Part shown: positions 1 to 64,000 of the stretch, in pieces
Layout: every line of letters starts with the position of its first letter
Numbering within the stretch: position 1 is the first letter of the stretch
DNA from: Amycolatopsis lexingtonensis
GTDB lineage: Bacteria > Actinomycetota > Actinomycetes > Mycobacteriales > Pseudonocardiaceae
Reading direction: 5' to 3'
Assembly: GCF_014873755.1 (NCBI RefSeq)
Contig: NZ_JADBEG010000001.1
Span: forward strand, 7,476,501 to 7,540,500
Length of the DNA stretch: 64,000 nt
The notes under the pieces: model-generated
What the model saw: only the letters and a program-made list of their open reading frames with translations
Database searches by the model: none
Told to the model about the DNA's origin: nothing
Made by a program: the position numbers and the translations under genes

Positions 1-450
1 GGCGGACACGACGAGAGCGGCGACCAGCTGGATCGCGCGCGCCCGCATGTCGGTGATCTCGGCGGCGAAGGCCCCACCGACGGTCAGCGCCTGGCGGTGC
101 AGGACCGTCCACGACTCGCGGTACTCGGCGACGAAGCGGTAGAAGGACCGAAGGCCGTGCCAGAGCTGCATGTCCGGCGGCAGGTCGGGCTGGACGCCGG
201 CCTGGATGGCCTCGAGCAGCCGCGTCGCCTCGCGGCGGATGCACGCGCCGAAGAGGTCCTCTTTGGAGCCGAGGTAGGTGTAGATCATCGGCTTCGAGAC
301 ACCGGCGACGTCGGAGATCTCGTCCATCGACGCCGCGTGGTAGCCGTGGCGCGAGAAGACCTGGACGGCCGCGTCCAGGATCTGCCGCTCGCGCACGGCA
401 CGCGGCAGCCGCCTGGCCCGTTCGGGCGGACGCTGATCATCCTCTGACAC
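1..450 (-). CDS. TetR-family transcriptional repressor (C-terminus off the window)
   Basis: The first 150 codons of a TetR repressor run leftwards out of the window, so the ligand-binding C-terminus is missing. The DNA-binding domain is clear: an N-terminal helix ILDAAVQVFSRHGYHAAS near residues 24-41, then the recognition region VSKPMIYTYLGSKEDLF near residues 51-67. The start chosen is GTG at 448-450, because GAGGAGG lies 6 nt upstream of it. The gene is divergent from two SCP2-like genes, and the spacer holds a TTAC-N6-GTAA palindrome that recurs upstream of fadE and of an alpha/beta hydrolase. It is inferred, not shown, that this protein is the regulator of those sites and senses an acyl-CoA or related lipid. 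Confidence 0.9.
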   Translation of the reverse strand, partial: MSEDDQRPPERARRLPRAVRERQILDAAVQVFSRHGYHAASMDEISDVAGVSKPMIYTYLGSKEDLFGACIRREATRLLEAIQAGVQPDLPPDMQLWHGLRSFYRFVAEYRESWTVLHRQALTVGGAFAAEITDMRARAIQLVAALVVSA

Positions 451-530
451 GCTGGACCTCCTCGTTGCTGCCCGGAGACGGTACCGGTCGTGACCACGGG
501 AGGGTGATTTCGGCACGCTTGCCCGCCTAC

Positions 531-560
531 CTACTGGCGGGTAGCCTTACGCTTGGGTAA
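531..560. promoter_or_regulatory. Tandem candidate operators between TetR and the SCP2 gene
   Basis: Two dyads lie side by side: CTACTGGCGGGTAG at 531-544 and TTACGCTTGGGTAA at 547-560. The second has the TTAC-N6-GTAA form also found at 47779, 47803 and 52341. The position, just upstream of the SCP2 ribosome-binding site, suits repression. Confidence 0.55.
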
Positions 561-577
561 CCGGAGAGGGAGTGACC

Positions 578-1240
578 ATGGCCGACAACGCCGGGATGAC
601 CAGCGCCGATCGCGTCGCGGCCCTCCGTGGGGCACCGCTGCTCGACGCGCTGGAGCGCCTCGACCCGCTGAGCCCCGAGGCGCACGCCCTCGACGTCAAC
701 GCCCTGGCGGAGGCGGTCAACCCGCGCGATCTCGGCCGCGACGACTTCCGAAGACTCCTGAACGCGCTGCTTCGCCTGGCGGAGCGCGCCCCCGCGTTCG
801 ACCTGAGCAAGGTCGAGCCGGCGCGCTTCGCGACGTTGGTGTCGTCGGCGTCCCGCGCCCAGCTCGAAAGCGTGGTGGCGGAGCGTCCTCTGCGAGAGCG
901 CGTGCTGGCGGAGATCTTCGCGCGCATGGGCTCCCACATCAGGCCGGAGCGCGCCCGCGACCTGCACGCGGTGGTCCACTGGCGCCTGTCGGGAGGCGTC
1001 GGCGAAGGCGGCTACGATCGCTACGAGACGGTGATTTCCCATGGCTCGTGCACGGTCAGCCGCCAGATGCGCGAGACCCCCCGCGTGACCATCTCGATCG
1101 CCCCGGCGGACTTCTTCCGGCTGATCACCCACCAGGCCACCCCGGCGGTGTTGTTCGTCACGGGAAGAATCAAGGTCAAGGGTGATTTGGCCTTCGCGGC
1201 GGGCCTCATCGGATTCTTCGATCTGCCACATCCCGTATAG
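578..1240 (+). CDS. SCP2-like sterol/lipid-carrier domain protein
   Basis: A 220-aa protein with a C-terminal SCP2-type fold. Residues from about 130 on read HWRLSGGVGEGGYDRYETVI, then a strand pair ending TGRIKVKGDLAFAAGL, which is the usual SCP2 ligand-tunnel ending. The N-terminal 120 residues are helical and charged. ATG at 578 is preferred to GTG at 572, because GGAGAGGG at 563-570 is 7 nt from the ATG but only 1 nt from the GTG. The neighbouring gene at 1250 is a paralogue alignable over most of its length, so this is a tandem duplication. SCP2 proteins bind sterols, fatty acids or acyl-CoA; the actual ligand cannot be read from sequence. The gene is probably controlled from the TTAC-N6-GTAA site upstream. 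Confidence 0.8.
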   Translation: MADNAGMTSADRVAALRGAPLLDALERLDPLSPEAHALDVNALAEAVNPRDLGRDDFRRLLNALLRLAERAPAFDLSKVEPARFATLVSSASRAQLESVVAERPLRERVLAEIFARMGSHIRPERARDLHAVVHWRLSGGVGEGGYDRYETVISHGSCTVSRQMRETPRVTISIAPADFFRLITHQATPAVLFVTGRIKVKGDLAFAAGLIGFFDLPHPV

Positions 1241-1249
1241 TTCGCTTCC

Positions 1250-1861
1250 GTGCCCAGAAAAGCGAAGTGGCGCCTTTCCCGGCCCCGTGCCATCCGCGGC
1301 AGTCACGTGGTGAACGCGTTCGCGGAGAAGCTGGTCCTGGGCAACCTGACGGCTCCGCAGTTCGTCCAGGTCCTGGAAACCCTGCACATGCTGGGCGAAG
1401 CGGGAGCGGGCATCGAGCTGAGCTCCCTGTCGACGGACGTCCTGGTCGACGTCGTCCGCCGCGCCTCCAAAGACCAGCTGAAGGCGATCGCGGAACACCC
1501 CGAGCTGCGCCCGGTGTTTCTCGACGAGATATTCCGCCGGATGTCGGAGCATTTCTTGCCGCAGAAGGCACGCCACGTGGATTTCGTGGTTTCCTGGCGC
1601 TTTTCGGAGGGCGCCGGCGAGGATGGCTACGACCGCTTCCAGACGGTGATCGAGGACGGCGTGTGCGTCTCGTCGACGGACCTGTCCCGCTCCCCGGACA
1701 CGACGATCACACTGTCGGTGGACGACTTCATCCGGATGGCGACCGGCAACGCCGCTGTAGCGGCGATGTTCGTGACGGGGAGGGTGAAGGTGAAGGGCGA
1801 GTACGCCCCGGCGGTGCGGTTCTCGAGTTACTTCGACATCCCCAAGCCGACGGTGGACTAG
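1250..1861 (+). CDS. SCP2-like lipid-carrier domain protein, paralogue of the preceding gene
   Basis: A 203-aa paralogue of the gene at 578. Matching blocks include SWRFSEGAGEDGYDRFQTVI (against HWRLSGGVGEGGYDRYETVI) and TGRVKVKGEYAPAVRF. The start is GTG at 1250. There is no Shine-Dalgarno sequence, but TATAGT at 1236-1241 ends 8 nt before the GTG and overlaps the stop codon of the upstream gene, so a leaderless transcript starting inside the previous gene is possible. A second in-frame GTG near 1308 aligns better with the conserved core and cannot be excluded. The lipid-binding role is inferred from the family. The gene is the last of normal base composition before the low-GC defence island. 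Confidence 0.75.
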   Translation: MPRKAKWRLSRPRAIRGSHVVNAFAEKLVLGNLTAPQFVQVLETLHMLGEAGAGIELSSLSTDVLVDVVRRASKDQLKAIAEHPELRPVFLDEIFRRMSEHFLPQKARHVDFVVSWRFSEGAGEDGYDRFQTVIEDGVCVSSTDLSRSPDTTITLSVDDFIRMATGNAAVAAMFVTGRVKVKGEYAPAVRFSSYFDIPKPTVD

Positions 1862-1921
1862 CCGGTATCCGCCGCTAGACGTCTTCATATCGGGAACCTG
1901 GCGGCGGATTCCGGCCCGTGG

Positions 1922-3730
1922 TTACCTTCCCACTGTGCTTCGCACCTCGTCGAGCAAGTGATCTAACAGCCCTGGCACGGTTCCCCCGCCGAGAACCAGT
2001 TGGCGATCGAGGAGACGATTTCCGGTCTCACACGAGGTCTCGCTGACGAGGGTGCAGCCGTGACAGGCGGACAGGTTGAGATGCGACGATCCTTGGTTAT
2101 CACTCTCGATGCACACTGGATCGTTCGAGCACACGTCTGCGTCTCCCAAGGCGGCGAGCAGCAGTGGGACCAGTTTCTCGGGATGGCCGAGACGTACCAG
2201 TCCGCCGAGTGTTCCCTGCGCGTCGCCAGCCGCCGTGTAAATGAAGATACCGGCGGTGCGGTCAGGTCGGTCGGAGTGCGCGTAGATGCGCTCCTGAAGC
2301 GACGCCGACGAGTAGCCGCTCGCAAAGGCAAGACGGCGGATGAGCAGATGGGAAATAGTGTGCAAGGCGACAAAGCGTGGCTCGGGAACAGGTAAACGGT
2401 GGGCCCACGGGGTGGAATTTCTGCTTTTGAGCAGGATCTCGGCTCGCTTGCGAACTTCGGCAGTTTCCTCCCATGCGGAGATCTCAGCCTCGTCGAATCG
2501 AAGGAAAATCCCCTCGCCAAACAATTCAAGGGCGGGGTAAATCGGCTTTCGTTTGCTGTCGAGACCGAGATCGACCATGACATATTCTGCATCGGCGTTG
2601 TGTCGTTGAAACCTGCGAAGTGCCCGAACCTCGCGAACTCGGCGGACTTGCCCTACGCCTACCAATCTACTCGTCAGTGTCGATGGCCATGTAGCCTCGG
2701 CTGAAATGGAGAATCCGTCGACTACGAAGTCGCCATTGCTGTGGTCTCGACCACCGTCGAGCTTATTGACAAAAGCTGACCATTCGCCATCTTTGAGATC
2801 GAGAAGCGGGGTTTCTTCGGCGTCTTCGGCGCCGGAGGCAAGGGCAAGAACGTCTGCTGCCGTCGTCCCGAGTTCATCCGCGATCCAGCCGGCCACCATC
2901 TCAGCTTGTGGGCCGCCATTGTCGGTGACCACTTTCTCGAAGTAAACATGACTGCGGACCTTGTCCGCTATCTCGGCCGAATGTGAGATCTCTTCAGGAA
3001 TATCGAGTGCGGACAGGCGATCGGCGATGTAGTTTCCGGTTGCGCCTCGTTGGACAGCATTGAGGCGGTGTTCGCAAATCCTCCCGCTCTCCGGTTCCTG
3101 CCAAGGCTGAATGCCGTCGCATCGGATCCCATCGCGATGAAGCGAATCTGTGCTGGTGAGTTCGGAAAGCGGGCGAGACCGCTTGCATCCTGTGCAGTGA
3201 ACACTGAGCGAAGCAAGACCCTCGCCGCGTCGAGAAGAGCGGACGAATCGTAGTTCCTTGTAGGCGCGACAGAAGCGTACCGCGTCGGTGATGTCCGCAC
3301 CGTTTCCGCGGTGGGCCCATTTGAACCATGGTATGTCTTGGATATGACTACCTTTTTCGCAAGTCGCGACATATCGCATCGGTACCAGTCCTCCGCCGCA
3401 CTCGCACCTATTGGTCCATCGACCCTTGTTCTTTCCGGTAAGCTGGGAAAGCTTGGTGCATCGTTCGCAGAAGCGCCAGGCGGGAAAGCGCCAGTAAAGC
3501 AAATGGGGGGTTTCCTTGGCGGCCCGGCCTGCATGTGCAGGAGCTTGTCGAAGAATGCCAGGACCCAGCCTTGCGAGAAGACGATCACAAATGATTTCAG
3601 GTGCATACTTTCGATCCCACCACGAGGTGTCCGCAGCTATCAGGGACTCGCCCAGAATGTCAACAATGGCGCCTACTCCAAAAGGGGTTACTGTCTCGGA
3701 AAGTCGCAGGTCATGCACGATTCTTTCCAC
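1922..3730 (-). CDS. drmB: DrmB, DUF1998-domain protein of a DISARM-like defence system
   Basis: A 602-aa protein whose opening, SETVTPFGVGAIVDILGES, is the signature start of DrmB. Cysteine pairs (CERC, CECGGG, and a C-terminal CHGC with nearby cysteines) suggest bound zinc. The last ~170 residues form the DUF1998 region, with HTISHLLIRRLAFASGY and LNLSACHGC. DUF1998 proteins accompany or are fused to large helicases in DISARM and Druantia. The start is GTG at 3728-3730 with GGAGG 5 nt upstream; the gene overlaps the end of drmA by 20 nt, so the two are translationally coupled. DrmA and DrmB form the DNA-sensing core of DISARM, and this gene closes a four-gene operon. Base composition is well below the flanking genes. 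Confidence 0.88.
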   Translation of the reverse strand: MERIVHDLRLSETVTPFGVGAIVDILGESLIAADTSWWDRKYAPEIICDRLLARLGPGILRQAPAHAGRAAKETPHLLYWRFPAWRFCERCTKLSQLTGKNKGRWTNRCECGGGLVPMRYVATCEKGSHIQDIPWFKWAHRGNGADITDAVRFCRAYKELRFVRSSRRGEGLASLSVHCTGCKRSRPLSELTSTDSLHRDGIRCDGIQPWQEPESGRICEHRLNAVQRGATGNYIADRLSALDIPEEISHSAEIADKVRSHVYFEKVVTDNGGPQAEMVAGWIADELGTTAADVLALASGAEDAEETPLLDLKDGEWSAFVNKLDGGRDHSNGDFVVDGFSISAEATWPSTLTSRLVGVGQVRRVREVRALRRFQRHNADAEYVMVDLGLDSKRKPIYPALELFGEGIFLRFDEAEISAWEETAEVRKRAEILLKSRNSTPWAHRLPVPEPRFVALHTISHLLIRRLAFASGYSSASLQERIYAHSDRPDRTAGIFIYTAAGDAQGTLGGLVRLGHPEKLVPLLLAALGDADVCSNDPVCIESDNQGSSHLNLSACHGCTLVSETSCETGNRLLDRQLVLGGGTVPGLLDHLLDEVRSTVGR

Positions 3731-6700
3731 CGATGCCTCCTTCCAGTGGCTCGCGGACGTGAACAGCGACGTTCGGTTCGACGGACCTCATGGAATCGGC
3801 GACGAGCCATCCCTCGCCACTCTGGCCAAAACGCTTGAGTAATGCGTCGTTGTCGCTCTGTCGACGGTCGTAAACCAGTGCGGATCCGGCATCGCGAGCG
3901 AGCCTCGCGCGACGATCCCAGTTGCGTAGCAACGACCAAACCTCGTCCTCGGTTTCCTCGGATTCGATATTGTCGGAGCGGCTGACCAAATCCGAGAAAC
4001 GTGCCACGAGTTTCTCAACTGCTTTCGACATGTGCTCGTTTTCGAGATCGAGACGTGAGGCGAAGTCGTTCGCGGCAAGGACAGGCAACGAGTGCCGCAG
4101 TAACGCTACGAGCGCCCCGCCCAAGGAACGGTTGCGTGACGACAACGACCACGGTGTCACGCTCGTCGGCTCGACGTTGCGGTAGAGAGCTTCGTGATAC
4201 GAACGGAAGCTCTCGAAATGTGAACGATCACGTGCTCGATTCGACCTGAACAGCGTGGTCACGACCCCGTTGTTCAGGCCGCGCCCGACCCTGCTCGTCG
4301 CTTGGATGTATTCGGCGGTCGTCTTGGGTTGACCCACCATCAGCATCAGAGCGAGACGTGGTATGTCGATTCCGACTGACAACATGTTCGAGGAGAGCAC
4401 CACATCGATGGCATCCGACGATTCATCGATGCTTCGACTCAGTTCGCGAAGGTCGTTGGGCAGTTCGTCCGGTCCGCGGCGGCTGGTGAGCTCCAGGACG
4501 TGTTCAGCCGTGACCTGCCGGAGAGGTAGGCCCAGTCTCTCCGATCGTGGTTCGAGCCGACCGTTGACGTCATCGATCACCAAAGTTCCGGTGCGGCCAA
4601 GCTCACGGAGGCTGTTGTGGTACATCACCAGCGTCCAATACGAGTCTCGCGACGTGTCCGGCCCCGAGCTCCCGGCGAGCACTTCCGGTACTTCGAGTAG
4701 GGGAGCCGTGGCAGCGATGACTGCTGACACCTGAGAGACCGACTGTGGCATCAGGCCGACGTAGAGGCGACCTTCGCCGCTCTTCACCGGACGGGAGAAG
4801 AAGGTCTGATCGCCGTCGAGTCCGGCCGGCGGGTATAACGCGACAGACCTGCCGTACAAGCCTCGGACCTGTTCGTCCGAGGCGCGGATCGTGGCTGTCG
4901 AGGCAACGATCTTGGGGATCGCGCCGTTGTGACTCAGGAGTAGTTGGATGACTGCGTCGAACACGGCGACTGTCGTACCGAGTGGGCCGGACAAGAGATG
5001 CAGCTCGTCTTGTATGAGCAGTGACGGCTGGCGGAACGGTGTGCCGAGGCCGAGCAGCTTGCCCGCTTCGGGCAGGAACTGCAGGCGGGCGAACTTGTCG
5101 ACTGTCGCAAGGAGGATCGTCGGCGGCTCGTCGTAAAGGATGTCGTCGATCACGGAGACCGGCAGCTCATCGTGGAATTCGCAGGCCGTCCGGGTGCAGT
5201 GGATGACCACGTCGCGACCCACCTCGCGGAACCCGTAGCGGCTCCAGTCCTCGTATCTCATATCCGGCAGGAGCGCAGTACCACACCACGGACAGCTCTC
5301 GATCTGGAACTGGTTCGCTTCTTCGGGGCGGGCGGCCTTACGCAGGCGATCAAGTCCTGCCTTTGCCTCCTGGCGTGATCGAGGCGTGACCTCGTTCCCC
5401 ACCCACAGGCCGATGGAGAACGGCGCCATTCGATTAGCTCGCGCGTCCTCGTTGCGAAGCAGGGTCATCGCGCAAATGAGCGAGGCGGCTCGCTGGAATT
5501 GCTGTGAGGTCAGCAGTCGGAGTGTGTACCGCGTGATCACGGCGGTTCCTCCGCCAGCGGTGCCGTGAACTATGCGTCGGTGGAAGATCTCCACGGCGGC
5601 CAGACCCAGGTAAGCTTCGGTCTTGCCGCCACCGGTCGGGAACCAGATCAGGTCGACCAGTTCTCGATCATCGTGTGTCCCGTCGATCGTCGATGCCAGG
5701 GCGACCAGTAGGAAGCCGAGTTGGAACGGGCGCCAGCGCGGCTCTTCGACGCGGGATGGTTCCGTACCATTTTTGATTGCGGTTTGGCGAATTTGGAGTC
5801 GCATCGCAGTCATGCCGAGGGCAAACGCGGTTCTCAGCGACCCTCGTTCTGGCTCGCGCAAGAGGTCAACGCCGGCTCGCATGCGGTCCAGAGCGGAGCG
5901 CGCCCGATCGGTGATGGCTTGCGCGACCGGTGTGTCGGCTCCGAAGCTTTCGACACGGCCGCTCTGTTCGGAGACCCAATGGGAATAGACATCGACAAAC
6001 GCATCGAGGGTCGATATCACGCGTTCTGTGTCTGTGTCGATCCGCGATAGGTTGTGGAGCAGAAGTGCTCGGGCCTCGACGGAGTCGGAGTCGAGGCCCG
6101 TCGTTTCGATGGCAGGCACTACAAAGGCGGGCACCGGATCGAGGAAGACGCGCGTACAGACGCCGTCGATGAGGTTCCAGTCCGCCGCCGTACCGTGGCC
6201 GACCGCGTAGATCGTTTTGCTTCGGTAACGGAGCCGCAGCTCAGCGGCTTCGGGGTCGGAGTCGAACGCATTGGACCTGTCGTACTCTAGAAACCGACCG
6301 TCGAGCGCTGGGGTTACGCTGAGAGCTACTTGGAAGAGTGTTCGATCGATGTCGCTTCGGTCGTCGCCAGTCGACTTGGAGGACACACGCGCGTGCACGG
6401 TCACGAGGTGGGCGTCCCCGTAGGCCCGCCAGCGCGATCCGATCTCGATCGGCACTTCGCCTGCAGTGAGCACGTGTGGCGGACGGCCTCGCGTGAGTTC
6501 GAGACCCTCGAACCGGAACGGAGAACGCTGCCATCGTGGCGGCCCATCGTCTTTGATCGACCGGTAGGTACCCCCGGAGAAGTCGCACGAGACGCTCGGC
6601 CGATCGGTGACGAAGGAGATCGCGACCGAAGAGGGACGCCAGTCTTCGGCGATCGGGACGCTCGCGCCGGCCTCCTCGATCTCACCCGTGAGTACCTCCG

Positions 6701-6884
6701 CTTCGATGTGCTCGCTTTCCTCGGAGGATTCCGGCGGGGGCTCAGACATCGCGGGGAACAGCATGCCGACGGCATATTGGCGGTCAGGCAGGTTGAGGAG
6801 GGTCTCCGTGTCACCGCCATCGGGACCCACGTAAGCCATCCGAAGGTGGTGTAGCGCTACTTTCTGTGAGTGAGTGAGCGTCAA
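3711..6884 (-). CDS. drmA: DrmA, SF2-type helicase of a DISARM-like defence system
   Basis: A 1057-aa helicase. The Walker A region IWFPTGGGKTEAYLGLAAVE at residues 413-432 is the characteristic DrmA form. Further along are IQDELHLLSGPLG (motif II), VASTATI (motif III) and a C-terminal helicase lobe with QATSRVGRG (motif VI). A small cysteine cluster (CPWCG, then CTRTAC) lies between the lobes. In DISARM, DrmA with DrmB binds and translocates on incoming DNA. The start is TTG at 6882-6884, preceded by GGAGAAG, and it overlaps the upstream stop codon as TTGA, so it is coupled to the NERD gene. Length and motif order match the family; there is no sign of damage. Confidence 0.92.
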   Translation of the reverse strand: MTLTHSQKVALHHLRMAYVGPDGGDTETLLNLPDRQYAVGMLFPAMSEPPPESSEESEHIEAEVLTGEIEEAGASVPIAEDWRPSSVAISFVTDRPSVSCDFSGGTYRSIKDDGPPRWQRSPFRFEGLELTRGRPPHVLTAGEVPIEIGSRWRAYGDAHLVTVHARVSSKSTGDDRSDIDRTLFQVALSVTPALDGRFLEYDRSNAFDSDPEAAELRLRYRSKTIYAVGHGTAADWNLIDGVCTRVFLDPVPAFVVPAIETTGLDSDSVEARALLLHNLSRIDTDTERVISTLDAFVDVYSHWVSEQSGRVESFGADTPVAQAITDRARSALDRMRAGVDLLREPERGSLRTAFALGMTAMRLQIRQTAIKNGTEPSRVEEPRWRPFQLGFLLVALASTIDGTHDDRELVDLIWFPTGGGKTEAYLGLAAVEIFHRRIVHGTAGGGTAVITRYTLRLLTSQQFQRAASLICAMTLLRNEDARANRMAPFSIGLWVGNEVTPRSRQEAKAGLDRLRKAARPEEANQFQIESCPWCGTALLPDMRYEDWSRYGFREVGRDVVIHCTRTACEFHDELPVSVIDDILYDEPPTILLATVDKFARLQFLPEAGKLLGLGTPFRQPSLLIQDELHLLSGPLGTTVAVFDAVIQLLLSHNGAIPKIVASTATIRASDEQVRGLYGRSVALYPPAGLDGDQTFFSRPVKSGEGRLYVGLMPQSVSQVSAVIAATAPLLEVPEVLAGSSGPDTSRDSYWTLVMYHNSLRELGRTGTLVIDDVNGRLEPRSERLGLPLRQVTAEHVLELTSRRGPDELPNDLRELSRSIDESSDAIDVVLSSNMLSVGIDIPRLALMLMVGQPKTTAEYIQATSRVGRGLNNGVVTTLFRSNRARDRSHFESFRSYHEALYRNVEPTSVTPWSLSSRNRSLGGALVALLRHSLPVLAANDFASRLDLENEHMSKAVEKLVARFSDLVSRSDNIESEETEDEVWSLLRNWDRRARLARDAGSALVYDRRQSDNDALLKRFGQSGEGWLVADSMRSVEPNVAVHVREPLEGGIGGKNRA

Positions 6885-8401
6885 TTCTTCTCCAACTGTC
6901 GTCGAACCAGTTGTTGGATCCGTCGCTTTTCCTTGTGGGAGAGCACGATGTCCAAGGAGACTCGTGCACGAGTGGTGGCGACATAGAAGGCGGCGATGCC
7001 GGCTTCATCGAAGGTCTCGGGGAGTTCACAGACGATCACGTGCTCTGCTTCCAAACCCTTGGCATACCTCGGGCTCGTTATGGTAATACCACGTTTCGAC
7101 TTCTCTGGTGGAACATTCGTTGCGGCGCGAATAATCCAAATGTGTTCGGTGTTTACGCCGTCAGCGACCAGTTCCTCCGCGATGGATTCGGCCTCGGTAA
7201 AAGTGGATTCGGCGGCGGTCGTGGTCCAGCGAACGTTTTCGCCATTGACGATTCCTGGATCTCCTAGGTCTGCTCCGAGATATTCCTGGACCGTGTGAAC
7301 GATTGCTCGAGTGTTGCGAACATTAAGACTCAGGTCGACCGAAGAGGCCTCCGCGGTGATGAGTTGCAAGACGTCCTGGTCGAAGTGTCCGTCGACGTGT
7401 GCTTGATTATTATGGTCGAGAAACATTCGCCAATTTCCGGCACTCCTTCCGCCGGTGATCACACCGTCGATCCGATCCATTCCTTCTGCCGTCATCAGAT
7501 CTTGTGCCTCGTCGACGAATACAACGTCGTACGTTTTGGCGGAATCAAGTCGGTCGAATGAGAGCAGGTCGATGGCGCGATCAACCACGTATGGTTCGAA
7601 GAACTTCCTCAGGGCAGGCGAACGGAACGTGATCAGAACGGACCGTCCTTGGTCGGCCTCTTGCTTTGCTGCCTCTGCGAGTACCAAGGATTTTCCCGTG
7701 CCTGCCCCGCCGGATACCAGTACTCGGGGATTTCGTGCCAGTGATGCGAGAAACCTGGCCTGGTCGGCTGTGGCACGGTTCTGTTCCTCGATCACCGCGC
7801 CCCGCAGTGCATCGATAACCGGCATGCGGGCGAAGTGTCCGAACAGGCGTGTCCGCAATTCATCGATCCTTGCACGTTTTCGCCCTGCGGGAGGTTCCTG
7901 GGCGTTCGCTGCGACGGTGTCGAGCGCCCGCGTCAGCTCCGCAATGCTCATATCAGTCCGCGCCAGCCAGTGAGTCGGATGCCATTCGACCGAGTGTGGC
8001 GGGGTATCGATGTCTGGCGTCACCACAATGGCCTCTTGTGCGAACCAGCCGACCCCCTCTTTTCGGAGGATGTTGCGCAATGCGTACATTGCCGATTGTG
8101 CCTGTTCCATTGGTGACGTGGCAAGCTTGTGCCAGTCGCCCCGTCGGTCGATGCTGTACCAAACGCCGTCGTGTTTCTTGATGCCGCCACCTTTGGCTTC
8201 GACGACGATCAGGACTTTCTTCCATAATATGAGGAAGTCCGCTTCGGCTTGCTGCTTGTATGCATGTGACCGAAGTTTTACCGAATGAAAAGCTACCGCG
8301 TCGACGTCGCCTTCGACATCTCGTAGCAGACGGGCGATTCTGCGTTCCGCGTCACTGGTCGCGGTCTCTTCTATGTCAGCCAGGGTTGGTACAAGAATCA
8401 T
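6881..8401 (-). CDS. NERD-nuclease / SF1-helicase fusion protein of the defence operon
   Basis: A 506-aa protein with two parts. Residues 1-120 are a NERD domain, a PD-(D/E)xK-type nuclease fold: EADFLILW (D55) and VVEAKGGG (E68, K70) supply the metal-binding triad. Residues 220-506 are a UvrD/DUF2075-like motor, with Walker A GGAGTGKS at 231-238, Walker B VFVDEAQD at 294-301, and a C-terminal FYVATTRAR motif. ATG at 8401 is chosen because it overlaps the stop of the upstream gene as ATGA. Sitting between the ATPase fusion and drmA, it occupies the operon without any DrmC (phospholipase-D nuclease). It is inferred that it supplies the nuclease activity of this system. Confidence 0.8.
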   Translation of the reverse strand: MILVPTLADIEETATSDAERRIARLLRDVEGDVDAVAFHSVKLRSHAYKQQAEADFLILWKKVLIVVEAKGGGIKKHDGVWYSIDRRGDWHKLATSPMEQAQSAMYALRNILRKEGVGWFAQEAIVVTPDIDTPPHSVEWHPTHWLARTDMSIAELTRALDTVAANAQEPPAGRKRARIDELRTRLFGHFARMPVIDALRGAVIEEQNRATADQARFLASLARNPRVLVSGGAGTGKSLVLAEAAKQEADQGRSVLITFRSPALRKFFEPYVVDRAIDLLSFDRLDSAKTYDVVFVDEAQDLMTAEGMDRIDGVITGGRSAGNWRMFLDHNNQAHVDGHFDQDVLQLITAEASSVDLSLNVRNTRAIVHTVQEYLGADLGDPGIVNGENVRWTTTAAESTFTEAESIAEELVADGVNTEHIWIIRAATNVPPEKSKRGITITSPRYAKGLEAEHVIVCELPETFDEAGIAAFYVATTRARVSLDIVLSHKEKRRIQQLVRRQLEKN

Positions 8402-11400
8402 GCACGCTGCTCCTGCCAAAGGTCTTCGTACTCGCGGTACCCGAGCCACTCATTGAAGGCTCCGAAGTTGTCCGCCATATCCACGATCAGACACTCTTCC
8501 TTCCCGCCGTTTCTGGGGCCGCGGAGACCGCGACCGGCCATTTGGATATAGGCGTTCGGGCTGAAGGTGGGGCGAGCGATGTACAGGGCGCGGACACCGG
8601 GGGCGTCGAAACCCTGTGCCAGTAGATCGCAGTTTGCGAGTACGCGGATCTCATTTCGCTTGAACCGCTCGATGCTGTCGCGACGTTCTTGCCTTCCCGT
8701 CTGGCCGCTGACCGCTGCCGCTTCGACATCGCGATACCGCAGCGTTGCGGCGAGCACCTGAGCTGACAGGACGTTCGGTGTGAACACCAGCACTGGCCAG
8801 CTGTTGTCCAGGCCCATGATGTGGTCGACGAGGATTGACATGCGGGCCTGATCTGCGCCGACGCGATCCATCACCCGTGCGGGAACTCGGCGCTGCTGTT
8901 CGGCTTCGGCCTTCTCGTCCGGATCGAGGGTGACTTCGATGCCCGGGAGCACTTCGTGTTGTACCTTTGCCAGCACTCCGAGCTCGGCGAGCGGACGGTA
9001 GGCGTCGAGTGTGTCGAAGACGTCCAGCTTCCGATTGCCGAACCGGCTGGCGAGCGCGGCTGTTGCTGATGCCGACGTGCCCTTGAATGGGGTTGCGGTC
9101 AACCCGACGAGAGGTCGCTCCCAGCCGCGGCCCGCGACCCCCAACCAGTTCAAGATCCGCGTGTACCGCTCGGAACCACCGGCGCGGTGTCCTTCGTCGA
9201 CGATCACTGCTGTCGAACTGGCCAGCCAGCTGTACTCGGGGTTCTCGAGGAGGGTGTCGAGCTTGGCGTCGGTTGCGACGACAACGGAGAAATCCGTGTC
9301 CGGTTCGTGGACGATGTTGTTCTCCCACAAGCGGCCGATCGTCAGGGAGCGCTCGTCGCCGAGGCCACGCCAAACAGTGCTCCAGGTTTGCACGGCCTGC
9401 TCGCAGAGTTCCTGAGACTGGGCGATCCACAGGACAGGTCCCCGAAGGTTCCCGTCGATGAAGAGTCGGAGCACGGTCTCGGCCGCAACTCGTGTCTTGC
9501 CTGCGCCAGTCGGCAACTCCACCATCGCCTTGAGGTGACGCCCGTTTGCCTCGCGGAGAGTGAGCACGTCCCTGAGCTGCCGGCTGATCTTCTGCTGGAA
9601 CGAGTGAAGTGGATTGAGTTTCACAGCCCCGGGAATGACGAACTCGTCTTCCTGGTGTTGAGTGCGCCGCCCGGCGTATTCGCTGCCGAACCCCATCTTT
9701 CTCAGCCACGAGATGGTCGCCGCACCACCCGCCCACGTTGTCGGTACATCGACGAAACCGTCGTTCCGGAAGGGGTCTGCAAGCTGTTTGATCGAGTCGG
9801 ATCCGTATACCTTGAGGACAAGGTCGGCGACCGACGTGGAGGCATTGACGAGGCCTTGTGCCTCGAGGGCTCGCCAAAGGCCTTTCGGCAACGCGTCGCG
9901 TAGATCGTCGGGACCGAAGTAGACGTCGAGTCGCTCGGCGTCGGTGGGGGCACGCTTGGCTTCTTGGCGAAGTGCCTGTAGCCGCTGATCGAGGCCGGCC
10001 TTGAGTACGCCCTCGAGTTCAGCGTTGGTGAGTCCCAGGGAAAAGGCTTCGTTCACGACACCGAGGAGGCGGCGCTCGTCCGTGTCGCTGCGTACCACCA
10101 GACTCAGCCCGTCGAGATGCCATTCGAGCGTTTGGTCTTCGACGCCGTCTTCGGTGCTCACCCGCTTGACCACGCGGAGTGCCCTCGCAACCGTCGCAGT
10201 CGTCAGCGTGTCTCCGACGGGAGTGCTTCGGAGTCCGCTGAAGATGTCGACGATACGCTCGCTCTCCTGTCGCCCTTCGATCTCCATGGAGAACGCGAAG
10301 CTGTCCTCGAACCGGCGGCAGCCCACCAAGGTCTCGAGTTCGGCTACCTGGTCGTCTGTCACCCGAAGGTACGGGCGCTGACGTGACGAGAGGAACTCCT
10401 CTTCCTCGTCCGTGGTAGCGAGATAGACCGAGTCCGGAGGTCGGGCCTCGATCGCTCGACCCACCTTCGCCGGAACTGTGGCGGGGCGGCCGTCGGCGTG
10501 GGCGATACGGCAGGCCGCGGTGATGAACTCGACGAGCACGGAGTTGTCGAGGGCAGAGGGGAAGAGCTTGGCCGAAAGCGCCTCGCGGAGTACGGAGGCT
10601 GGCACAGCGTCCAATTCGTCCGGGAGGCTCAGGGCCTCAGCGACCTGGCCGGGCCCTCGGAACAACGGCAGAAGGTTCTTGTACTTGAGCATCGACGGAG
10701 CGACGATCTCGCCAGGCGGGCGGTAGCCTCGATCGGATTCCAGGAGTCCGGCACGGTCCACTGCCCAACGAACGGGTGACTGCACGCTGTAGGACGTTCC
10801 GGTGTCCAAGTCTTCGCACGTCCACTCCGAGTCGCCGGTTCGAAGCAAGCCGGCGGTCCAGTTCGCGCGTAGTCGCTCGCTTGCTTCGGCGTCCCGAAGG
10901 AGGAACAGCATCGAGAATGGCCCGGGACCCTTGCCCGGGTAGAGGTCCACATGTTCAATCGCGCGTTCTCCCGGGCCCCGTCGGGAGTCGAGAGTAGCCA
11001 GAACCCATTCGCGATACTGCGGGAGAAGGGGTTCGTCCTCCGCTGAATAACTGCCGACAGGGCTGTGCACCACGCCGATCCGGTGCGCCACCTCAGGCAT
11101 GCATCGTCGGCGGTCCAGCATCTTGGCCGCGAGGTGGTCACCCAGCGGCTCGGCGAGGTCGAAGACTTGCGTAGGCCATGCCCACCCACCGTCTTGTGTC
11201 GGCACCTTGACCGTGGAATTGTGGTCAGTCAGTGCTTTCACTGCCACGTGCACGGAGACTTCGAGGACTGCTTCCCAGAGCTTCTCCAGTTGATCATCAT
11301 TCGGTACTGGCGAAAGCTTCGCGAGTCTGGCGTTGAGGATCGCTAGTGGGTCCAAGTCGCGGAAGCCGAACTCCCGTAAAACTTTATCGACGTTCGGCTG

Positions 11401-13113
11401 TGCAAGAAAATCGGGCTCGACGAAAATTGCGTGCTCGATCTCGACGTCATCTTCCTGGTTTAGAAAGATGATCTTCCTGTCGTGAAGGGATCGCATTCCG
11501 TCAGTCGTCGGAATGACTTTGGCTCGAAGAATGTCAGGAAGGTTGCGATGAGTCTGGATAAACTTCAGTGCGTCTGCGGAGGACGGGGGATGGTTTCCTT
11601 CGGACCACTCCCTGAGCCAGGAGAGAAGCCCGCGTTTGGGAACGGATTCCAGGGCGCGCTTGCCATCTCGGTCATTGTCGAGAAGATCTTTGGATGCCGT
11701 GGCTGCGAATAGTTGGCGAAGGCGGGTTATTCGCTGCTGAGATGTGTAGCAGCGCCAGTGTGGAGCATCGATTCCGGTGTTCGGGGAAGTGCTCCAGATG
11801 CGGTGGTCGCCAGAATCGACATTCTGGATCATGAAGTCCAGTGGGCGTAGTTCAGTGGCGCGCGTCAATGTGCCTTTCGCGTCGGGTACCAGGTCGAAAT
11901 CCGTCGATATCCGGGGCACATGCGCACAGAGCAACTCGTCGCCGAAGGACAGAGGTTCTCGTCCTCGTGCGGGCATGTAGTCGAGGTGTGCTGCTGGATC
12001 GTCGCTGGTGCTCACCTTTGGCAACAAGCGTACGAACATCTCTGAGAGACTCTTGAGTATCTCGCGGTTGTAGTCGTTCTTGAGTAGTGTGGTCCGATCG
12101 TCGTTCACGCTCCAGGGAGCGTTGAACAATGCCGATGCCGAGGTCTGGTCCTGCAGGGGAAAGTACGACCAGAACTGCCCGATTTTCTGCTTTGCCTGGC
12201 GTTTCGGAACCGCGACGGTGATCTTGACCTCGTTGCGCGAGACGGCTTCGCCGACCTGTCGTCGCGCCTCGGTCGACGGAGCGTGCATCCGATTGCTGAC
12301 GAGCCATTCGTCGCCGCTGCCGTCGGGACGCTCGATCTTGAGTGTCCCATCGCCGAAATCGCGAGATACGTGGGTCGTCTCGAACCGGTCGTTGCCGAGA
12401 ACTCTGAGTCTGATTTCACGGACGTCGCCGACGAACAGCAGGAACTCTGAGGGGAACTGAATGATCTCACTGCGGAGCCGCGCGAGGCCCATCGCGCGGG
12501 GGAGCTTGACGATGGTGGTCGCCCACTCGGCAAGTTCGGCGAGGATGGGATCCTCGTCAAAGGCGGTCATGGCATCGATGACTGTTGCGGTGCGTAGTAT
12601 CGGAAGACGCTTCGCGGTTGGCTTAATTTGATCTATGGCAGTGCGTGCGATGGGTGAGTTGAACTCGAACGAGACTGACCGGCTGAAAACCTGGGGGGCA
12701 GCTGAAACTGCCAGCACGGATTTGAAGCCGAGTCCGAAGCGTCCGATCTCGTCGCCGCGTTTGTCGCTGAGATGCGCGTGCATGATCGTCGTGAGTCCGG
12801 TCCGCGAGAACGGGCGCCCGGTATTGGCACAGTAGAGCGTTTGGCTCTCGGTGTCGAGCACGATTTCGACTCGGCCCACGCTGATCTCTTCATGCTCGGT
12901 GCCGGACATGGCGTCGGCGCCGTTCTGAACAAGTTCGAGCAGTGTTCGGTTCGAATACCCGCCGACGCGGATCGATTCCTCGTGGTTCGCGTGCTCTGAG
13001 ATGAGGTGCTGGTTCGTCTTGTAAACGGCGACTGCGACGTCGAATTGGTCCTCGACGTCTCGAACCAAGCGGTCGTCCGGAGTCCAGGACGGCAGGTTCA
13101 TCACCACTGGCAC
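8398..13113 (-). CDS. Sacsin/GHKL-type ATPase fused to a DEAD/DEAH helicase, first gene of the defence operon
   Basis: A 1571-aa protein. Residues 1-250 carry a GHKL (histidine-kinase/Hsp90-like) ATPase of the sacsin type: N-box LLELVQNGADAMSG at 58-71 and lid motif GRFGLGFKSVL at 124-134. About 900 residues of unassigned sequence follow. From about 1190 there is an SF2 restriction-type helicase: ELPTGAGKTR near 1199-1208, VIVDEGHRAGG near 1304, LTATPFKGT near 1338 and QMAGRGLRG near 1524. The start could be GTG 13113, GTG 13107 or ATG 13101; GGGAG lies just upstream. It is the promoter-proximal gene of a four-gene operon with drmA and drmB. No named DISARM component known to me has this build. 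Its role as a sensor or remodelling motor is inference. Confidence 0.85.
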   Translation of the reverse strand: MPVVMNLPSWTPDDRLVRDVEDQFDVAVAVYKTNQHLISEHANHEESIRVGGYSNRTLLELVQNGADAMSGTEHEEISVGRVEIVLDTESQTLYCANTGRPFSRTGLTTIMHAHLSDKRGDEIGRFGLGFKSVLAVSAAPQVFSRSVSFEFNSPIARTAIDQIKPTAKRLPILRTATVIDAMTAFDEDPILAELAEWATTIVKLPRAMGLARLRSEIIQFPSEFLLFVGDVREIRLRVLGNDRFETTHVSRDFGDGTLKIERPDGSGDEWLVSNRMHAPSTEARRQVGEAVSRNEVKITVAVPKRQAKQKIGQFWSYFPLQDQTSASALFNAPWSVNDDRTTLLKNDYNREILKSLSEMFVRLLPKVSTSDDPAAHLDYMPARGREPLSFGDELLCAHVPRISTDFDLVPDAKGTLTRATELRPLDFMIQNVDSGDHRIWSTSPNTGIDAPHWRCYTSQQRITRLRQLFAATASKDLLDNDRDGKRALESVPKRGLLSWLREWSEGNHPPSSADALKFIQTHRNLPDILRAKVIPTTDGMRSLHDRKIIFLNQEDDVEIEHAIFVEPDFLAQPNVDKVLREFGFRDLDPLAILNARLAKLSPVPNDDQLEKLWEAVLEVSVHVAVKALTDHNSTVKVPTQDGGWAWPTQVFDLAEPLGDHLAAKMLDRRRCMPEVAHRIGVVHSPVGSYSAEDEPLLPQYREWVLATLDSRRGPGERAIEHVDLYPGKGPGPFSMLFLLRDAEASERLRANWTAGLLRTGDSEWTCEDLDTGTSYSVQSPVRWAVDRAGLLESDRGYRPPGEIVAPSMLKYKNLLPLFRGPGQVAEALSLPDELDAVPASVLREALSAKLFPSALDNSVLVEFITAACRIAHADGRPATVPAKVGRAIEARPPDSVYLATTDEEEEFLSSRQRPYLRVTDDQVAELETLVGCRRFEDSFAFSMEIEGRQESERIVDIFSGLRSTPVGDTLTTATVARALRVVKRVSTEDGVEDQTLEWHLDGLSLVVRSDTDERRLLGVVNEAFSLGLTNAELEGVLKAGLDQRLQALRQEAKRAPTDAERLDVYFGPDDLRDALPKGLWRALEAQGLVNASTSVADLVLKVYGSDSIKQLADPFRNDGFVDVPTTWAGGAATISWLRKMGFGSEYAGRRTQHQEDEFVIPGAVKLNPLHSFQQKISRQLRDVLTLREANGRHLKAMVELPTGAGKTRVAAETVLRLFIDGNLRGPVLWIAQSQELCEQAVQTWSTVWRGLGDERSLTIGRLWENNIVHEPDTDFSVVVATDAKLDTLLENPEYSWLASSTAVIVDEGHRAGGSERYTRILNWLGVAGRGWERPLVGLTATPFKGTSASATAALASRFGNRKLDVFDTLDAYRPLAELGVLAKVQHEVLPGIEVTLDPDEKAEAEQQRRVPARVMDRVGADQARMSILVDHIMGLDNSWPVLVFTPNVLSAQVLAATLRYRDVEAAAVSGQTGRQERRDSIERFKRNEIRVLANCDLLAQGFDAPGVRALYIARPTFSPNAYIQMAGRGLRGPRNGGKEECLIVDMADNFGAFNEWLGYREYEDLWQEQRA

Positions 13114-13711
13114 CTGCTCCCGTGGCTAGACCACATGTCTCGGATGCAGCTCGAGATTGCCAGATCCATCCGGTCCTGCGGTCGCGGCGCCTCGTCCAAC
13201 TGCAGGCAGGCGCTCGCTCGTCGGAGGCATGCTTCGGAGCCTGCTTCTCCGACTCTCATCCGATCTTGCAACACAACTCCATGGTCGACATTCGTGCGAG
13301 TACGCGGGAGTGTTCTTCTCTATCACGTGAAACGCGTGCTGTGTGTGATTCTTGACGAAATGGGCTGATGGAGTGAACATTCGTCGCGACAGGTCGCCCG
13401 GAGTCGTCGGGAAGGAGGAAGGTCTCTGTGAGGTACCGCATGAGAGCAGAGTGACGGTGTTCCTCTGTTCCAGCGCTACCGACGGTCAGCTGCTATCTCG
13501 GTCGACGTTGCCCGGCCCCGCTCTCCTTCATCTGTGGTACGACGTGCTCGATGCACTTCGTGATCAAACACGTCGTCGAAGTGTCGGTCTTTGTTACTCG
13601 CGTGGTCACGAACATGTCACGCCCGAGAAAGCAGCAGGTAGAGCCCCTGGTCGGCGTGTCGAGTTCGGCAGGAGGCAGTTCCGCCGAGTCTGCCTTATAG
13701 ACTCCTGTCCC
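13114..13711. other. Divergent control region between the defence operon and its methyltransferase
   Basis: About 600 nt with no convincing gene; the open frames across it have no family features and unremarkable composition. It must hold the promoters for both the leftward operon and the rightward methyltransferase. The right end carries a TAGACT box 8 nt before the methyltransferase ATG. At 13411-13454 a strong Shine-Dalgarno sequence (GAAGGAGGAAGG) precedes an eight-codon frame, GTG 13428 to TGA 13454, which might be a leader peptide. Confidence 0.5.
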
Positions 13712-13712
13712 A
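13698..13712 (+). promoter_or_regulatory. Putative leaderless promoter -10 box for the methyltransferase
   Basis: TAGACT at 13698-13703 fits the actinobacterial TANNNT -10 box and ends 8 nt before the ATG at 13712. There is no ribosome-binding site in this gap, so transcription probably begins at or next to the start codon. No good -35 box is visible. Confidence 0.45.
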
Positions 13713-14839
13713 TGACCGACGGACAGCCGCTCTCCCCTCTGCCTGGGCAGGTCGAGATGGTGGACCTCTTCGCCGGTCCGGGTGGACTCGACGTCGCCGC
13801 CCACTGGCTTGGTGTGTCCGTCGCCGGGATCGAATGGGATGAAGACGCTTGCCGTACCCGCATGAATGCCGGTCTGCAGACCAAACATGGTGACGTCCGC
13901 TTTTCCAAGCCTGCCGACTACCCCGAGGCTCGCATCCTGAGCGGAGGTCCGCCGTGTCAGACATTCACAGTCGCGGGACATGGCGCAGGCAGGCGAGCCT
14001 TGGACAAGGTGCTCTCGTTCGTCGATGTCATCGCTCCCGGTGATGAGGTCGGTGCAGGCGAGCAAAAGCCTGGCAGCGCGGAGATCGTCGAGGAACTGGC
14101 GCTACTCGATGACGAGCGCACTGGTTTGGTCCTGGAGCCTCTGCGATGGGCTGTCGATGCCGGCGTTCCGTACGACGCGATCGTCTTGGAGCAGGTTCCC
14201 GCTGTACTGCCGGTATGGGAGGCGTTTGCGGTAGCACTCGAGAAGCGCGGTTACAGTGTCGACTGTGGAATCCTCCACACCGAGGAATTCGGTGTTCCGC
14301 AGACGCGGCGTCGGGCTATTCTGATCGCCCGACGCGGTGGTGAGGCGAACCTTCCGAAACCCACTCATCGGCGGTATTATAAGGGCAAAGAACGCGGAGA
14401 AGGCGATCCCGACCTGCTGCCGTGGAAGACGATGGGGGAAGCGCTCGGCTTGTCGGAACGGTTCACCGTGGTGTCCAACTACGGCACCGGTGGCGATCCG
14501 AAGGCGCGTGGAGAGCGGCTCTCGACACAGCCCGCGTTCACCGTCACCGGCAAGGTTTCGCGCAACCGTCTGGTCGGGCGGCCCAAGGGGATGCCCGATC
14601 GCTTCACCGACTACGAGGCGGGCAAGTTGCAGACCTTCCCGCCCGACTACCCCTGGTCGGGGCGGGGCATTGCCCAGCAGATCGGGAATGCGATCCCGCC
14701 GCGGTTGGCTGCACACGTTCTCGCCGCGGCTTTGGGCAAGGAGCTCGACGTTGTTGCTCTGGACAAGTGCGTCGAGCAACGCTGGAAGGACACCCGCAAC
14801 GGGGTCGATGGACTGTTGAAGGATGCAGCCAAGAGCTGA
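13712..14839 (+). CDS. DNA (cytosine-5) methyltransferase of the defence island
   Basis: A 375-aa C5-cytosine methyltransferase. Motif I is VDLFAGPGGLDVAAHW near residue 14, motif IV is GGPPCQTFTVAGHG with the catalytic Cys, motif VIII is QTRRRAILIARR, and motif X is QQIGNAIPPRLAAHVL. Motif VI reads LEQVPAVLP, that is EQV instead of the common ENV, a variant I associate with actinobacterial and actinophage enzymes. The variable target-recognition region lies about 210-320. An upstream in-frame extension to 13352 has no family features and is rejected. The gene is divergent from the drmA/drmB operon and ends 3 nt from vsr. By analogy with class 2 DISARM (DrmMII) it should mark host DNA as self; the target sequence is unknown. 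Confidence 0.9.
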   Translation: MTDGQPLSPLPGQVEMVDLFAGPGGLDVAAHWLGVSVAGIEWDEDACRTRMNAGLQTKHGDVRFSKPADYPEARILSGGPPCQTFTVAGHGAGRRALDKVLSFVDVIAPGDEVGAGEQKPGSAEIVEELALLDDERTGLVLEPLRWAVDAGVPYDAIVLEQVPAVLPVWEAFAVALEKRGYSVDCGILHTEEFGVPQTRRRAILIARRGGEANLPKPTHRRYYKGKERGEGDPDLLPWKTMGEALGLSERFTVVSNYGTGGDPKARGERLSTQPAFTVTGKVSRNRLVGRPKGMPDRFTDYEAGKLQTFPPDYPWSGRGIAQQIGNAIPPRLAAHVLAAALGKELDVVALDKCVEQRWKDTRNGVDGLLKDAAKS

Positions 14840-14842
14840 AGC

Positions 14843-15256
14843 TCACCGGCGTTCGCGGACCGCCTTGATGACTCGCGCTGCGGCGACGTCCACGGTTTCG
14901 TGCTCCCAAATGCGAACGGCCAGCCAGCCGGCCTCGTGAAGCCGCGTGTCAGTATCGACATCCCGTCTGCGGTTGGTTTCGATCTTGTCTCGCCAGAACT
15001 CGGCGTTGTTCTTGGGCCAAGTCGCGTGCTCGGGGCAGCCATGCCAGAAGCAGCCGTCCACGAAGACTGCGACGCGGGCCGGGCCGAACACCAGGTCAGC
15101 CTCGCGTCGTACGCCTCTGACCGGTCTGCGGTGTACCCGGTAGCGAAAGCCGGCTCGGTGCAGAGCCCTGCGCAACGCCATCTCGATCCCGGTATCCCGG
15201 GACTTCTGCTTGCTCATTCGGATGCGCACCGCGGATGTGGTCTTCAGAGGCTCCAC
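14843..15256 (-). CDS. vsr: Vsr, very-short-patch mismatch repair endonuclease
   Basis: A 137-aa protein matching Vsr over its whole length: MSKQKSRDTGIEMALRRALH at the N-terminus, the metal-binding and catalytic stretch VAVFVDGCFWHGCPEH, then WPKNNAEFWRDKIETNRRRD and VRIWEHE. Vsr nicks T:G mismatches that arise when 5-methylcytosine deaminates, which fits a partner C5 methyltransferase whose gene ends 3 nt away on the opposite strand. GTG at 15254-15256 is chosen because it gives normal family length; the open frame continues upstream to 16153, but that part is the antisense of fxsA and the next gene. Vsr implies the neighbour makes 5mC. It marks the right edge of the low-GC island. Confidence 0.88.
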   Translation of the reverse strand: MEPLKTTSAVRIRMSKQKSRDTGIEMALRRALHRAGFRYRVHRRPVRGVRREADLVFGPARVAVFVDGCFWHGCPEHATWPKNNAEFWRDKIETNRRRDVDTDTRLHEAGWLAVRIWEHETVDVAAARVIKAVRERR

Positions 15257-15312
15257 CCGTACATTGTGGCAAGGCCACCCAGTTCTCGGCGAACCCGCGG
15301 CGAACGGGTGAA

Positions 15313-15777
15313 TCAACCGTCGATGATTCGGCCTTCGATCACCGGGTGGTCGTCGCGCTTGTGAGGCTCGTTCACCACTTCGCTGTCCACCACCATCACC
15401 GGTCCCCGGCGCTGGTTCGCGAACCGCACAGCCCGCTTCTCCATCCGCTTCAACCACAACCGCCGGGCCACCGCGCGCGAAGGCGGCAGGATCAACAACA
15501 GACCGAGCACGTCGCTCACGAACCCCGGCACCAGGATCAGCACCCCGCCGAGCCCCACGAGCATCCCGTCGGTCAGCTCCTTCTCCGAAGGACGCCCGGC
15601 CCGGGCCGATTCGACGAACGCCCGCATCGCCTTCGCGCCCTCGCGGCGGGCGAGCCAGGAGCCGACGAAGGCGCCGGCCAGCAGGAGGCCCAGCGTGCCG
15701 AGCACGCCGACGGCCGAGCCCACCGCCCAGATCGCGGCGATCTCGGCGAAGACGTAGAGCAGGAACGCGACAGCCAT
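15313..15777 (-). CDS. fxsA: FxsA family membrane protein
   Basis: A 154-aa integral membrane protein with three or four hydrophobic segments in the first 100 residues, including AFLLYVFAEIAAIWAVGSAV, LGLLLAGAFVGSW and the family motif DGMLVGLGGVLILVPGFVSD, followed by LGLLLILPPSR. The C-terminal 50 residues are basic and cytoplasmic. FxsA is named from E. coli, where overexpression relieves F exclusion of phage T7; its normal function is not known. ATG at 15775-15777 is preferred because earlier residues show no family similarity. It is divergent from the gene at 15846 and is the first gene of normal composition after the island. Confidence 0.85.
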   Translation of the reverse strand: MAVAFLLYVFAEIAAIWAVGSAVGVLGTLGLLLAGAFVGSWLARREGAKAMRAFVESARAGRPSEKELTDGMLVGLGGVLILVPGFVSDVLGLLLILPPSRAVARRLWLKRMEKRAVRFANQRRGPVMVVDSEVVNEPHKRDDHPVIEGRIIDG

Positions 15778-15845
15778 ATCGGGACAACGAACAACCTGTC
15801 CGTTTTGCTCCCGCGGCCGAAACCCACCGGCTAGTCTCACCCTTC

Positions 15846-17177
15846 GTGCCCGACTGGTTCCGCTGGCTCCTGATCGCGCTCGCGGTGCTCGGCGGCGTAG
15901 CGCTGGCCGGGCGTCGACGGCTGAAACTTCCGGCGTTTCCGCAGGTGAGAGCCGGGATCGCCGCGTCCGTGCTCGTCTGGTTGGCGATCGCGTTGATCGT
16001 CGCCAGCGGAACCGGGGGTGGGCTGCTCTGGTTCCTCGGCTGGCCGCGGCTGCCCACCACCGCCGCCTTCGACGTCACCCAGTTGCTCGACCTGCTGAAG
16101 ATCGCCCTGTCCGTGGTCGCGGGGCTGGGCGGGGTGGTGCTGCTCGCCGTCAACTACCGGAAGCAGCGGGTCACCGAGAACGAGCACGCCCTCGCCGTCG
16201 AGAAGGCCGAGCGCGAGACCGTTCAAGGGTTCAACGAACGCCTGGGTGCCGCCGCCGAGCAGCTGGCCCACGACAGTCCCGCGGTGCGGTTGACCGGCGT
16301 CTACGCCCTCGCCGGGCTCGCCGACGACTGGGTGGACAAGCGCCAGGTCTGCGTCGACGTCCTCTGCGGCTACCTGCGGCTCCAGCCCGAAACCATGACG
16401 CCCGGCGAGTCCGCGGTGCGCGAGGCGATCCTCCGGATGTTCCGCGACCGGCTGTCCGGGAACCTGTGGTGGCGGCAGCCGGTCGACTTCGACTTCACCG
16501 AGGTCGTGTTCGAAAACGCCGACTTCTCCGGGCTCCGGTTCCGTGGCCGGCTGATCCTCGACCGGGCGGAGTTCACCGGGGAGCTGGCCTCGTTCGACCG
16601 CGCGCGCTTCAGCGGTGGCCTCAGCTGCCACGGCACCCGCTTCGCCGCCGAGCGCACCACCTTCGGCAGCACGACCTTCGACGGCGGCATCGAGTTCGTC
16701 GGCGCCGAGTTCGCCGGGCGGGAGCTCGGCTGGTCCGGTGCGACCGTCCGAGGGGGCGCGACCGACTTCTACCGCTGCCGGGTCGCGTGCGAACGCCTGG
16801 ACTTCACGCACCTGAGCATCGAAGCCGGCGAAGTCCGCTTCGAGCAGATGCAACTGGCGGACACCGAGGTGGACTTCGAGAACCTCGACGCCGGCTGGCT
16901 CGGGTCCGAAGGCGGCTTCCCGCGGCTGGTCTTCGAAGACGTGCGGTTCGCCCGCGGCCGGTTGCGGCTCGAGCTGTGGAGCGACCGCGAGCGGATGATC
17001 TGGCTCCGGGACTGCGTGCTCGACACCGTGGCCGTCGAGATGCGCGGGCTCGACGACGCTGAACCCTGGCTGAACCTGCGGAACGTCGAACTCCGCGGGG
17101 ACAGCGAAATCCCCGCGAAGTTCATCCGACGCCCTAGCTCGGAACCTCGTCCAAGTACGCCCGTGCCTGAAGCGTGA
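15846..17177 (+). CDS. Membrane-anchored pentapeptide-repeat-like protein
   Basis: A 443-aa protein. Three N-terminal hydrophobic stretches (residues about 5-20, 38-60 and 82-102) are followed by a short charged linker and a helical segment. From about 215 there is a run of degenerate pentapeptide-type coils, such as DFDFTEVVFENADFSGLRF and LILDRAEFTGELASFDRARF, that should form a right-handed beta-helix. This layout is common in actinomycetes and its function is unknown to me. GTG at 15846 has no Shine-Dalgarno sequence, but TAGTCT at 15832-15837 ends 8 nt upstream, suggesting leaderless expression. The 3' end overlaps the convergent ABC transporter gene by 44 nt. Confidence 0.75.
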   Translation: MPDWFRWLLIALAVLGGVALAGRRRLKLPAFPQVRAGIAASVLVWLAIALIVASGTGGGLLWFLGWPRLPTTAAFDVTQLLDLLKIALSVVAGLGGVVLLAVNYRKQRVTENEHALAVEKAERETVQGFNERLGAAAEQLAHDSPAVRLTGVYALAGLADDWVDKRQVCVDVLCGYLRLQPETMTPGESAVREAILRMFRDRLSGNLWWRQPVDFDFTEVVFENADFSGLRFRGRLILDRAEFTGELASFDRARFSGGLSCHGTRFAAERTTFGSTTFDGGIEFVGAEFAGRELGWSGATVRGGATDFYRCRVACERLDFTHLSIEAGEVRFEQMQLADTEVDFENLDAGWLGSEGGFPRLVFEDVRFARGRLRLELWSDRERMIWLRDCVLDTVAVEMRGLDDAEPWLNLRNVELRGDSEIPAKFIRRPSSEPRPSTPVPEA

Positions 17178-19104
17178 ACAGCTCCGAGTACCCGGCCTTC
17201 GCCGCCATCAGCTCCTCGTGCGTGCCGTACTCCGCCACCTTCCCCCGGTCCAGCAGCAGGATCCGCTCCGCCTGCCGGACCGTCGAGAACCGGTGCGAGA
17301 TGTACAACGTCGTCCGCCCCTCGGACAGCTGACGCAGCCGCGAGAACAAATCGTGCTCGGCCTGTGCGTCCAACGCCGACGTCGGCTCGTCCAGGATCAA
17401 CAACGGCGCCTCCCGCTGGAACGCCCGGGCCAGCGCGATCTTCTGCCACTCGCCACCGGACAGCGAGACGCCCTGGTCGAACCACCGGCCCAGTGGGCTG
17501 TCGTAGCCGGATGGCAGGCGCTCGATGCGCTCGTCCGCGCCCGCCCGGCGGGCCGAAGCCTCGATGTGCGGCCGGTCCTCCAGCCGCGAGAGATCACCCA
17601 AGCCGATGTTCTCCGCCGCGGTTCCCTGGTACGTCACGTAGTCCTGGAACATCGCGCTGATCCGCGTGCGCAGCTCGACCGGGTCGTACTCGCGGATGTC
17701 CACGCCGTCCAGGAGGATCCGGCCGGCGGTCGGGTCGTACAACCGGCACAGGAGCTTGAACAGCGTCGACTTGCCCGCGCCGTTGCGGCCCACCACCGCC
17801 ACCGTCTCGCCCGGCCGGATCTCGAAGCTGACGTCCTCCAAGGCCGGTTCCTCCGAGCCCGGGTAGGCGAACGTCACCGAGTCGAACTCGATGTGTCCGT
17901 CCACAGTGGACGGCATCGGGCGCGGCGCGGGAGGCGCCGTGATCTCCGGTTTCGTGTCCAGGAAGCGGTACAGCGTGTCCAGGTAGAGATTGTTCTCGTA
18001 CATCCCCGAAAACGCCGTGAACAGCCCGGACACCGACGCCTGCACGGACGTCGCCGCCGCCGTGTACAGCGCGAGGTCGCCCAGGGTCAGCCGGCCGCCG
18101 ACCGCCTCCAGTGCGATGTACAGCGCGATCGCCGAGCCCGCGAACGTGCTCAGCAGGCCCCAGGACGTCGAGCTGATGTTGCGGTTGATCGTCAGCTTGC
18201 GCTGCCGCTCGTACGACACGAGGCCGAGTCGGCGGAAGCGGTCGACGAAGTACGGGCCGAGGCCGAACAGCTTCGTCTCCTTGGCGTACGTGTCCGTCGT
18301 GACCAGCGAAGACAGGTAGTCCATCCGCCGCTTGATCGGCGACATCAGGAACGTCAGCCAGAACGCGCGCGAGCCGTACTTGGACTGCGAGATGAACGCC
18401 GGGATCGGCGCCAGCAGCGCCACCAGCGCCAGCAGCGGGCTGATCGAGACGAGCAGCGCGACCATGCTGCCGAACGTGATCAGCGTCCGGACGAGGCCCA
18501 GCGCGGAGTTCATCATCGACAGCGGGCGCGTCGGGGCTTCCTGCGCCGCCTGGCGAAGCATGTCGTAGGACGTCGAACCCTCGAAGTACGCCAGGTGCAG
18601 CTCGCTCGCGTGCGCCATCACCTGGTGGCGGATGGTCAGCGTCATGCGCTCCTGCAGCAGGGCCTGCGCGATCGACGTCATTGCGCTGCTGAGCGCCGTC
18701 GCGGCGAGCACCGCGAACTGGAACAGCGCGACGTTGACGATGTCGCCCGTGGTGCCCTTGCCCTGGATCGCCGCGACGACGGAGTCGAGCAGCAGCTTCG
18801 CGACGTACGCCGTCACCGTCGGCAGGAGGCCCGACAGCAGCGTGATCAGCGCCAGCACGATCGTCAGGGGCGGGCTCGCCTGCCACGTCAGCTTCGCGAC
18901 CTTCGGCAGGCCGCGGACCGTGCCCGCCACGGACGTCTTCGCGCGTTTCAGCCGCGAGCGCAGGTCCTTGGGCTGGTCTTCCGGTTTCGGTTCCGGGATG
19001 TCGACCGGGCCCGTGAGCCCGCTCTCCGGCACGGTCGTCGCGTGCCGTCGACGGCCGCGGCGGGCCATCATGAACTCCATCCCGCCCCCACCGCCCGGGA
19101 TCAC
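17134..19104 (-). CDS. ABC exporter, fused membrane and ATPase domains
   Basis: A 656-aa half-transporter. A basic N-terminal tail leads into six predicted membrane helices between about residues 80 and 360. The ATPase domain starts near 400: Walker A VVGRNGAGKSTLF, Q-loop AMFQDYVTYQG, signature LSGGEWQKIALARAF, Walker [14 protein letters not shown], and ISHRFSTVRQA for the H-loop. It probably works as a homodimer exporting a lipid, drug or peptide; the substrate cannot be read. The GTG at 19102-19104 overlaps the TetR stop as GTGA and has GGAGG 4 nt upstream, so it is coupled to and presumably controlled by that TetR. A GTCCACAGTGGAC palindrome lies inside the gene. Confidence 0.9.
   Translation of the reverse strand: MIPGGGGGMEFMMARRGRRRHATTVPESGLTGPVDIPEPKPEDQPKDLRSRLKRAKTSVAGTVRGLPKVAKLTWQASPPLTIVLALITLLSGLLPTVTAYVAKLLLDSVVAAIQGKGTTGDIVNVALFQFAVLAATALSSAMTSIAQALLQERMTLTIRHQVMAHASELHLAYFEGSTSYDMLRQAAQEAPTRPLSMMNSALGLVRTLITFGSMVALLVSISPLLALVALLAPIPAFISQSKYGSRAFWLTFLMSPIKRRMDYLSSLVTTDTYAKETKLFGLGPYFVDRFRRLGLVSYERQRKLTINRNISSTSWGLLSTFAGSAIALYIALEAVGGRLTLGDLALYTAAATSVQASVSGLFTAFSGMYENNLYLDTLYRFLDTKPEITAPPAPRPMPSTVDGHIEFDSVTFAYPGSEEPALEDVSFEIRPGETVAVVGRNGAGKSTLFKLLCRLYDPTAGRILLDGVDIREYDPVELRTRISAMFQDYVTYQGTAAENIGLGDLSRLEDRPHIEASARRAGADERIERLPSGYDSPLGRWFDQGVSLSGGEWQKIALARAFQREAPLLILDEPTSALDAQAEHDLFSRLRQLSEGRTTLYISHRFSTVRQAERILLLDRGKVAEYGTHEELMAAKAGYSELFTLQARAYLDEVPS
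17899..17911. repeat. GTCCA-N3-TGGAC palindrome, copy 1
   Basis: GTCCACAGTGGAC, inside the ABC exporter gene, where it encodes Ser-Thr-Val-Asp as TCC ACT GTG GAC. It is one of five exact GTCCA-N3-TGGAC sites in the window. Confidence 0.7.
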
Positions 19105-19727
19105 TTGGCCTCCACGGCGCCGTGCAGGAAGACGTCGACCACCTGGCGCGTGGTGGCGGGGTCGTCGACCGGGGCCATCCGCCTGCCGCCGAACAGCAGC
19201 GTCAGGAACAACGCGGCCAGCTGTTCGGGGGACAGCCGTAGCCGGTCCTTCTCGGGTTCGAACAGTTCGGTGATCGCGCCGCGCATGGCGGCCATGGACT
19301 CGCTGCGGCCGCCCTTCAGCGTGCGGCGGTCCTTGAGGCGCTGCTCGGGATCGCGGTGCCGGACGCGGCCGGACGCGTGCAGGGCGCCCATCAGCGCGCC
19401 CATCCGCTCGAGGTGCGCGCCGAGCGCGTCGGCGGCCTCGACGAGCCGGTCTTCAAGGGGCTGGCCGACGGGGATCTCGGCGATCGCGTCGAGGACGTGG
19501 TCCGGCTTGAGCGCCTCCTCGGTGCAGGCGTCGAACAGCTCGTCCTTGTCCTTGAACGCGCGGAAGATGGTGCCTTCGCCGATGCCGGCGGCACGGGCGA
19601 TCTGGCTGGTCGTGACGCCGGCGCCGTGCTCGATGAGGAGCGGCAGCACCGCGTGCACGATCATGGCGCGCCGGTCTTCGACGCTCATGCCCGGCGCTCT
19701 CCGCCGGGTTTCGGGTGCTGGTGTCAT
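19101..19727 (-). CDS. TetR-family repressor of the adjacent ABC exporter
   Basis: A 208-aa TetR protein. The HTH spans about residues 22-65: MIVHAVLPLLIEHGAGVTTS, then IARAAGIGEGTIFRAFKDKD and ELFDACTEEAL. The remainder is the helical ligand domain. The ATG at 19725-19727 sits 13 nt downstream of a perfect 18-bp palindrome at 19741-19758 that is almost certainly its own operator. Its stop overlaps the exporter's start as GTGA, giving a self-regulated repressor-exporter operon, the usual design for efflux of a toxic ligand. The inducer is unknown. Confidence 0.9.
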   Translation of the reverse strand: MTPAPETRRRAPGMSVEDRRAMIVHAVLPLLIEHGAGVTTSQIARAAGIGEGTIFRAFKDKDELFDACTEEALKPDHVLDAIAEIPVGQPLEDRLVEAADALGAHLERMGALMGALHASGRVRHRDPEQRLKDRRTLKGGRSESMAAMRGAITELFEPEKDRLRLSPEQLAALFLTLLFGGRRMAPVDDPATTRQVVDVFLHGAVEAK

Positions 19728-19740
19728 GGCACCAGTGTGC

Positions 19741-19758
19741 GGAGTGAGTACTCACTCC
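19741..19758. promoter_or_regulatory. TetR operator, perfect palindrome
   Basis: GGAGTGAGTACTCACTCC is an exact 18-bp palindrome 13 nt before the TetR ATG. Extra half-site-like GAGT copies follow at 19765-19775. It should control the TetR-ABC operon by autorepression. Confidence 0.8.
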
Positions 19759-19773
19759 GTCAAATGAGTAAGA

Positions 19774-19801
19774 GTGAAGGCCGCCCGAAAGCGGCCTTCA
19801 C
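19774..19801 (-). terminator. Hairpin terminator after bkdC
   Basis: An exact 11-bp stem (GTGAAGGCCGC with GCGGCCTTCAC) and a 6-nt loop lie 10 nt past the bkdC stop. On the minus strand the stem is followed only by a mildly T-rich stretch, so termination may be moderate. Confidence 0.6.
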
Positions 19802-19811
19802 CTGGGAAAAC

Positions 19812-21146
19812 TCAGTACGTCATCGCCATCGCCGGGTCGGCCAGCAGCGCGCCGACGTCGGCCAGGAACTCCGAGCCCTGCTGGCCGTCGACCACGCGGT
19901 GGTCGAAGCTCAGCGACAGCTGGAGCACCTTGCGGACCTTGATCTCGCCGTCCACCACCCACGGCTGGTCCTTGATCGCGCCGAGGCACAGGATCGCGGA
20001 CTCGCCCGGGTTGATGATCGGCGTGCCGGTGTCGACGCCGAACACACCAACGTTGGTGATCGTGATCGTGCCGTTCGCCATGTCCGCCGGCGACGTCTTG
20101 CCCTCGCGGGCGACCTCGGTCAACGTCGTGAGCGCCTGCGCCAGCTCCTTGAGCGACAGCGAGTCGGCGTCCCGGACCTTCGGCACGATCAGGCCGCGCG
20201 GCGTGGCGGCCGCGACGCCCAGGTGCACGTAGTCCTTGTAGACGATCTCCTGCGCCGCCTCGTCCCAGACCGCGTTGATGTCCGGGGTGCGCTTCGCCGC
20301 CAGGCACACGGCCTTCGCGGCGAACGTCAGCGGTGTGACCTTGACCCCGGCGAACTCCCGCGACTTCTTCAGCTTCTCGCGGAACTCCATCATCGGCGTG
20401 ACGTCGATGGTCAGGAACTCCGTGACGTGCGGAGCGGTGTACGCGCTCTGCACCATCGCCGCCGCGGTCATCTTGCGGACGCCCTTGACCGGCACGCGCC
20501 GCTCGCGGGTGGCCGGGTCGTAGCCGGTGTCCACAGTGGACGCCACCGGGGCGGCCGCCGAGCCGTTGGCCGCGCGCTGGACGTCCTCGCGGGTGATCAC
20601 GCCGCCGGACGCGGTGCCGGTCAGCGCGTGCAGGTCGACGCCGAGGTCCTTCGCCAGCTTCCGCACCGGGGGCTTCGCGAGCGGGACGTACCCGCCGCGC
20701 GGAGCGGCCGGAGCCACGGGAGCGGGTGCCGGCGGAGCCGCGACGGCGACCGGGGCGGCAGCCGGAGCGGGAGCTGCGCCCTTGCGGGCCCGCCGCTGCG
20801 TGACCACGGCCTTGGAGCCGTAGCCGACCAGCGGCTTCATCTCCTCTTCCTCGACCGGAGCCGCCCCGGCGGCCGCCGGGGCGGGGGCGGCGGCGCCACC
20901 GGGGTCGACGTCGATGGTGAGGATCGGCGTGCCGACCTCCACCGTCTGGCCCGGCTCGACGTGCAGCTGGGTGACGACGCCGGCCCACGGGATCGGCAGT
21001 TCCACGGCGGCCTTCGCGGTCTCGATCTCGACCACGATCTGGTTGACGGTCACCGTGTCGCCCGGCTTCACGTGCCAGTTCAGGATGTCGGCTTCGGTCA
21101 GCCCCTCGGCGGTGTCCGCCAAGGGGAACTCTTTGTACGTAGGCAT
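19812..21146 (-). CDS. bkdC: Branched-chain 2-oxoacid dehydrogenase E2 (dihydrolipoyl acyltransferase)
   Basis: A 444-aa E2 with the three standard parts. A lipoyl domain occupies residues 1-78, with lipoyl-lysine K45 in IETAKAAVE. After an Ala/Pro-rich linker there is an E3-binding domain near 155-195 (VRKLAKDLGVDLHALTG), then a catalytic domain ending in FDHRVVDGQQG with the active-site His and Asp (about 416 and 420). It transfers acyl groups from branched-chain or pyruvate E1 to CoA. With bkdA and bkdB directly upstream it completes the complex except E3, which is usually encoded elsewhere. The products feed branched-chain fatty acid synthesis. A GTCCACAGTGGAC palindrome lies inside. Confidence 0.93.
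   Translation of the reverse strand: MPTYKEFPLADTAEGLTEADILNWHVKPGDTVTVNQIVVEIETAKAAVELPIPWAGVVTQLHVEPGQTVEVGTPILTIDVDPGGAAAPAPAAAGAAPVEEEEMKPLVGYGSKAVVTQRRARKGAAPAPAAAPVAVAAPPAPAPVAPAAPRGGYVPLAKPPVRKLAKDLGVDLHALTGTASGGVITREDVQRAANGSAAAPVASTVDTGYDPATRERRVPVKGVRKMTAAAMVQSAYTAPHVTEFLTIDVTPMMEFREKLKKSREFAGVKVTPLTFAAKAVCLAAKRTPDINAVWDEAAQEIVYKDYVHLGVAAATPRGLIVPKVRDADSLSLKELAQALTTLTEVAREGKTSPADMANGTITITNVGVFGVDTGTPIINPGESAILCLGAIKDQPWVVDGEIKVRKVLQLSLSFDHRVVDGQQGSEFLADVGALLADPAMAMTY
20529..20541. repeat. GTCCA-N3-TGGAC palindrome, copy 2
   Basis: GTCCACAGTGGAC inside bkdC, again encoding Ser-Thr-Val-Asp with the codons TCC ACT GTG GAC. Confidence 0.7.
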
Positions 21147-21162
21147 TGCGCGGAGGTCCCCC

Positions 21163-22155
21163 TTACCAGGCGAGCGAGCGGTCGACGGCGTGCAGCACCC
21201 GGTCCAGGTCGGGGAGGTAGTGCTCCTCGAGCTTGGCCGGCGGGTACGGCGTGTCGAACCCGGTCACCCGGAGGACCGGCGCTTCCAGCGAGTAGAAGCA
21301 CTCCTGCTGGACGCGCGCCGCGATCTCCGAGGTCAGCGACGACTCGGACGGCGCTTCCGACAGCGCGATCAGCCGTCCGGTCTTGCGCACCGACTCGAAC
21401 ACCGGGCCGAGGTCCAGCGGCGAGAGCGTGCGCAGGTCGATGACCTCGAGCGAGTGGCCTTCGTCCTCCGCCGCGGCGGCCGCGTCGAGGGCGACCTTCA
21501 CCGAAGGGCCGTACGCGACGACCGTCGCGGTCGTGCCTTCGCGCACCACCTGCGAGGTGAACGCCGGGACCGGCGTGCCCGCGGTGTCGATCTCCGCGCG
21601 CAGCGCACCCGAGTGGTACAGCCGCTTGGGCTCGAAGAACAGGATCGGGTCGTCCGACTTGATCGCCTGCTGGATGCCCCAGTAGGCGTCGACGGCGTTC
21701 GAAATGGACACGACCTTGAGGCCCGGGATGTGCGCGAACAGCGACTCCGGCGACTCCGAGTGGTGCTCGACCGCGCCGATCCCGCCGCCGAAGGGCACCC
21801 GGATCACGACGGGCATCTTGACCTTGCCCTGCGTCCGGTAGTGCAGCTTCGCCAGCTGTGAGGAGATCTGGTCGAAGCCGGGGAAGATGAAGCCCTCGAA
21901 CTGGATCTCGCACACCGGCCGGAACCCGCGCACGGCCAGGCCGACCGCGGTGCCGATGATGCCGGACTCCGCGAGCGGCGTGTCCAGCACGCGCTGCTCG
22001 CCGAAGTCCTTCTGCAGGCCGTCGGTGATCCGGAAGACGCCGCCGAGCTTGCCGACGTCCTCGCCCATGATCAGGACCTTGGGGTCTTCTTCCATCGCGC
22101 GGCGCAGGCCGAGGTTGAGCGCCTTGCCGATGGTGAGTTTCTGGAGGTCGGTCAT
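21163..22155 (-). CDS. bkdB: Branched-chain 2-oxoacid dehydrogenase E1 beta subunit
   Basis: A 330-aa E1 beta subunit of the transketolase-like family. Recognisable blocks are MGEDVGKLGGVFRITDGL, DTPLAESGIIGTAVGLA, EIQFEGFIFPGFDQI and GGGIGAVEHHSESPE, with the C-terminal domain LEVIDLRTLSPLD. It pairs with bkdA as the alpha2beta2 thiamine-diphosphate enzyme that decarboxylates the oxoacid and acylates the E2 lipoyl group. Its ATG overlaps the bkdA stop by one base (TGATG), so the subunits are translationally coupled, and bkdC follows after 16 nt. Confidence 0.94.
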   Translation of the reverse strand: MTDLQKLTIGKALNLGLRRAMEEDPKVLIMGEDVGKLGGVFRITDGLQKDFGEQRVLDTPLAESGIIGTAVGLAVRGFRPVCEIQFEGFIFPGFDQISSQLAKLHYRTQGKVKMPVVIRVPFGGGIGAVEHHSESPESLFAHIPGLKVVSISNAVDAYWGIQQAIKSDDPILFFEPKRLYHSGALRAEIDTAGTPVPAFTSQVVREGTTATVVAYGPSVKVALDAAAAAEDEGHSLEVIDLRTLSPLDLGPVFESVRKTGRLIALSEAPSESSLTSEIAARVQQECFYSLEAPVLRVTGFDTPYPPAKLEEHYLPDLDRVLHAVDRSLAW

Positions 22156-23360
22156 CAGTGCTCACCCGCCGAGGCGAAACCGTCGAGGTAGGACAGGAAC
22201 TCTTCGCGCTGCGCCTCCAGCACCGGGTTGCCCTCGGCGTAGACGTTGCTGAAGATCCGGTCCGGCGGCGGTTCCGGCATGTTGAACGTGTAGTCGCGCA
22301 GGTCGGCCGCGAACGCGTCGGCTTCGGCCTGGACCTCGTCGAAGAACGCCTGGTCGGCGCCGCCACCGCGGGCGAGGAACGCCCGGACGCGCTCGATCGG
22401 GTCCTTCAGCTTCCACTCCTCCAGCTCGTCGGAGAGCCGGTAGCGGGTCGGGTCGTCGGTCGTGGTGTGCGCGTCCATGCGGTAGGTGAACGCCTCGATC
22501 AGCACCGGGCCGTTGCCGTGGCGGCACTCGTCGAGCGCCCAGCGCGACACCGCGAGGCAGGCCAGGACGTCGTTGCCGTCGACGCGGATGCCGGGGAAGC
22601 CGTAGCCGCGGGCGCGCTGGTACAGCGGCAGGCGCGACTGGCGCTCGGTCGGCTCGGAGATCGCCCACTGGTTGTTCTGGCAGAAGAACACCAGCGGCGC
22701 GTCGTAGACCGCGGCCCAGACGAATCCTTCGTGGACGTCGCCCTGCGAGGTCGCGCCGTCTCCGAAGTAGACGATCGTCGCTTCGCCGTCGTCGTCGCCG
22801 ACCTTGCCCTCGAACTTCTGGCCCATCGCGTAACCGGCGGCGTTGAGCACCTGGTTGCCGATCACGATCGTGTAAGGGTGGAAGCCGTGGCGCTGGTAGT
22901 CCCAGCCACTGTGGTCGGTGCACCGGAAGATGCCGAGCAGGTCCTTCATGTCGACCCCGCGCGCGAACGCGACGCCGTGCTCGCGGTAGCTGGGGAAGGC
23001 CATGTCGTTCGCCCGCAGGGCGCGGCCGGAGCCGATCTGCGCGGCTTCCTGGCCGAGCAGCGGGACCCAGATGCCGAGCTGGCCCTGGCGCTGCATGGCG
23101 TTGGCCTCGCGGTCGGCCCGCCGCACCAGCACCATGTCGCGGTACAGGCCGCGCAGGGCTTCGGCGTCGATGTCGTCGACGTACTTGTCGAACTGGGGCG
23201 AGGGCACCCGTTCGCCTTCGGGGGTGAGCAGCTGAGTCAGCTCAGCGCCACCTTCGCTGGTTGCTCGCAATCCGGCGATTACCTGCTCCGGGGAGGGCTG
23301 GGCCGCCACGGCGGCGGGCCCGTCCCCGGGTTCCGGGTGCGTCCACTGTTCGGACGGCAT
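22155..23360 (-). CDS. bkdA: Branched-chain 2-oxoacid dehydrogenase E1 alpha subunit
   Basis: A 401-aa E1 alpha subunit. The thiamine-diphosphate motif starts at GDGATSQGDVHEG (about 200-212) and ends at FFCQNN (225-230). Other family blocks are GQEAAQIGSGRALR, PSYREHGVAFARG and EAFTYRMDAHTTTDDPTRYR. The ATG at 23358-23360 has GAGGAG 8 nt upstream. It is the first gene of bkdABC. Unlike some Streptomyces loci there is no divergent Lrp-type bkdR; the divergent neighbour is an M20 peptidase. Whether the substrate is branched-chain oxoacids or pyruvate cannot be settled by eye, but the gene order and E1 length favour bkd. Confidence 0.92.
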   Translation of the reverse strand: MPSEQWTHPEPGDGPAAVAAQPSPEQVIAGLRATSEGGAELTQLLTPEGERVPSPQFDKYVDDIDAEALRGLYRDMVLVRRADREANAMQRQGQLGIWVPLLGQEAAQIGSGRALRANDMAFPSYREHGVAFARGVDMKDLLGIFRCTDHSGWDYQRHGFHPYTIVIGNQVLNAAGYAMGQKFEGKVGDDDGEATIVYFGDGATSQGDVHEGFVWAAVYDAPLVFFCQNNQWAISEPTERQSRLPLYQRARGYGFPGIRVDGNDVLACLAVSRWALDECRHGNGPVLIEAFTYRMDAHTTTDDPTRYRLSDELEEWKLKDPIERVRAFLARGGGADQAFFDEVQAEADAFAADLRDYTFNMPEPPPDRIFSNVYAEGNPVLEAQREEFLSYLDGFASAGEH

Positions 23361-23728
23361 GCGCAGTACTCCTCGTGTCGGTGCCTCTGGCGGCCGCTTG
23401 TGGCGACCACAGCGACTGCACCGGCGGGGACCAGCGCATCGGGTCCGAAGCGCTCGGTCGCCGTCGGCGTTGACGGTTCACGCGGACATCCTGGCACGAT
23501 GGTCCGCCCTTTGGTGAGTCACGGATACTTATTTGTTGCTGAGAAATAGGCGCTGAACAGGGCAAACGTTAGGAAGCCCGAGCATCGGACCTGCGAGAGT
23601 CGGGCATCGGTCCGGGCGTTCACCTGGGACGGCCGGGTGATCACTGCGCCGTCGGTGAGCGCTCCCGCACGGCCGGTGGCGACCTTGTGATGTGCCGCAC
23701 GCCGGTAGCCCCGTGGCACGATGGCGGC
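23361..23728. other. Divergent spacer between bkdA and the M20 peptidase
   Basis: No gene is visible. The only notable element is an AT-rich imperfect dyad at 23529-23549 (TATTT and AAATA arms with a 9-nt centre), unusual in this GC-rich context. It could be an Lrp-type or global-regulator site, or a promoter element. The rest is GC-rich and featureless. Confidence 0.35.
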
Positions 23729-25150
23729 GTGGAGCAGAAATCCGTTCGTGAATCCGTCGTGTCCGCTTGGACCGGCGAAGTCGTGCCCAGTTTGTCCGGG
23801 CTCGTGGCGATCCCCGCGCTGTCCCCGGCGTTCGACGCCGACTGGGCGAAGAGCGGCCACCTCGCCGCCGCCGTCGAGCACGTCCGCGCGTGGATCGCCG
23901 GGCGCGGCCTGCCCGGCGCCACCCTCGAGGTCGTGCAGCTCGAAGACCGCACGCCCCTGCTGCTCGTCGACGTCCCGGCGACCCCGGGCGCGACGGACAA
24001 GGGCACCGTCCTGATGTACGGCCACCTCGACAAGCAGCCCCCGGTCGGCGGCTGGTCCGAGGGCCTCGGCCCGTGGACACCGGTGATCCGCGACGGCCGG
24101 CTGTACGGCCGCGGGTCCGTCGACGACGGCTACTCCGGCTACGCGGCGACGACGGCGCTCGAAGCCGTGCACGCGGCCGGCGGCGAGCACGCCCGCACGG
24201 TCGTGCTGCTGGAGACCGGCGAGGAGTCCGGCAGCCCGGACCTGCCCGCCTACGTCGAGCACCTGGCGGAGCGGATCGGCGACGTCTCGCTGGTCGTCTG
24301 CCTGGACGCCGGCGGCAGCGACTACGAGCGGTTGTGGCTGGTCACGAGCCTGCGCGGGATGCTGCACCTCGACGTCACCGTGCAGCTGCTGGCCTCGGCG
24401 CAGCACTCCGGCGTCGCTTCGGGCGTGGTCGCCAGCTCGTTCCGGGTGCTGCGGCGCCTGATCGAGCGGCTCGAGGACAGCGAGACCGGCGAGCTGCTGC
24501 TCGACGAGCTCAAGGTCGACGTCCCGGCGGACCGGCTGGCCGAGCTCGAAGCCGTCTCGAAGGACTTCCCGGACGCGCTGGCGAAGGCGTTCCCGCTGGT
24601 CGAAGGCGGGCGCGTGATCACGGAAGACGCGCTGGAGCTGATGCTCAACAACGCGTGGCGCCCGACGCTGTCGGTGATCGGCGCCGACGGCTTCCCGAAG
24701 CCGGCCGACGCGGGGAACGTCCTGCGCGAGAGCACCACGCTCACCCTGAGCTTCCGGCTGCCGCCGACGGCCGACGCCGAGAAGGCGCTCGAAGCCGTGA
24801 AGCACGCCCTGACCACCGACGTCCCGTACGGCGCGAAGGTCACCTTCGGCGACAACCCGCAGTCCGAGAACGGCTGGAACGCCCCGAGCGAGGCGCCGTG
24901 GCTGACGGCGGCCCTGCGGACGGTCAGCGACGAGGTCTTCGGCCGCCCGCACCGCGCGACCGGCATGGGCGGGTCGATCCCGTTCATGGGCCTGCTCTCG
25001 CGGAAGTACCCGGAGGCGCAGTTCCTGGTCACCGGCGCCTGCGGGTCGGACTCGAACATCCACGTCCCGGACGAGTGGCTGCACCTGGACTACGCGCAGC
25101 AGGTCACCGAGGCCGTCGCGCACATCCTGGACGCACACGCGCGCGGCTAG
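23729..25150 (+). CDS. M20-family metallopeptidase (dipeptidase-like)
   Basis: A 473-aa M20/ArgE/DapE-type zinc peptidase. Metal-ligand and catalytic blocks are in order: LMYGHLDKQPPVGGW (His and catalytic Asp), YGRGSVDDGYSGYAA (bridging Asp), LLETGEESGSPDL (catalytic Glu-Glu), CLDAGGSDYERLW (Asp), and a C-terminal His in SDSNIHVPDEWL. The large lid domain between 200 and 330 fits the dipeptidase/carnosinase group rather than short DapE. GTG at 23729 is chosen because similarity begins there; there is no clear ribosome-binding site. Probable role: cytoplasmic hydrolysis of dipeptides or N-acyl amino acids. It stands alone, and its stop overlaps the convergent TetR by 4 nt. Confidence 0.88.
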   Translation: MEQKSVRESVVSAWTGEVVPSLSGLVAIPALSPAFDADWAKSGHLAAAVEHVRAWIAGRGLPGATLEVVQLEDRTPLLLVDVPATPGATDKGTVLMYGHLDKQPPVGGWSEGLGPWTPVIRDGRLYGRGSVDDGYSGYAATTALEAVHAAGGEHARTVVLLETGEESGSPDLPAYVEHLAERIGDVSLVVCLDAGGSDYERLWLVTSLRGMLHLDVTVQLLASAQHSGVASGVVASSFRVLRRLIERLEDSETGELLLDELKVDVPADRLAELEAVSKDFPDALAKAFPLVEGGRVITEDALELMLNNAWRPTLSVIGADGFPKPADAGNVLRESTTLTLSFRLPPTADAEKALEAVKHALTTDVPYGAKVTFGDNPQSENGWNAPSEAPWLTAALRTVSDEVFGRPHRATGMGGSIPFMGLLSRKYPEAQFLVTGACGSDSNIHVPDEWLHLDYAQQVTEAVAHILDAHARG

Positions 25151-25707
25151 CGGCAGGCTTCGCGCAAGGTCGCGGCGGCCGTCTCCAGGTACGCCGGGAA
25201 GTCCCGCTCCCCGGCCGCGTCGATCCACCGGTCGAACGCGTCACCGAAGACGATCGTCGCGACCTGCGCCGCCGCTTTCGCCTGGTCGGGCGGGGTACCC
25301 CGGCGTTCGAGGGCTTCGCGGAGCGCGGCGGTGATCGCGGCCCCCTTGGTCCGCTCGCGCTCCTGGAGCTCCGCGGTGGCCGCGATGACGGCCCGGCGCT
25401 CGGGTGACGGGTCGACCAGCCGCGTGACCTGCGTGCCGACGTCGGCGAGCGCCGCGAGAGCCGTGCGCAGCGGTGACCCGGCGTCCTCGGCGGCCAGGAC
25501 GGCTTCGGCGATGGCGGGCGGAAGCTGCTCCGAGCCGGCGAAGAGGACTTCGCGCTTGTCGGGGAAGTAGCGGAAGTACGAGCGGCGGGTGATCCCGGCG
25601 CGCTCCGCGATCTGCGTGACGGTCACGGCGTCGTACCCGTGCTCGGCGTACAGCTCCAGCGCGGCTTTCCGCAGCCGGTCCGCGGTCCCGGGATCCCATC
25701 TGGCCAC
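25147..25707 (-). CDS. TetR-family repressor divergent from a saccharopine-dehydrogenase-like gene
   Basis: A 186-aa TetR protein. The HTH occupies residues about 12-57: LRKAALELYAEHGYDAVTVT, then IAERAGITRRSYFRYFPDKR. The C-terminal half is helical. The start is GTG at 25705-25707. There is no Shine-Dalgarno sequence, but TAGACT (complement of 25714-25719) ends 6 nt before it, so the message is probably leaderless. Immediately beyond lies a long inverted repeat at 25724-25781 covering both divergent promoters, so it should repress itself and the gene at 25793. The ligand is unknown. Confidence 0.9.
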   Translation of the reverse strand: MARWDPGTADRLRKAALELYAEHGYDAVTVTQIAERAGITRRSYFRYFPDKREVLFAGSEQLPPAIAEAVLAAEDAGSPLRTALAALADVGTQVTRLVDPSPERRAVIAATAELQERERTKGAAITAALREALERRGTPPDQAKAAAQVATIVFGDAFDRWIDAAGERDFPAYLETAAATLREACR

Positions 25708-25723
25708 GAGCGCAGTCTAACTG

Positions 25724-25781
25724 GTGATGTCTCAGTGTGTCGTCACGTGCTAGCGTCAGTGATGACACACTGAGACATCAC
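25724..25781. promoter_or_regulatory. Long inverted-repeat operator between TetR and the divergent gene
   Basis: Two 23-nt arms, 25724-25746 and 25759-25781, are reverse complements with a single mismatch around a 12-nt spacer. Within each arm TGTCTCAGTGTGTC-type sequence includes the inner dyad of a typical TetR site, so two TetR dimers may bind per arm pair. It covers both divergent promoters. Confidence 0.8.
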
Positions 25782-25792
25782 TGGAGGACGTC

Positions 25793-26830
25793 ATGGAGAT
25801 CTGGGTGCTCGGGGCCATGGGCCGGACCGGCCGCGGGATCACCGCCGAGCTGGCGGCCCGGGGACTGCCGGCGGTGCTGGTAGGGCGCGACCGCGAACGC
25901 CTGGCGGCGACCGGCGCGAAGTTCGTCGTCGCCGACGGCGTCGAGGCCATCGCGGCCGAGATCCGGCGGCAGCGGCCGGCGGTCGTGGTCAACACGATCG
26001 GCGGGTACGCCGCCACGGCCGGGACGATCGCGCGAGCCTGCCTGCCCGGCGGCCACTACGTCGACTTGGCCGCGGACCTGGTCGCCGTCCCGCGGCTGCT
26101 CGACCTGCACGAAGAGGCGCTCGCCGGCGGGAGCACCTTCGTGACCGGCGCCGGCTTCGGCGTCCTGGCCACGGAAGCCGTCGTCGCGAAGCTCTGCGAA
26201 GGGCGCCCGACGCCGAGCGCGGTGCGGGTCGACGCGGTGGCGTCGGTCGCCATCGAAGCAGGGGCGCTGGGTGTCGCGCTGGCCGCCAGCATCGTCGACG
26301 CGCTGACCACCGGCGCCCGCGAGTACCGGGGTGGCCGGTTGGTCCCCTCGCGGCTCGGCGCGAACGCGCAGACGCTCACGTTCCCGGACGGGGAGACGGC
26401 AAAGTCGGCGAGCGGCCCCTCGGGCGAGCTGGTGGCCGCCCAGCGGGCGAGTGGGGCACCGTCGGTCACCGCCACGTCGGGTCTCGTGCCCTCGTCACCG
26501 GTGGTCCGCGCGGTGCTCCCCCTGCTCGGCCGGGTGCTGTCGATCCCGGCCCTGCGCCGGTTCGCGATCCGGCGGCTCGCCGGCGTCCAGGCGAAGGCCG
26601 CCCCGCGACCGCGCACGCACTCGTGGGGCCACGCGATCGTCACCTGGCCCGACGGCACGACCCGCGAAGGCTGGCTCCGCGCCGGCGAGGGCATGGACTT
26701 CACGACGGCGGTGGTGGCCGAGGTCGCGGCCCGCCTGGCCCGCGGCGAGGGCAAGCCGGGCGCGCACACCCCGGCGTCGGCGCTGGGCGCGGAGGTGGCC
26801 GAAGCGGCGGGCGGGACCTTCGTGCTGTGA
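25793..26830 (+). CDS. Saccharopine-dehydrogenase-like NAD(P)-binding protein
   Basis: A 345-aa protein with an N-terminal Rossmann fold: MEIWVLGAMGRTGRGITAEL carries the glycine-rich loop, followed by VLVGRDRERLA and VVVNTIGGYAATAGTIARAC. The domain after residue 120 resembles the trans-acting saccharopine reductase/enoyl-reductase-like family, often annotated as saccharopine dehydrogenase NADP-binding proteins. The real substrate is unknown; lysine metabolism is not implied by context. ATG at 25793 has GGAGG 5 nt upstream. Expression should be controlled by the divergent TetR through the inverted repeat at 25724-25781. Confidence 0.8.
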   Translation: MEIWVLGAMGRTGRGITAELAARGLPAVLVGRDRERLAATGAKFVVADGVEAIAAEIRRQRPAVVVNTIGGYAATAGTIARACLPGGHYVDLAADLVAVPRLLDLHEEALAGGSTFVTGAGFGVLATEAVVAKLCEGRPTPSAVRVDAVASVAIEAGALGVALAASIVDALTTGAREYRGGRLVPSRLGANAQTLTFPDGETAKSASGPSGELVAAQRASGAPSVTATSGLVPSSPVVRAVLPLLGRVLSIPALRRFAIRRLAGVQAKAAPRPRTHSWGHAIVTWPDGTTREGWLRAGEGMDFTTAVVAEVAARLARGEGKPGAHTPASALGAEVAEAAGGTFVL

Positions 26831-26871
26831 GCCGTGCGGCCACCGCGACGGTATTGCCTCGATCGGGAGGT

Positions 26872-26890
26872 CGTATTACGCTGTAATACG
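26872..26890. promoter_or_regulatory. Operator palindrome upstream of the candidate toxin-antitoxin pair
   Basis: CGTATTAC-GCT-GTAATACG is an exact 8-bp inverted repeat with a 3-nt centre, ending 8 nt before the GTG of the first gene. A TANNNT box (TACGTT, 26887-26892) overlaps its right arm, as expected for autoregulated toxin-antitoxin promoters. Confidence 0.7.
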
Positions 26891-26898
26891 TTGGCGTC

Positions 26899-27162
26899 GT
26901 GGAAGGCGAGATCTACGACGGGATACCGCTCGAGCGCCTGCCGTTGGAGGAGGTGCACGTACCCGATGAGCTGCATCTCCGGCGGTCGCTGCGCTATCGA
27001 GGTGCGCTCGACATCGAGCCGGAGCACGCGGTGGAAGCGGTGTTCGACCCGCGACGGCTGATCGGCCGGGATCCGCCCGACGGGGTCTGGCACGTCGCGA
27101 CTGCCTGGCCGGCTGACAAGCGGGTTCGACAGGCCTACCGAGGACTGCGGGGAGTGCGATGA
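26899..27162 (+). CDS. Small protein, candidate toxin of a type II toxin-antitoxin pair
   Basis: An 87-aa protein that I do not recognise with certainty. The C-terminal half, GVWHVATAWPADKRVRQAYR, resembles the strand-helix ending of small BrnT/DUF4258-like RNase toxins, and the N-terminal half is acidic. The GTG start at 26899 lies 6 nt after a TACGTT box, suggesting a leaderless message. Its stop overlaps the start of the ribbon-helix-helix-like gene at 27159 as ATGA, the usual coupling for such pairs. The operator-like palindrome just upstream supports autoregulation. The toxin assignment comes mainly from context and size. Confidence 0.5.
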   Translation: MEGEIYDGIPLERLPLEEVHVPDELHLRRSLRYRGALDIEPEHAVEAVFDPRRLIGRDPPDGVWHVATAWPADKRVRQAYRGLRGVR

Positions 27163-27482
27163 TGGCGGACAGGGAAATCGACAGCCGGATCGCGGCGGCG
27201 GCCGAAGCCGATCCCGATGCCGAGGTCGACTGGGTGCCGCACCGCGAGCCGTCGAAGCGGCCGAGCGCGGTCTACAGCGTTCGCATCCCGGTCGACCGGA
27301 TCGAAGAGTTGCGTAGCCTCGCCGTCGAGCGGGGTGTGCAGCCGACCGCGTTGATCCGGACGTGGGTGCTCGCCCAGCTCGACGCCGCGCGGGGCGACGG
27401 CGAAACACGGCGATGGGAGAACGATGTCCGCGCCACCATCGACCACCTGAAGAGCCTGCTCGACGAGCGGACCGCGAGCTGA
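27159..27482 (+). CDS. Ribbon-helix-helix-like protein, candidate antitoxin
   Basis: A 107-aa protein. The segment VYSVRIPVDRIEELRSLAVE then RGVQPTALIRTWVLAQLD (about 43-80) has the strand-helix-helix pattern of CopG/Arc-type antitoxins: alternating residues in the strand, a short turn, and a helix that begins after a polar cap. The acidic N-terminal 35 residues and the C-terminal helix could wrap the partner toxin, though in many systems the RHH domain is N-terminal. It starts at ATG 27159, overlapping the upstream stop, or at ATG 27162; GGGGAG is 4-7 nt upstream. It probably binds the CGTATTAC palindrome at 26872. Confidence 0.6.
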   Translation: MMADREIDSRIAAAAEADPDAEVDWVPHREPSKRPSAVYSVRIPVDRIEELRSLAVERGVQPTALIRTWVLAQLDAARGDGETRRWENDVRATIDHLKSLLDERTAS

Positions 27483-27485
27483 GCC

Positions 27486-28328
27486 CTACGCGAGCCGCGT
27501 CAGGTGGACTGACACGTCCAAAGTGGACTGCCCACCCCCGGTGAAGATGCCCTTCAACGGCGCCACATCCGCGTAGTCCCGCCCCATCGCCACCCAGACG
27601 TGCCGCGGTCCGACCGGGATCGCGTTCGTCGGGTCGTACGCCCACCACCCGCCGGTCCAGACGTCGACCCAGGCGTGGGACTCGCCTTCCACCACCTCGC
27701 CGAGCTTCGCGTCCGGTTTCGTGTGCAGGTACCCCGACACGTACCGGGCCGGGATGCCGATCGCGCGCAGCATCACCAGCGTCACGTGCGCGAAGTCCTG
27801 GCAGACGCCTTCGCGCGCCTGCCAGGCGTCGGTCGCCGTCGAGTGGACGCCCGTCGTGCCCGGCTGGTACTTGAGCTGCTTGTTCACCCACTCGCACACC
27901 GCCAGCACCGCGTCCGCCGGATCCAGCCCCGTCCGGAGCGCGCGGGCTTCGCGGGCCAGCGTGACGTCGCGCGGGGTGTAGTCGGTCGGCGTCAGGTACT
28001 CGGTGCGGTGGTCGACGACCGTGTCGGAACGCAGGTCCTTCCACGTCGCCGAGCGGATCGGCTCGGCCTCGTCCGCGGTCTCGACCACCGACGTCGCGAG
28101 GACTGTGAACTCGGTGTGCGGCGCGTGGAGGTCGAACGACGTCACGACCGTGCCCCAGTAGTCCGTGTACCGGTAGGCGCGGGTCGCCGGCGTGGTCTCG
28201 ATGCGCGTCGCGACCGTCGTCTGGCGGCGGTCCGAACGCGGGGTGAGCCGGGCCTCGTTGTAGGACTGCGTCGCCGGGGTCGCGTACCGGTAGCCGGTCC
28301 GGTGCGCCACGCGCAGCTGCCACGTCAC
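27486..28328 (-). CDS. Transglutaminase-fold cysteine peptidase-like protein
   Basis: A 280-aa protein with the bacterial transglutaminase-like arrangement: an N-terminal beta domain (LRVAHRTGYRYATPATQSYN), then the catalytic core REGVCQDFAHVTLVMLRAIG (active Cys), GESHAWVDVWTGGWWAYDPT (His and Asp). This is the third gene of an operon with an alpha-E protein and an ATP-grasp enzyme, a set widely conserved in bacteria and predicted to make or process a peptide or amide-linked product. GTG at 28326-28328 is chosen because it overlaps the upstream stop as GTGA. Whether it acts as a peptidase or a transamidase is unknown. Confidence 0.88.
   Translation of the reverse strand: MTWQLRVAHRTGYRYATPATQSYNEARLTPRSDRRQTTVATRIETTPATRAYRYTDYWGTVVTSFDLHAPHTEFTVLATSVVETADEAEPIRSATWKDLRSDTVVDHRTEYLTPTDYTPRDVTLAREARALRTGLDPADAVLAVCEWVNKQLKYQPGTTGVHSTATDAWQAREGVCQDFAHVTLVMLRAIGIPARYVSGYLHTKPDAKLGEVVEGESHAWVDVWTGGWWAYDPTNAIPVGPRHVWVAMGRDYADVAPLKGIFTGGGQSTLDVSVHLTRLA
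27516..27528. repeat. GTCCA-N3-TGGAC palindrome, copy 3
   Basis: GTCCAAAGTGGAC inside the transglutaminase-fold gene, read on the coding strand as TCC ACT TTG GAC (Ser-Thr-Leu-Asp). TTG is a rare leucine codon here. Confidence 0.65.
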
Positions 28329-29272
28329 AGCGAAACCTCCGCACCGCTCCACGCCACCCACGGCGACGTGCTGAAGTACTGCAACGACACGGCTTCCCCG
28401 ATCTCCCGGATCGACGTCTGCAACGCCCCGAGCCGCCGCGGCAGGTCGGTCAGCAGGTCCGATGGGCGGAGGAACTCCAGCTCACTGCGGGCCCGGCCGA
28501 GTTCGCGCAGTGCCTCGGACTTCTCGTTGCTGCGCGCGCCGCCGCCCGGGTCGAGCCGCCGGAGGCAGTCCTCGGCCTGGCGCAGCGCGTGGAACACCGA
28601 GCGCGGGAACAGCGTGTCCCGCAACAGGAACTGCACGACGCGGCCGGCGTCCAGCGCGCCCCGGTACGTCCGCAGGTACGTGTCCTGCGCGCCGGCCGAG
28701 CGGAGCACCGTGATCCAGCCCGGCGAGGACGCGCGGTCCGCGACCCGGGACAGCAGCAGTCGCACGACCATGTCGGCGCGTTCGATCGAGCGGCCGAGCA
28801 CCATGAACAGCCAGCCGTCGTCGCGCGACATCGTCGAGTCGGCGAGGCCGGCGAACATCGCCGCGCGTTCCTCCACGAAGGACAGGAACGCGTGCGGCCC
28901 GGCGCGACGCGCGTAGCGCTGCCGGTCCGGCACCGCGTTCCACGTCGCGTTCAGGCATTCCCACAGCTCGGTCGAGACGACTTCGCGCGCGCCGCGGGTG
29001 TTCTCCCGCGCCGAGTTGATCGAGCCGACGATCGACGCGGGGTTGTCCTTCGCGTACGCCACCAGCTCGGTCAGCTTCCAGACGTCGAGGGCTTCCCCGT
29101 TCGGGGTGTCGATGCCCAGGACGGCCAGGAGCTGGCGGCTCGCGTGGTCCGGGTCGACGGTCGCGTCCTCCAGCAGCTGGTGGACCGAGACGTTGAGGAT
29201 GCGGGAGGTGTCGTCGGCGCGTTCGACGTACCGGCCGATCCAGTACAGCGACTCCGCGTTGCGTGCCAGCAT
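28325..29272 (-). CDS. Alpha-E domain protein (DUF403)
   Basis: A 315-aa all-helical alpha-E protein, recognised by its opening MLARNAESLYWIGRYVERAD and the internal LFMVLGRSIERADMVVRLLL and FPRSVFHALRQAEDCLRRL. The function of alpha-E is not established; it always travels with circularly permuted ATP-grasp and transglutaminase-fold genes, as here. The ATG is 10 nt after the ATP-grasp stop and its own stop overlaps the next gene, so the three are one operon. Nothing unusual in length or sequence. Confidence 0.9.
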   Translation of the reverse strand: MLARNAESLYWIGRYVERADDTSRILNVSVHQLLEDATVDPDHASRQLLAVLGIDTPNGEALDVWKLTELVAYAKDNPASIVGSINSARENTRGAREVVSTELWECLNATWNAVPDRQRYARRAGPHAFLSFVEERAAMFAGLADSTMSRDDGWLFMVLGRSIERADMVVRLLLSRVADRASSPGWITVLRSAGAQDTYLRTYRGALDAGRVVQFLLRDTLFPRSVFHALRQAEDCLRRLDPGGGARSNEKSEALRELGRARSELEFLRPSDLLTDLPRRLGALQTSIREIGEAVSLQYFSTSPWVAWSGAEVSL

Positions 29273-29282
29273 TCGAACCTCC

Positions 29283-30941
29283 CTAGCTCTGTTGCTGCTG
29301 TTGCTGTTGCTGGGACGAGGTCAGCTCCGGCCCCTGTTCGGCGACCATGCCGTCCACAGTGGACATCGCGCCGAGCGCGGGCTGCTCCAGCTCCCGCTCG
29401 GCCGTCGACGCGCGGGAGGCCAGCACCCACGTGTCCTTCGAGCCGCCGCCCTGGGAGGAGTTGACGACCAGGCTCCCCTCCGGCAGCGCCACCCGGGTCA
29501 GCCCGCCGGGCAGCACGAAGATCTCCTTGCCGTCGTTGACCGCGAACGGCCGCAGGTCGACGTGCCGCGGCGCGAGCCGGTCGTCCACCTTGGCCGGCAC
29601 CGTCGAAAGCTGGACCACCGGCTGCGCGATCCAGCCGCGCCGGTGCGCGCGGACCTTGCGCCGCAGGGTGTCCAGTTCCTTTTTCGTCGCCTCCGGCCCG
29701 AACACGATCCCGTAGCCGCCGGAGCCCTCGACCGGCTTGACCACCAGTTCGTCGAGGTGCGCCATGACGTGGTCGAACTCGTCCGGCAGCCAGCACCGGA
29801 AGGTGTCCACGTTGGGCAGCAGCGGCTTCTCGTTCAGGTAGTACTTCACCATCTCCGGCACGTAGGTGTAGACGAGCTTGTCGTCGCCGACGCCGTTGCC
29901 GATGGCGTTCGCGACCACGACGTTGCCCGCGCGCGCCGCGTTCTGGATCCCGGCGACGCCGAGCACGGAGTCCGGCCGGTAGTGCACCGGATCGAGGAAC
30001 TCGTCGTCGATCCGCCGGTAGATGACGTCGACCTGGCGCTCGCCCTCGGTGGTCCGCAGGTAGACGACGTTGTCACGGCAGAACATGTCCCGGCCTTCGA
30101 CCAGCTCGACACCCATCAGCCGGGCCAGCAGCGAGTGCTCGAAGTACGCCGAGTTGTGCACGCCGGGGGTGAGCACGACGACCATCGGGTCGGCCACGTT
30201 CGCCGCGGACGCCGCGCGCAGCGCCCGCAGCAGGTGTGACGCGTAGTCACCGACCGGGCGCACCCGGTGCTGCGCGAACAGGTCCGGGAAGACCCGGGCC
30301 ATCGTGCGCCGGTTCTCCATCACGTACGACACCCCGGACGGGTTGCGGAGGTTGTCCTCCAGCACCCGGAACGTGCCCTCTTCGTCGCGCACCAGGTCCA
30401 CTCCGGACACGTGGATGCGCACGCCGTTCGGCGGGGTGATGCCGTAGGCCTCCCGGCGGAAGTGCTCGCACGACGTGATCAGCCGCCGCGGCAGCACGCC
30501 GTCCCGCAGGATCTGCCGGTCGCCGTAGACGTCGGCGAGGAACGCCTCGAGCGCGCGGACGCGCTGGGCCACGCCGCGCTCGAGCTTCGTCCACTCGGCG
30601 GCCTGGATCACCCGCGGCACCAGGTCCAGCGGGAACGGCCGCTCCTGCCCGGACAGCGAAAAGGTGATGCCCTGGTCGACCATCGCCCGGTCCAGCGCGG
30701 CCGAGCGAGAGTTCAGGTCGTGCGCGTCGAGCGCCGCGATCGACTCGTACAGCGCGCGGTACGGACCGCGGACCGTGCCGTCGCCGGCGAACATCTCGTC
30801 GTAGGCGCCGGCATGCGGCCGTTCCGGGCTGAGATAGCCCTCGAACCGTGCTCCCGGCCGGGTGATCCGGCTGGTCGCCGCCTTCCTCGCGCGTCGACCG
30901 GACGGGGGCAGCCGGGGCGGGGTGGCGTTCATGAACGACAT
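29283..30941 (-). CDS. Circularly permuted ATP-grasp protein with a polyglutamine tail
   Basis: A 552-aa protein of the DUF404/DUF407 ATP-grasp group: YDEMFAGDGTVRGPY and SLSGQERPFPLDLVPR at the N-terminus, RVLEDNLRNPSGVSYVMENR in the middle, and VVKPVEGSGGYGIVFG plus VDLRPFAVN for the nucleotide site. Family members are thought to form amide bonds on a small peptide. The last residues are unusual: ELTSS followed by eight glutamines and Ser, encoded by mixed CAG/CAA codons at 29287-29310. ATG 30941 or ATG 30932 may be used. First gene of the ATP-grasp/alpha-E/transglutaminase operon. A GTCCACAGTGGAC palindrome lies near the 3' end. Confidence 0.9.
   Translation of the reverse strand: MSFMNATPPRLPPSGRRARKAATSRITRPGARFEGYLSPERPHAGAYDEMFAGDGTVRGPYRALYESIAALDAHDLNSRSAALDRAMVDQGITFSLSGQERPFPLDLVPRVIQAAEWTKLERGVAQRVRALEAFLADVYGDRQILRDGVLPRRLITSCEHFRREAYGITPPNGVRIHVSGVDLVRDEEGTFRVLEDNLRNPSGVSYVMENRRTMARVFPDLFAQHRVRPVGDYASHLLRALRAASAANVADPMVVVLTPGVHNSAYFEHSLLARLMGVELVEGRDMFCRDNVVYLRTTEGERQVDVIYRRIDDEFLDPVHYRPDSVLGVAGIQNAARAGNVVVANAIGNGVGDDKLVYTYVPEMVKYYLNEKPLLPNVDTFRCWLPDEFDHVMAHLDELVVKPVEGSGGYGIVFGPEATKKELDTLRRKVRAHRRGWIAQPVVQLSTVPAKVDDRLAPRHVDLRPFAVNDGKEIFVLPGGLTRVALPEGSLVVNSSQGGGSKDTWVLASRASTAERELEQPALGAMSTVDGMVAEQGPELTSSQQQQQQQQS
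29352..29364. repeat. GTCCA-N3-TGGAC palindrome, copy 4
   Basis: GTCCACAGTGGAC inside the ATP-grasp gene, encoding Ser-Thr-Val-Asp as TCC ACT GTG GAC. Confidence 0.7.
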
Positions 30942-31089
30942 CCTGACGCACGTGCCCCTTCGTGCGCGACACTCGCACAGCGGTGGGCGCGGTGCGAAAC
31001 GTCGCTGTAACTCGACAGTGCTGTGCTTTGGTATGGATGAGTGGCAATATGCGTGCTCTCACGAACTGAGAACTACGAGGAGTGACGAC

Positions 31090-32022
31090 GTGGCCCGAGG
31101 AACCCAACTCAAGGCGCTCGCCCTGTTGCCTGCGTTCGCCCTGGTCGGCCTGACCGTGGCCTGCGGTGCCGGTGGCAGCGGTGCGGGTGGCGTCGCGTCC
31201 AGCAGCGCGGCGCCCGGTGCTTCGTCGGGTGACACCGGCGCCGTCGCGAAGGACGACGCGCTCGCCGCGCTGGTGCCCGCCGCCGTGAAGAGCGACGGCA
31301 AGATCGTGGTCGGCCAGGACCAGAGCTACCCGCCGAACGAGTTCCAGGACGGCGGCAAGGCGACCGGCTTCGACGTCGACCTCGGCACCGCCATCGGCCA
31401 GGTGCTCGGGGTGCAGATGGAGTTCCAGAACTCCTCGTTCGACGGCATCATCCCCGGCATCAGCGCCAAGAAGTACGAGATGGGGATGTCGTCGTTCAGC
31501 ATCAACGCCGACCGGCTGCAGTCGGTCGACATGATCTCGTACTACAGCGCGGGCACCTCGCTGGCCGTGCTGAAGGGCAACCCCGACGGCCTCAAGGTGG
31601 ACGACCTCTGCGGCAAGAAGATCGCCGTCCAGAAGGGCACCACGCAGGTCGAGGACCTCGACAAGAAGAACGCCGCCTGCACCGGCGGCGGGAAGCCGGC
31701 CATCGAGGTCACGCAGCTGCAGGCCCAGACCGACGTGAACCTGGCCCTCACCGCCAAGCGCGTCCAGGGTGAGCTCGCCGACTCCCCGGTGATCGACTAC
31801 GCGGTCAAGCAGACCAACGGCCAGCTCGAGTCGGTCGGCGCGCCCTACGACACGGCGCCGTACGGCATCGTGCTGCCGAAGGGCAGCGGCGACTACGGCA
31901 AGGCCGTCCAGGGCGCGATCCAGAAGCTGATCGACAACGGCACGTACAAGAAGATCCTGGACAAGTGGGGTCTGAACGCGACCGGCGCGGTCACCAAGTC
32001 GGAGATCAACCCGGCTTCCTGA
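31090..32022 (+). CDS. Amino-acid ABC transporter substrate-binding lipoprotein
   Basis: A 310-aa lipoprotein. A signal sequence ends in LTVAC, with the lipidated Cys at residue 25, then a Gly/Ser/Ala-rich tether to about 60. The mature domain is of the polar-amino-acid class (SBP_bac_3): VGQDQSYPPNEFQDGGKATG, FDVDLGTAIGQVLG, FDGIIPGISAKKYEMGMSSF and a C-terminal IQKLIDNGTYKKILDKWGL. The start is GTG at 31090 with GAGGAG 7 nt upstream; the longer open frame is not coding. First gene of an importer operon with the permease at 32039 and the ATPase at 32992. The ligand is probably a polar amino acid. Confidence 0.92.
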   Translation: MARGTQLKALALLPAFALVGLTVACGAGGSGAGGVASSSAAPGASSGDTGAVAKDDALAALVPAAVKSDGKIVVGQDQSYPPNEFQDGGKATGFDVDLGTAIGQVLGVQMEFQNSSFDGIIPGISAKKYEMGMSSFSINADRLQSVDMISYYSAGTSLAVLKGNPDGLKVDDLCGKKIAVQKGTTQVEDLDKKNAACTGGGKPAIEVTQLQAQTDVNLALTAKRVQGELADSPVIDYAVKQTNGQLESVGAPYDTAPYGIVLPKGSGDYGKAVQGAIQKLIDNGTYKKILDKWGLNATGAVTKSEINPAS

Positions 32023-32038
32023 GTTAAGGACTGAGTTC

Positions 32039-32992
32039 GTGAGCTCCTCCGAAGCGCCTCTCCCCGAGGCGCCGATCGACGCCGAGCCCATCAAGGCGGT
32101 CCCGGTGCGCCGCTACGGGCGCTGGGTGGCCGGCGTGATCATCCTGTTCGTGGCGTTCATCGTGGTCCGCAGCGTGATCACGAACGACGCGCTGCAGTGG
32201 CCGGTCGTCGGGGACTACCTCTTCGACGACCGGATCCTGCGCGGTCTGCAGAACACGTTGATCCTGACGGTGATCTCGATGCTGATCGGGATCGTCGGCG
32301 GCATCCTGCTGGCCGTCATGCGGCTTTCGCCGAACCCGCTGACCTCGGGCGCGGCGGCGGTGTACATCTGGCTGTTCCGCGGAACCCCGCTGATCACGCA
32401 GCTGATCATCTGGAACTTCCTAGCCCTGGCCTATCCCAGGCTCGGGCTCGGGGTGCCGTTCGGGCCCGAGTTCGTCAGCTGGGACACCAACCAGCTGATC
32501 ACGCAGTTCACCGCGTCGCTGCTCGGCCTCGGACTCAACGAAGCCGCGTACATGGCGGAGATCGTGCGAGGCGGCATCCAGTCGGTCGACGACGGTCAGC
32601 TGGAAGCGGCGAGCGCGCTCGGCATGAGCCGGACGAAGACGCTCCGGCGGATCATCCTCCCGCAGGCCATGCGGGTGATCATCCCGCCGACCGGCAACGA
32701 GACGATCTCCATGCTGAAGACGACGGCGCTGGTCGTCGTCATCGGGTACTACGAACTGATGGTCGCGGTGCAGACGATCTACGCGCAGAACTACAAGACC
32801 GTGCCCCTGCTGCTCACCGCCGGGGCCTGGTACCTGTTCATGACGTCGGTGCTGACGCTGATCCAGATCCAGATCGAGAAGCGGTTCGCGCGCGGTACCT
32901 CGCGGGGTGAGGCGAACAAGACCAGGTGGGCGGGCCGGATGCTGGGCTTCCGGTTCGGCTCCGGGGCCAGCGGCGGAGGGGGGAAGGTCTGA
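32039..32992 (+). CDS. Amino-acid ABC transporter permease
   Basis: A 317-aa HisM/GlnP-type permease. After a short cytoplasmic tail there are five or more hydrophobic helices. The ATPase-coupling loop is [20 protein letters not shown], followed by [19 protein letters not shown]. It has an N-terminal extension of about 45 residues and a C-terminal basic tail, common in actinomycete versions. GTG at 32039 has AAGGA 8 nt upstream. It presumably homodimerises and works with the lipoprotein and ATPase encoded on each side. The stop overlaps the ATPase start (TGATG). Confidence 0.92.
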
Positions 32993-33765
32993 TGACTCCG
33001 GTCGTTTCCGCGCAGAAGATCTGCAAGAGCTTCGGCAGCGTCGACGTCCTCAAGGGCATCGACCTCGAGGTGCACGAGCGCGAGGTGCTCTGCCTGATCG
33101 GGCCGTCCGGCTCGGGCAAGTCGACGCTCCTGCGCTGCATCAACCACCTCGAGAAGATCGACGCCGGCCGGCTCTACGTCGACGGTGTGCTCGTCGGCTA
33201 CCGGCAGCGCGGCGACAAGCTGCACGAGCTGCGGGAGAAGGAAGTCGCGTTCCAGCGCAAGGACATCGGCATGGTGTTCCAGCGCTTCAACCTCTTCCCG
33301 CACATGACGGCGCTCGAGAACATCATGGAGGCGCCGATCCAGGTTCGGCGCGAGCCGAAGGCCCAGGTGCGCCAGCGCGCGCTGGAGCTGCTGGACCGCG
33401 TAGGTCTCGGCGACAAGGCGAAAAACTACCCGGCACAGCTGTCCGGCGGGCAGCAGCAGCGCGTCGCGATCGCCCGGGCGCTGGCGATGCAGCCGAAGCT
33501 GATGCTGTTCGACGAGCCGACGTCCGCGCTGGACCCGGAGCTCGTCGGCGACGTCCTCGGCGTGATGAAGCAGCTCGCCAAGGACGGCATGACCATGGTC
33601 GTCGTCACGCACGAGATGCAGTTCGCGCGCGAGGTGGCGGACAAGGTCCTGTTCATGGACGGCGGCGTCGTCGTCGAAGAGGGCCCGCCCGACCAGGTCA
33701 TCGGGAGTCCGCGCGAGGAGCGGACCAAATCGTTCCTCGCCCGGGTGCTCAACCCGAACGCCTGA
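32992..33765 (+). CDS. Amino-acid ABC transporter ATP-binding protein
   Basis: A 257-aa GlnQ/HisP-type ATPase: Walker [22 protein letters not shown]-loop [18 protein letters not shown], signature [17 protein letters not shown], Walker [21 protein letters not shown] and H-loop [17 protein letters not shown] at 32992 is chosen because it overlaps the permease stop by one base; the open frame extends upstream inside the permease, but that part is not coding. It completes the polar-amino-acid importer operon 31090-33765. Confidence 0.94.
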
Positions 33766-33798
33766 CTGAACCGTCCGGATTCGCTATTTTGAAAGCGG

Positions 33799-36135
33799 GT
33801 GACAGAGGGGGCTGCCATTTTGACGACCGAAAGCGCGCTGCCCCCTCTCGACCCGTTCGCCGGTATTCCCGATCGCCGCTATGAGGTCAAGGCCGCCGAT
33901 CTACTGAAACCCGGCAACGCGGGCCTGATGCGGTGGCGGCGTCAGGCCACGAACGCGCCGATCGTCTACGTCGAGGACGCCTACATCACCGGCACGCTCG
34001 ACCTGCGCGCCGCGGACCTCAAGTACCTCTTCCGGTTCGAGCGCTGCCGGTTCGAGCACCCGCCGGACGTGCGTGAAGCCAATTTGCTCGGGCTGGTGTT
34101 CCGCAAGTGCTGGCTGCCCGGGCTCAAGGCCCGCAACATGCGCAGCCGCAACGACGTCCGGCTGATCCGCAGCGTCGTCCAGGTCGACGGCGCCGACCGC
34201 GAGATCGAGGAGACGACCGTCCAGCGCGGCGACGACCGCGAACGCGGGATGCCGAACGCCGCCGTCAACTTCACCGACGCGGTGATCGAGGGGTCGATGG
34301 TGCTCACCCGCACCGTCATCTCGCACCCGCACGGGAAGGCGATCCACGCCGACCGGCTCGTGCTGACCGGCGCGCTGCTTGCGTACCGGATGGTCGCGAA
34401 CGGCGAAGTCCGGCTCCCCGGCCTGCGGACCGGCGGTAACGTCAACTTTTCCGGCGCCACGCTGAACAACCCGGACGGCTTCGCGCTCAACGGCAACGGC
34501 CTGCACATCGGCGGCAGCCTGCTGTGCGAAGTCGACAACTACGGGCCCGCCAGCCAGCGCAAGCGCTTCTCCGCGACGGGGATCGTGTACCTGCCGAGCG
34601 CCACCGTCGACAGCGACATCGTCATGCGTGAAGCGAAGCTGACGGTGTCCCAGCACGGGCCGATCGCCGTCGACGCGTGGAAGTCGAACGACCCGTACCT
34701 GGACCCGCGGCCCGCGCTGGTCGCCGACCGCCTGCGCGTCGACGGCAACGTCGAGCTTTCGGACGGTCTTCAGGCGCTGGGGACGTTGCGCATGGTCAAC
34801 GCCCGCATCGGCGGCTCGCTGCGGCTGGCCGGCGCCGAGGTGCGGGTCGAGCGCGGCAAGTCGCAGCCGTACTACGACCGCGCGCTGCACCTGGACGGCA
34901 CCGAGATCGGCGGCGACATCGAGGCGACCAGCCTTCGGGTGCCCGCGGGGCAGCTGCGGCTGGCGGACGTCACGGTCGGCGGCAACTTCCTGGCGTGGAA
35001 CTCGATGTTCCGCCACCCGGGCCGGGACGTGTTCTCGGCCCGCCGGTCCAAGATCGCGGGCAACTTCCAGCTGACGGACGCCACGATCCACGGCACCCTG
35101 CGCCTGCAAGGCGTCGAGGTCGGCGGTTCGATCAACCTGGCAGGCACGCGCCTGACGGAGCCGGGCCTGCGCGCGACCAGCAGTTTTTCGCTCGACGTCC
35201 GCACCGGCCGGATCGGCCGCGACCTGACGCTCCGCGACAACAACGGCCGCCCGTTCACCGCCGAGGGCGGCGTCAACCTGGACGGCGCCCAGGTCGCGCG
35301 GCGCTTGGACCTGCGGGGTTCGGAGCTGCGCTCGCTGCCGCCGTTCCACGTGGCCCTCGACGCGGGCGACGTCGCGGCGGACGAGTTCACGCTGACGCCC
35401 AACTTGCCGCCGGAAGGCCGGATCGTGCTGCGCCGCGCGCACTGCGGAACGCTGACCGACAACGACGAGTTCTGGGCCGCGTCCAGCGGCATCGAGCTGG
35501 AGGACTTCCGCTACGACGCGCTGGCCCGCGGCATCCCCCTCGACGACGACAAGGCCCTCGACCACCGCATCGAGCTGTTGCGCAAAGCGATGCGCGGTTA
35601 CCGGCCGGGCCCGTACGACCAGCTGGCCCACATGCTGCGCGCGGCGGGCAACGAAGAGCACGCGTCGACGGTCGCCCTGCGCAAGCAGCAGTTCCGGTAC
35701 GAGGCCCTGGCCCGCGGCTTCAAGTTCTTCGGCCCGGGCGTCCGGCTGTGGAGCTGGCTGCAGCGCTCGATGGTCGGCTACGGCTACCGCCCGGTCCGCG
35801 CCCTCGGCTGGCTGCTGATGCTGCTGGTGCTGGGCAGCCTGTGGTTCGGCTTGGGCACGGACGACTGCATCCACTGGGTGAACTCGGACCCGGCCCACCA
35901 GATCATCGCGAACGGCCGCCGCTGCGTGGTGAACCAGCAGGACACGGGCCTGCAGTGGAACCCGGTGATCTACACGGCGGACCTGCTGGTCCCGATCGTG
36001 GACTTCGGCAACAAGTCGAGGTGGTACATGCACGGCCCGGACAACTGGGTGGCGGCGGGCTTCACGGCGTCGGGCTGGATCCTGGCAACCACGGTGGCGG
36101 CGGGCGTGAGCCGCATGCTGCGGCGGGACAACTGA
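33799..36135 (+). CDS. Large beta-helix protein with C-terminal membrane segments, function unknown
   Basis: A 778-aa protein. From about 50 to 570 there are successive ~20-residue coils with hydrophobic turns, for example GGSLRLAGAEVRVERGK, GGDIEATSLRVPAGQLRLAD, VGGNFLAWNSMFRHPGR and GSINLAGTRLTEPGLRA, which suggests a right-handed beta-helix related to pentapeptide or bactofilin-like solenoids. A helical section with DQLAHMLRAAGNEEHAS follows, then two membrane helices (about 672-690 and 750-772). GTG at 33799 follows TATTTT at 33785-33790 by 8 nt, so it may be leaderless. It stands 33 nt after the amino-acid importer, but a shared role is not evident. Some homologues are called oxidoreductases without good reason. 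Confidence 0.75.
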   Translation: MTEGAAILTTESALPPLDPFAGIPDRRYEVKAADLLKPGNAGLMRWRRQATNAPIVYVEDAYITGTLDLRAADLKYLFRFERCRFEHPPDVREANLLGLVFRKCWLPGLKARNMRSRNDVRLIRSVVQVDGADREIEETTVQRGDDRERGMPNAAVNFTDAVIEGSMVLTRTVISHPHGKAIHADRLVLTGALLAYRMVANGEVRLPGLRTGGNVNFSGATLNNPDGFALNGNGLHIGGSLLCEVDNYGPASQRKRFSATGIVYLPSATVDSDIVMREAKLTVSQHGPIAVDAWKSNDPYLDPRPALVADRLRVDGNVELSDGLQALGTLRMVNARIGGSLRLAGAEVRVERGKSQPYYDRALHLDGTEIGGDIEATSLRVPAGQLRLADVTVGGNFLAWNSMFRHPGRDVFSARRSKIAGNFQLTDATIHGTLRLQGVEVGGSINLAGTRLTEPGLRATSSFSLDVRTGRIGRDLTLRDNNGRPFTAEGGVNLDGAQVARRLDLRGSELRSLPPFHVALDAGDVAADEFTLTPNLPPEGRIVLRRAHCGTLTDNDEFWAASSGIELEDFRYDALARGIPLDDDKALDHRIELLRKAMRGYRPGPYDQLAHMLRAAGNEEHASTVALRKQQFRYEALARGFKFFGPGVRLWSWLQRSMVGYGYRPVRALGWLLMLLVLGSLWFGLGTDDCIHWVNSDPAHQIIANGRRCVVNQQDTGLQWNPVIYTADLLVPIVDFGNKSRWYMHGPDNWVAAGFTASGWILATTVAAGVSRMLRRDN

Positions 36136-36338
36136 GGGAACCCAGCCCGACCCCGAGCAGCCCCCACCCTCTCCGGGGGGCGTCCCCAGTCCAGTCTATC
36201 GGCGGTGGACGACGATGCCGGTCGATCCGGGCGTTCCGGCCGAAGCCATCCACATCACCCGTTCGGCATCCACAGGCCCGCGACCGACGCCGGGCACCGA
36301 CCGGCGAGCCCCATGGGAGTTCCCTAACACCGGTCGCT

Positions 36339-36357
36339 GACATACCCTCGGTATGTC
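36339..36357. promoter_or_regulatory. Palindrome upstream of the SRPBCC gene
   Basis: GACATACC-CTC-GGTATGTC is an exact 8-bp inverted repeat. It contains an in-frame ATG (36353) that could be mistaken for the gene start, but a good ribosome-binding site lies after it, so it is more likely an operator or promoter element. Confidence 0.6.
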
Positions 36358-36376
36358 CCTCAGCGCGGAGGTCCCC

Positions 36377-36847
36377 TTGAACGCACCCGACGCCACCGGC
36401 CGGATCGAGATCGGCGCGGCGCCCGAAACCGTGTACGACCTGGTCAGTGACCCCGGGAAGCTGGCGGAGGTCGCCGAGGAGTACGCCGGGCACCGGTGGG
36501 TCGGCGGCTCCTCCGAGCCCGCCGTCGGCGCGAAGTTCCGCGGGCGCAACCGGCGGGGCTTCCGGCGCTGGAGCACGCTCTCGACCATCACCGACGCCGA
36601 GCCCGGGCGGCGGTTCGGGTTCGAGGTGACCTCGGTCGCCGGGTTGCCCGTCGCGCGGTGGCAGTACGACTTCGAAGCCACGGACGACGGCTGCGTCGTC
36701 GTCGAAAGCATGTGGGAGCGGCGGCCGGCGTGGTTCAAGGTGCCGACGTCGACCGTCACCGGGGTGTGGCACCGCGGCGAGGCCAACGCGGCCAACATCG
36801 CCACCACCCTGGCCCGGCTGAAGCGGGCCGCCGAAGCTAGTCGATGA
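36377..36847 (+). CDS. SRPBCC-family (polyketide cyclase/START-like) protein
   Basis: A 156-aa protein of the SRPBCC superfamily: IEIGAAPETVYDLVSDPGKL at the N-terminus, then GSSEPAVGAKFRGRNR and a C-terminal amphipathic helix. The fold is a hydrophobic-cavity binder used for lipids, polyketides or heat-shock clients; nothing here fixes the ligand. TTG at 36377 is preferred to ATG 36353, because GGAGG at 36367-36371 is 5 nt before the TTG and the ATG lies inside a palindrome. The 3' end overlaps the convergent SMI1/KNR4 gene by 11 nt. Confidence 0.78.
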   Translation: MNAPDATGRIEIGAAPETVYDLVSDPGKLAEVAEEYAGHRWVGGSSEPAVGAKFRGRNRRGFRRWSTLSTITDAEPGRRFGFEVTSVAGLPVARWQYDFEATDDGCVVVESMWERRPAWFKVPTSTVTGVWHRGEANAANIATTLARLKRAAEASR

Positions 36848-37412
36848 AGCGGGACCAGAACGGGATGTAGCGGGGGCCGTCCGGCGGTGCCGTCGAGATG
36901 CCGCCCGTCGCGAACTCGCGGTTCAGGTAATCACGCAGGTCGCTGCCGTAGACGATGATGTCCGTCTGGTACACCGACAGCACCGGATAACCGACCGTGC
37001 CCGCCAGGCCGGGCAAGTAGCGGTGCCCGCACACCGGCACCAGCTGCGGCACGTCGGCCAGGCGCCGCCGGGCTTCGCGGACCGCGTCCTCCGGGCCGAC
37101 CGGGCGGGTGCCCCAGTCGGGGAGCCAGAAGCCGTTGTGCTCGACGTCGTACAGCACGCCGTCGACCGGCCATGCCAAACGTTTGCGCAGCTGCTCGGGG
37201 TTGCCGCAGCGCCAGTCGGGCCAGCGGTCGCCGATGGGGACGCCGGCGGACAGGAACGTGCGGTGGTCCGCGGCGAAGCGGAAGCCGAACCGGCGCTCGA
37301 CGTCGTCGAGTTCGGCTTCGCTCAGCCCCGGGCGCACCGGTTCCCGGAGGTTCTCCTGCAGGTGCCGTGCCTCCTCGGGGGTGAGGGCGCCGGCCGGCTG
37401 GACGGGGGTCAT
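36837..37412 (-). CDS. SMI1/KNR4-family protein
   Basis: A 191-aa protein. The opening GLSEAELDDVERRFGFRFAA then DHRTFLSAGVPIGDRWPDWR is the SMI1/KNR4 signature, followed by VDGVLYDVEHNGFWLPDWG and a C-terminal LSVYQTDIIVYGSDLRDYL. In bacteria this fold is often an immunity protein of contact-dependent or polymorphic toxin systems, but many copies are orphans. No toxin gene is visible nearby, so an immunity role is not supported here. ATG at 37410-37412; the gene stands alone. Confidence 0.78.
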   Translation of the reverse strand: MTPVQPAGALTPEEARHLQENLREPVRPGLSEAELDDVERRFGFRFAADHRTFLSAGVPIGDRWPDWRCGNPEQLRKRLAWPVDGVLYDVEHNGFWLPDWGTRPVGPEDAVREARRRLADVPQLVPVCGHRYLPGLAGTVGYPVLSVYQTDIIVYGSDLRDYLNREFATGGISTAPPDGPRYIPFWSRFID

Positions 37413-37548
37413 GAGCCGAGCCTAAGCGGCGGCTCACCGGCTCGCGCGTCCTTTTTCGACCGGCCTGGGTGACCTCGGAGGGGTGAGTTTGTTCTCTCAT
37501 CGGCCCGACCGTGGAACACAGCGTGAGCGCGTGTAGTTCACTCATGCC

Positions 37549-39393
37549 GTGACTTCCCCACGACCGCAGAGCCGCGTGCGTGCCCCCGAGCTGCGCGGCG
37601 ACGTCTGGCTGAACACCGGCGGCCGCGCGCTGACCCTCGCCGAGCTGCGCGGGCGCATCGTGCTGCTGGACTTCTGGACCAGCGGCTGCATCAACTGCCT
37701 CCACGTGCTCGACGAGCTGCGCCCGCTCGAGGCCGAGTTCGCGGACGTGCTGGTCACGATCGGTGTCCACTCCCCGAAGTTCCTGCACGAGGGCGAGCGC
37801 GCGTCGATCGAAGCCGCCGTCCGGCGCTACGACGTGCACCACCCCGTGGTCAACGACCCGAAGATGGAGCTGTGGTCGCAGTACGCGGTCCGCGCGTGGC
37901 CGACGCTCGCGGTCGTCGACCCCGAGGGTTACGTCGTGCACGTCGCCGCCGGCGAAGGACACGAAGAAGCGCTGCGCCGGGTGATCACCGACCTCGTCGC
38001 GAAGCACGAAGCGAAGGGGACGCTCCGCCGCGGCGGCAGCCCGTACGTCCCGGTCGAAGAGCAGGTCAGCGAGCTGCGGTTCCCGAGCAAGGCCGTCGCC
38101 ACCGCCGAGGGGCGGATCCTCGTCGCGGACACCGGGCACCACGCGATCGTCGAGTTCGCCTCGGACGGCGAGACCGTCATCCGCCGCTTCGGCAGCGGCG
38201 CCCGCGGCGGCCAGGACGGCCCGTTCGACGTCGCGACCTTCGCCGAGCCGTCGGGCATCGCGCTCCTGCCGTACGACGTCGCCGAGCGCGTCGGCTACCA
38301 CGCCGTCGTCGCGGACACCGCCGGCCACCGGCTGCGCGGCCTCGACCTCATCACCGGCGAGGTGACGACCGTCGCCGGCACCGGCGCCCAGTGGCGCAGC
38401 GGGCCGGACTCGGGCAAGGGCACCACGGTCGATCTCACGAGTCCCTGGGACGTCGCCTGGTGGGGCCCGGCGGGCGGGGTCGTCGTCGCGATGGCGGGCA
38501 ACCACACGCTGGGCGTGTTCGACCCGGTGTCGGGCACGATCCGCCGCTTCGCCGGGACGACCGTCGAAGGGATGCGAGACGGCGACGTCGGCGAAGCGTT
38601 CTTCGCACAGACGTCCGGCCTGGCCGTGGAGGGCGACAAGCTGTGGCTCGTCGACGCGGAGACGTCGGCGCTGCGCTGGATCGAGCCCGACGGCGAGTCC
38701 TTCACCGTCCACACGGCGATCGGCATCGACCTCTTCTCCTTCGGCCACACCGACGGCCCGGCCGACAAGGCGCTGCTGCAGCACCCCCTGGGCCTCGCCG
38801 TGCTGCCCGGCGACAAGATCGCGATCGCCGACACTTACAACGGCGCGGTCCGCGCCTTCGACGTCTTCACCCGCCAGGTGACCACGATCGCGACCGGCCT
38901 CGCCGAGCCGCAGGGGCTGCTGTCGCACGAGGGCGAGCTGCTGGTCGTCGAGTCCGCGGGCAACCGCGTAGGCCGGCTGCCGGCGAGCGAGCCGACGGTC
39001 GTGGCCGGCGACGCGCACGCCGTGCGCCGTCCGCCGACGGTGCTCGCGCCGGGCGAGATCGACTTTTCGGTGGTGTTCACGGCCCCGCCCGGCGAGAAGC
39101 TGGACGACCGCTTCGGGCCGTCGACGCGCCTGGAGATCAGCGCGTCGCCGCCCGAGCTGCTGGCCGACGGCGTCGGCACCGGCACGGACCTGACCCGCAA
39201 GATCCGCCTGGCCGACGGCGTCACCGAGGGTGTTCTGCAGGTCGTGGCTCAAGCCGCGAGCTGCGACGACGGCGGCGAGCACCCGGCGTGCCGGATCACG
39301 AGGCAGGACTGGGGCGTCCCGATCCGGCTCGAAAAGGGCGGGGCGAACGAGCTCAGCCTGGTCATGGCCGGTGCACCGCGCACCGACGGGTAA
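37549..39393 (+). CDS. Thioredoxin-like / NHL-repeat protein (NHLRC2-like)
   Basis: A 614-aa protein with two parts. Residues 1-165 are a thioredoxin-like fold with a redox pair in WTSGCINCLHVLDEL (CINC), then VLVTIGVHSPKFLHEGE and a cis-Pro loop VRAWPTLAVVDPEG. Residues 180-480 are an NHL beta-propeller, with repeats such as VADTGHHAIVEFASDGE, VVADTAGHRLRGLDL and IADTYNGAVRAFD. The C-terminal 130 residues form an extra beta domain. The architecture matches NHLRC2-type proteins, whose function in bacteria is unsettled. No signal peptide is seen. GTG 37549 is used; a leaderless start is possible. The GroES-like gene follows after 1 nt. Confidence 0.85.
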   Translation: MTSPRPQSRVRAPELRGDVWLNTGGRALTLAELRGRIVLLDFWTSGCINCLHVLDELRPLEAEFADVLVTIGVHSPKFLHEGERASIEAAVRRYDVHHPVVNDPKMELWSQYAVRAWPTLAVVDPEGYVVHVAAGEGHEEALRRVITDLVAKHEAKGTLRRGGSPYVPVEEQVSELRFPSKAVATAEGRILVADTGHHAIVEFASDGETVIRRFGSGARGGQDGPFDVATFAEPSGIALLPYDVAERVGYHAVVADTAGHRLRGLDLITGEVTTVAGTGAQWRSGPDSGKGTTVDLTSPWDVAWWGPAGGVVVAMAGNHTLGVFDPVSGTIRRFAGTTVEGMRDGDVGEAFFAQTSGLAVEGDKLWLVDAETSALRWIEPDGESFTVHTAIGIDLFSFGHTDGPADKALLQHPLGLAVLPGDKIAIADTYNGAVRAFDVFTRQVTTIATGLAEPQGLLSHEGELLVVESAGNRVGRLPASEPTVVAGDAHAVRRPPTVLAPGEIDFSVVFTAPPGEKLDDRFGPSTRLEISASPPELLADGVGTGTDLTRKIRLADGVTEGVLQVVAQAASCDDGGEHPACRITRQDWGVPIRLEKGGANELSLVMAGAPRTDG

Positions 39394-39394
39394 C

Positions 39395-39727
39395 ATGCAC
39401 GCCGTGTCTGACGGGGCGAAACTCGAGATCCAGATGCTGCACGACCGCGTCCTCGTGCGGCTGTCCCCCGAGGAAGGCGAGCGCCGCAGCAGCGGCGGCA
39501 TCGTGATCCCCGCTACGGCGCAGGTCGCACGCCGGCTCGCCTGGGGTGATGTACTGGGCGTGGGCAACAGCGTGCGGAACGTCAAGACCGGCGACCGCGT
39601 GCTCTTCAACCCGGAGGACCAGCTCGAGGTCGAAATCCAGGGCGAAGGGCACCTGGTGATGCGCGAACGCGACATCCACGCGGTCGCCACGGAGCGAACC
39701 GAGCACGGCACGGGGCTCTACCTGTAG
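39395..39727 (+). CDS. GroES-like co-chaperonin family protein
   Basis: A 110-aa protein of the Cpn10 fold: LHDRVLVRLSPEEGERRSSG, GIVIPATAQVARRLAWGDVL, then VKTGDRVLFNPEDQLEVEIQ and DIHAV near the end. It is longer and more diverged than housekeeping GroES, and lacks the normal mobile-loop sequence, so it is probably a second Cpn10-like protein rather than the main co-chaperonin. ATG 39395 lies 1 nt after the NHL gene stop; a GTG at 39404 is an alternative. It is likely co-transcribed with the thioredoxin/NHL gene. Confidence 0.82.
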   Translation: MHAVSDGAKLEIQMLHDRVLVRLSPEEGERRSSGGIVIPATAQVARRLAWGDVLGVGNSVRNVKTGDRVLFNPEDQLEVEIQGEGHLVMRERDIHAVATERTEHGTGLYL

Positions 39728-39770
39728 GCGGTGAGCCGCAGGCGAGTCGGGTCCCGCGGAGGGCGAGGGC

Positions 39771-42023
<2,253 letters not shown>

Positions 42024-42027
42024 GTTG

Positions 42028-42735
42028 TCAGCGAAGGACCATGCACCCCGCCTCCTCGAAGTCGCGCAACCAGGCCGGCTCCCGGAAGTGCTTGTTCCAC
42101 CGCAGATCCAGCTTGTCCAATTTGGACAATTGAGCGACCGACGCCGGGAGGGAGACCAGCGCGTTCTCCCGCAGGTCGAGCTGACGCAGCTCGCTCAGCA
42201 AACCGATCGACGACGGCAACGCGGTCAGCCGGTTGCCCCGCAGGTGCAGCTCCCGCAACGCCTTGAGCGCACCGATCGACTCCGGCAACGCGGTCAGCTC
42301 GTTGCGGTACAGCCGGAGTTCGCGCAGGGACGCAAATCCCGACAGATCGGCGGGCAGCGCCGTGAGCCGGTTGTCCGTGCAGCCCAGGTACCGCAACCGG
42401 CCCAGCCGGCACCACGCCGCCGGGAACGCCGTGAGCCGGTTGTCGCTGACGTACAGGTACTCGGTGAGCCCGGCCAGGTCGCCCAGCTCGTCCGGCAGCG
42501 AGTCGAACGAGTTGTGCGCCAGGTCGAGCGTGTGCACCGACTCGAGCGCCGAGATCCCCGGCGGCAGCGCGGAAATCCGGTTCGCCGCCAGGTTCAGCAC
42601 GCGAAGCCCGGTCTGGGACCACAGCGACGCGGGAACCTCCGTGAGCGCGTTCTTGTACAGGTCGAGCCGGGTCAGGCCGGGTGGCAGCGCGGGCACCGAC
42701 GTCAGCCCCCGGTCGCTCAGGTCGAGGGCCGTCAC
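42028..42735 (-). CDS. Leucine-rich repeat protein
   Basis: A 235-aa protein made almost wholly of about nine 23-residue LRRs of the plant/bacterial disease-resistance type, such as LTRLDLYKNALTEVPASLW, LRVLNLAANRISALPPGIS and LRELHLRGNRLTALPSSIG. A capping segment ends in RDFEEAGCMVLR. No signal peptide or membrane helix, so it is cytoplasmic. GTG at 42733-42735 is chosen because it overlaps the stop of the XRE regulator as GTGA; the longer open frame upstream is antisense to nothing and simply reads the regulator out of frame. Translational coupling suggests it may bind or modulate that regulator. A GTCCAATTTGGAC palindrome lies inside. Confidence 0.88.
   Translation of the reverse strand: MTALDLSDRGLTSVPALPPGLTRLDLYKNALTEVPASLWSQTGLRVLNLAANRISALPPGISALESVHTLDLAHNSFDSLPDELGDLAGLTEYLYVSDNRLTAFPAAWCRLGRLRYLGCTDNRLTALPADLSGFASLRELRLYRNELTALPESIGALKALRELHLRGNRLTALPSSIGLLSELRQLDLRENALVSLPASVAQLSKLDKLDLRWNKHFREPAWLRDFEEAGCMVLR
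42115..42127. repeat. GTCCA-N3-TGGAC palindrome, copy 5
   Basis: GTCCAATTTGGAC inside the LRR gene, encoding Ser-Lys-Leu-Asp. The centre differs from the other copies while the GTCCA/TGGAC arms are kept. Confidence 0.55.
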
Positions 42736-43580
42736 GGCGACCGCCTGGTCCGGGGCAGCAGCGCCCACGTCGCCGCGTCGTCCGGAGTGGACACCTGGAC
42801 CCGCAGCCCCGGCGCCTCGGACACCGCAAGCTCGGTCAGCCGGAGGTTCATCCGCCCGGCCCGCGGGTGGTCCAGCCGCCGCAGCCGCGCCCGCGGTTCG
42901 GCCACCTCGTGCCGCGCCCACAGCTCGACGAACTCCGGGCTCAGCGCCGACAGCCGGCGGATGTCCTCCTCCCAGGACGGATCGCCGACGTGCCTGCCGT
43001 ACTCGGCGCGCATCCGCGCGACCATGTGGGGCACCTCCTCGTCGTAGTTCAGCAGGAACCGCCGCGCGTTCGGCTCGGTCACGCAGCACCACAGCAGGTT
43101 CTTGTGCAGGCACGGCATGCTGTGCCACTCCCAGAACAGCTCCTCCTGCGCCGCGTTCGACTCCAGGACGTCGAACCGGCCGTTGACGACCGTGGCGGGC
43201 AGCGGGTCCAGCGCGCGCAGCACCTCGCGCACCGCGTCCGGCACCACCTCGGCCGGCGACGGCAGCCGCGCCGGGGTCAGCTCCGCGAGCCGGTACAGGT
43301 GCTCCCGCTCGGGGTGGTCCAGCCGCAGCGTGCGCGCCACCGCGTCGAGGACCTGCCAGCTCGCGTTGATCGGCCGCCCCTGTTCGAGCCACGTGTACCA
43401 GGTGACGCCGACGCCGGCGAGCAGCGCCACCTCCTCGCGGCGCAACCCGCTGAGCCGGCGGCGCGGGCCGGGCTCGAGGCCGACCTCCGCCGGGCCGATC
43501 CGCGCCCGGCACGCCTTGAGGAACTGGCCGAGTTCCTCCCGGCGGTTCGCGTGGACCTGCGTCTGGGTCATGCGGGACAT
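42732..43580 (-). CDS. XRE-family regulator with MmyB-type ligand domain
   Basis: A 282-aa regulator. An N-terminal HTH (residues about 14-75) includes LSGLRREEVALLAGVGVTWY and WLEQGRPINASWQVLDAVAR. The C-terminal 180 residues are the MmyB-like PAS-type ligand domain: PLPATVVNGRFDVLESNAAQ, NLLWCCVTEPNARRF and RHEVAEPRARLRRLDHPRAG. This family usually controls a divergent transporter or oxidoreductase; here the divergent gene is an MFS exporter 102 nt away. ATG 43580 or ATG 43571 may be used. The LRR gene overlaps its stop and is unusual company. Confidence 0.9.
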   Translation of the reverse strand: MSRMTQTQVHANRREELGQFLKACRARIGPAEVGLEPGPRRRLSGLRREEVALLAGVGVTWYTWLEQGRPINASWQVLDAVARTLRLDHPEREHLYRLAELTPARLPSPAEVVPDAVREVLRALDPLPATVVNGRFDVLESNAAQEELFWEWHSMPCLHKNLLWCCVTEPNARRFLLNYDEEVPHMVARMRAEYGRHVGDPSWEEDIRRLSALSPEFVELWARHEVAEPRARLRRLDHPRAGRMNLRLTELAVSEAPGLRVQVSTPDDAATWALLPRTRRSP

Positions 43581-43682
43581 GGTGCCCGAGGGGTACGACA
43601 GTTTCGGTCGAAGCAGGTACTCACAGCACCAGCACCAGCAGGCTCTCTCCGAGGGCAGCCGCCGGAACGCAGGCTCGGAGCC

Positions 43683-45062
43683 ATGACTCTGACCACCCCT
43701 GCCCCGGCCACGGACCGGGCCGCCCGGCCGGACCGGCGGCCGTGGTTCATGCTGGCCGTCCTGCTGCTCGGCCAGTTCATGGCGCTGCTCGACGTCACCG
43801 TCGTGAACGTCGCCATGACCGACATCCGCACCGACCTCGGCGCGTCCGGCGCCGCACTGCAGCTCGTCGTTTCCGGTTACACCGTCGGCTACGCGATGCT
43901 GCTGATCACCGGCGCCCGCCTCGGCGAGCTGTACGGGCGACGACGGCTGTTCGTCACCGGCACGATCGCCTTCACCGTCTGCTCGCTGCTGTGCGGCCTC
44001 GCGCCCGGCCCGGCGACGCTGATCGTCGCGCGGATCGCGCAGGGCGCGGGCGCCGCGCTGATGATGCCGCAGGTCATCAGCCTCATCCAGGCGCGGTTCA
44101 CCGGCGCCGCGCGGGCCAAGGCGCTCAGCGCGTACACCGCGGTCATCTCGGTCGCCTTCGTGGCCGGTCAGGTGCTCGGCGGGGTGCTCGTCGGCGCGGA
44201 CCTGTTCGGTGCCGGCTGGCGGCCGATCTTCCTGGTGAACGTGCCGATCGGCGTGCTCGTGGCCGTGCTCGCCGGCAAAGTGGTGCCGGGCGGCGGCGCG
44301 AAGGCGGGCCGACGGCTCGATCTCGCCGGGCTCGCGATCGCCGTGCCGTCGGTGGTGCTCGTCGTGCTGCCGCTGGTGCTCGGCCACGAAACCGGCTGGC
44401 CCGCCTGGACGTACGGCTCGATCGCCGCAGGCGTGCTGCTGGCCGTGCTGTTCGTGGTCGTGGAACGCCGCGTGCGCGACCCGCTCGTCGACCTGGCCGT
44501 GCTCAAGATCCGTGGTGTCGCACCGGGACTCGCCACGCTGGCTGCGGGCGTCGCGTCCTACGGCGGCTTCCTCTTCTGCGTGTCACTGCACCTGCAGTCG
44601 GGCCTCGGCAAGACGGCGATGGCCGCCGGCCTGGCGATGGCACCCGGCGGCGTCGTCTTCGGCCTGTGCGGGTTCTTCTGGAACCGGCTGCCACCGCGCG
44701 TGCACGCCTGGCTGACCCCGGCCGGCTACGTGGGATCAGCGGCCGCCTACGCGCTGCTGGGGCTGGGCCGCGACGGCGGGACGCTGTTCTTCGTGGCCCT
44801 GCTGCTGTTCGGGCTGTCGATGGGGCCCGCGTTCGGCGCCCTGATGGTGAACGCGCTGACGCACGTCCCGCTCGCCCGCGCGGCGGACGTCAGCGGCCTG
44901 CTGACCACCACGCTGCAGCTGGGTCAGGTCGTCGGCGTGGCCACGTTCGGCAGCCTGTTCCTGACCCTCGCCGTGACGTCGTCCGCGACCGCGCTCACCA
45001 CCGCGATGACCTGCGCCGCCGCGCTGCTGCTCGCCGGCGCAGGCCTGGCGCTCAAGCGGTAG
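43683..45062 (+). CDS. MFS drug-efflux transporter (DHA2/EmrB-QacA type)
   Basis: A 459-aa major-facilitator transporter with about 13-14 predicted membrane helices. The first helix has QFMALLDVTVVNVAMTDI, the DHA2 signature, then ARLGELYGRRRLFVTG (motif A) and IAQGAGAALMMPQVISLIQA (motif C region). It most likely exports a hydrophobic drug or metabolite by proton antiport. It is divergent from the MmyB-type XRE regulator, which probably controls it. ATG at 43683; the 3' end overlaps the convergent GlsB-like gene by 11 nt. Confidence 0.92.
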   Translation: MTLTTPAPATDRAARPDRRPWFMLAVLLLGQFMALLDVTVVNVAMTDIRTDLGASGAALQLVVSGYTVGYAMLLITGARLGELYGRRRLFVTGTIAFTVCSLLCGLAPGPATLIVARIAQGAGAALMMPQVISLIQARFTGAARAKALSAYTAVISVAFVAGQVLGGVLVGADLFGAGWRPIFLVNVPIGVLVAVLAGKVVPGGGAKAGRRLDLAGLAIAVPSVVLVVLPLVLGHETGWPAWTYGSIAAGVLLAVLFVVVERRVRDPLVDLAVLKIRGVAPGLATLAAGVASYGGFLFCVSLHLQSGLGKTAMAAGLAMAPGGVVFGLCGFFWNRLPPRVHAWLTPAGYVGSAAAYALLGLGRDGGTLFFVALLLFGLSMGPAFGALMVNALTHVPLARAADVSGLLTTTLQLGQVVGVATFGSLFLTLAVTSSATALTTAMTCAAALLLAGAGLALKR

Positions 45063-45345
45063 TGCGGCTGCCGCCCTTGACCTTCGCGTAGATCGCCGAA
45101 GCCGCGATGACGCCGACGACGGCGGCCACGATCTGGAAGATGTGCCGGATCCAGTCGATGCCGGCGGTGTCGCGGACGCCGAACACGCCGGCGAGCCAGT
45201 TGCCGATGAACGCGGCCACGATGCCGACGACGATGGTCAGCCAGATCGGGATCTTCTGGTCGCCCGGCGCGAACAAGCGGCCGAGCACGCCCAGGATCAG
45301 GCCCACGATGATCGTCGAGATGATGCCCCAAAGTCCGCCCAGCAC
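45052..45345 (-). CDS. GlsB/YeaQ/YmgE-family small membrane protein, copy 1
   Basis: A 97-aa protein with three hydrophobic helices: GIISTIIVGLILGVLGRLFA, PIWLTIVVGIVAAFIGNWLA and FQIVAAVVGVIAASAIYA. The GRLFAPGDQKIPIWLT block is the family signature. The old name, transglycosylase-associated protein, has little support; these are stress-linked envelope proteins. It is a paralogue of the gene at 45493, with which it shares orientation and layout, probably from tandem duplication. Confidence 0.88.
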   Translation of the reverse strand: MLGGLWGIISTIIVGLILGVLGRLFAPGDQKIPIWLTIVVGIVAAFIGNWLAGVFGVRDTAGIDWIRHIFQIVAAVVGVIAASAIYAKVKGGSRTTA

Positions 45346-45436
45346 AGCTGCCTCCTCGGGTAGGCGATGAGCGCCACGGTCGCACCGATCCCGGCGCGTC
45401 GCCCCCGGAGACCCCCGATGGGGTGAGCACGAAAAA

Positions 45437-45478
45437 GATCCGGCCCGGTTCGCCCCCGACGGCGAACCGGGCCGGATC
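45437..45478 (-). terminator. Strong intrinsic terminator after the second GlsB-like gene
   Basis: An exact 18-bp stem (GATCCGGCCCGGTTCGCC and its complement) with a 6-nt loop. On the minus strand the stem is followed by five T residues (AAAAA at 45432-45436), a textbook terminator for the gene at 45493-45768. Confidence 0.92.
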
Positions 45479-45492
45479 GGCCTGGGACGGGG

Positions 45493-45768
45493 TTACCTGG
45501 TGACGCCTCGGCGGCCGTACGCGCCGGCGGCGATGCTCACACCGATGGCGGCGAGGACGACCTGGGTCAGGATTTCCAGCCAGTCGATGCCGTTGGTGTC
45601 GGCGTACCCGAGACCGCGCGCGATGGCCGTGCCGATGAAGGCGGCGACGATACCGATCACGATGGTCAGCCAGATCGGGATGCTCTGCTTGCCGGGAGCG
45701 ACGAGACGGCCCAGCACACCGATGATCAGCCCGACGATGAGTGCGCTGACGATGCCGGCGACAGTCAT
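45493..45768 (-). CDS. GlsB/YeaQ/YmgE-family small membrane protein, copy 2
   Basis: A 91-aa paralogue of the gene at 45052, with SALIVGLIIGVLGRLVAPGK, PIWLTIVIGIVAAFIGTAIA and LTQVVLAAIGVSIAAGAYG. Three membrane helices, very short loops. ATG 45768 is preferred to GTG 45771, because GAGGAG is 6 nt before the ATG. It has its own terminator at 45437-45478, so the two copies are separate transcription units. Confidence 0.9.
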   Translation of the reverse strand: MTVAGIVSALIVGLIIGVLGRLVAPGKQSIPIWLTIVIGIVAAFIGTAIARGLGYADTNGIDWLEILTQVVLAAIGVSIAAGAYGRRGVTR

Positions 45769-45851
45769 CACTTTCTCCTCTCAAGGATCCGCGGACCAGG
45801 TGTCCATCGGACTCGGTGAGCGGAGTGCCCGCCCCGCGCGGCCCTGAAACG

Positions 45852-45889
45852 CGAAAAGGGCCCTCCCCACGCGGGGAGAGCCCTTTTCG
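45852..45889. terminator. Bidirectional terminator between the GlsB-like gene and fadE
   Basis: A 17-bp stem with one G-U pair (CGAAAAGGGC... and ...GCCCTTTTCG), loop of 4 nt, lying 7 nt past the stop of the acyl-CoA dehydrogenase gene. A-run and T-run at the stem base make it usable on either strand. Confidence 0.85.
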
Positions 45890-45895
45890 TGACCA

Positions 45896-47731
45896 TCAGA
45901 ACGCGGCTTCGTCCAGCTCCATCAGCGCGTTGTCGGCGGCCTCCACGATGGCGCGGCGGGCGGTCAGCTCCGGCAGCACCTGCTTCGCGAAGAACGACGC
46001 CACGGCGATCTTGCCCTCGTAGAACGGGACGTCCTTGGCGGACGCGCCCGCGTCGAGCTTGCCGATGGCGACCTCGGCGTGCTTGAGCAGCTGCCAGCCG
46101 ATGAGCAGGTCGCCGACCGACATCAGCAGCCGGACCGTGTGCTGGCCGACCTTGTTGATGCTCTGCGGGTCTTCCTGCGACGCGGTCAGGTAGCCGATCA
46201 GCGAGCCCAGCATGCCCTGGGTGTCCTCGAGGGCCTGCTTGAGCAGCGCGCGCTCGTTCTTGAGCCGGCCGTTGCCCGCCTCGGACTCGATGAACTTCGT
46301 GATCTCGCCGGCGACGAAGGCCAGGGACGCGCCCTTGTCGCGGACGATCTTGCGGAAGAAGAAGTCCAGCGACTGGATCGCCGTGGTGCCCTCGTACAGC
46401 GAGTCGATCTTGGCGTCGCGGATGTACTGCTCGATCGGGTAGTCCTGCAGGAAGCCGGACCCGCCCAGGGTCTGCAGCGACTGCACGAGCTGCTCGGTGG
46501 CGCGCTCGGAGCCGACGCCCTTGACGATCGGCAGCAGCAGGTCGTTGACGCCGTGCGCGACCTTCTGGTCACCCTCGCCGGTCCACAGCTGGTCCTGGAA
46601 CGACGCGGTGTACAGGTAGACCGCGCGGAGACCCTCGGCGTACGCCTTCTGGAGCATCAGCGAGCGGCGGACGTCGGGGTGGTGCGTGATGGTGACGCGC
46701 GGCGCGGTCTTGTTCAGCATGTTCGGCAGGTCGGCGCCCTGGACGCGCTCCTTGGCGTACTCGAGCGCGTTGAGGTAACCGGTCGACAGCGTCGCGATGG
46801 CCTTGGTGCCGACCATCATGCGGGCGTACTCGATGACCTGGAACATCTGCGCGATGCCGTCGTGGACCTCGCCGAGCAGCCAGCCCTTGGCCGGGGTGCC
46901 GTGCTGGCCGAAGGTCAGCTCGCAGGTCGTCGAGGCCTTGATGCCCATCTTGTGCTCGACGTTGGTGACGAAGGCGCCGTTGCGCTCGCCCAGCTCACCG
47001 GTCTTGGAGTCGAAGTGGAACTTCGGCACGAGGAACAGCGACAGGCCCTTGGTGCCCGGCTTGGTCTCGATGCCGGGACCCTCGGGGCGCGCCAGCACGA
47101 GGTGCATGATGTTTTCGCTCATGTCGTGCTCGGCCGAGGTGATGAACCGCTTCACGCCGTCGATGTGCCAGGAGCCGTCCTCCTGCTTGGTGGCCTTGGT
47201 GCGGCCCGCGCCGACGTCGGAACCGGCGTCCGGCTCGGTCAGCACCATCGTCGCGCCCCAGGCGCGGTCGATCATCAGCTGCGCCCAGTGCTTCTGCTCT
47301 TCGGTGCCGTTCTTGTCCACGATCATCGCGAAGTTCGGGCCCGCCATGTACATGAACAGCGGGGCGTTCGCGCCGAGGATGAGCTCGGAAGCGGCCCACT
47401 GCACGGTCGGGGGCAGACCGAAGCCGCCGAGGTCGTTGGTCAGGCCGAGGCGCCACCACTCGCCCTCGATGAGCTGCTGGTAGCTCTTCTTGAACGACTC
47501 CGGGATCTTCACGCTGAACGTCTTCGGGTCGTACACCGGCGGGTTGCGGTCCGCGTCGGCGAACGACTCGGCGAGCGGGCCGGTGGCGAGCTTGTTCAGC
47601 TCGGCCAGCACCCCGCGTGCGGTCTCTTCGTCGGACTCGGCGAGCACGCCCTTGCCCAGGCGCTCCTGCACGCCGAGTACCTCGAAGAGGTTGAACTCCA
47701 GGTCTCGGACGTTGCTCTTGTAGTGGCCCAT
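45896..47731 (-). CDS. Long acyl-CoA dehydrogenase, FadE5-like
   Basis: A 611-aa acyl-CoA dehydrogenase, much longer than the ordinary 380-aa type. The opening [20 protein letters not shown] and [20 protein letters not shown] match mycobacterial FadE5, also 611 aa. FAD-site blocks [20 protein letters not shown] and [16 protein letters not shown] are present, and [18 protein letters not shown] (C-terminal FAD contact). It oxidises acyl-CoA in beta-oxidation, with broad chain length expected from the family. ATG at 47729-47731. Two TTAC-N6-GTAA sites upstream suggest repression by a TetR-type lipid sensor. A strong terminator follows. Confidence 0.93.
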
Positions 47732-47778
47732 TTCGTCACTCCAATGTGTTCGGCTCCCCGGCCGGGCACATACTCGCC

Positions 47779-47816
47779 TTACTCGCCGGTAACTTCAGGA
47801 TATTACCTGCGGGTAA
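47779..47816. promoter_or_regulatory. Tandem TTAC-N6-GTAA operators upstream of the acyl-CoA dehydrogenase
   Basis: TTACTCGCCGGTAA at 47779-47792 and TTACCTGCGGGTAA at 47803-47816 are two 14-bp dyads starting 24 bp apart, 48 nt before the fadE start codon. The same motif occurs at 547-560 and 52341-52354. Confidence 0.7.
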
Positions 47817-47889
47817 CTGGAGCAAGCAGATCCGCACTACCGAGTATCGGAAATCCACACAAAAGTGGCGTTGTGCCTGGGGAAGGGCC

Positions 47890-48675
47890 TCAGCGGTGCC
47901 CGGGGATCGCCGTTGTGTCGGCCGTCACCGGCACGTGGCCGTCCTCGGTCCGGGCGATGAGGATCCCGCCGCGGAAGGCGATGGTGACCGCGTGTGTCCG
48001 GTCCCGCGCGGACAGCTTGCGCAGGATGCTTTTCACGTGCGTCCGGACCGTCTCGACGGAGAGGAACAGCAGCTTCGCGATCGCCGAGTTCTCGAGACCT
48101 TCGGCGACGAGCTGGAGGACCTGGTATTCGCGCCTGGACAGCGGCATCGCGCCGCGCCCGGCGGGCGGGCTGTCGTGGGCGAGGTCGCCCTTGGGCACGG
48201 TCGACCGCTTCGGCCGGGCGGTCAGCGCGGCCAGCGCCGGGTCGATGTACCGGCGTTCGGTGTGGGCGCGCCGGATCGCTTCGGCGAGCCGCCGTGAATC
48301 GATCGACCGCGGCACTATCGCGTGCGCGCCCGCGGCGATCGCGGCCGCCAGGTACTGCTGGGTGCGATTCGCGTCACGGATGAGCGTGACGAGGATCAGC
48401 GCCGGGTCGCCGGCGTTGAGCAGCTTGGTCAGGTGGCAGTTCGGATCGAGCGCCGAATCGAGCACGACGACGTCCGGCTTGACCTGCTCACACAGCTGCA
48501 GCGCGGCGTGGTGGCTGGCCGCCTGCCCCGCCCAGTGCAGCCCCTGGCTGCGGTGGACGAGCGCGGCGAGACCGTCCCGGTAGATCGGGACGGGATCGAC
48601 GACCGCCACGCCGAGACTGCGCCCGCCTGGTCCGATCGGCCCCGTGGGCCTGCGGGTGGGCTCGATGCCGTGCAT
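47890..48675 (-). CDS. LuxR-type response regulator
   Basis: A 261-aa NarL/LuxR-type regulator. An N-terminal receiver-like domain contains LGVAVVDPVPIYRDGLAALV and KPDVVVLDSALDPN, where the Asp after VVVL is the likely phospho-acceptor; the other acidic pocket residues look incomplete, so phosphorylation is uncertain. The C-terminal HTH has LSRREYQVLQLVAEGLENSA and IAKLLFLSVETVRTHVKSIL. No histidine kinase lies nearby, so this is an orphan. ATG 48675 with GGAGG 6 nt upstream fixes the start. Confidence 0.9.
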   Translation of the reverse strand: MHGIEPTRRPTGPIGPGGRSLGVAVVDPVPIYRDGLAALVHRSQGLHWAGQAASHHAALQLCEQVKPDVVVLDSALDPNCHLTKLLNAGDPALILVTLIRDANRTQQYLAAAIAAGAHAIVPRSIDSRRLAEAIRRAHTERRYIDPALAALTARPKRSTVPKGDLAHDSPPAGRGAMPLSRREYQVLQLVAEGLENSAIAKLLFLSVETVRTHVKSILRKLSARDRTHAVTIAFRGGILIARTEDGHVPVTADTTAIPGHR

Positions 48676-48938
48676 CGTGGGCCTCCGTCTCCTGCGCCGT
48701 CGCTCCTGGGGCGCCTCCCGGCGCCGTCCGGTCTCCCCTGCCGGGACCGGCCAAAAGTGACTCCTCCTGCTTGGTACGAGTCGCGATTGCGCAGCTCATG
48801 ACGCCAATTCCCCCTCATGGCCCAACCGTCCGGTCACAGCAAACTCTCGGTAGAAAACGGTGCGAGCGGGTTCGTGCGGTGGGGCTGGGGAGAACCTGAT
48901 GGGGGTGTCGTTGCTACTGAGGGTGGCCCGCAGGTCGT

Positions 48939-49499
48939 TCAACGATTTCGACAGTCGCGGGATGCGGCTCGCAGCCGCCCGAACTCCGCTCCGAGCCCGG
49001 CCGGCGTCCAGTGCGCGTTGAGCCCGCTCGGGTTCGGGAGCACCCACACGTGGGTGTCGCCGATCACGTGTTCCTGCGGGCCCACGCCCGCCTTGGGGAA
49101 GCCGAACGCGGTGCGGTACGCGGTGATCCCGACGACGGCGAGCCACGCCGGCCGGTACTCCAGGACCTTCGCGACGAGGATCTTGCCGCCTTCGCGCAGT
49201 TCGTCGGCGGTGAGTTCGTCCGCACGGGCGGTGGTCCGGGCGACGACGTTCGTGATGCCGAGGCGGAGGTCGAGGAGCTGGTCCTGCTCGCTGGGCAGGT
49301 AGAGGCGCGGGGTGAACCCGCCGGCGTGGAGGGCGGGCCAGAAGCGGTTGCCCGGGCGGGCGAAGTGCTGCTTGAGCACGCCGGAGTAGAGGCCGGGGTT
49401 GATGCCGCAGAAGAGGACGTCGAGGTCCGGGGCGATGACGTCGGGGATCGTCGTGTTGTGGGCGGCGGCGAGTTGGTCCTTGGTAGGTCGGGTGCTCAC
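48939..49499 (-). CDS. mug: Mismatch-specific uracil-DNA glycosylase (Mug/TDG family)
   Basis: A 186-aa glycosylase of the Mug/TDG family. The catalytic motif is FCGINPGLYSGVLKQHFARP with NPG, and the second motif is VLPNPSGLNAHWTP. Mug enzymes remove uracil or thymine opposite G and so repair deaminated cytosine, which is relevant in a genome that also carries a C5 methyltransferase and Vsr, although the genes are not adjacent. GTG at 49497-49499 is preferred; a longer frame is open upstream but lies in the divergent methyltransferase. Spacer to that gene is only 27 nt. Confidence 0.9.
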   Translation of the reverse strand: MSTRPTKDQLAAAHNTTIPDVIAPDLDVLFCGINPGLYSGVLKQHFARPGNRFWPALHAGGFTPRLYLPSEQDQLLDLRLGITNVVARTTARADELTADELREGGKILVAKVLEYRPAWLAVVGITAYRTAFGFPKAGVGPQEHVIGDTHVWVLPNPSGLNAHWTPAGLGAEFGRLRAASRDCRNR

Positions 49500-49526
49500 G
49501 CGTCCAGTTTCCGGCACGCTCGGGGG

Positions 49527-50171
49527 ATGGATGTCACCGCGGACGGCTGCTCGGTCGAGGTCTACCTGCTGCTCTCGCCCCGCGGCGAACCGGAGATCGT
49601 GCACGCGGCGATCCGGCCGAGCGCGTCGATCCTCGAGCTGGGCAGCGGTCCGGGCCGGGTCACCCATCCCTTGCTCGAGCTGGGCCACGAGGTCGTGGCG
49701 GTGGACGACTCGCCCGCGATGCTGGAGCACGTCCGGGCGGAAACGGTGTGCTCGCGGATCGCCGACCTCGACCTCGGCCGCACGTTCGACGCCGTTCTGC
49801 TGGCCAGCCACCTGATCAACACCGCCCGCGACCAGGACCGGCAGGCGATGCTCCTCGCGGCCCGGCGCCACCTCGCCCCGGACGGGCGGCTGATCGTCGA
49901 ATGGCACCCGCCGGAGTGGTTCGACACGGCCGCGTCCGGCCAGGGCGGGCCGATCGGCGAAGTGGCCGTCGAGCTGGCCGACGTGGTCCGCGACGGCGAT
50001 CTGCTGTCCGCGACCGTGCGGTACTCGGCGCGAGGACGACGGTGGCGGCAAGAGTTCACCTGCCGCCGGTTCGCCCTCGAAGAGGCGCTGACCTCGGCCG
50101 ATCTGATCTTCGACGGGTGGCTGACGGCCGACCGGACGTGGTTCGCCGCCCGGCCTGGTCGCGAGGGGTAG
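49527..50171 (+). CDS. Class I SAM-dependent methyltransferase
   Basis: A 214-aa methyltransferase of the Rossmann class: motif I ILELGSGPGRVTHPLLELGH, then VVAVDDSPAMLEHVR (acidic loop) and HLAPDGRLIVEWHPPEWF. No substrate domain is recognisable, so small-molecule methylation is the likely role. ATG at 49527 (in the GGGGGATGG context) is chosen, in frame with the conserved core. It is divergent from mug. Confidence 0.82.
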   Translation: MDVTADGCSVEVYLLLSPRGEPEIVHAAIRPSASILELGSGPGRVTHPLLELGHEVVAVDDSPAMLEHVRAETVCSRIADLDLGRTFDAVLLASHLINTARDQDRQAMLLAARRHLAPDGRLIVEWHPPEWFDTAASGQGGPIGEVAVELADVVRDGDLLSATVRYSARGRRWRQEFTCRRFALEEALTSADLIFDGWLTADRTWFAARPGREG

Positions 50172-50237
50172 CGGAGCACGCACGGACCTGCGTACCCTTT
50201 GTGATCTCCCGCACAGCGTCGTACCGAGGAGGATCAC

Positions 50238-50414
50238 GTGCAGCTTCCGCTCATCCTCGGGCTCGTCGCGCTCGTGCTGGCCGTCGCCGCGCTCGTCGTC
50301 GTCCTCGAGGACCGGCGGGCCGCCAAGCGGGCGGCCCTGCAGCGGAAGGCGCGGTTAGCGCGTCTGGGCGAGGTGGACCCGCTCGCGCCGAGCCGGCTGC
50401 ACGCCGACCGTTGA
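50238..50414 (+). CDS. Small single-span membrane protein
   Basis: A 58-aa open frame with one strong hydrophobic helix near the N-terminus (LPLILGLVALVLAVAALVVV) and a basic tail. GTG at 50238 has a near-perfect GAGGAGG 5 nt upstream, the best evidence that it is translated. It has no family I know. Its last 60 nt overlap the convergent VanZ gene. Similar short membrane proteins are common in actinomycetes and are often missed. Confidence 0.6.
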   Translation: MQLPLILGLVALVLAVAALVVVLEDRRAAKRAALQRKARLARLGEVDPLAPSRLHADR

Positions 50415-50999
50415 ACGCCGGCCGCGCAGCAGCGTGAGCAGGAGCGCTCCGAAGACCCAGCCGACGCCGGCGCCGAACGCGTTGTTCATGAGGTCGTCGA
50501 CGTCGAAGATGCGATAGACGAACGGTGCGGTGCCGAAGTTCGCCGTGAGCTGCGTGATCTCGATGAGCAGTGACGCGGCGAAGCCGATCAAGGTCGTGCC
50601 GACCAGGCCGCGGCGCCACAGGATGCGGGCGAACACGCCCAGCGGGACGAACAGCAGCACGTTCAGGCACGCCTGCTGGAACGTCTGCGTCGCGAACCAC
50701 TGCGACAGCGGCTCCCCGTGCTTGAGCAGTTCGGAGTGGATGTCGGTCAGCCACTGGAACGGGTGCAGCTGCACCGTCTGCGTCAGCCGGCGGGCGCCGG
50801 GGCCGGGCAGGGGAAGGAAGACGACCGCCAGCGTCATGCACGCGTAGAGCAGCACCGCCGCGGTGGTGGCGATGCCGCGCAGGCGCAGGCCGCCGTACCG
50901 GGCGAGCTGGGTGAGCAGCTGCGGCACCAGGATGACGGTCCACAGCGCGAGAAAGCCGATGAAGCCGTACTGCAGGGCCGTGACCTGTGCGTTCGTCAT
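50355..50999 (-). CDS. VanZ-family membrane protein
   Basis: A 214-aa VanZ-like protein with about five membrane helices: VLLYACMTLAVVFLPLPGPG, QACLNVLLFVPLGVFARILW, then GFAASLLIEITQLTANFG and FDVDDLMNNAFGAGVGWVFG. VanZ lowers teicoplanin sensitivity in enterococci; in actinomycetes the role is unknown. ATG at 50997-50999 is chosen, because TAACGT (complement of 51007-51012) ends 7 nt upstream, so it may be leaderless. The longer frame to 51281 is not supported. Confidence 0.85.
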   Translation of the reverse strand: MTNAQVTALQYGFIGFLALWTVILVPQLLTQLARYGGLRLRGIATTAAVLLYACMTLAVVFLPLPGPGARRLTQTVQLHPFQWLTDIHSELLKHGEPLSQWFATQTFQQACLNVLLFVPLGVFARILWRRGLVGTTLIGFAASLLIEITQLTANFGTAPFVYRIFDVDDLMNNAFGAGVGWVFGALLLTLLRGRRSTVGVQPARRERVHLAQTR

Positions 51000-51222
51000 G
51001 CCGACGACGTTATGGATCTTGACCCGGGTGCCGCTTCGGTCGATGAGCCGGACGGTCCGGACGCCCATCGGCCACTTGGCCGACCTCGCCACGGGCCGAT
51101 CGGTCAGGGGCGGAGCGTGGCCGAAGTCATCCAGGGATAACCGGATGCGCCTTGCGCGGACCCGGGAATGACTACGACGCTTCGCACGTCGGAGTGTTGT
51201 ACAGGCAACGAAAGGAACGCTC

Positions 51223-52302
51223 ATGGCACCGGTCCGGGTCGGCATCGTCGGGCTCAGCGCGAACGGCGGCTGGGCCGCCACCGCGCACGTGCCCGCGCTG
51301 GCCGCGGTGGAGGGCTACGAGCTCCGCGCACTGAGCGGGAGCAGCGCCGAGACGGCGCGGGTGGCCGGGGAGAAGTACGGCGTGCCGCTGACCTTCGGCG
51401 ACGCCGGGGAGCTGGCCCGGCACCCGGAGGTCGACCTGGTCGTCGTCGCGGTGAAGGTGTCCGAGCACCGGGCGCTCATCGAGCCCGCGCTGGCCGCGGG
51501 CAAGCAGGTGCTGAGCGAGTGGCCGCTGGGCGTCAGCCTGGCCGAAACGCGGGCGCTCGCCGAAGCCGCGAAGACCGGGCAGACCGCCGTCGGCCTGCAG
51601 GGACGGTCCGCGCCGGCGTTGCGCTACCTGCGTGACCTCATCAAGGACGGCTACGTCGGCCGCGTGCTTTCGACGTCGCTGATCGCGTCGGGGGCGAACT
51701 GGGGGCCGAGCGTCCGCGCCGGGCGGGACTACCAGCTGCACCCCGAGGGCGGGGCCACGATGCTGACCATCCCGTTCGCGCACACCGTCGACGCCGTCGA
51801 CATGGTGCTCGGCGGCTTCACCGAGCTGTCGGCGACGATGGCGACCGTCCGGCCGCGCGTGCGCGACGAGGTCACCGGCGACTCGGTCGCGATGACCGCG
51901 CCGGACCAGATCGCCGTCACGGGGGTGCTGGCCGGCGGCGCGGTCGCGTCGATGCACCTGCGCGGCGGGACGTCGCCCGCCACGGACTTCCACTGGGAGG
52001 TCAACGGCACCGAGGGCACGCTGGTCGTCGAGGCCGCCGACCCGCTGTTCTGGATCGCGAAGCTGACGCTGCGGGGCAGCCGGACCGGCTCGCTGGAGAA
52101 GCTGACCGTGCCCGCGCGCTACGAGCTCCCGCAGCTGGCCGGGCGCAGCGCCGAGCCGTCGTACAACGTCGCGCACGCCTACGCGCGGCACCTGAAGGGC
52201 GATCTGCCGGACTTCGCGCACGCCGTGCGGGTGCACCGGGTGCTCGACGCCGTCCAGCGGTCGGCCGACACCGGCACGCGGATTCACCCGGACGCAGAGT
52301 AA
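51223..52302 (+). CDS. Gfo/Idh/MocA-family oxidoreductase
   Basis: A 359-aa NAD(P)-dependent oxidoreductase: N-terminal Rossmann fold VRVGIVGLSANGGWAATAHV, then VDLVVVAVKVSEHRALIEPA and AGKQVLSEWPLGVSLAETRA, in which WP replaces the usual KP of the cofactor loop. The C-terminal alpha/beta domain starts near 130 and holds the substrate site. ATG at 51223, with AAGGA 7 nt before it. Substrate is not known; the family acts mostly on sugars and inositols. Confidence 0.9.
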   Translation: MAPVRVGIVGLSANGGWAATAHVPALAAVEGYELRALSGSSAETARVAGEKYGVPLTFGDAGELARHPEVDLVVVAVKVSEHRALIEPALAAGKQVLSEWPLGVSLAETRALAEAAKTGQTAVGLQGRSAPALRYLRDLIKDGYVGRVLSTSLIASGANWGPSVRAGRDYQLHPEGGATMLTIPFAHTVDAVDMVLGGFTELSATMATVRPRVRDEVTGDSVAMTAPDQIAVTGVLAGGAVASMHLRGGTSPATDFHWEVNGTEGTLVVEAADPLFWIAKLTLRGSRTGSLEKLTVPARYELPQLAGRSAEPSYNVAHAYARHLKGDLPDFAHAVRVHRVLDAVQRSADTGTRIHPDAE

Positions 52303-52340
52303 CTGTTACCGACGGTTGTAGCTTTTCCGCGAACCCCGAC

Positions 52341-52354
52341 TTACTCTCGGGTAA
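52341..52354. promoter_or_regulatory. TTAC-N6-GTAA operator overlapping the alpha/beta-hydrolase start
   Basis: TTACTCTCGGGTAA spans the likely -10 box (TACTCT, 52342-52347) and the first base of the start codon, so a bound repressor would directly block transcription. It is the fourth copy of the motif. Confidence 0.65.
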
Positions 52355-53133
52355 TGGACGACGTCGTCTACGACCGCGTGGGCACCGGCGAACCCCTGGT
52401 GCTGATCCACGGCATCGGCCACCGCCGTCAGGCGTGGGCACCGGTGGTGCCGCTGCTCACGCCGCATCGCGAGGTCATCGCCGTGGACCTGCCGGGCTTC
52501 GGCGAGTCGCCCGAGCCGTCGAACGGGTACGGCATCGAGCCCGCGCTGGTGCTGTTCAAGCAGCTGTTCACCGACCTCGGGATCGACCGGCCGCACGTCG
52601 CGGGCAACTCGCTCGGCGGGCTGCTGTCGCTGGCGCTCGGCCAGGCCGGGCTCGTCCGCAGCGTCACGGCGTTGTCGCCGGCCGGGCTGTGGAACCGCAC
52701 GCAGAAGATGTACGCGATCGCCACCCTCAAGGCCCACCGCGCGCTCGCCCAGCGCACGCCGCCGCACGTCGTGCGCCGCATCGCCGCGACCGCGGCCGGG
52801 CGCAAGGCGCTGACCGGGATGATCGTCGGGAAGCCGGCGCTGCTGACCCCGGACGCCGTCGTCGAGGACGCCCACGCGCTCGCGACCGCACCCGGCTTCG
52901 AGCCGACTGCCGCCCAGTCCCGCGGGGACTTCCGCTTCACCGGCCCGGTCACCGGCGTCCCGGTCACCATCGCGTGGGCCGCGCACGACCGGATCCTCGC
53001 CCGGCCGCGCGTCGCCGACCTGCGGAAGATCGCTCCGGACGGGACGTTCCGGCTGCTGCCGGGCTGCGGGCACGTGCCGATGAACGACGACCCGGAGCTC
53101 GTCGCCGAGGTGCTGCTTCAGGGAAGCCGTTAG
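52354..53133 (+). CDS. Alpha/beta-hydrolase
   Basis: A 259-aa serine hydrolase: oxyanion region LVLIHGIGHRRQAWAPVV, nucleophile elbow VAGNSLGGLLSLALG (Ser in GNSLGG), acid in WAAHDRILARP and His in LPGCGHVPMNDDPELV. Substrate is unknown; the TTAC-N6-GTAA site shared with fadE suggests lipid or acyl-ester hydrolysis. ATG at 52354 lies 6 nt after the TACTCT box, so the message is probably leaderless. Confidence 0.88.
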   Translation: MDDVVYDRVGTGEPLVLIHGIGHRRQAWAPVVPLLTPHREVIAVDLPGFGESPEPSNGYGIEPALVLFKQLFTDLGIDRPHVAGNSLGGLLSLALGQAGLVRSVTALSPAGLWNRTQKMYAIATLKAHRALAQRTPPHVVRRIAATAAGRKALTGMIVGKPALLTPDAVVEDAHALATAPGFEPTAAQSRGDFRFTGPVTGVPVTIAWAAHDRILARPRVADLRKIAPDGTFRLLPGCGHVPMNDDPELVAEVLLQGSR

Positions 53134-53249
53134 GTGACATTCGCTTTACGTCCGTCTTTTGACCCTGGTAGCTGACTGCTCCGCGAGGCAGAATCCTCCG
53201 CCGTGCGCCCGTTCGGGGACCTTGGGCGCGAATCGGAGGAAGAACACTC

Positions 53250-54941
53250 ATGAGGCTTTCAACCCGGCTCGCGGTGTGCGCCGCGGCCGCGCTGGCGACG
53301 ACGGCGGTGACCACCGCGCCCGCGTTCGCCGGTCAGCGCCCGGACCCCACCACCGACGTCCGGATCATCGGGTTCAACGACCTGCACGGCAACCTCGAGC
53401 CGCCGTCCGGCTCCAGCGGCCGGGTCGTGCAGTCGGACGGGACCACAGTGGACGCCGGTGGCGCGGCTTACCTGGCCACGCACGTGAAGCAGCTCCGCTC
53501 GCAGGTGCGCAACTCGTTCGTCGTGTCCGCCGGGGACAACATCGGCGCGTCGCCGCTGACCTCGGCGCTGTTCCACGACGAGCCGACCATCGACTTCCTG
53601 AACATGCTGGGCGTGAACGCGTCCGTCGTCGGGAACCACGAGTTCGATGAGGGCTACAAGGAACTGCAGCGCATGCAGTTCGGCGGCTGCCACCCCACGG
53701 ACGGTTGCCAGTTCCAGCCGACCTTCGACGGTGCGAAGTTCCCGTTCCTCGGGTCCAATGTGTACTTCACCAACGGCCTGCCCGCGCTGTTGCCGTTCAC
53801 CGTCAAGTTCGAAGGCGGCGTGCCGGTCGGCGTCATCGGCGCCACGCTGAAGGACCTGCCGTCCGTCGTCACGCCGGAGGCGATCAAGGGCCTGAAGTTC
53901 GGCGACGAGGTCGAGGCGATCAACCGCACCGCGAACCTGCTCGACTACTTCGGCGTCAAGGCCCAGGTCGTGCTCATGCACCAGGGTGACGGCACCGAGG
54001 TCGAGGGCCCGAACGACTGCAAGCTGCGCCCCGGTCCGGCCGCCGCGATCGCGGCCGCGGTGACGCCGAAGGTCGACGCGTTCTTCACCGGGCACAGCCA
54101 CCAGCAGTACAACTGCGTGATCAACGACCCGGCGGGCCAGCCGCGGCCGGTCATCCAGGGCTCGTCGTTCGGCAGGCTGCTTTCGGTGGTGGACCTGAAG
54201 ATCAGCCTGAAGACGCGGGACGTCGTGCGCTCGCAGACCAAGGCGTTCAACGAGATCGTCACCCGGACCGTCACGCCGGACCCGGCCGTGGCCGCGCTGG
54301 TCGCCGACGCCAAGGCGAAGTCCGGCCCGATCGCGAACAAGCAGGTCGGCACCATCACCGCGGACCTGCCGGCGGCGGGCAACGCGGCCGGCGAGTCGCC
54401 GCTCGGCGACGTCATCGCCGACGCGCAGCTCGCGGGCACGGCGTCGAACAACGCGGTCGTCGCGATCACCAACCCGGGCGGCATCCGCGCCGATCTGACG
54501 TACAAGTCGTCCGCGAACGGCGAGGGCGACGGCGTGGTGACCTACGGCGAGGCGTTCACCGTCCAGCCGTTCTCGAACATCATGCAGACGATCACGCTGA
54601 CCGGCGCGAACCTGAAGAACGTGCTGGAACAGCAGTGGTCCGCGAGCGGCACGAAGATCCTGCAGATCTCGAGCTCGCTGCACTACTCGTACTCGGCGGG
54701 CGCGCCGATCGGCTCGCGGGTCTCGGACATCACGGTCAACGGCACGCCGGTCGACCCGGCGGCGACGTTCCGCGTGTCGGTGAACAACTTCCTCGCCGCC
54801 GGCGGGGACGGCTTCACCGAGTTCACCAAGGGCACGAACCTGGCCGGCGGACCGGTGGACCTGGACGCGTTGATCGCGTACCTCGGCGCCCACCCGAACC
54901 TGGCCCCGCCCGCGGCGGACCGGATCACCCGCCTGCCGTAG
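53250..54941 (+). CDS. Secreted 5'-nucleotidase / metallophosphatase
   Basis: A 563-aa secreted enzyme. A signal peptide (RLAVCAAAALATTAVTTAPA) is followed by the calcineurin-type metallophosphatase domain with its metal ligands in order: IIGFNDLHGNLEPP, VVSAGDNIGASPL, VVGNHEFDEG, VVLMHQGDG and FFTGHSHQQYNC. The C-terminal 5'-nucleotidase domain (about 350-545) contains TNPGGIRADL and VNNFLAAGGDGF. It probably salvages phosphate and nucleosides from external nucleotides. No cell-wall anchor is visible. GGAGGAAG 7 nt before the ATG at 53250 fixes the start. Confidence 0.94.
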   Translation: MRLSTRLAVCAAAALATTAVTTAPAFAGQRPDPTTDVRIIGFNDLHGNLEPPSGSSGRVVQSDGTTVDAGGAAYLATHVKQLRSQVRNSFVVSAGDNIGASPLTSALFHDEPTIDFLNMLGVNASVVGNHEFDEGYKELQRMQFGGCHPTDGCQFQPTFDGAKFPFLGSNVYFTNGLPALLPFTVKFEGGVPVGVIGATLKDLPSVVTPEAIKGLKFGDEVEAINRTANLLDYFGVKAQVVLMHQGDGTEVEGPNDCKLRPGPAAAIAAAVTPKVDAFFTGHSHQQYNCVINDPAGQPRPVIQGSSFGRLLSVVDLKISLKTRDVVRSQTKAFNEIVTRTVTPDPAVAALVADAKAKSGPIANKQVGTITADLPAAGNAAGESPLGDVIADAQLAGTASNNAVVAITNPGGIRADLTYKSSANGEGDGVVTYGEAFTVQPFSNIMQTITLTGANLKNVLEQQWSASGTKILQISSSLHYSYSAGAPIGSRVSDITVNGTPVDPAATFRVSVNNFLAAGGDGFTEFTKGTNLAGGPVDLDALIAYLGAHPNLAPPAADRITRLP

Positions 54942-54979
54942 CTCCGCTATTTCCAAGACGCCGGGTCGACAATGGACCC

Positions 54980-55315
54980 ATGACGACCTGGGAAGACGTC
55001 GTGCGCCTGGCCTCGGGACTGCCCGAGGTCGAGGCGTCGACCTGGTACCGCACGCCCGCGCTGAAGGTGGCGGGCAAGGGGTTCGCGCGGCTGCGCACCG
55101 AGGCCGAGGGCGGCCTGGTCGTGCTGTGCGGACTCGACGAGAAGGCCGCGTTGCTGGATTCCGGCGACGCGGCCTTCTTCACGACTCCGCACTACGACGG
55201 CCACGGCATGGTCATCGTCGACCTGGAGAAGGTCGACGTCGATCAGCTGCGCGAGCTGCTCGAAGAGGCGTGGCGGCTGCGGGCGCCCACGCGACTCACT
55301 TCAGCTCGCCCTTGA
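54980..55315 (+). CDS. MmcQ/YjbR-family protein
   Basis: A 111-aa protein of the YjbR/MmcQ (CyaY-like) fold, recognised by VVRLASGLPEVEASTWYRTP, ALKVAGKGFARLRTEAEG and FFTTPHYDGHGMVIVDLEKV. Function is not established; the fold is thought to bind DNA or nucleotides. ATG at 54980 is the only reasonable start. The 3' end overlaps the convergent GNAT gene by 20 nt. Confidence 0.85.
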   Translation: MTTWEDVVRLASGLPEVEASTWYRTPALKVAGKGFARLRTEAEGGLVVLCGLDEKAALLDSGDAAFFTTPHYDGHGMVIVDLEKVDVDQLRELLEEAWRLRAPTRLTSARP

Positions 55316-55820
55316 GCATGCTCATCAGGATCATGTCGTGGCGCCGGCCGTCGGCCGCGACGAACGCCTCGCGGTGGCGGCCGTCCTCGGAGAACCCGAC
55401 CTTGCGGTAGACGTGCCGCGCGCGCTCGTTCTCGGCGACCACCCAGAGCGTGATCATGTGCAGCCGCATGGAGTTGAAGCCGTAGTTGCACATCAGGCGC
55501 AGGGCTTCGGTGCCGTAACCGCCGCCGTTGCGGTACCCGGCGTCGCCGATGTAGATGTCCAGCTCGGCGTTGCCGACCTCGGGCACGGCGTCGCGGAGGT
55601 CGACGATGCCGATCAGCTTGCCGTCGGCTTCGATGCCGAGGACGACGAGTTCGTAGCTGTTGACCGGGCGCTCCGCGGCGTGCTTGCGGAGCTGCGCGAG
55701 CGACCGCGGGTAGCCGGTGTTCATCCACCGGCCGACCTCGGGGTCGGAGCCCCACGGATGGATCCGGTCGGCGTCTTCCGGCTCGAGCGCGCGCAGCCGG
55801 ACGAGTTCGCCTTCGAGCAC
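55296..55820 (-). CDS. GNAT-family N-acetyltransferase
   Basis: A 174-aa acetyltransferase of the RimJ/RimL subgroup: MLEGELVRLRALEPEDADRI, GKLIGIVDLRDAVPEVGNAE, IGDAGYRNGGGYGTEALRLM (acetyl-CoA loop, RNGGGYG) and VAENERARHVYRKVGF. Substrate is unknown; candidates are N-terminal amines of proteins or small molecules. It overlaps the MmcQ/YjbR gene at the 3' end and lies 8 nt upstream of the deazaflavin-type gene, with which it may form an operon. Confidence 0.9.
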   Translation of the reverse strand: MLEGELVRLRALEPEDADRIHPWGSDPEVGRWMNTGYPRSLAQLRKHAAERPVNSYELVVLGIEADGKLIGIVDLRDAVPEVGNAELDIYIGDAGYRNGGGYGTEALRLMCNYGFNSMRLHMITLWVVAENERARHVYRKVGFSEDGRHREAFVAADGRRHDMILMSMLKGELK

Positions 55821-55828
55821 TTCTCCCC

Positions 55829-56206
55829 CTAGTCCCGCTTCAGCAGCAGGAAGTCGTGGACGTCCAGCAGGCCGAGCACCTGCCGGATCGGCACCGGCAT
55901 GGCCTGCCGCGACTCATCATGCACGAGCTCGGCGCCGTGCACGGCCACCTTTTTCCGCCGGAAGACCAGCGTGCAGCGGCCGGCGGCGAGCACGTTCTTG
56001 ACCCAGTCGGCGTCGGGCCCGTAGGTCAGCGCGACGACGAAGCCGTCCTTCGTGCGGAAGACGTTGACCGGCGTGCGGAACTCGCGGCCGGACTTCCGTC
56101 CCTTGTGGACGACGAGGGCGAAGCCGGGCGCCCAGCCGGCAACGTGCTTGAGGACCTGGTTGGTCGCGACGCGGTTGAAGCGGGCGACCCGCTTGGAGAG
56201 CACCAT
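55829..56206 (-). CDS. Deazaflavin-dependent nitroreductase-family (Ddn-like) protein
   Basis: A 125-aa protein of the F420/Ddn-like split-barrel family: FNRVATNQVLKHVAGWAPGF, ALVVHKGRKSGREFRTPVNV and VVALTYGPDADWVKNVLAAG. Family members use F420H2 or FMN to reduce small molecules and quinones; whether this one uses F420 is inferred from phylum only. ATG at 56204-56206 gives the usual family length. It precedes the GNAT gene by 8 nt. Confidence 0.83.
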   Translation of the reverse strand: MVLSKRVARFNRVATNQVLKHVAGWAPGFALVVHKGRKSGREFRTPVNVFRTKDGFVVALTYGPDADWVKNVLAAGRCTLVFRRKKVAVHGAELVHDESRQAMPVPIRQVLGLLDVHDFLLLKRD

Positions 56207-56312
56207 GGCCCCATGGTGATCCGGCGAGGGCAAATTATCAACAGCCGATGAATTAGCCGATCGGGTGACCCCGGCTCCTCGGCCGCACCGCGCCGATGGT
56301 GGGATGTTGCGC

Positions 56313-56963
56313 ATGTCGACCGCATGGCCGCTGCGCCAGGACCCGGAAGCGCCGGTGATCATCGCACTGGCTCTGGTCAACGACCCGGACGCGCTGGGCT
56401 TCGTCGTCCTGGACGACGAGGACGACTTCTTCATCAGCGACGGCACCGAGCTGTCCGATGACGTGGTGGTCAACCGCGAGAGCTTCGGGAAGCTGTCGCT
56501 GCGCGAAGCCGTCGAACTGCTGCCGCAGCTGGGCGCGCTCGCGAGCGTGCCGACGGGCATGGCCGCCGACTGGGACCCCGAGCGCCGCACGTGGCTGCTG
56601 TCGTCGGTGACCGGTTCCGACGACGAAGACGAGGACATCCGGCTGCTGGCCCAGCGCCGCGCGGCCTGGAAGTTCGAAGGCTCGCCGGACGACGAAGCCC
56701 AGATCAGCAGCGGCTTGACGGAGATCCCGACGGGTCCGCAGCAGCCGCTGCGCGCGGTCCGCCAGGTCGTCCGCGAGCAGGACGGCACGTGGCTGTTCGT
56801 CGGCTTCGAGGTCCCGGAAGCGGAGGACTTCGAGGTCGAGGGCCTGGAGCTGGAGCACGTCGCGAACCTGTACCCGGACGTCCGCACGGTGCTGAAGGCC
56901 GCGCCCGGCCAGGTCTACGACCGCGCCACCCCGGACGGCGATTGGGAACTCGTCGAGGGCTGA
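56313..56963 (+). CDS. Conserved hypothetical acidic protein
   Basis: A 216-aa protein with a high share of Asp and Glu (runs such as LDDEDDFFISDG and GSDDEDEDIRLL) and no signal peptide or membrane helix. No family is recognised. ATG 56313 is preferred over ATG 56304, because GGTGGG lies 9 nt before it. An N-terminal half with strands (IIALALVNDPDALGFVVLDD) and a C-terminal half with WLFVGFEVPEAEDFEVEG suggest a globular cytoplasmic protein. It stands alone between the deazaflavin-type gene and the DGPF gene. Confidence 0.7.
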   Translation: MSTAWPLRQDPEAPVIIALALVNDPDALGFVVLDDEDDFFISDGTELSDDVVVNRESFGKLSLREAVELLPQLGALASVPTGMAADWDPERRTWLLSSVTGSDDEDEDIRLLAQRRAAWKFEGSPDDEAQISSGLTEIPTGPQQPLRAVRQVVREQDGTWLFVGFEVPEAEDFEVEGLELEHVANLYPDVRTVLKAAPGQVYDRATPDGDWELVEG

Positions 56964-57045
56964 GTGTCCAGGGGACGCCAGTCCCGTTCGTCCTTACAGT
57001 GAGAGCCGGCGATCGGCGCCGGTCAGGATCCTGTGAGGAGCAGCC

Positions 57046-57396
57046 ATGCCCCAGTACGCCGCGATCATCTACGCCTCCGACGTCGACCCGACCAAGCCCG
57101 AGGCCGCGGACATGATGAAGGACTACAACGAGTTCCACGACGGCGCCCAGGCCGTCATCCGCGGCGGCGCGGCGCTGTACCCGACGGCCACCGCGACGAC
57201 GGTGCGCGTCACCGGCGGCAAGGGCGGCGACATCGTCACGAGCGACGGCCCGTACGCGGAGACGAAGGAAGCCCTGACCGGCTTCTACCTGCTCGAATGC
57301 GCCGACCTCGACGAAGCCGTGAAGCGCGCGGCGCAGATCCCGGGCGCCTGGGACGGCGCGATCGAAGTCCGGCCGGTCGTCGACTTCGGCAAGTGA
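57046..57396 (+). CDS. YCII/DGPF-domain protein, partner of ECF42 sigma
   Basis: A 116-aa YCII-related protein with the DGPF motif here as SDGPYAETKEALTGFYLLEC. Such proteins are almost always next to an ECF42 sigma factor, as here, and are thought to be part of its regulon or signal pathway. GAGGAG 6 nt before ATG 57046 fixes the start. The stop overlaps the sigma start as GTGA, so the two are translationally coupled. Confidence 0.9.
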   Translation: MPQYAAIIYASDVDPTKPEAADMMKDYNEFHDGAQAVIRGGAALYPTATATTVRVTGGKGGDIVTSDGPYAETKEALTGFYLLECADLDEAVKRAAQIPGAWDGAIEVRPVVDFGK

Positions 57397-58622
57397 CCGA
57401 CGCCGGGGACGCGGTCGCGCGGCTGGTCCGGGACGAGGGGACCCGGGTACTGGCCACGCTGGTTCGCGTCACCGGCAGCGTCGACCTGGCCGAAGACGCG
57501 GTGCAGGACGCCGTCGTGCGCGCGCTCGAGACGTGGCCGCGCGACGGCGTCCCCGGTAACCCCCGCGGCTGGCTCCTGGTGGCGGCCCGCCGCCGCGCGG
57601 TCGACGTCGTCCGCCGCGAAGCCAAGCGCCTCGGGAAGGAGGCGGACGCGATGCCGGCCATCGACCCGACCCCCGACCCGGTTTCGGTCCGCGACGACCT
57701 CCTGCGGCTGGTGTTCACGTGCTGCCACCCGGCGCTGTCGCTGGACGCCCAGGTGGCTTTGGCGCTCCGGACATTGGGCGGTTTGTCGACCGCGGAGGTG
57801 GCCCGCGGGCTGCTGGTCCCCGAAGCGACGATGGCGAAGCGCCTGACGCGCGCGAAGCAGAAGATCGCCCAGGCACGCATCCCGTACCGCGTGCCGGCCG
57901 CTTCGGAGCTGCCGCTGCGCCTGTCCGGCGTGGCGTCGACGGTGTACTTGATCTTCAACGAGGGCTACACGGGCCGCGTTTCGCTGCTCGACGAAGCCGT
58001 CCGGCTGGCTCGGCTGCTGGCGTCACTGATGCCGGACGAGCCGACGGCGCTGGGTCTGCTGGCGCTCGTGCTGCTGCAGGACGCCCGCCGCCCGGCCCGC
58101 TTTTCGGCGACGGGGACGCCGGTGCTGCTGGCCGACCAGGACCGTTCGGCGTGGAACGCCGAGCTGATCAAGGAGGGCGTCGAGCTGGTCGGCGTGGGCC
58201 TGCGCCGCACCCCGTCGATCCCGAACCCGTACGTGGTCCAGGCGGCGATCGCGGCCTGCCACGACCTGGCCCCGTCGTACGCGGAGACGAACTGGAACGC
58301 GGTGATTTCCTGGTACGACGTGCTGTTGTCGATCCAGGACACCCCGGTGGTCCGCCTCAATCGCGCGGCGGCGGTGGCGGAACGCGACGGGCCGTCGGCG
58401 GCGTTGGCTTTGGTGGACGCGTTGCCGGATTTGGCGGATTACCCGTGGTGGCACGCGTCGCGCGCGGAGTTGTTGCACCGCTTGGGTTCGCCGTCGGCTT
58501 TCGAGGCGTGGGAACGGGCGGTGGAAACGGGATTGCCCGACGCGCACGCGGTTGAATTGCGGGCGCGGCTGGAAAGCGAAAACCCCGGGCGGAATGCCCG
58601 GGGTTTCGGTGAGAGCGGATGA
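57393..58622 (+). CDS. ECF42-group RNA polymerase sigma factor with TPR-like extension
   Basis: A 409-aa sigma factor. The sigma-2 region is near 8-72 (VDLAEDAVQDAVVRALETWP) and sigma-4 near 110-165 (LALRTLGGLSTAEVARGLLV). The long C-terminal half with helical hairpins (LIFNEGYTGRVSLLDEAVRL, VVRLNRAAAVAERDGPSAAL) is the TPR-like extension typical of ECF42, thought to replace the anti-sigma factor. GTG 57393 overlaps the DGPF stop. The last ~13 codons are encoded by a terminator hairpin, and the stop codon lies inside the convergent tRNA-Gly 3' end, so the true C-terminus may have been extended by loss of an earlier stop. Confidence 0.9.
   Translation: MTDAGDAVARLVRDEGTRVLATLVRVTGSVDLAEDAVQDAVVRALETWPRDGVPGNPRGWLLVAARRRAVDVVRREAKRLGKEADAMPAIDPTPDPVSVRDDLLRLVFTCCHPALSLDAQVALALRTLGGLSTAEVARGLLVPEATMAKRLTRAKQKIAQARIPYRVPAASELPLRLSGVASTVYLIFNEGYTGRVSLLDEAVRLARLLASLMPDEPTALGLLALVLLQDARRPARFSATGTPVLLADQDRSAWNAELIKEGVELVGVGLRRTPSIPNPYVVQAAIAACHDLAPSYAETNWNAVISWYDVLLSIQDTPVVRLNRAAAVAERDGPSAALALVDALPDLADYPWWHASRAELLHRLGSPSAFEAWERAVETGLPDAHAVELRARLESENPGRNARGFGESG
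58580..58606. terminator. Hairpin terminator of tRNA-Gly, within the sigma-factor 3' end
   Basis: An exact 11-bp stem (AAACCCCGGGC and complement) with a 5-nt loop. On the minus strand it is followed by TTTTC, so it should end the tRNA-Gly transcript. On the plus strand it lies inside the last codons of the sigma factor. Confidence 0.85.
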
Positions 58623-58684
58623 CGGGAATCGAACCCGCGTATTCAGCTTGGGAAGCTGATGTTCTACCATTGAACTACATCCGC
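58614..58684 (-). tRNA. tRNA-Gly (anticodon CCC)
   Basis: A 71-nt cloverleaf on the minus strand: acceptor GCGGATG paired with CATCCGC, D-arm AGTTCAATGGTAGAAC, anticodon arm TCAGC-TTCCCAA-GCTGA with anticodon CCC, and T-arm CGGGTTCGATTCCCG. No CCA is encoded. It overlaps the sigma factor stop by 9 nt and has a terminator just downstream. Confidence 0.96.
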
Positions 58685-58758
58685 AGTGTGTCGCCAGCAT
58701 ACACGGCGGCGTGATCCCCTTGTCCAGACCCCTCCTCCTTGACGTCGGCGCGTCAAGT

Positions 58759-58774
58759 GACAACACTTGTTGTC
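58759..58774. promoter_or_regulatory. Palindrome upstream of the MpaB-type oxygenase gene
   Basis: GACAACA-CT-TGTTGTC is an exact 7-bp inverted repeat, 16 nt before the ATG at 58791, next to a shorter dyad (TGACG/CGTCA) at 58740-58755. It is likely an operator for a TetR-type repressor encoded elsewhere. Confidence 0.65.
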
Positions 58775-58790
58775 GACCTCGGAGGTGAGC

Positions 58791-59984
58791 ATGGAGGATC
58801 CCGAGCTGTTCCGCCAGGGCGGGTTCCGGCTCGCGTCGCGGCTGTTCATCGACGGGGACATCCGGGGTGACGAGCGGCAGGTGGCCCGGCTGCGGGAGTT
58901 CGCGCAGGTGCAGGACCGGCTCGCGGACGACGTCGTCGCCTGGATGGCGCGGCAGCCGAAGGGGCAGGGGCGGCGGCTCTTCGAGGACGCGCTCCGGGGC
59001 GGGCCGGTGGCGTCCGGGCCGCTCAAGGAGTTCTTCGAGCAGGTCGACGCCAAGCCTTACTGGGTCGACGACGAGCGGCTCGAGCGCGGGGCGCGCGCCA
59101 TCACTCGGGCCGGGTTGCTGGGGCTCTTCCCGCTCGGGGACATGTCGCTGATGGGCGGCTACCTCGCGTCCCGGGCGACGAAAGCGCTGGTCGGGACCGG
59201 GGAAATCGAGTACCAGGCCACGCGGCGGCTCGTCGAGACCGCCACCTGGTGGATCGACGTCACCACGCCCGGCTCGCTCAAGCACGGTGAGAAGGGGTAC
59301 GCCTCCGCCCTGCGGATCCGGCTCGTGCACGCCCACGTGCGCGCCGCCATGAACGGGCGGGACGACTGGGACTACGAGGCCTGGGACCGGCCCGTCAACC
59401 AGGTGCAGACCGCCGGGACGCTGCTGCTCTTCTCGCTCGTCTACGTCTTCGGTACGCAGCTGCTCGGCCTCCGGTACTCCGCGCGCGAACGCGGCGACAT
59501 CCTGCACCTCTGGCGCTACATCGGCTGGCTCATGGGCGTCGACGACGAGCTGCTGCCCACGTCCGAAGAAGACGCCTGGCGCCTGTTGTGGCTGCTCGCC
59601 GCCACCGAGTTCATCCCGGACGACGACTCCAAGCGGCTCGCCAAGGCGCTCGTCGAGGCCAACGCCGCCGTCGGGGAGGGGCGCGGGGCCGTCGGGAAGG
59701 TCTTGTCGCACGTCTCCGTCGCCGTGCACTCCTCGATCAGCAGGCTCGTGCTCGGGAAGACCAACGCGGACTTCCTCGAGCTGCCGAACGATCCCGTGGC
59801 GCAGGCCGCGATCGTCGCCGTGGCCGGGGTCAACTTCGCCGCCGAGACCGTGCGGCGGTTCATCCCCGGCGCAACGGCGCTGCAGGAACGGATCGGGCGG
59901 GCCGGGCGCCGCGGGTATGTGAAGCGGCTCGAGAAGATCTTCGCGCCCGATACGTCCTACGCGCAGCACATGCGGGTCGCCTGA
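58791..59984 (+). CDS. Oxygenase-like protein of the MpaB/rubber-oxygenase family (DUF2236)
   Basis: A 397-aa protein matching the MpaB/latex-clearing DUF2236 family: [57 protein letters not shown] (a conserved His pair region) and [40 protein letters not shown]. Family members bind haem b and cleave or oxidise lipophilic substrates, but most are uncharacterised. ATG 58791 with GGAGG 6 nt upstream is preferred to an upstream TTG. A palindrome immediately upstream suggests repression. Confidence 0.85.
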
Positions 59985-59994
59985 GCCCACCGGA

Positions 59995-60008
59995 TAGGCT
60001 GCCGGGCG
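59995..60008 (+). promoter_or_regulatory. Leaderless promoter -10 box of dcd
   Basis: TAGGCT at 59995-60000 fits TANNNT, and ends 7 nt before the GTG at 60008. No ribosome-binding site is present. Confidence 0.6.
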
Positions 60009-60589
60009 TGCTGCTCAGTGACCGTGACCTCCGCAAAGAGCTCGACGCCGGCCGGCTCGGCATCGACCCCTTCGATGCCGGCATGGTCCAGCCGTCGAGC
60101 ATCGACGTCCGGCTCGACCGGTTCTTCCGCGTCTTCGACAACAGCAAGTACACCCACATCGACCCGCAGCTGCAGCAGGACGAGCTGACCTCGCTGGTCG
60201 AGAAGGAGGGCGACGAGCCCTTCGTGCTGCACCCGGGCGAGTTCGTGCTCGGGTCGACGTACGAACTCGTCACGCTGGCCGACGACCTTGCCGGCCGCCT
60301 CGAGGGCAAGTCCTCGCTCGGCCGCCTCGGGCTGCTCACGCACTCGACCGCCGGGTTCATCGACCCCGGGTTCTCCGGGCACATCACGCTCGAGCTGTCG
60401 AACGTCGCCAACCTGCCGATCACGCTGTGGCCGGGCATGAAGATCGGCCAGCTCTGCATCTTCCGCCTGTCGAGCGCGGCCGAGCACCCGTACGGCTCCA
60501 CCGAGGCCGGGTCCCGCTACCAGGGGCAGCGTGGCCCGACCCCGAGCCGGGCGTACAAGAACTTCCACCGCGTCGACACCTGGCGCTAG
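60008..60589 (+). CDS. dcd: dCTP deaminase
   Basis: A 193-aa dCTP deaminase, with length and sequence matching the actinobacterial type. Key parts are [40 protein letters not shown] then [20 protein letters not shown], where the catalytic Glu lies in the ITLELSN stretch, and [20 protein letters not shown] at the C-terminus, which closes over nucleotide. Actinobacterial versions are often bifunctional (deaminase and dUTPase), making dUMP directly; HSTAGF is compatible with that. GTG 60008 is leaderless, after TAGGCT. The stop overlaps the convergent FAD gene by 4 nt. Confidence 0.95.
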
Positions 60590-61779
60590 GCCGCGATCTT
60601 CTCGTTCCAGTCGATGCGGTGCTCCCACATGAAGGCGTTCGGGTCCTCGTCGAACGGCTTCGAGAACACCCGCTTGATGAAGAAGTCGCGGACGACGCGC
60701 CCGACCGGGCCGATCACCTTCTGCTCGCCGTTGCGCTTGCCGGCCGCGACGACCGCTTCGACGCGCTCGCGCCGCAGGCCCTCGTAGGTGGCGAGGGCCC
60801 GCGGAACCTCCGGCACGTCGCGGAGGCACTTGGCCAGGGTGACGGCGTCTTCGATGGCCATCGACGCGCCCTGGCCCGCCGCCGGTGACGTCGCGTGCGC
60901 CGCGTCGCCGATGATCACCATGCGGCCGCGGTGCCAGACCGGGACCGACGGGAAGTCGTACGTCGGCCACGCCGGGTAGACCTCCCGCGTGGCGCGGATG
61001 ATCCCGGTGGCGGGCGTCCGGTCGCGGGACACCAGGTCCAGCAGCTCTTTCCGCAGCTTGTCCCTGGCGAGCGCGGCCAGTTCGGACGCGGTCGGCTCGG
61101 TCTTGCGGGCCGGGTTCGCGAACCACCAGACACGGCCGTCCGGGCTGACGACGTGGCAGAAGAAGACCCGCTTGCCGAACACCATGTTCAGCACCCCGGG
61201 CTCGTCCGGCAGCGTGAGACCTTCGGCGATCCCGCCGGTGTTGAGCAGCGGGACGTACCGCGGCGGCGGCGCGTCCGGGTCAATGATCGTGCGGACCCGC
61301 GAGCGGAGGCCGTCGGCGCCGATCAGGAGTTCGCCGTCGGTGTGCGAGCCGTCCGAGAAGTCGGCTCTGACGTGCGTGTCCGTCTGGCTCGCGCCGATCA
61401 GCCGCTTGCCGTACTCGGCGAGGATGCCGCGCCGCGCGGCTTCGTCGCGCAGGGCGACGTAAAGCTCGGAGCGCAGGACGGTCTGGCTCACGGTGCCGTC
61501 CGGGAGTGCGCCGCCGAGGGGGAAATCGGTCAGCCGGGTGCCGTCGCCGAGCCCGATCGACATCCGCGGCGAGTCGAAGCCCGTGCGCCGGACGACGTCC
61601 TTCAGGCCGAGCGGGAGCAGCGCGTCCAGGCCGTTCACCGCCAGGGTCAGGAACGCGCCGACGCCCTCCGCGCCGCGGTCGTACGCCTCGAACAGCACCG
61701 GTTCGTGCCCGGCTTCGTGCAGGGCGATGGCCGTGATCGTGCCCGCGATGCCGCCCCCGATGATCAGCGCCTTGGTCAT
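60586..61779 (-). CDS. FAD-dependent monooxygenase (PHBH-type)
   Basis: A 397-aa flavoprotein. The N-terminal FAD loop is [20 protein letters not shown], the middle DG-type motif is [15 protein letters not shown], and the C-terminal GD motif is [20 protein letters not shown]. These are the three fingerprints of PHBH-type aromatic or polyketide hydroxylases. Substrate is unknown. ATG at 61777-61779 with GAGGGGA 8 nt upstream. It is divergent from a MarR regulator, and operator-like dyads lie in the 73-nt spacer, so it is probably induced by its aromatic substrate. Confidence 0.93.
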
Positions 61780-61801
61780 GTCGTTCGTCCCCTCGAATCT
61801 C

Positions 61802-61830
61802 TTAGTAACTAATTCGTTCTGTCGAACTAA
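61802..61830. promoter_or_regulatory. MarR operator region between the FAD monooxygenase and MarR genes
   Basis: TTAGTAACTAA (61802-61812) is an exact 11-bp palindrome, and TAATTCG / CGAACTA (61810-61829) is an imperfect dyad sharing its edge. Together they cover the middle of the divergent spacer, in the AT-rich form typical of MarR sites. Confidence 0.7.
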
Positions 61831-61839
61831 AGAGTGCGC

Positions 61840-61853
61840 TAGGCTGGCGGCCG
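61840..61853 (+). promoter_or_regulatory. Leaderless promoter -10 box of the MarR gene
   Basis: TAGGCT at 61840-61845 ends 7 nt before the GTG at 61853. No ribosome-binding site is present. The dyads immediately upstream place it under MarR control. Confidence 0.6.
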
Positions 61854-62323
61854 TGTCAAGCGAACGTGCGCGGCTGGTCGAAGAGGTCCTGTTCAGGTCG
61901 CGGGAGCTGTCGACCGAGACGGTCATGTTCCACACCGCGATCGCCGAGACGCGCGGGCTCTCGGCGGTCGACGCCAAGGTCCTGGACTACCTCGCGCGGT
62001 TCGGGCCGCAGACGCCGAAGGACCTCGCGCGCCTGTCCGGGCTCGCGCCCGCGTCGGTGACGGCGATGATCGACCGGCTGGAGCGCAAGGGCATCGTCGG
62101 CCGCCGCCCGCACCCCGACGACCGCCGCCGGGTGCTGATCGCGCTGGACGAGCAGGCCATCGCGAGCGGCGTGCACCTGTGGGACCACCTGGTCAAGGGC
62201 ATGTACGAGCTCTGCGACCGCTACACCGACGACGAACTCCGGACGGTCATCGGGTTCGTCGAGGCGGCGACGACCCTCACCCACGAGTCGACGGCGAAGC
62301 TGACCGGATCCACGAACGAGTGA
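61853..62323 (+). CDS. MarR-family transcriptional regulator
   Basis: A 156-aa MarR protein: AIAETRGLSAVDAKVLDYLA, TPKDLARLSGLAPASVTAMI (recognition helix), then RLERKGIVGRRPHPDDRRRV (wing). It faces the FAD monooxygenase across a 73-nt spacer with two dyads and is therefore likely its repressor, released by an aromatic ligand. GTG 61853 is used, from a leaderless TAGGCT promoter. Confidence 0.92.
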   Translation: MSSERARLVEEVLFRSRELSTETVMFHTAIAETRGLSAVDAKVLDYLARFGPQTPKDLARLSGLAPASVTAMIDRLERKGIVGRRPHPDDRRRVLIALDEQAIASGVHLWDHLVKGMYELCDRYTDDELRTVIGFVEAATTLTHESTAKLTGSTNE

Positions 62324-62392
62324 GTTCGAAGGCGTAACCCCGGCGCTCGTGCCAGGCTCCCAAGGTCGTCTCGGCCCCGGAGGTGGCGAGGA

Positions 62393-64000
62393 GTGCCGTT
62401 GCCCGAAAGACCGCTTCGCCTGGTTGTGGTGCTGGCACTGGTCTTCCTGGCCTCGGCCGTCGTGCCGTCGGCGAGCGCGACCGCCGCCCCGCCGTTCGCG
62501 GTGGGCTACGACGCCGTCGTCTACGGAGACTTCCTGTACGCGGGCAACGGCGTCCTGCGCTGCCCGGTCGACGCCGACCACGCGCCGGTTTCCGGCCCGG
62601 TCGCCACGCCCGCCGCCTGCGCGAACACCGCGGACCGCAAGGACACCCTCGCCAACGACGACTTCTTCCTGCAGTGGGCCGACATCGACGCCGACCCGGG
62701 CACCTTCGACTCGGCCAGCGCGTCGGTCAGCATCCCGCCGGGCGCGAAGATCGCGTTCGCCCGGCTGAACTGGGCCGGCAGCACGACGTGCCGGAGCGCT
62801 GTTCTCCCGCCGGGTACGCCCGCGAAGCAGAACGTCCGGCTTTCGGTCGGCAGCGCGAAGTCCGTCGACCTCACGCCTTCCGGGTACGCCGAAGACGCGG
62901 GCTACTACTCGGCGCACGCCGACGTGACCGACCGGTTCGCGAACGCCCCGACCGGGACGGCGCTCGGCCTGACGGTCGGGAACGTCTGGGCCGCCAAGGG
63001 TTTCGACTGCGTCGGCGGGTGGTCGATCGCCCTCGTCTACGCCTACCCGGAGCGCAACGCGGACTTCGCGCCGAACAAGCGCAAGGTCGTCGTCTACGAC
63101 GGGCACGTCCACCAGAGCGCCGGCGCCCCGGCCGCGGAGACGACGATCACCGGCTTCCGCGCCGCGGCCGCCGACGCGCACCTCGGCGTCACCGCCTACG
63201 ACGGCGACTGGGGTGCCTCCGGCGACCAGTTCCTCGTCGACGGCACCCCGGCCGCCGAGCCCGCGACCGGCGGAACGTCCAACTTCTTCGTCGCGAACGC
63301 CGACAACGCGGCCGGCCCGGCCGTGAAGAACAACTTCAGCGTCGACGCGAAGGCGTTCAACGTCGACCGCGTCGCCGCCGGCGCGACCAGCGCGAAGCTC
63401 GGCTTCGTCACCACCGGCGACGCCTACCTCGCGCAGAACCTCGCGTTCTCGGTGCCGGTGCCCGAACTCCAGCTCGCCCTGCGCGCGACCCAGCCCAAGG
63501 CGCACGCCGGCGAGCCGGTCACGTTCGCCGTCGCCGTCACCAACCCGGGCGGGGTCCCGGCGACCGGGGTGCAGGTGACGGCCGACGCCTTCCCGCCGTG
63601 CGCGAAGCCGCTCGGCACGCTCGCCCCGGGCCAGACGGTCGGCTACACCTGCACCGGACCCGCCCCGGCCGACGACTCGACGATCGAAGCCAAGGCGACC
63701 GGCACGAGTGCGCTCGGCGACCCCCTCGACGGCGTCGCCGCCGCCCACGTCGACGTCCTGCACCCGGCGCTCGGCCTCACGAAGACCGCCGACCGGCCCG
63801 CCTACCGCGCCGGCGACACCGCGACGTTCACGGTCAAGGCCGTGAACACCGGCGACACCGGGCTCAGCGGCCTCCGGGTCACCGACCCGAAGACGCCTTC
63901 GTGCGAGCAGTCGCCGCCCGGCACGCTCGCCCCCGGCGAAAGCCGGACGTGGGAGTGCACGGCAAAGGCTCCGATCGCCGACGGCGTCACCACCGCGACC
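62393..64000 (+). CDS. Secreted DUF11-repeat surface protein (C-terminus off the window)
   Basis: 536 codons of a secreted protein that runs past the right edge. A signal peptide is encoded first (LRLVVVLALVFLASAVVPSA), then a DUF3344-like domain to about 350 with FAVGYDAVVYGDFLYAGNG and IALVYAYPERNADF, then at least two DUF11 beta-sandwich repeats, e.g. GEPVTFAVAVTNPGGVPATG and GDTATFTVKAVNTGDTGLSG. Such proteins form stalks on the cell surface; a C-terminal anchor or sortase motif is expected beyond the window. GTG 62393 with GGAGG 9 nt upstream is the likely start; TTG 62399 is an alternative. Function beyond surface display is unknown. Confidence 0.8.
   Translation, partial: MPLPERPLRLVVVLALVFLASAVVPSASATAAPPFAVGYDAVVYGDFLYAGNGVLRCPVDADHAPVSGPVATPAACANTADRKDTLANDDFFLQWADIDADPGTFDSASASVSIPPGAKIAFARLNWAGSTTCRSAVLPPGTPAKQNVRLSVGSAKSVDLTPSGYAEDAGYYSAHADVTDRFANAPTGTALGLTVGNVWAAKGFDCVGGWSIALVYAYPERNADFAPNKRKVVVYDGHVHQSAGAPAAETTITGFRAAAADAHLGVTAYDGDWGASGDQFLVDGTPAAEPATGGTSNFFVANADNAAGPAVKNNFSVDAKAFNVDRVAAGATSAKLGFVTTGDAYLAQNLAFSVPVPELQLALRATQPKAHAGEPVTFAVAVTNPGGVPATGVQVTADAFPPCAKPLGTLAPGQTVGYTCTGPAPADDSTIEAKATGTSALGDPLDGVAAAHVDVLHPALGLTKTADRPAYRAGDTATFTVKAVNTGDTGLSGLRVTDPKTPSCEQSPPGTLAPGESRTWECTAKAPIADGVTTAT

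Follow-up and report, generated by a model that had tools for sequence, protein, structure and literature searches.

The window, that is, the whole stretch of DNA analysed here, comprises 64,000 nucleotides (positions 7,476,501-7,540,500) of the 10.74-Mb single-contig genome of Amycolatopsis lexingtonensis. Its minus strand carries, at 1922-13113, a four-gene core operon coding for a GHKL ATPase-SF2 helicase, a NERD-SF1 helicase, DrmA and DrmB, next to which lie a divergent C5-cytosine methyltransferase gene and a vsr gene. The features are the following:

1849..15330, no strand: whole island, with approximate ends taken from blastn against congeners
1922..3730, minus strand: drmB, DUF1998/MZB zinc-binding partner of DrmA (NF038324, PADLOC, PDB 7s9v_B)
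3711..6884, minus strand: drmA, YprA-family SF2 helicase (PADLOC DrmA, 7s9v_A, conserved motifs)
6881..8401, minus strand: NERD PD-(D/E)xK nuclease fused to an SF1 helicase (Pfam NERD; start taken from homologues)
8398..13113, minus strand: GHKL ATPase-SF2 helicase, 1571 aa (profile and fold matches, AF2 models)
13114..13711, no strand: divergent intergenic region between core operon and methylase gene, with promoters presumed from position only
13712..14839, plus strand: C5-cytosine DNA methyltransferase, 375 aa (likely start; open frame from 13352; PF00145, motifs)
14843..15256, minus strand: vsr mismatch endonuclease, convergent with the methylase gene (TIGR00632, PF03852)

Profile searches placed the four overlapping leftward genes, the divergent methylase and vsr at the positions given by an earlier, sequence-only reading, and upheld the identities of the four core proteins. 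The GHKL and NERD-SF1 genes share a 4-bp overlap (ATGA), the NERD-SF1 and drmA genes are joined by TTGA, and drmA and drmB overlap by 20 bp, joints that fit a translationally coupled operon. The open frame of the NERD-SF1 gene spans 6881-8449 (522 residues), with a homologue-supported start at 8401 (506 aa). A 453-aa frame at 527-1888 of the minus strand, an apparent fifth operon gene, was rejected as spurious: none of 8000 scored candidates matched it at E 0.001, it has no family match, and two SCP2-domain frames lie on the opposite strand.

DISARM is defined by drmA, drmB and drmC, accompanied by drmD and an N6 methylase in class 1 or by drmE and a C5 methylase in class 2. The window proteins qualify as DrmA and DrmB, despite a DrmA equivalog score below cut-off. 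DrmB passes NF038324 DrmB_fam (399 bits, cut-off 240) and matches PADLOC DrmB (4e-72) and the PDB chain 7s9v_B (8e-59); DrmA matches PADLOC DrmA (E 9.7e-198) and the solved DrmA 7s9v_A (2.6e-141), and scores 796 bits against the NCBI DISARM_DrmAS equivalog, under the cut-off of 950. The Walker A/B, SAT and VI motifs of DrmA, its C-x2-C pair and SMRxVE are kept in 80/80 sequences (one cysteine in 79/80), as is V1035, within SMRSVE. This valine probably equals V1296 of Serratia DrmA, the printed alignment ending before V1035; V1296 is described as methylation-sensing in the accessible text of PMC9142583. The same text places the Serratia trigger loop at residues 176-232, and the 7s9v-aligned chain has the motif YLVGKLAP at 168-175, just before it. 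Window DrmA has YAVGMLFP at 37-44, followed by 45 trigger-loop-like residues with 12 acidic and one basic. By analogy, the trigger loop, the 5'-overhang preference and the methylation sensitivity reported there for DrmAB of Serratia DISARM would carry over to the window pair, and in its first step the system plausibly acts as DISARM does.

The 1571-aa protein consists of a GHKL ATPase (about residues 1-410), a 650-residue middle region and a RadD/PbeA-like SF2 helicase (about 1160-1550). It scores 70 bits with the sacsin-type ATP-binding model NF047352 (cut-off 50), 60 bits with ResIII and 53 bits with Helicase_C. In AF2 models of its parts (pLDDT 87 and 89), residues 33-411 are predicted to resemble the N and middle domains of Hsp90, and residues 35-344 the ATPase module of SMCHD1; the best-scoring solved helicase for the SF2 part is RadD, and a fold search with the middle region returned no match. 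The GHKL glycines and K131, the helicase Walker A/B motifs and the motif VI arginines are kept in 80/80 sequences. The TmtA profile scores 182 bits over residues 15-370, covering model positions 8-357 of 1538 only. The protein had been called a new sensor or motor; its kind is already known, from the TmtA family and the Hsp90/sacsin/SMCHD1 fold, and the role of sensor or motor may still apply.

TmtA, which we take to be the Tiamat protein, has matches in 177 of the 394 genomes sampled from the window's class, which rules out this profile as a marker singling out the present system. The matches listed are mostly open frames of ~1000-1300 aa away from DrmA places, and at least 17 TmtA places, that of the window among them, are also GHKL-type DrmA places; Tiamat calls in this phylum may thus mix several protein families. 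Carriage of the core by phages is unsupported: among 1123 phage records with a match to the GHKL protein, none covers 80% of it and the matches listed fall in the helicase part, and a viral-contig scan for the core gave three short helicase matches only. Two further observations concern GHKL-like proteins. The one UvrD-type DrmAB locus with no GHKL gene in its stretch (L125, on G118:C3) shares its contig with a TmtA-like frame of 1612 aa, at a distance of ~29 kb. L006:3641-5521 codes for a 626-aa protein, without Pfam match, in which a stretch ESAQNSWDA is GHKL-like and which belongs to a family found beside four loci.

The co-conservation of the core was surveyed by scanning 84,980 species, one genome each, for GHKL relatives; 352 were found, of which the best 80, at 79 loci, were all examined. 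The genes for GHKL, DrmA and DrmB have identical order and strand in 79/79 of these best loci (in L032 a contig end cuts drmB and hides what lies beyond), and this order persists while identity to the window GHKL protein drops to about 31%. An order unchanged in all of these loci indicates that the arrangement is more than chance, so the core holds together as the earlier reading required. The slot between GHKL and DrmA is occupied by a NERD-SF1 protein in 56 of these loci; another 22 have a NERD-less SF1 helicase of UvrD type there, and in one (L059) the slot is empty. Its near-constant element is the SF1 helicase (78/79), rather than NERD. The proposal that NERD replaces the PLD nuclease accordingly suits the window's own branch, not the 23 other loci. 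In the window protein, NERD reaches 39.4 bits with PF08378 (cut-off 22.1), and its residues E35, D71 and E84-x-K86 (numbered in the 522-residue frame from 8449) and its Walker motifs are intact; D71, E84 and K86 are kept in 57/57 homologues and E35 in 56/57 (one gap). The UvrD-type loci show, upstream of GHKL, three extra gene families, each in 20-21 loci (examples at L076:6962-9109, L082:6075-7070 and L066:4948-5826); two scanned members match the PADLOC candidate families PDC-M33A and PDC-M33C (an HTH protein and DUF6339), and the third has no match.

This arrangement bears on the idea that two systems merely adjoin, namely a Tiamat- or paraMORC-like restriction-modification set (GHKL-helicase, C5 methylase, vsr) and a minimal DrmAB with an SF1 helicase. 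GHKL, SFII helicase, cytosine methylase and Vsr together do form the published paraMORC pattern, as the accessible text of PMC2292703 gives it, and DrmAB accompanied by SF1 or NERD genes exists without GHKL. The GHKL gene is, however, the first of the operon, overlaps the SF1 gene by the four bases ATGA and keeps its position in 79/79 best loci, and we regard two separate systems as unlikely.

DrmA was surveyed at E <= 1e-50 in an even sample of 394 genomes from the class of the window, presumably Actinomycetes. It occurs in 55 of them, the window's own included, and the other 54 hold 60 further places. By context, these comprise GHKL with NERD (1), GHKL with UvrD (15), DrmC (21), other NERD (3), a downstream SF1 helicase and sigma-like protein without GHKL (14), UvrD without GHKL (1) and unclassified places (5). 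GHKL (16) and DrmC (21) co-occur in none of the 60 (Fisher p 4e-4, without phylogenetic correction). At 39 of these places the fetched stretch showed no DrmC, a few stretches being cut short by contig ends, and DISARM is probably undercounted, since the threshold favours DrmA like that of the window. A quick LG+G4 tree, with no root inferred, was built from 96 DrmA proteins: the window's, those of 26 of the 79 loci and those of 69 regions (L086-L154). Window-type DrmA forms one clade (19 rows, support 87) inside a 39-row set, which a branch marked 100* separates from the set holding all 22 drmC-linked rows. In this tree the UvrD-GHKL type groups on the side of DISARM, so GHKL may be either ancestral to several DrmA branches or exchanged between them. 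The YAVGMLFP-type motif followed by such an acidic stretch was found in 19/19 window-type, 16/22 drmC-type, 4/23 UvrD-GHKL-type, 1/1 L059-type and 0/18 sigma-type DrmA proteins.

Other DrmAB lineages also came into view. A sister group (L086, L096-L109) has DrmA-DrmB with a small downstream SF1 helicase and a nearby large sigma-like protein, and lacks both GHKL and DrmC; in L086, the one locus whose sigma-like protein (1273 aa) was scanned, this protein shows sigma-70 regions 2-4 and a match to PADLOC MzaA. Plasmids of Deinococcus, Rhizobium and Azospirillum (L087, L089, L093) carry DrmAB with NERD, UvrD or DUF2357-PD(D/E)xK genes, one of them with a DarT-type gene, and the wider DrmAB radiation extends beyond actinobacteria.

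The window lacks DrmC by every search made. None of the eight window frames scanned with PADLOC, Pfam and NCBI models matches it, the class-1 model scores at most 28.7 bits in the host genome (cut-off 133), and none of the 79 best GHKL-anchored loci contains it by a profile that was positive in 21/60 DrmA regions. This profile was grown from one annotated DrmC in four rounds on the same frames, and its matches at L140 and L133 were confirmed with PADLOC. The scanned window frames also lack DrmD and an N6 methylase, both of which occur in one of the 79 best loci (L059), and show no DrmE-named match at 1e-3, in a library that presumably includes DrmE models. The earlier statements that drmC and the standard drmD are missing therefore hold.

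Could the locus be plain DISARM in which drmC has been lost and a different host PLD nuclease is borrowed, with the NERD and GHKL genes as accessories? Bravo et al. report that drmC can apparently be dispensed with and propose that other PLD proteins are recruited (accessible text of PMC9142583), a 502-aa frame elsewhere in the host genome gives two weak matches to the DrmC model (28.7 and 25.8 bits), and the smallest set that includes all 22 drmC-linked DrmA proteins counts 25 rows, with no DrmC detected for three of them (L092, L135, L147). The window DrmA, however, lies outside the drmC-bearing set, drmD and the N6 methylase are missing, and GHKL (79/79) and NERD (56/79 best loci) stay with drmAB across wide divergence, which makes such borrowing highly unlikely. 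Co-conservation, the mutual exclusion of GHKL and DrmC at the 60 places and the position of DrmA outside the drmC-bearing set favour instead the distinct subtype or sister system that had been suggested from the letters.

The C5 methylase scores 99.6 bits with PF00145 and its translation shows DLFAGPGG, PPCQ and QTRRR motifs; its best DrmMII-family match is 2.6e-19, against 1.5e-82 for a type II methylase model. Vsr passes TIGR00632 (106 bits, cut-off 98) and scores 62 bits with PF03852. A C5 methylase lies within the fetched flanks of 62/79 best loci, on varying side and strand, and 24/79 have at least two C5 frames; C5 identity does not follow DrmA identity (rho -0.06, p 0.70, 39 loci with a tblastn match). 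The methylase is exchangeable around the core. What had been described as a six-gene set is therefore a conserved four-gene core with an exchangeable methylase-vsr pair. At L059, L090, L120 and L123, a DrmD-like helicase and an N6 methylase adjoin GHKL- or UvrD-type DrmAB loci; these are possible hybrids, in which a DISARM/ARMADA-like modification pair replaces or joins the C5 methylase.

A linked methylase is present at 70/79 best loci, which argues for sparing of self DNA. This speaks against an abortive system, in which phage DNA ends would be sensed and NERD-SF1 would degrade host DNA or RNA until the cell stops. Such a mode of action is suggested by the matches of NERD-SF1 to the PADLOC families RTasNERD-Hel, Nhi, AbiO and GajB; related ARMADA is nevertheless reported as non-abortive in the accessible text of PMC12458937, and we consider an abortive mechanism fairly unlikely.

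The distribution of the locus was followed in 40 relatives, the window's genome included, of which 25 have the flanking SCP2 frame and 7 the flanking pentapeptide gene. Six other genomes with both flanking genes were compared by blastn of the window: one site is filled, four are without the island and one has methylase-vsr only. The filled site (L156) carries the whole island at 96.4% over 18.4 kb. At L157, window 800-1853 and 15331-16717 align 7 bp apart, and in L158, L159 and L160 the flanks are separated by 40 bp, 210 bp and 2 kb of other sequence. L155 (genome G396) keeps methylase-vsr, with the methylase split over two frames, and has 39 bp where the four-gene core would lie (window 1849-13648 equivalent); a further GHKL relative, of 33% identity, lies elsewhere in that genome. 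Within the genus, a GHKL relative at 1e-100 occurs in 13 of 80 genomes, the window's among them; in three of them the match is partial, in one of these with an internal stop, and G414 has its relative at another place, its own site here being without the island. GC3 is 0.60-0.78 in the six island genes, whereas the two flanking genes measured have 0.89-0.91. Presence and absence at the site, together with this composition, make a mobile island most likely. A comparison of the island ends for shared words gave no more than one direct and one inverted pair, each of 8 bp, and so no transposition mechanism is proposed.

This patchiness, the foreign composition, the sites without island and the linked methylase-vsr also argue against a DNA-repair or transformation-barrier operon unconnected with phage defence, which we judge very improbable, even if RadD is the top-scoring solved helicase and the accessible text of PMC12458937 connects one of the main YprA helicase branches with repair.

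The system can now be set beside those already named. It shares with Tiamat, assuming that TmtA is its single large protein, the N-terminal GHKL module, and differs from it in matching about 350 of 1538 TmtA profile positions and in having a C-terminal SF2 helicase and a four-gene operon. With DISARM it shares DrmA and DrmB homologues, a trigger-loop-like stretch, a methylation-sensing motif and a linked methylase, and it departs from DISARM in lacking DrmC, DrmD and N6 methylase, in having NERD-SF1 and GHKL-SF2 and in the place of its DrmA in the tree. The YprA-family survey that names ARMADA, BRIGADE and TALON (PMC12458937) states in its accessible text that DISARM typically includes DrmC; by these membership tests the system is related to DISARM and outside DISARM proper. 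Like those three systems, it has a YprA-family helicase, and parallels exist in the NERD nuclease of TALON, the GajB-like SF1 helicase of ARMADA II and the Vsr domain of ARMADA. Unlike them, its YprA helicase and DUF1998 are split in two genes (as in DISARM), NERD is fused to SF1, and BrxHII, PglX, TPR-CSD and TBP genes are missing; the TALON-type TPR, CSD and TBP domains were not found by Pfam in the scanned window frames, though NERD is present. In the main text of that survey the words GHKL and sacsin do not occur and NERD occurs twice, and these loci may already be present, without a label, in the DISARM branch of its supplementary tables. The MORC and paraMORC operons (PMC2292703, accessible text) likewise combine GHKL ATPase, SFII helicase, cytosine methylase, Vsr and a restriction-fold nuclease, and the window has their set of a GHKL and S5 ATPase with SFII helicase, methylase and restriction-fold nuclease; it differs in that ATPase and helicase are in one chain, and DrmA-DrmB are absent from that text. 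The accessible text of an actinobacterial defence survey (PMC10482375) lacks the word DISARM and lists Tiamat among the enriched systems, with mechanism unknown. A full-text literature search for DISARM-like sets, TmtA/Tiamat and MORC, with most subscription papers outside its reach, gave no description of this gene set, in keeping with the earlier impression that no named system has this composition.

The operon, its conservation, the intact catalytic motifs, the GHKL fold class and the presence or absence of the island at its site are established here. The reading that we prefer, at slightly better than even chances, is a DrmAB-based, restriction-modification-like anti-phage system that is related to DISARM and has its own partners. 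Self DNA would be marked by the exchangeable C5 methylase, and vsr would mend T:G mismatches arising from 5-methylcytosine deamination. DrmAB, autoinhibited by its acidic trigger loop, would load onto unprotected DNA with single-stranded 5' ends, and the valine contact in the C-terminal part of DrmA would report methylation, as in Serratia DISARM. The Hsp90/MORC-type GHKL clamp of the 1571-aa protein would shut on ATP, and this protein, with its RadD-like SF2 motor, would license or move the DrmAB complex, standing in for DrmD/DrmE. NERD-SF1 would stand in for DrmC as the effector, unwinding and cutting foreign DNA.

A broader model, which we put forward tentatively and at somewhat less than even chances, sees in DrmAB a general chassis that loads at single-strand ends and serves at least four lineages, each with its own effector, DISARM with drmC being one of them. 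In the window's lineage, the Hsp90/MORC-type clamp and SF2 motor would license DrmAB, loading rather than sequence recognition would decide between self and non-self, and around it the methylase would be freely swapped, as would the occupant of the effector slot (NERD-SF1 or UvrD-SF1).

The mechanism of DISARM is itself open, and what DrmAB feeds is unsettled (accessible text of PMC9142583). A widespread sister system in which DrmAB is kept, the nuclease changed and a GHKL clamp added amounts to a natural experiment, separating the role of DrmAB from those of its partners. It also connects a structurally solved helicase complex with the bacterial MORC/Hsp90-type ATPases, the defence role of which is unclear. 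As 39 of the 60 sampled DrmA places have no detected DrmC in the fetched stretch, a match to drmA or drmB alone does not amount to DISARM.
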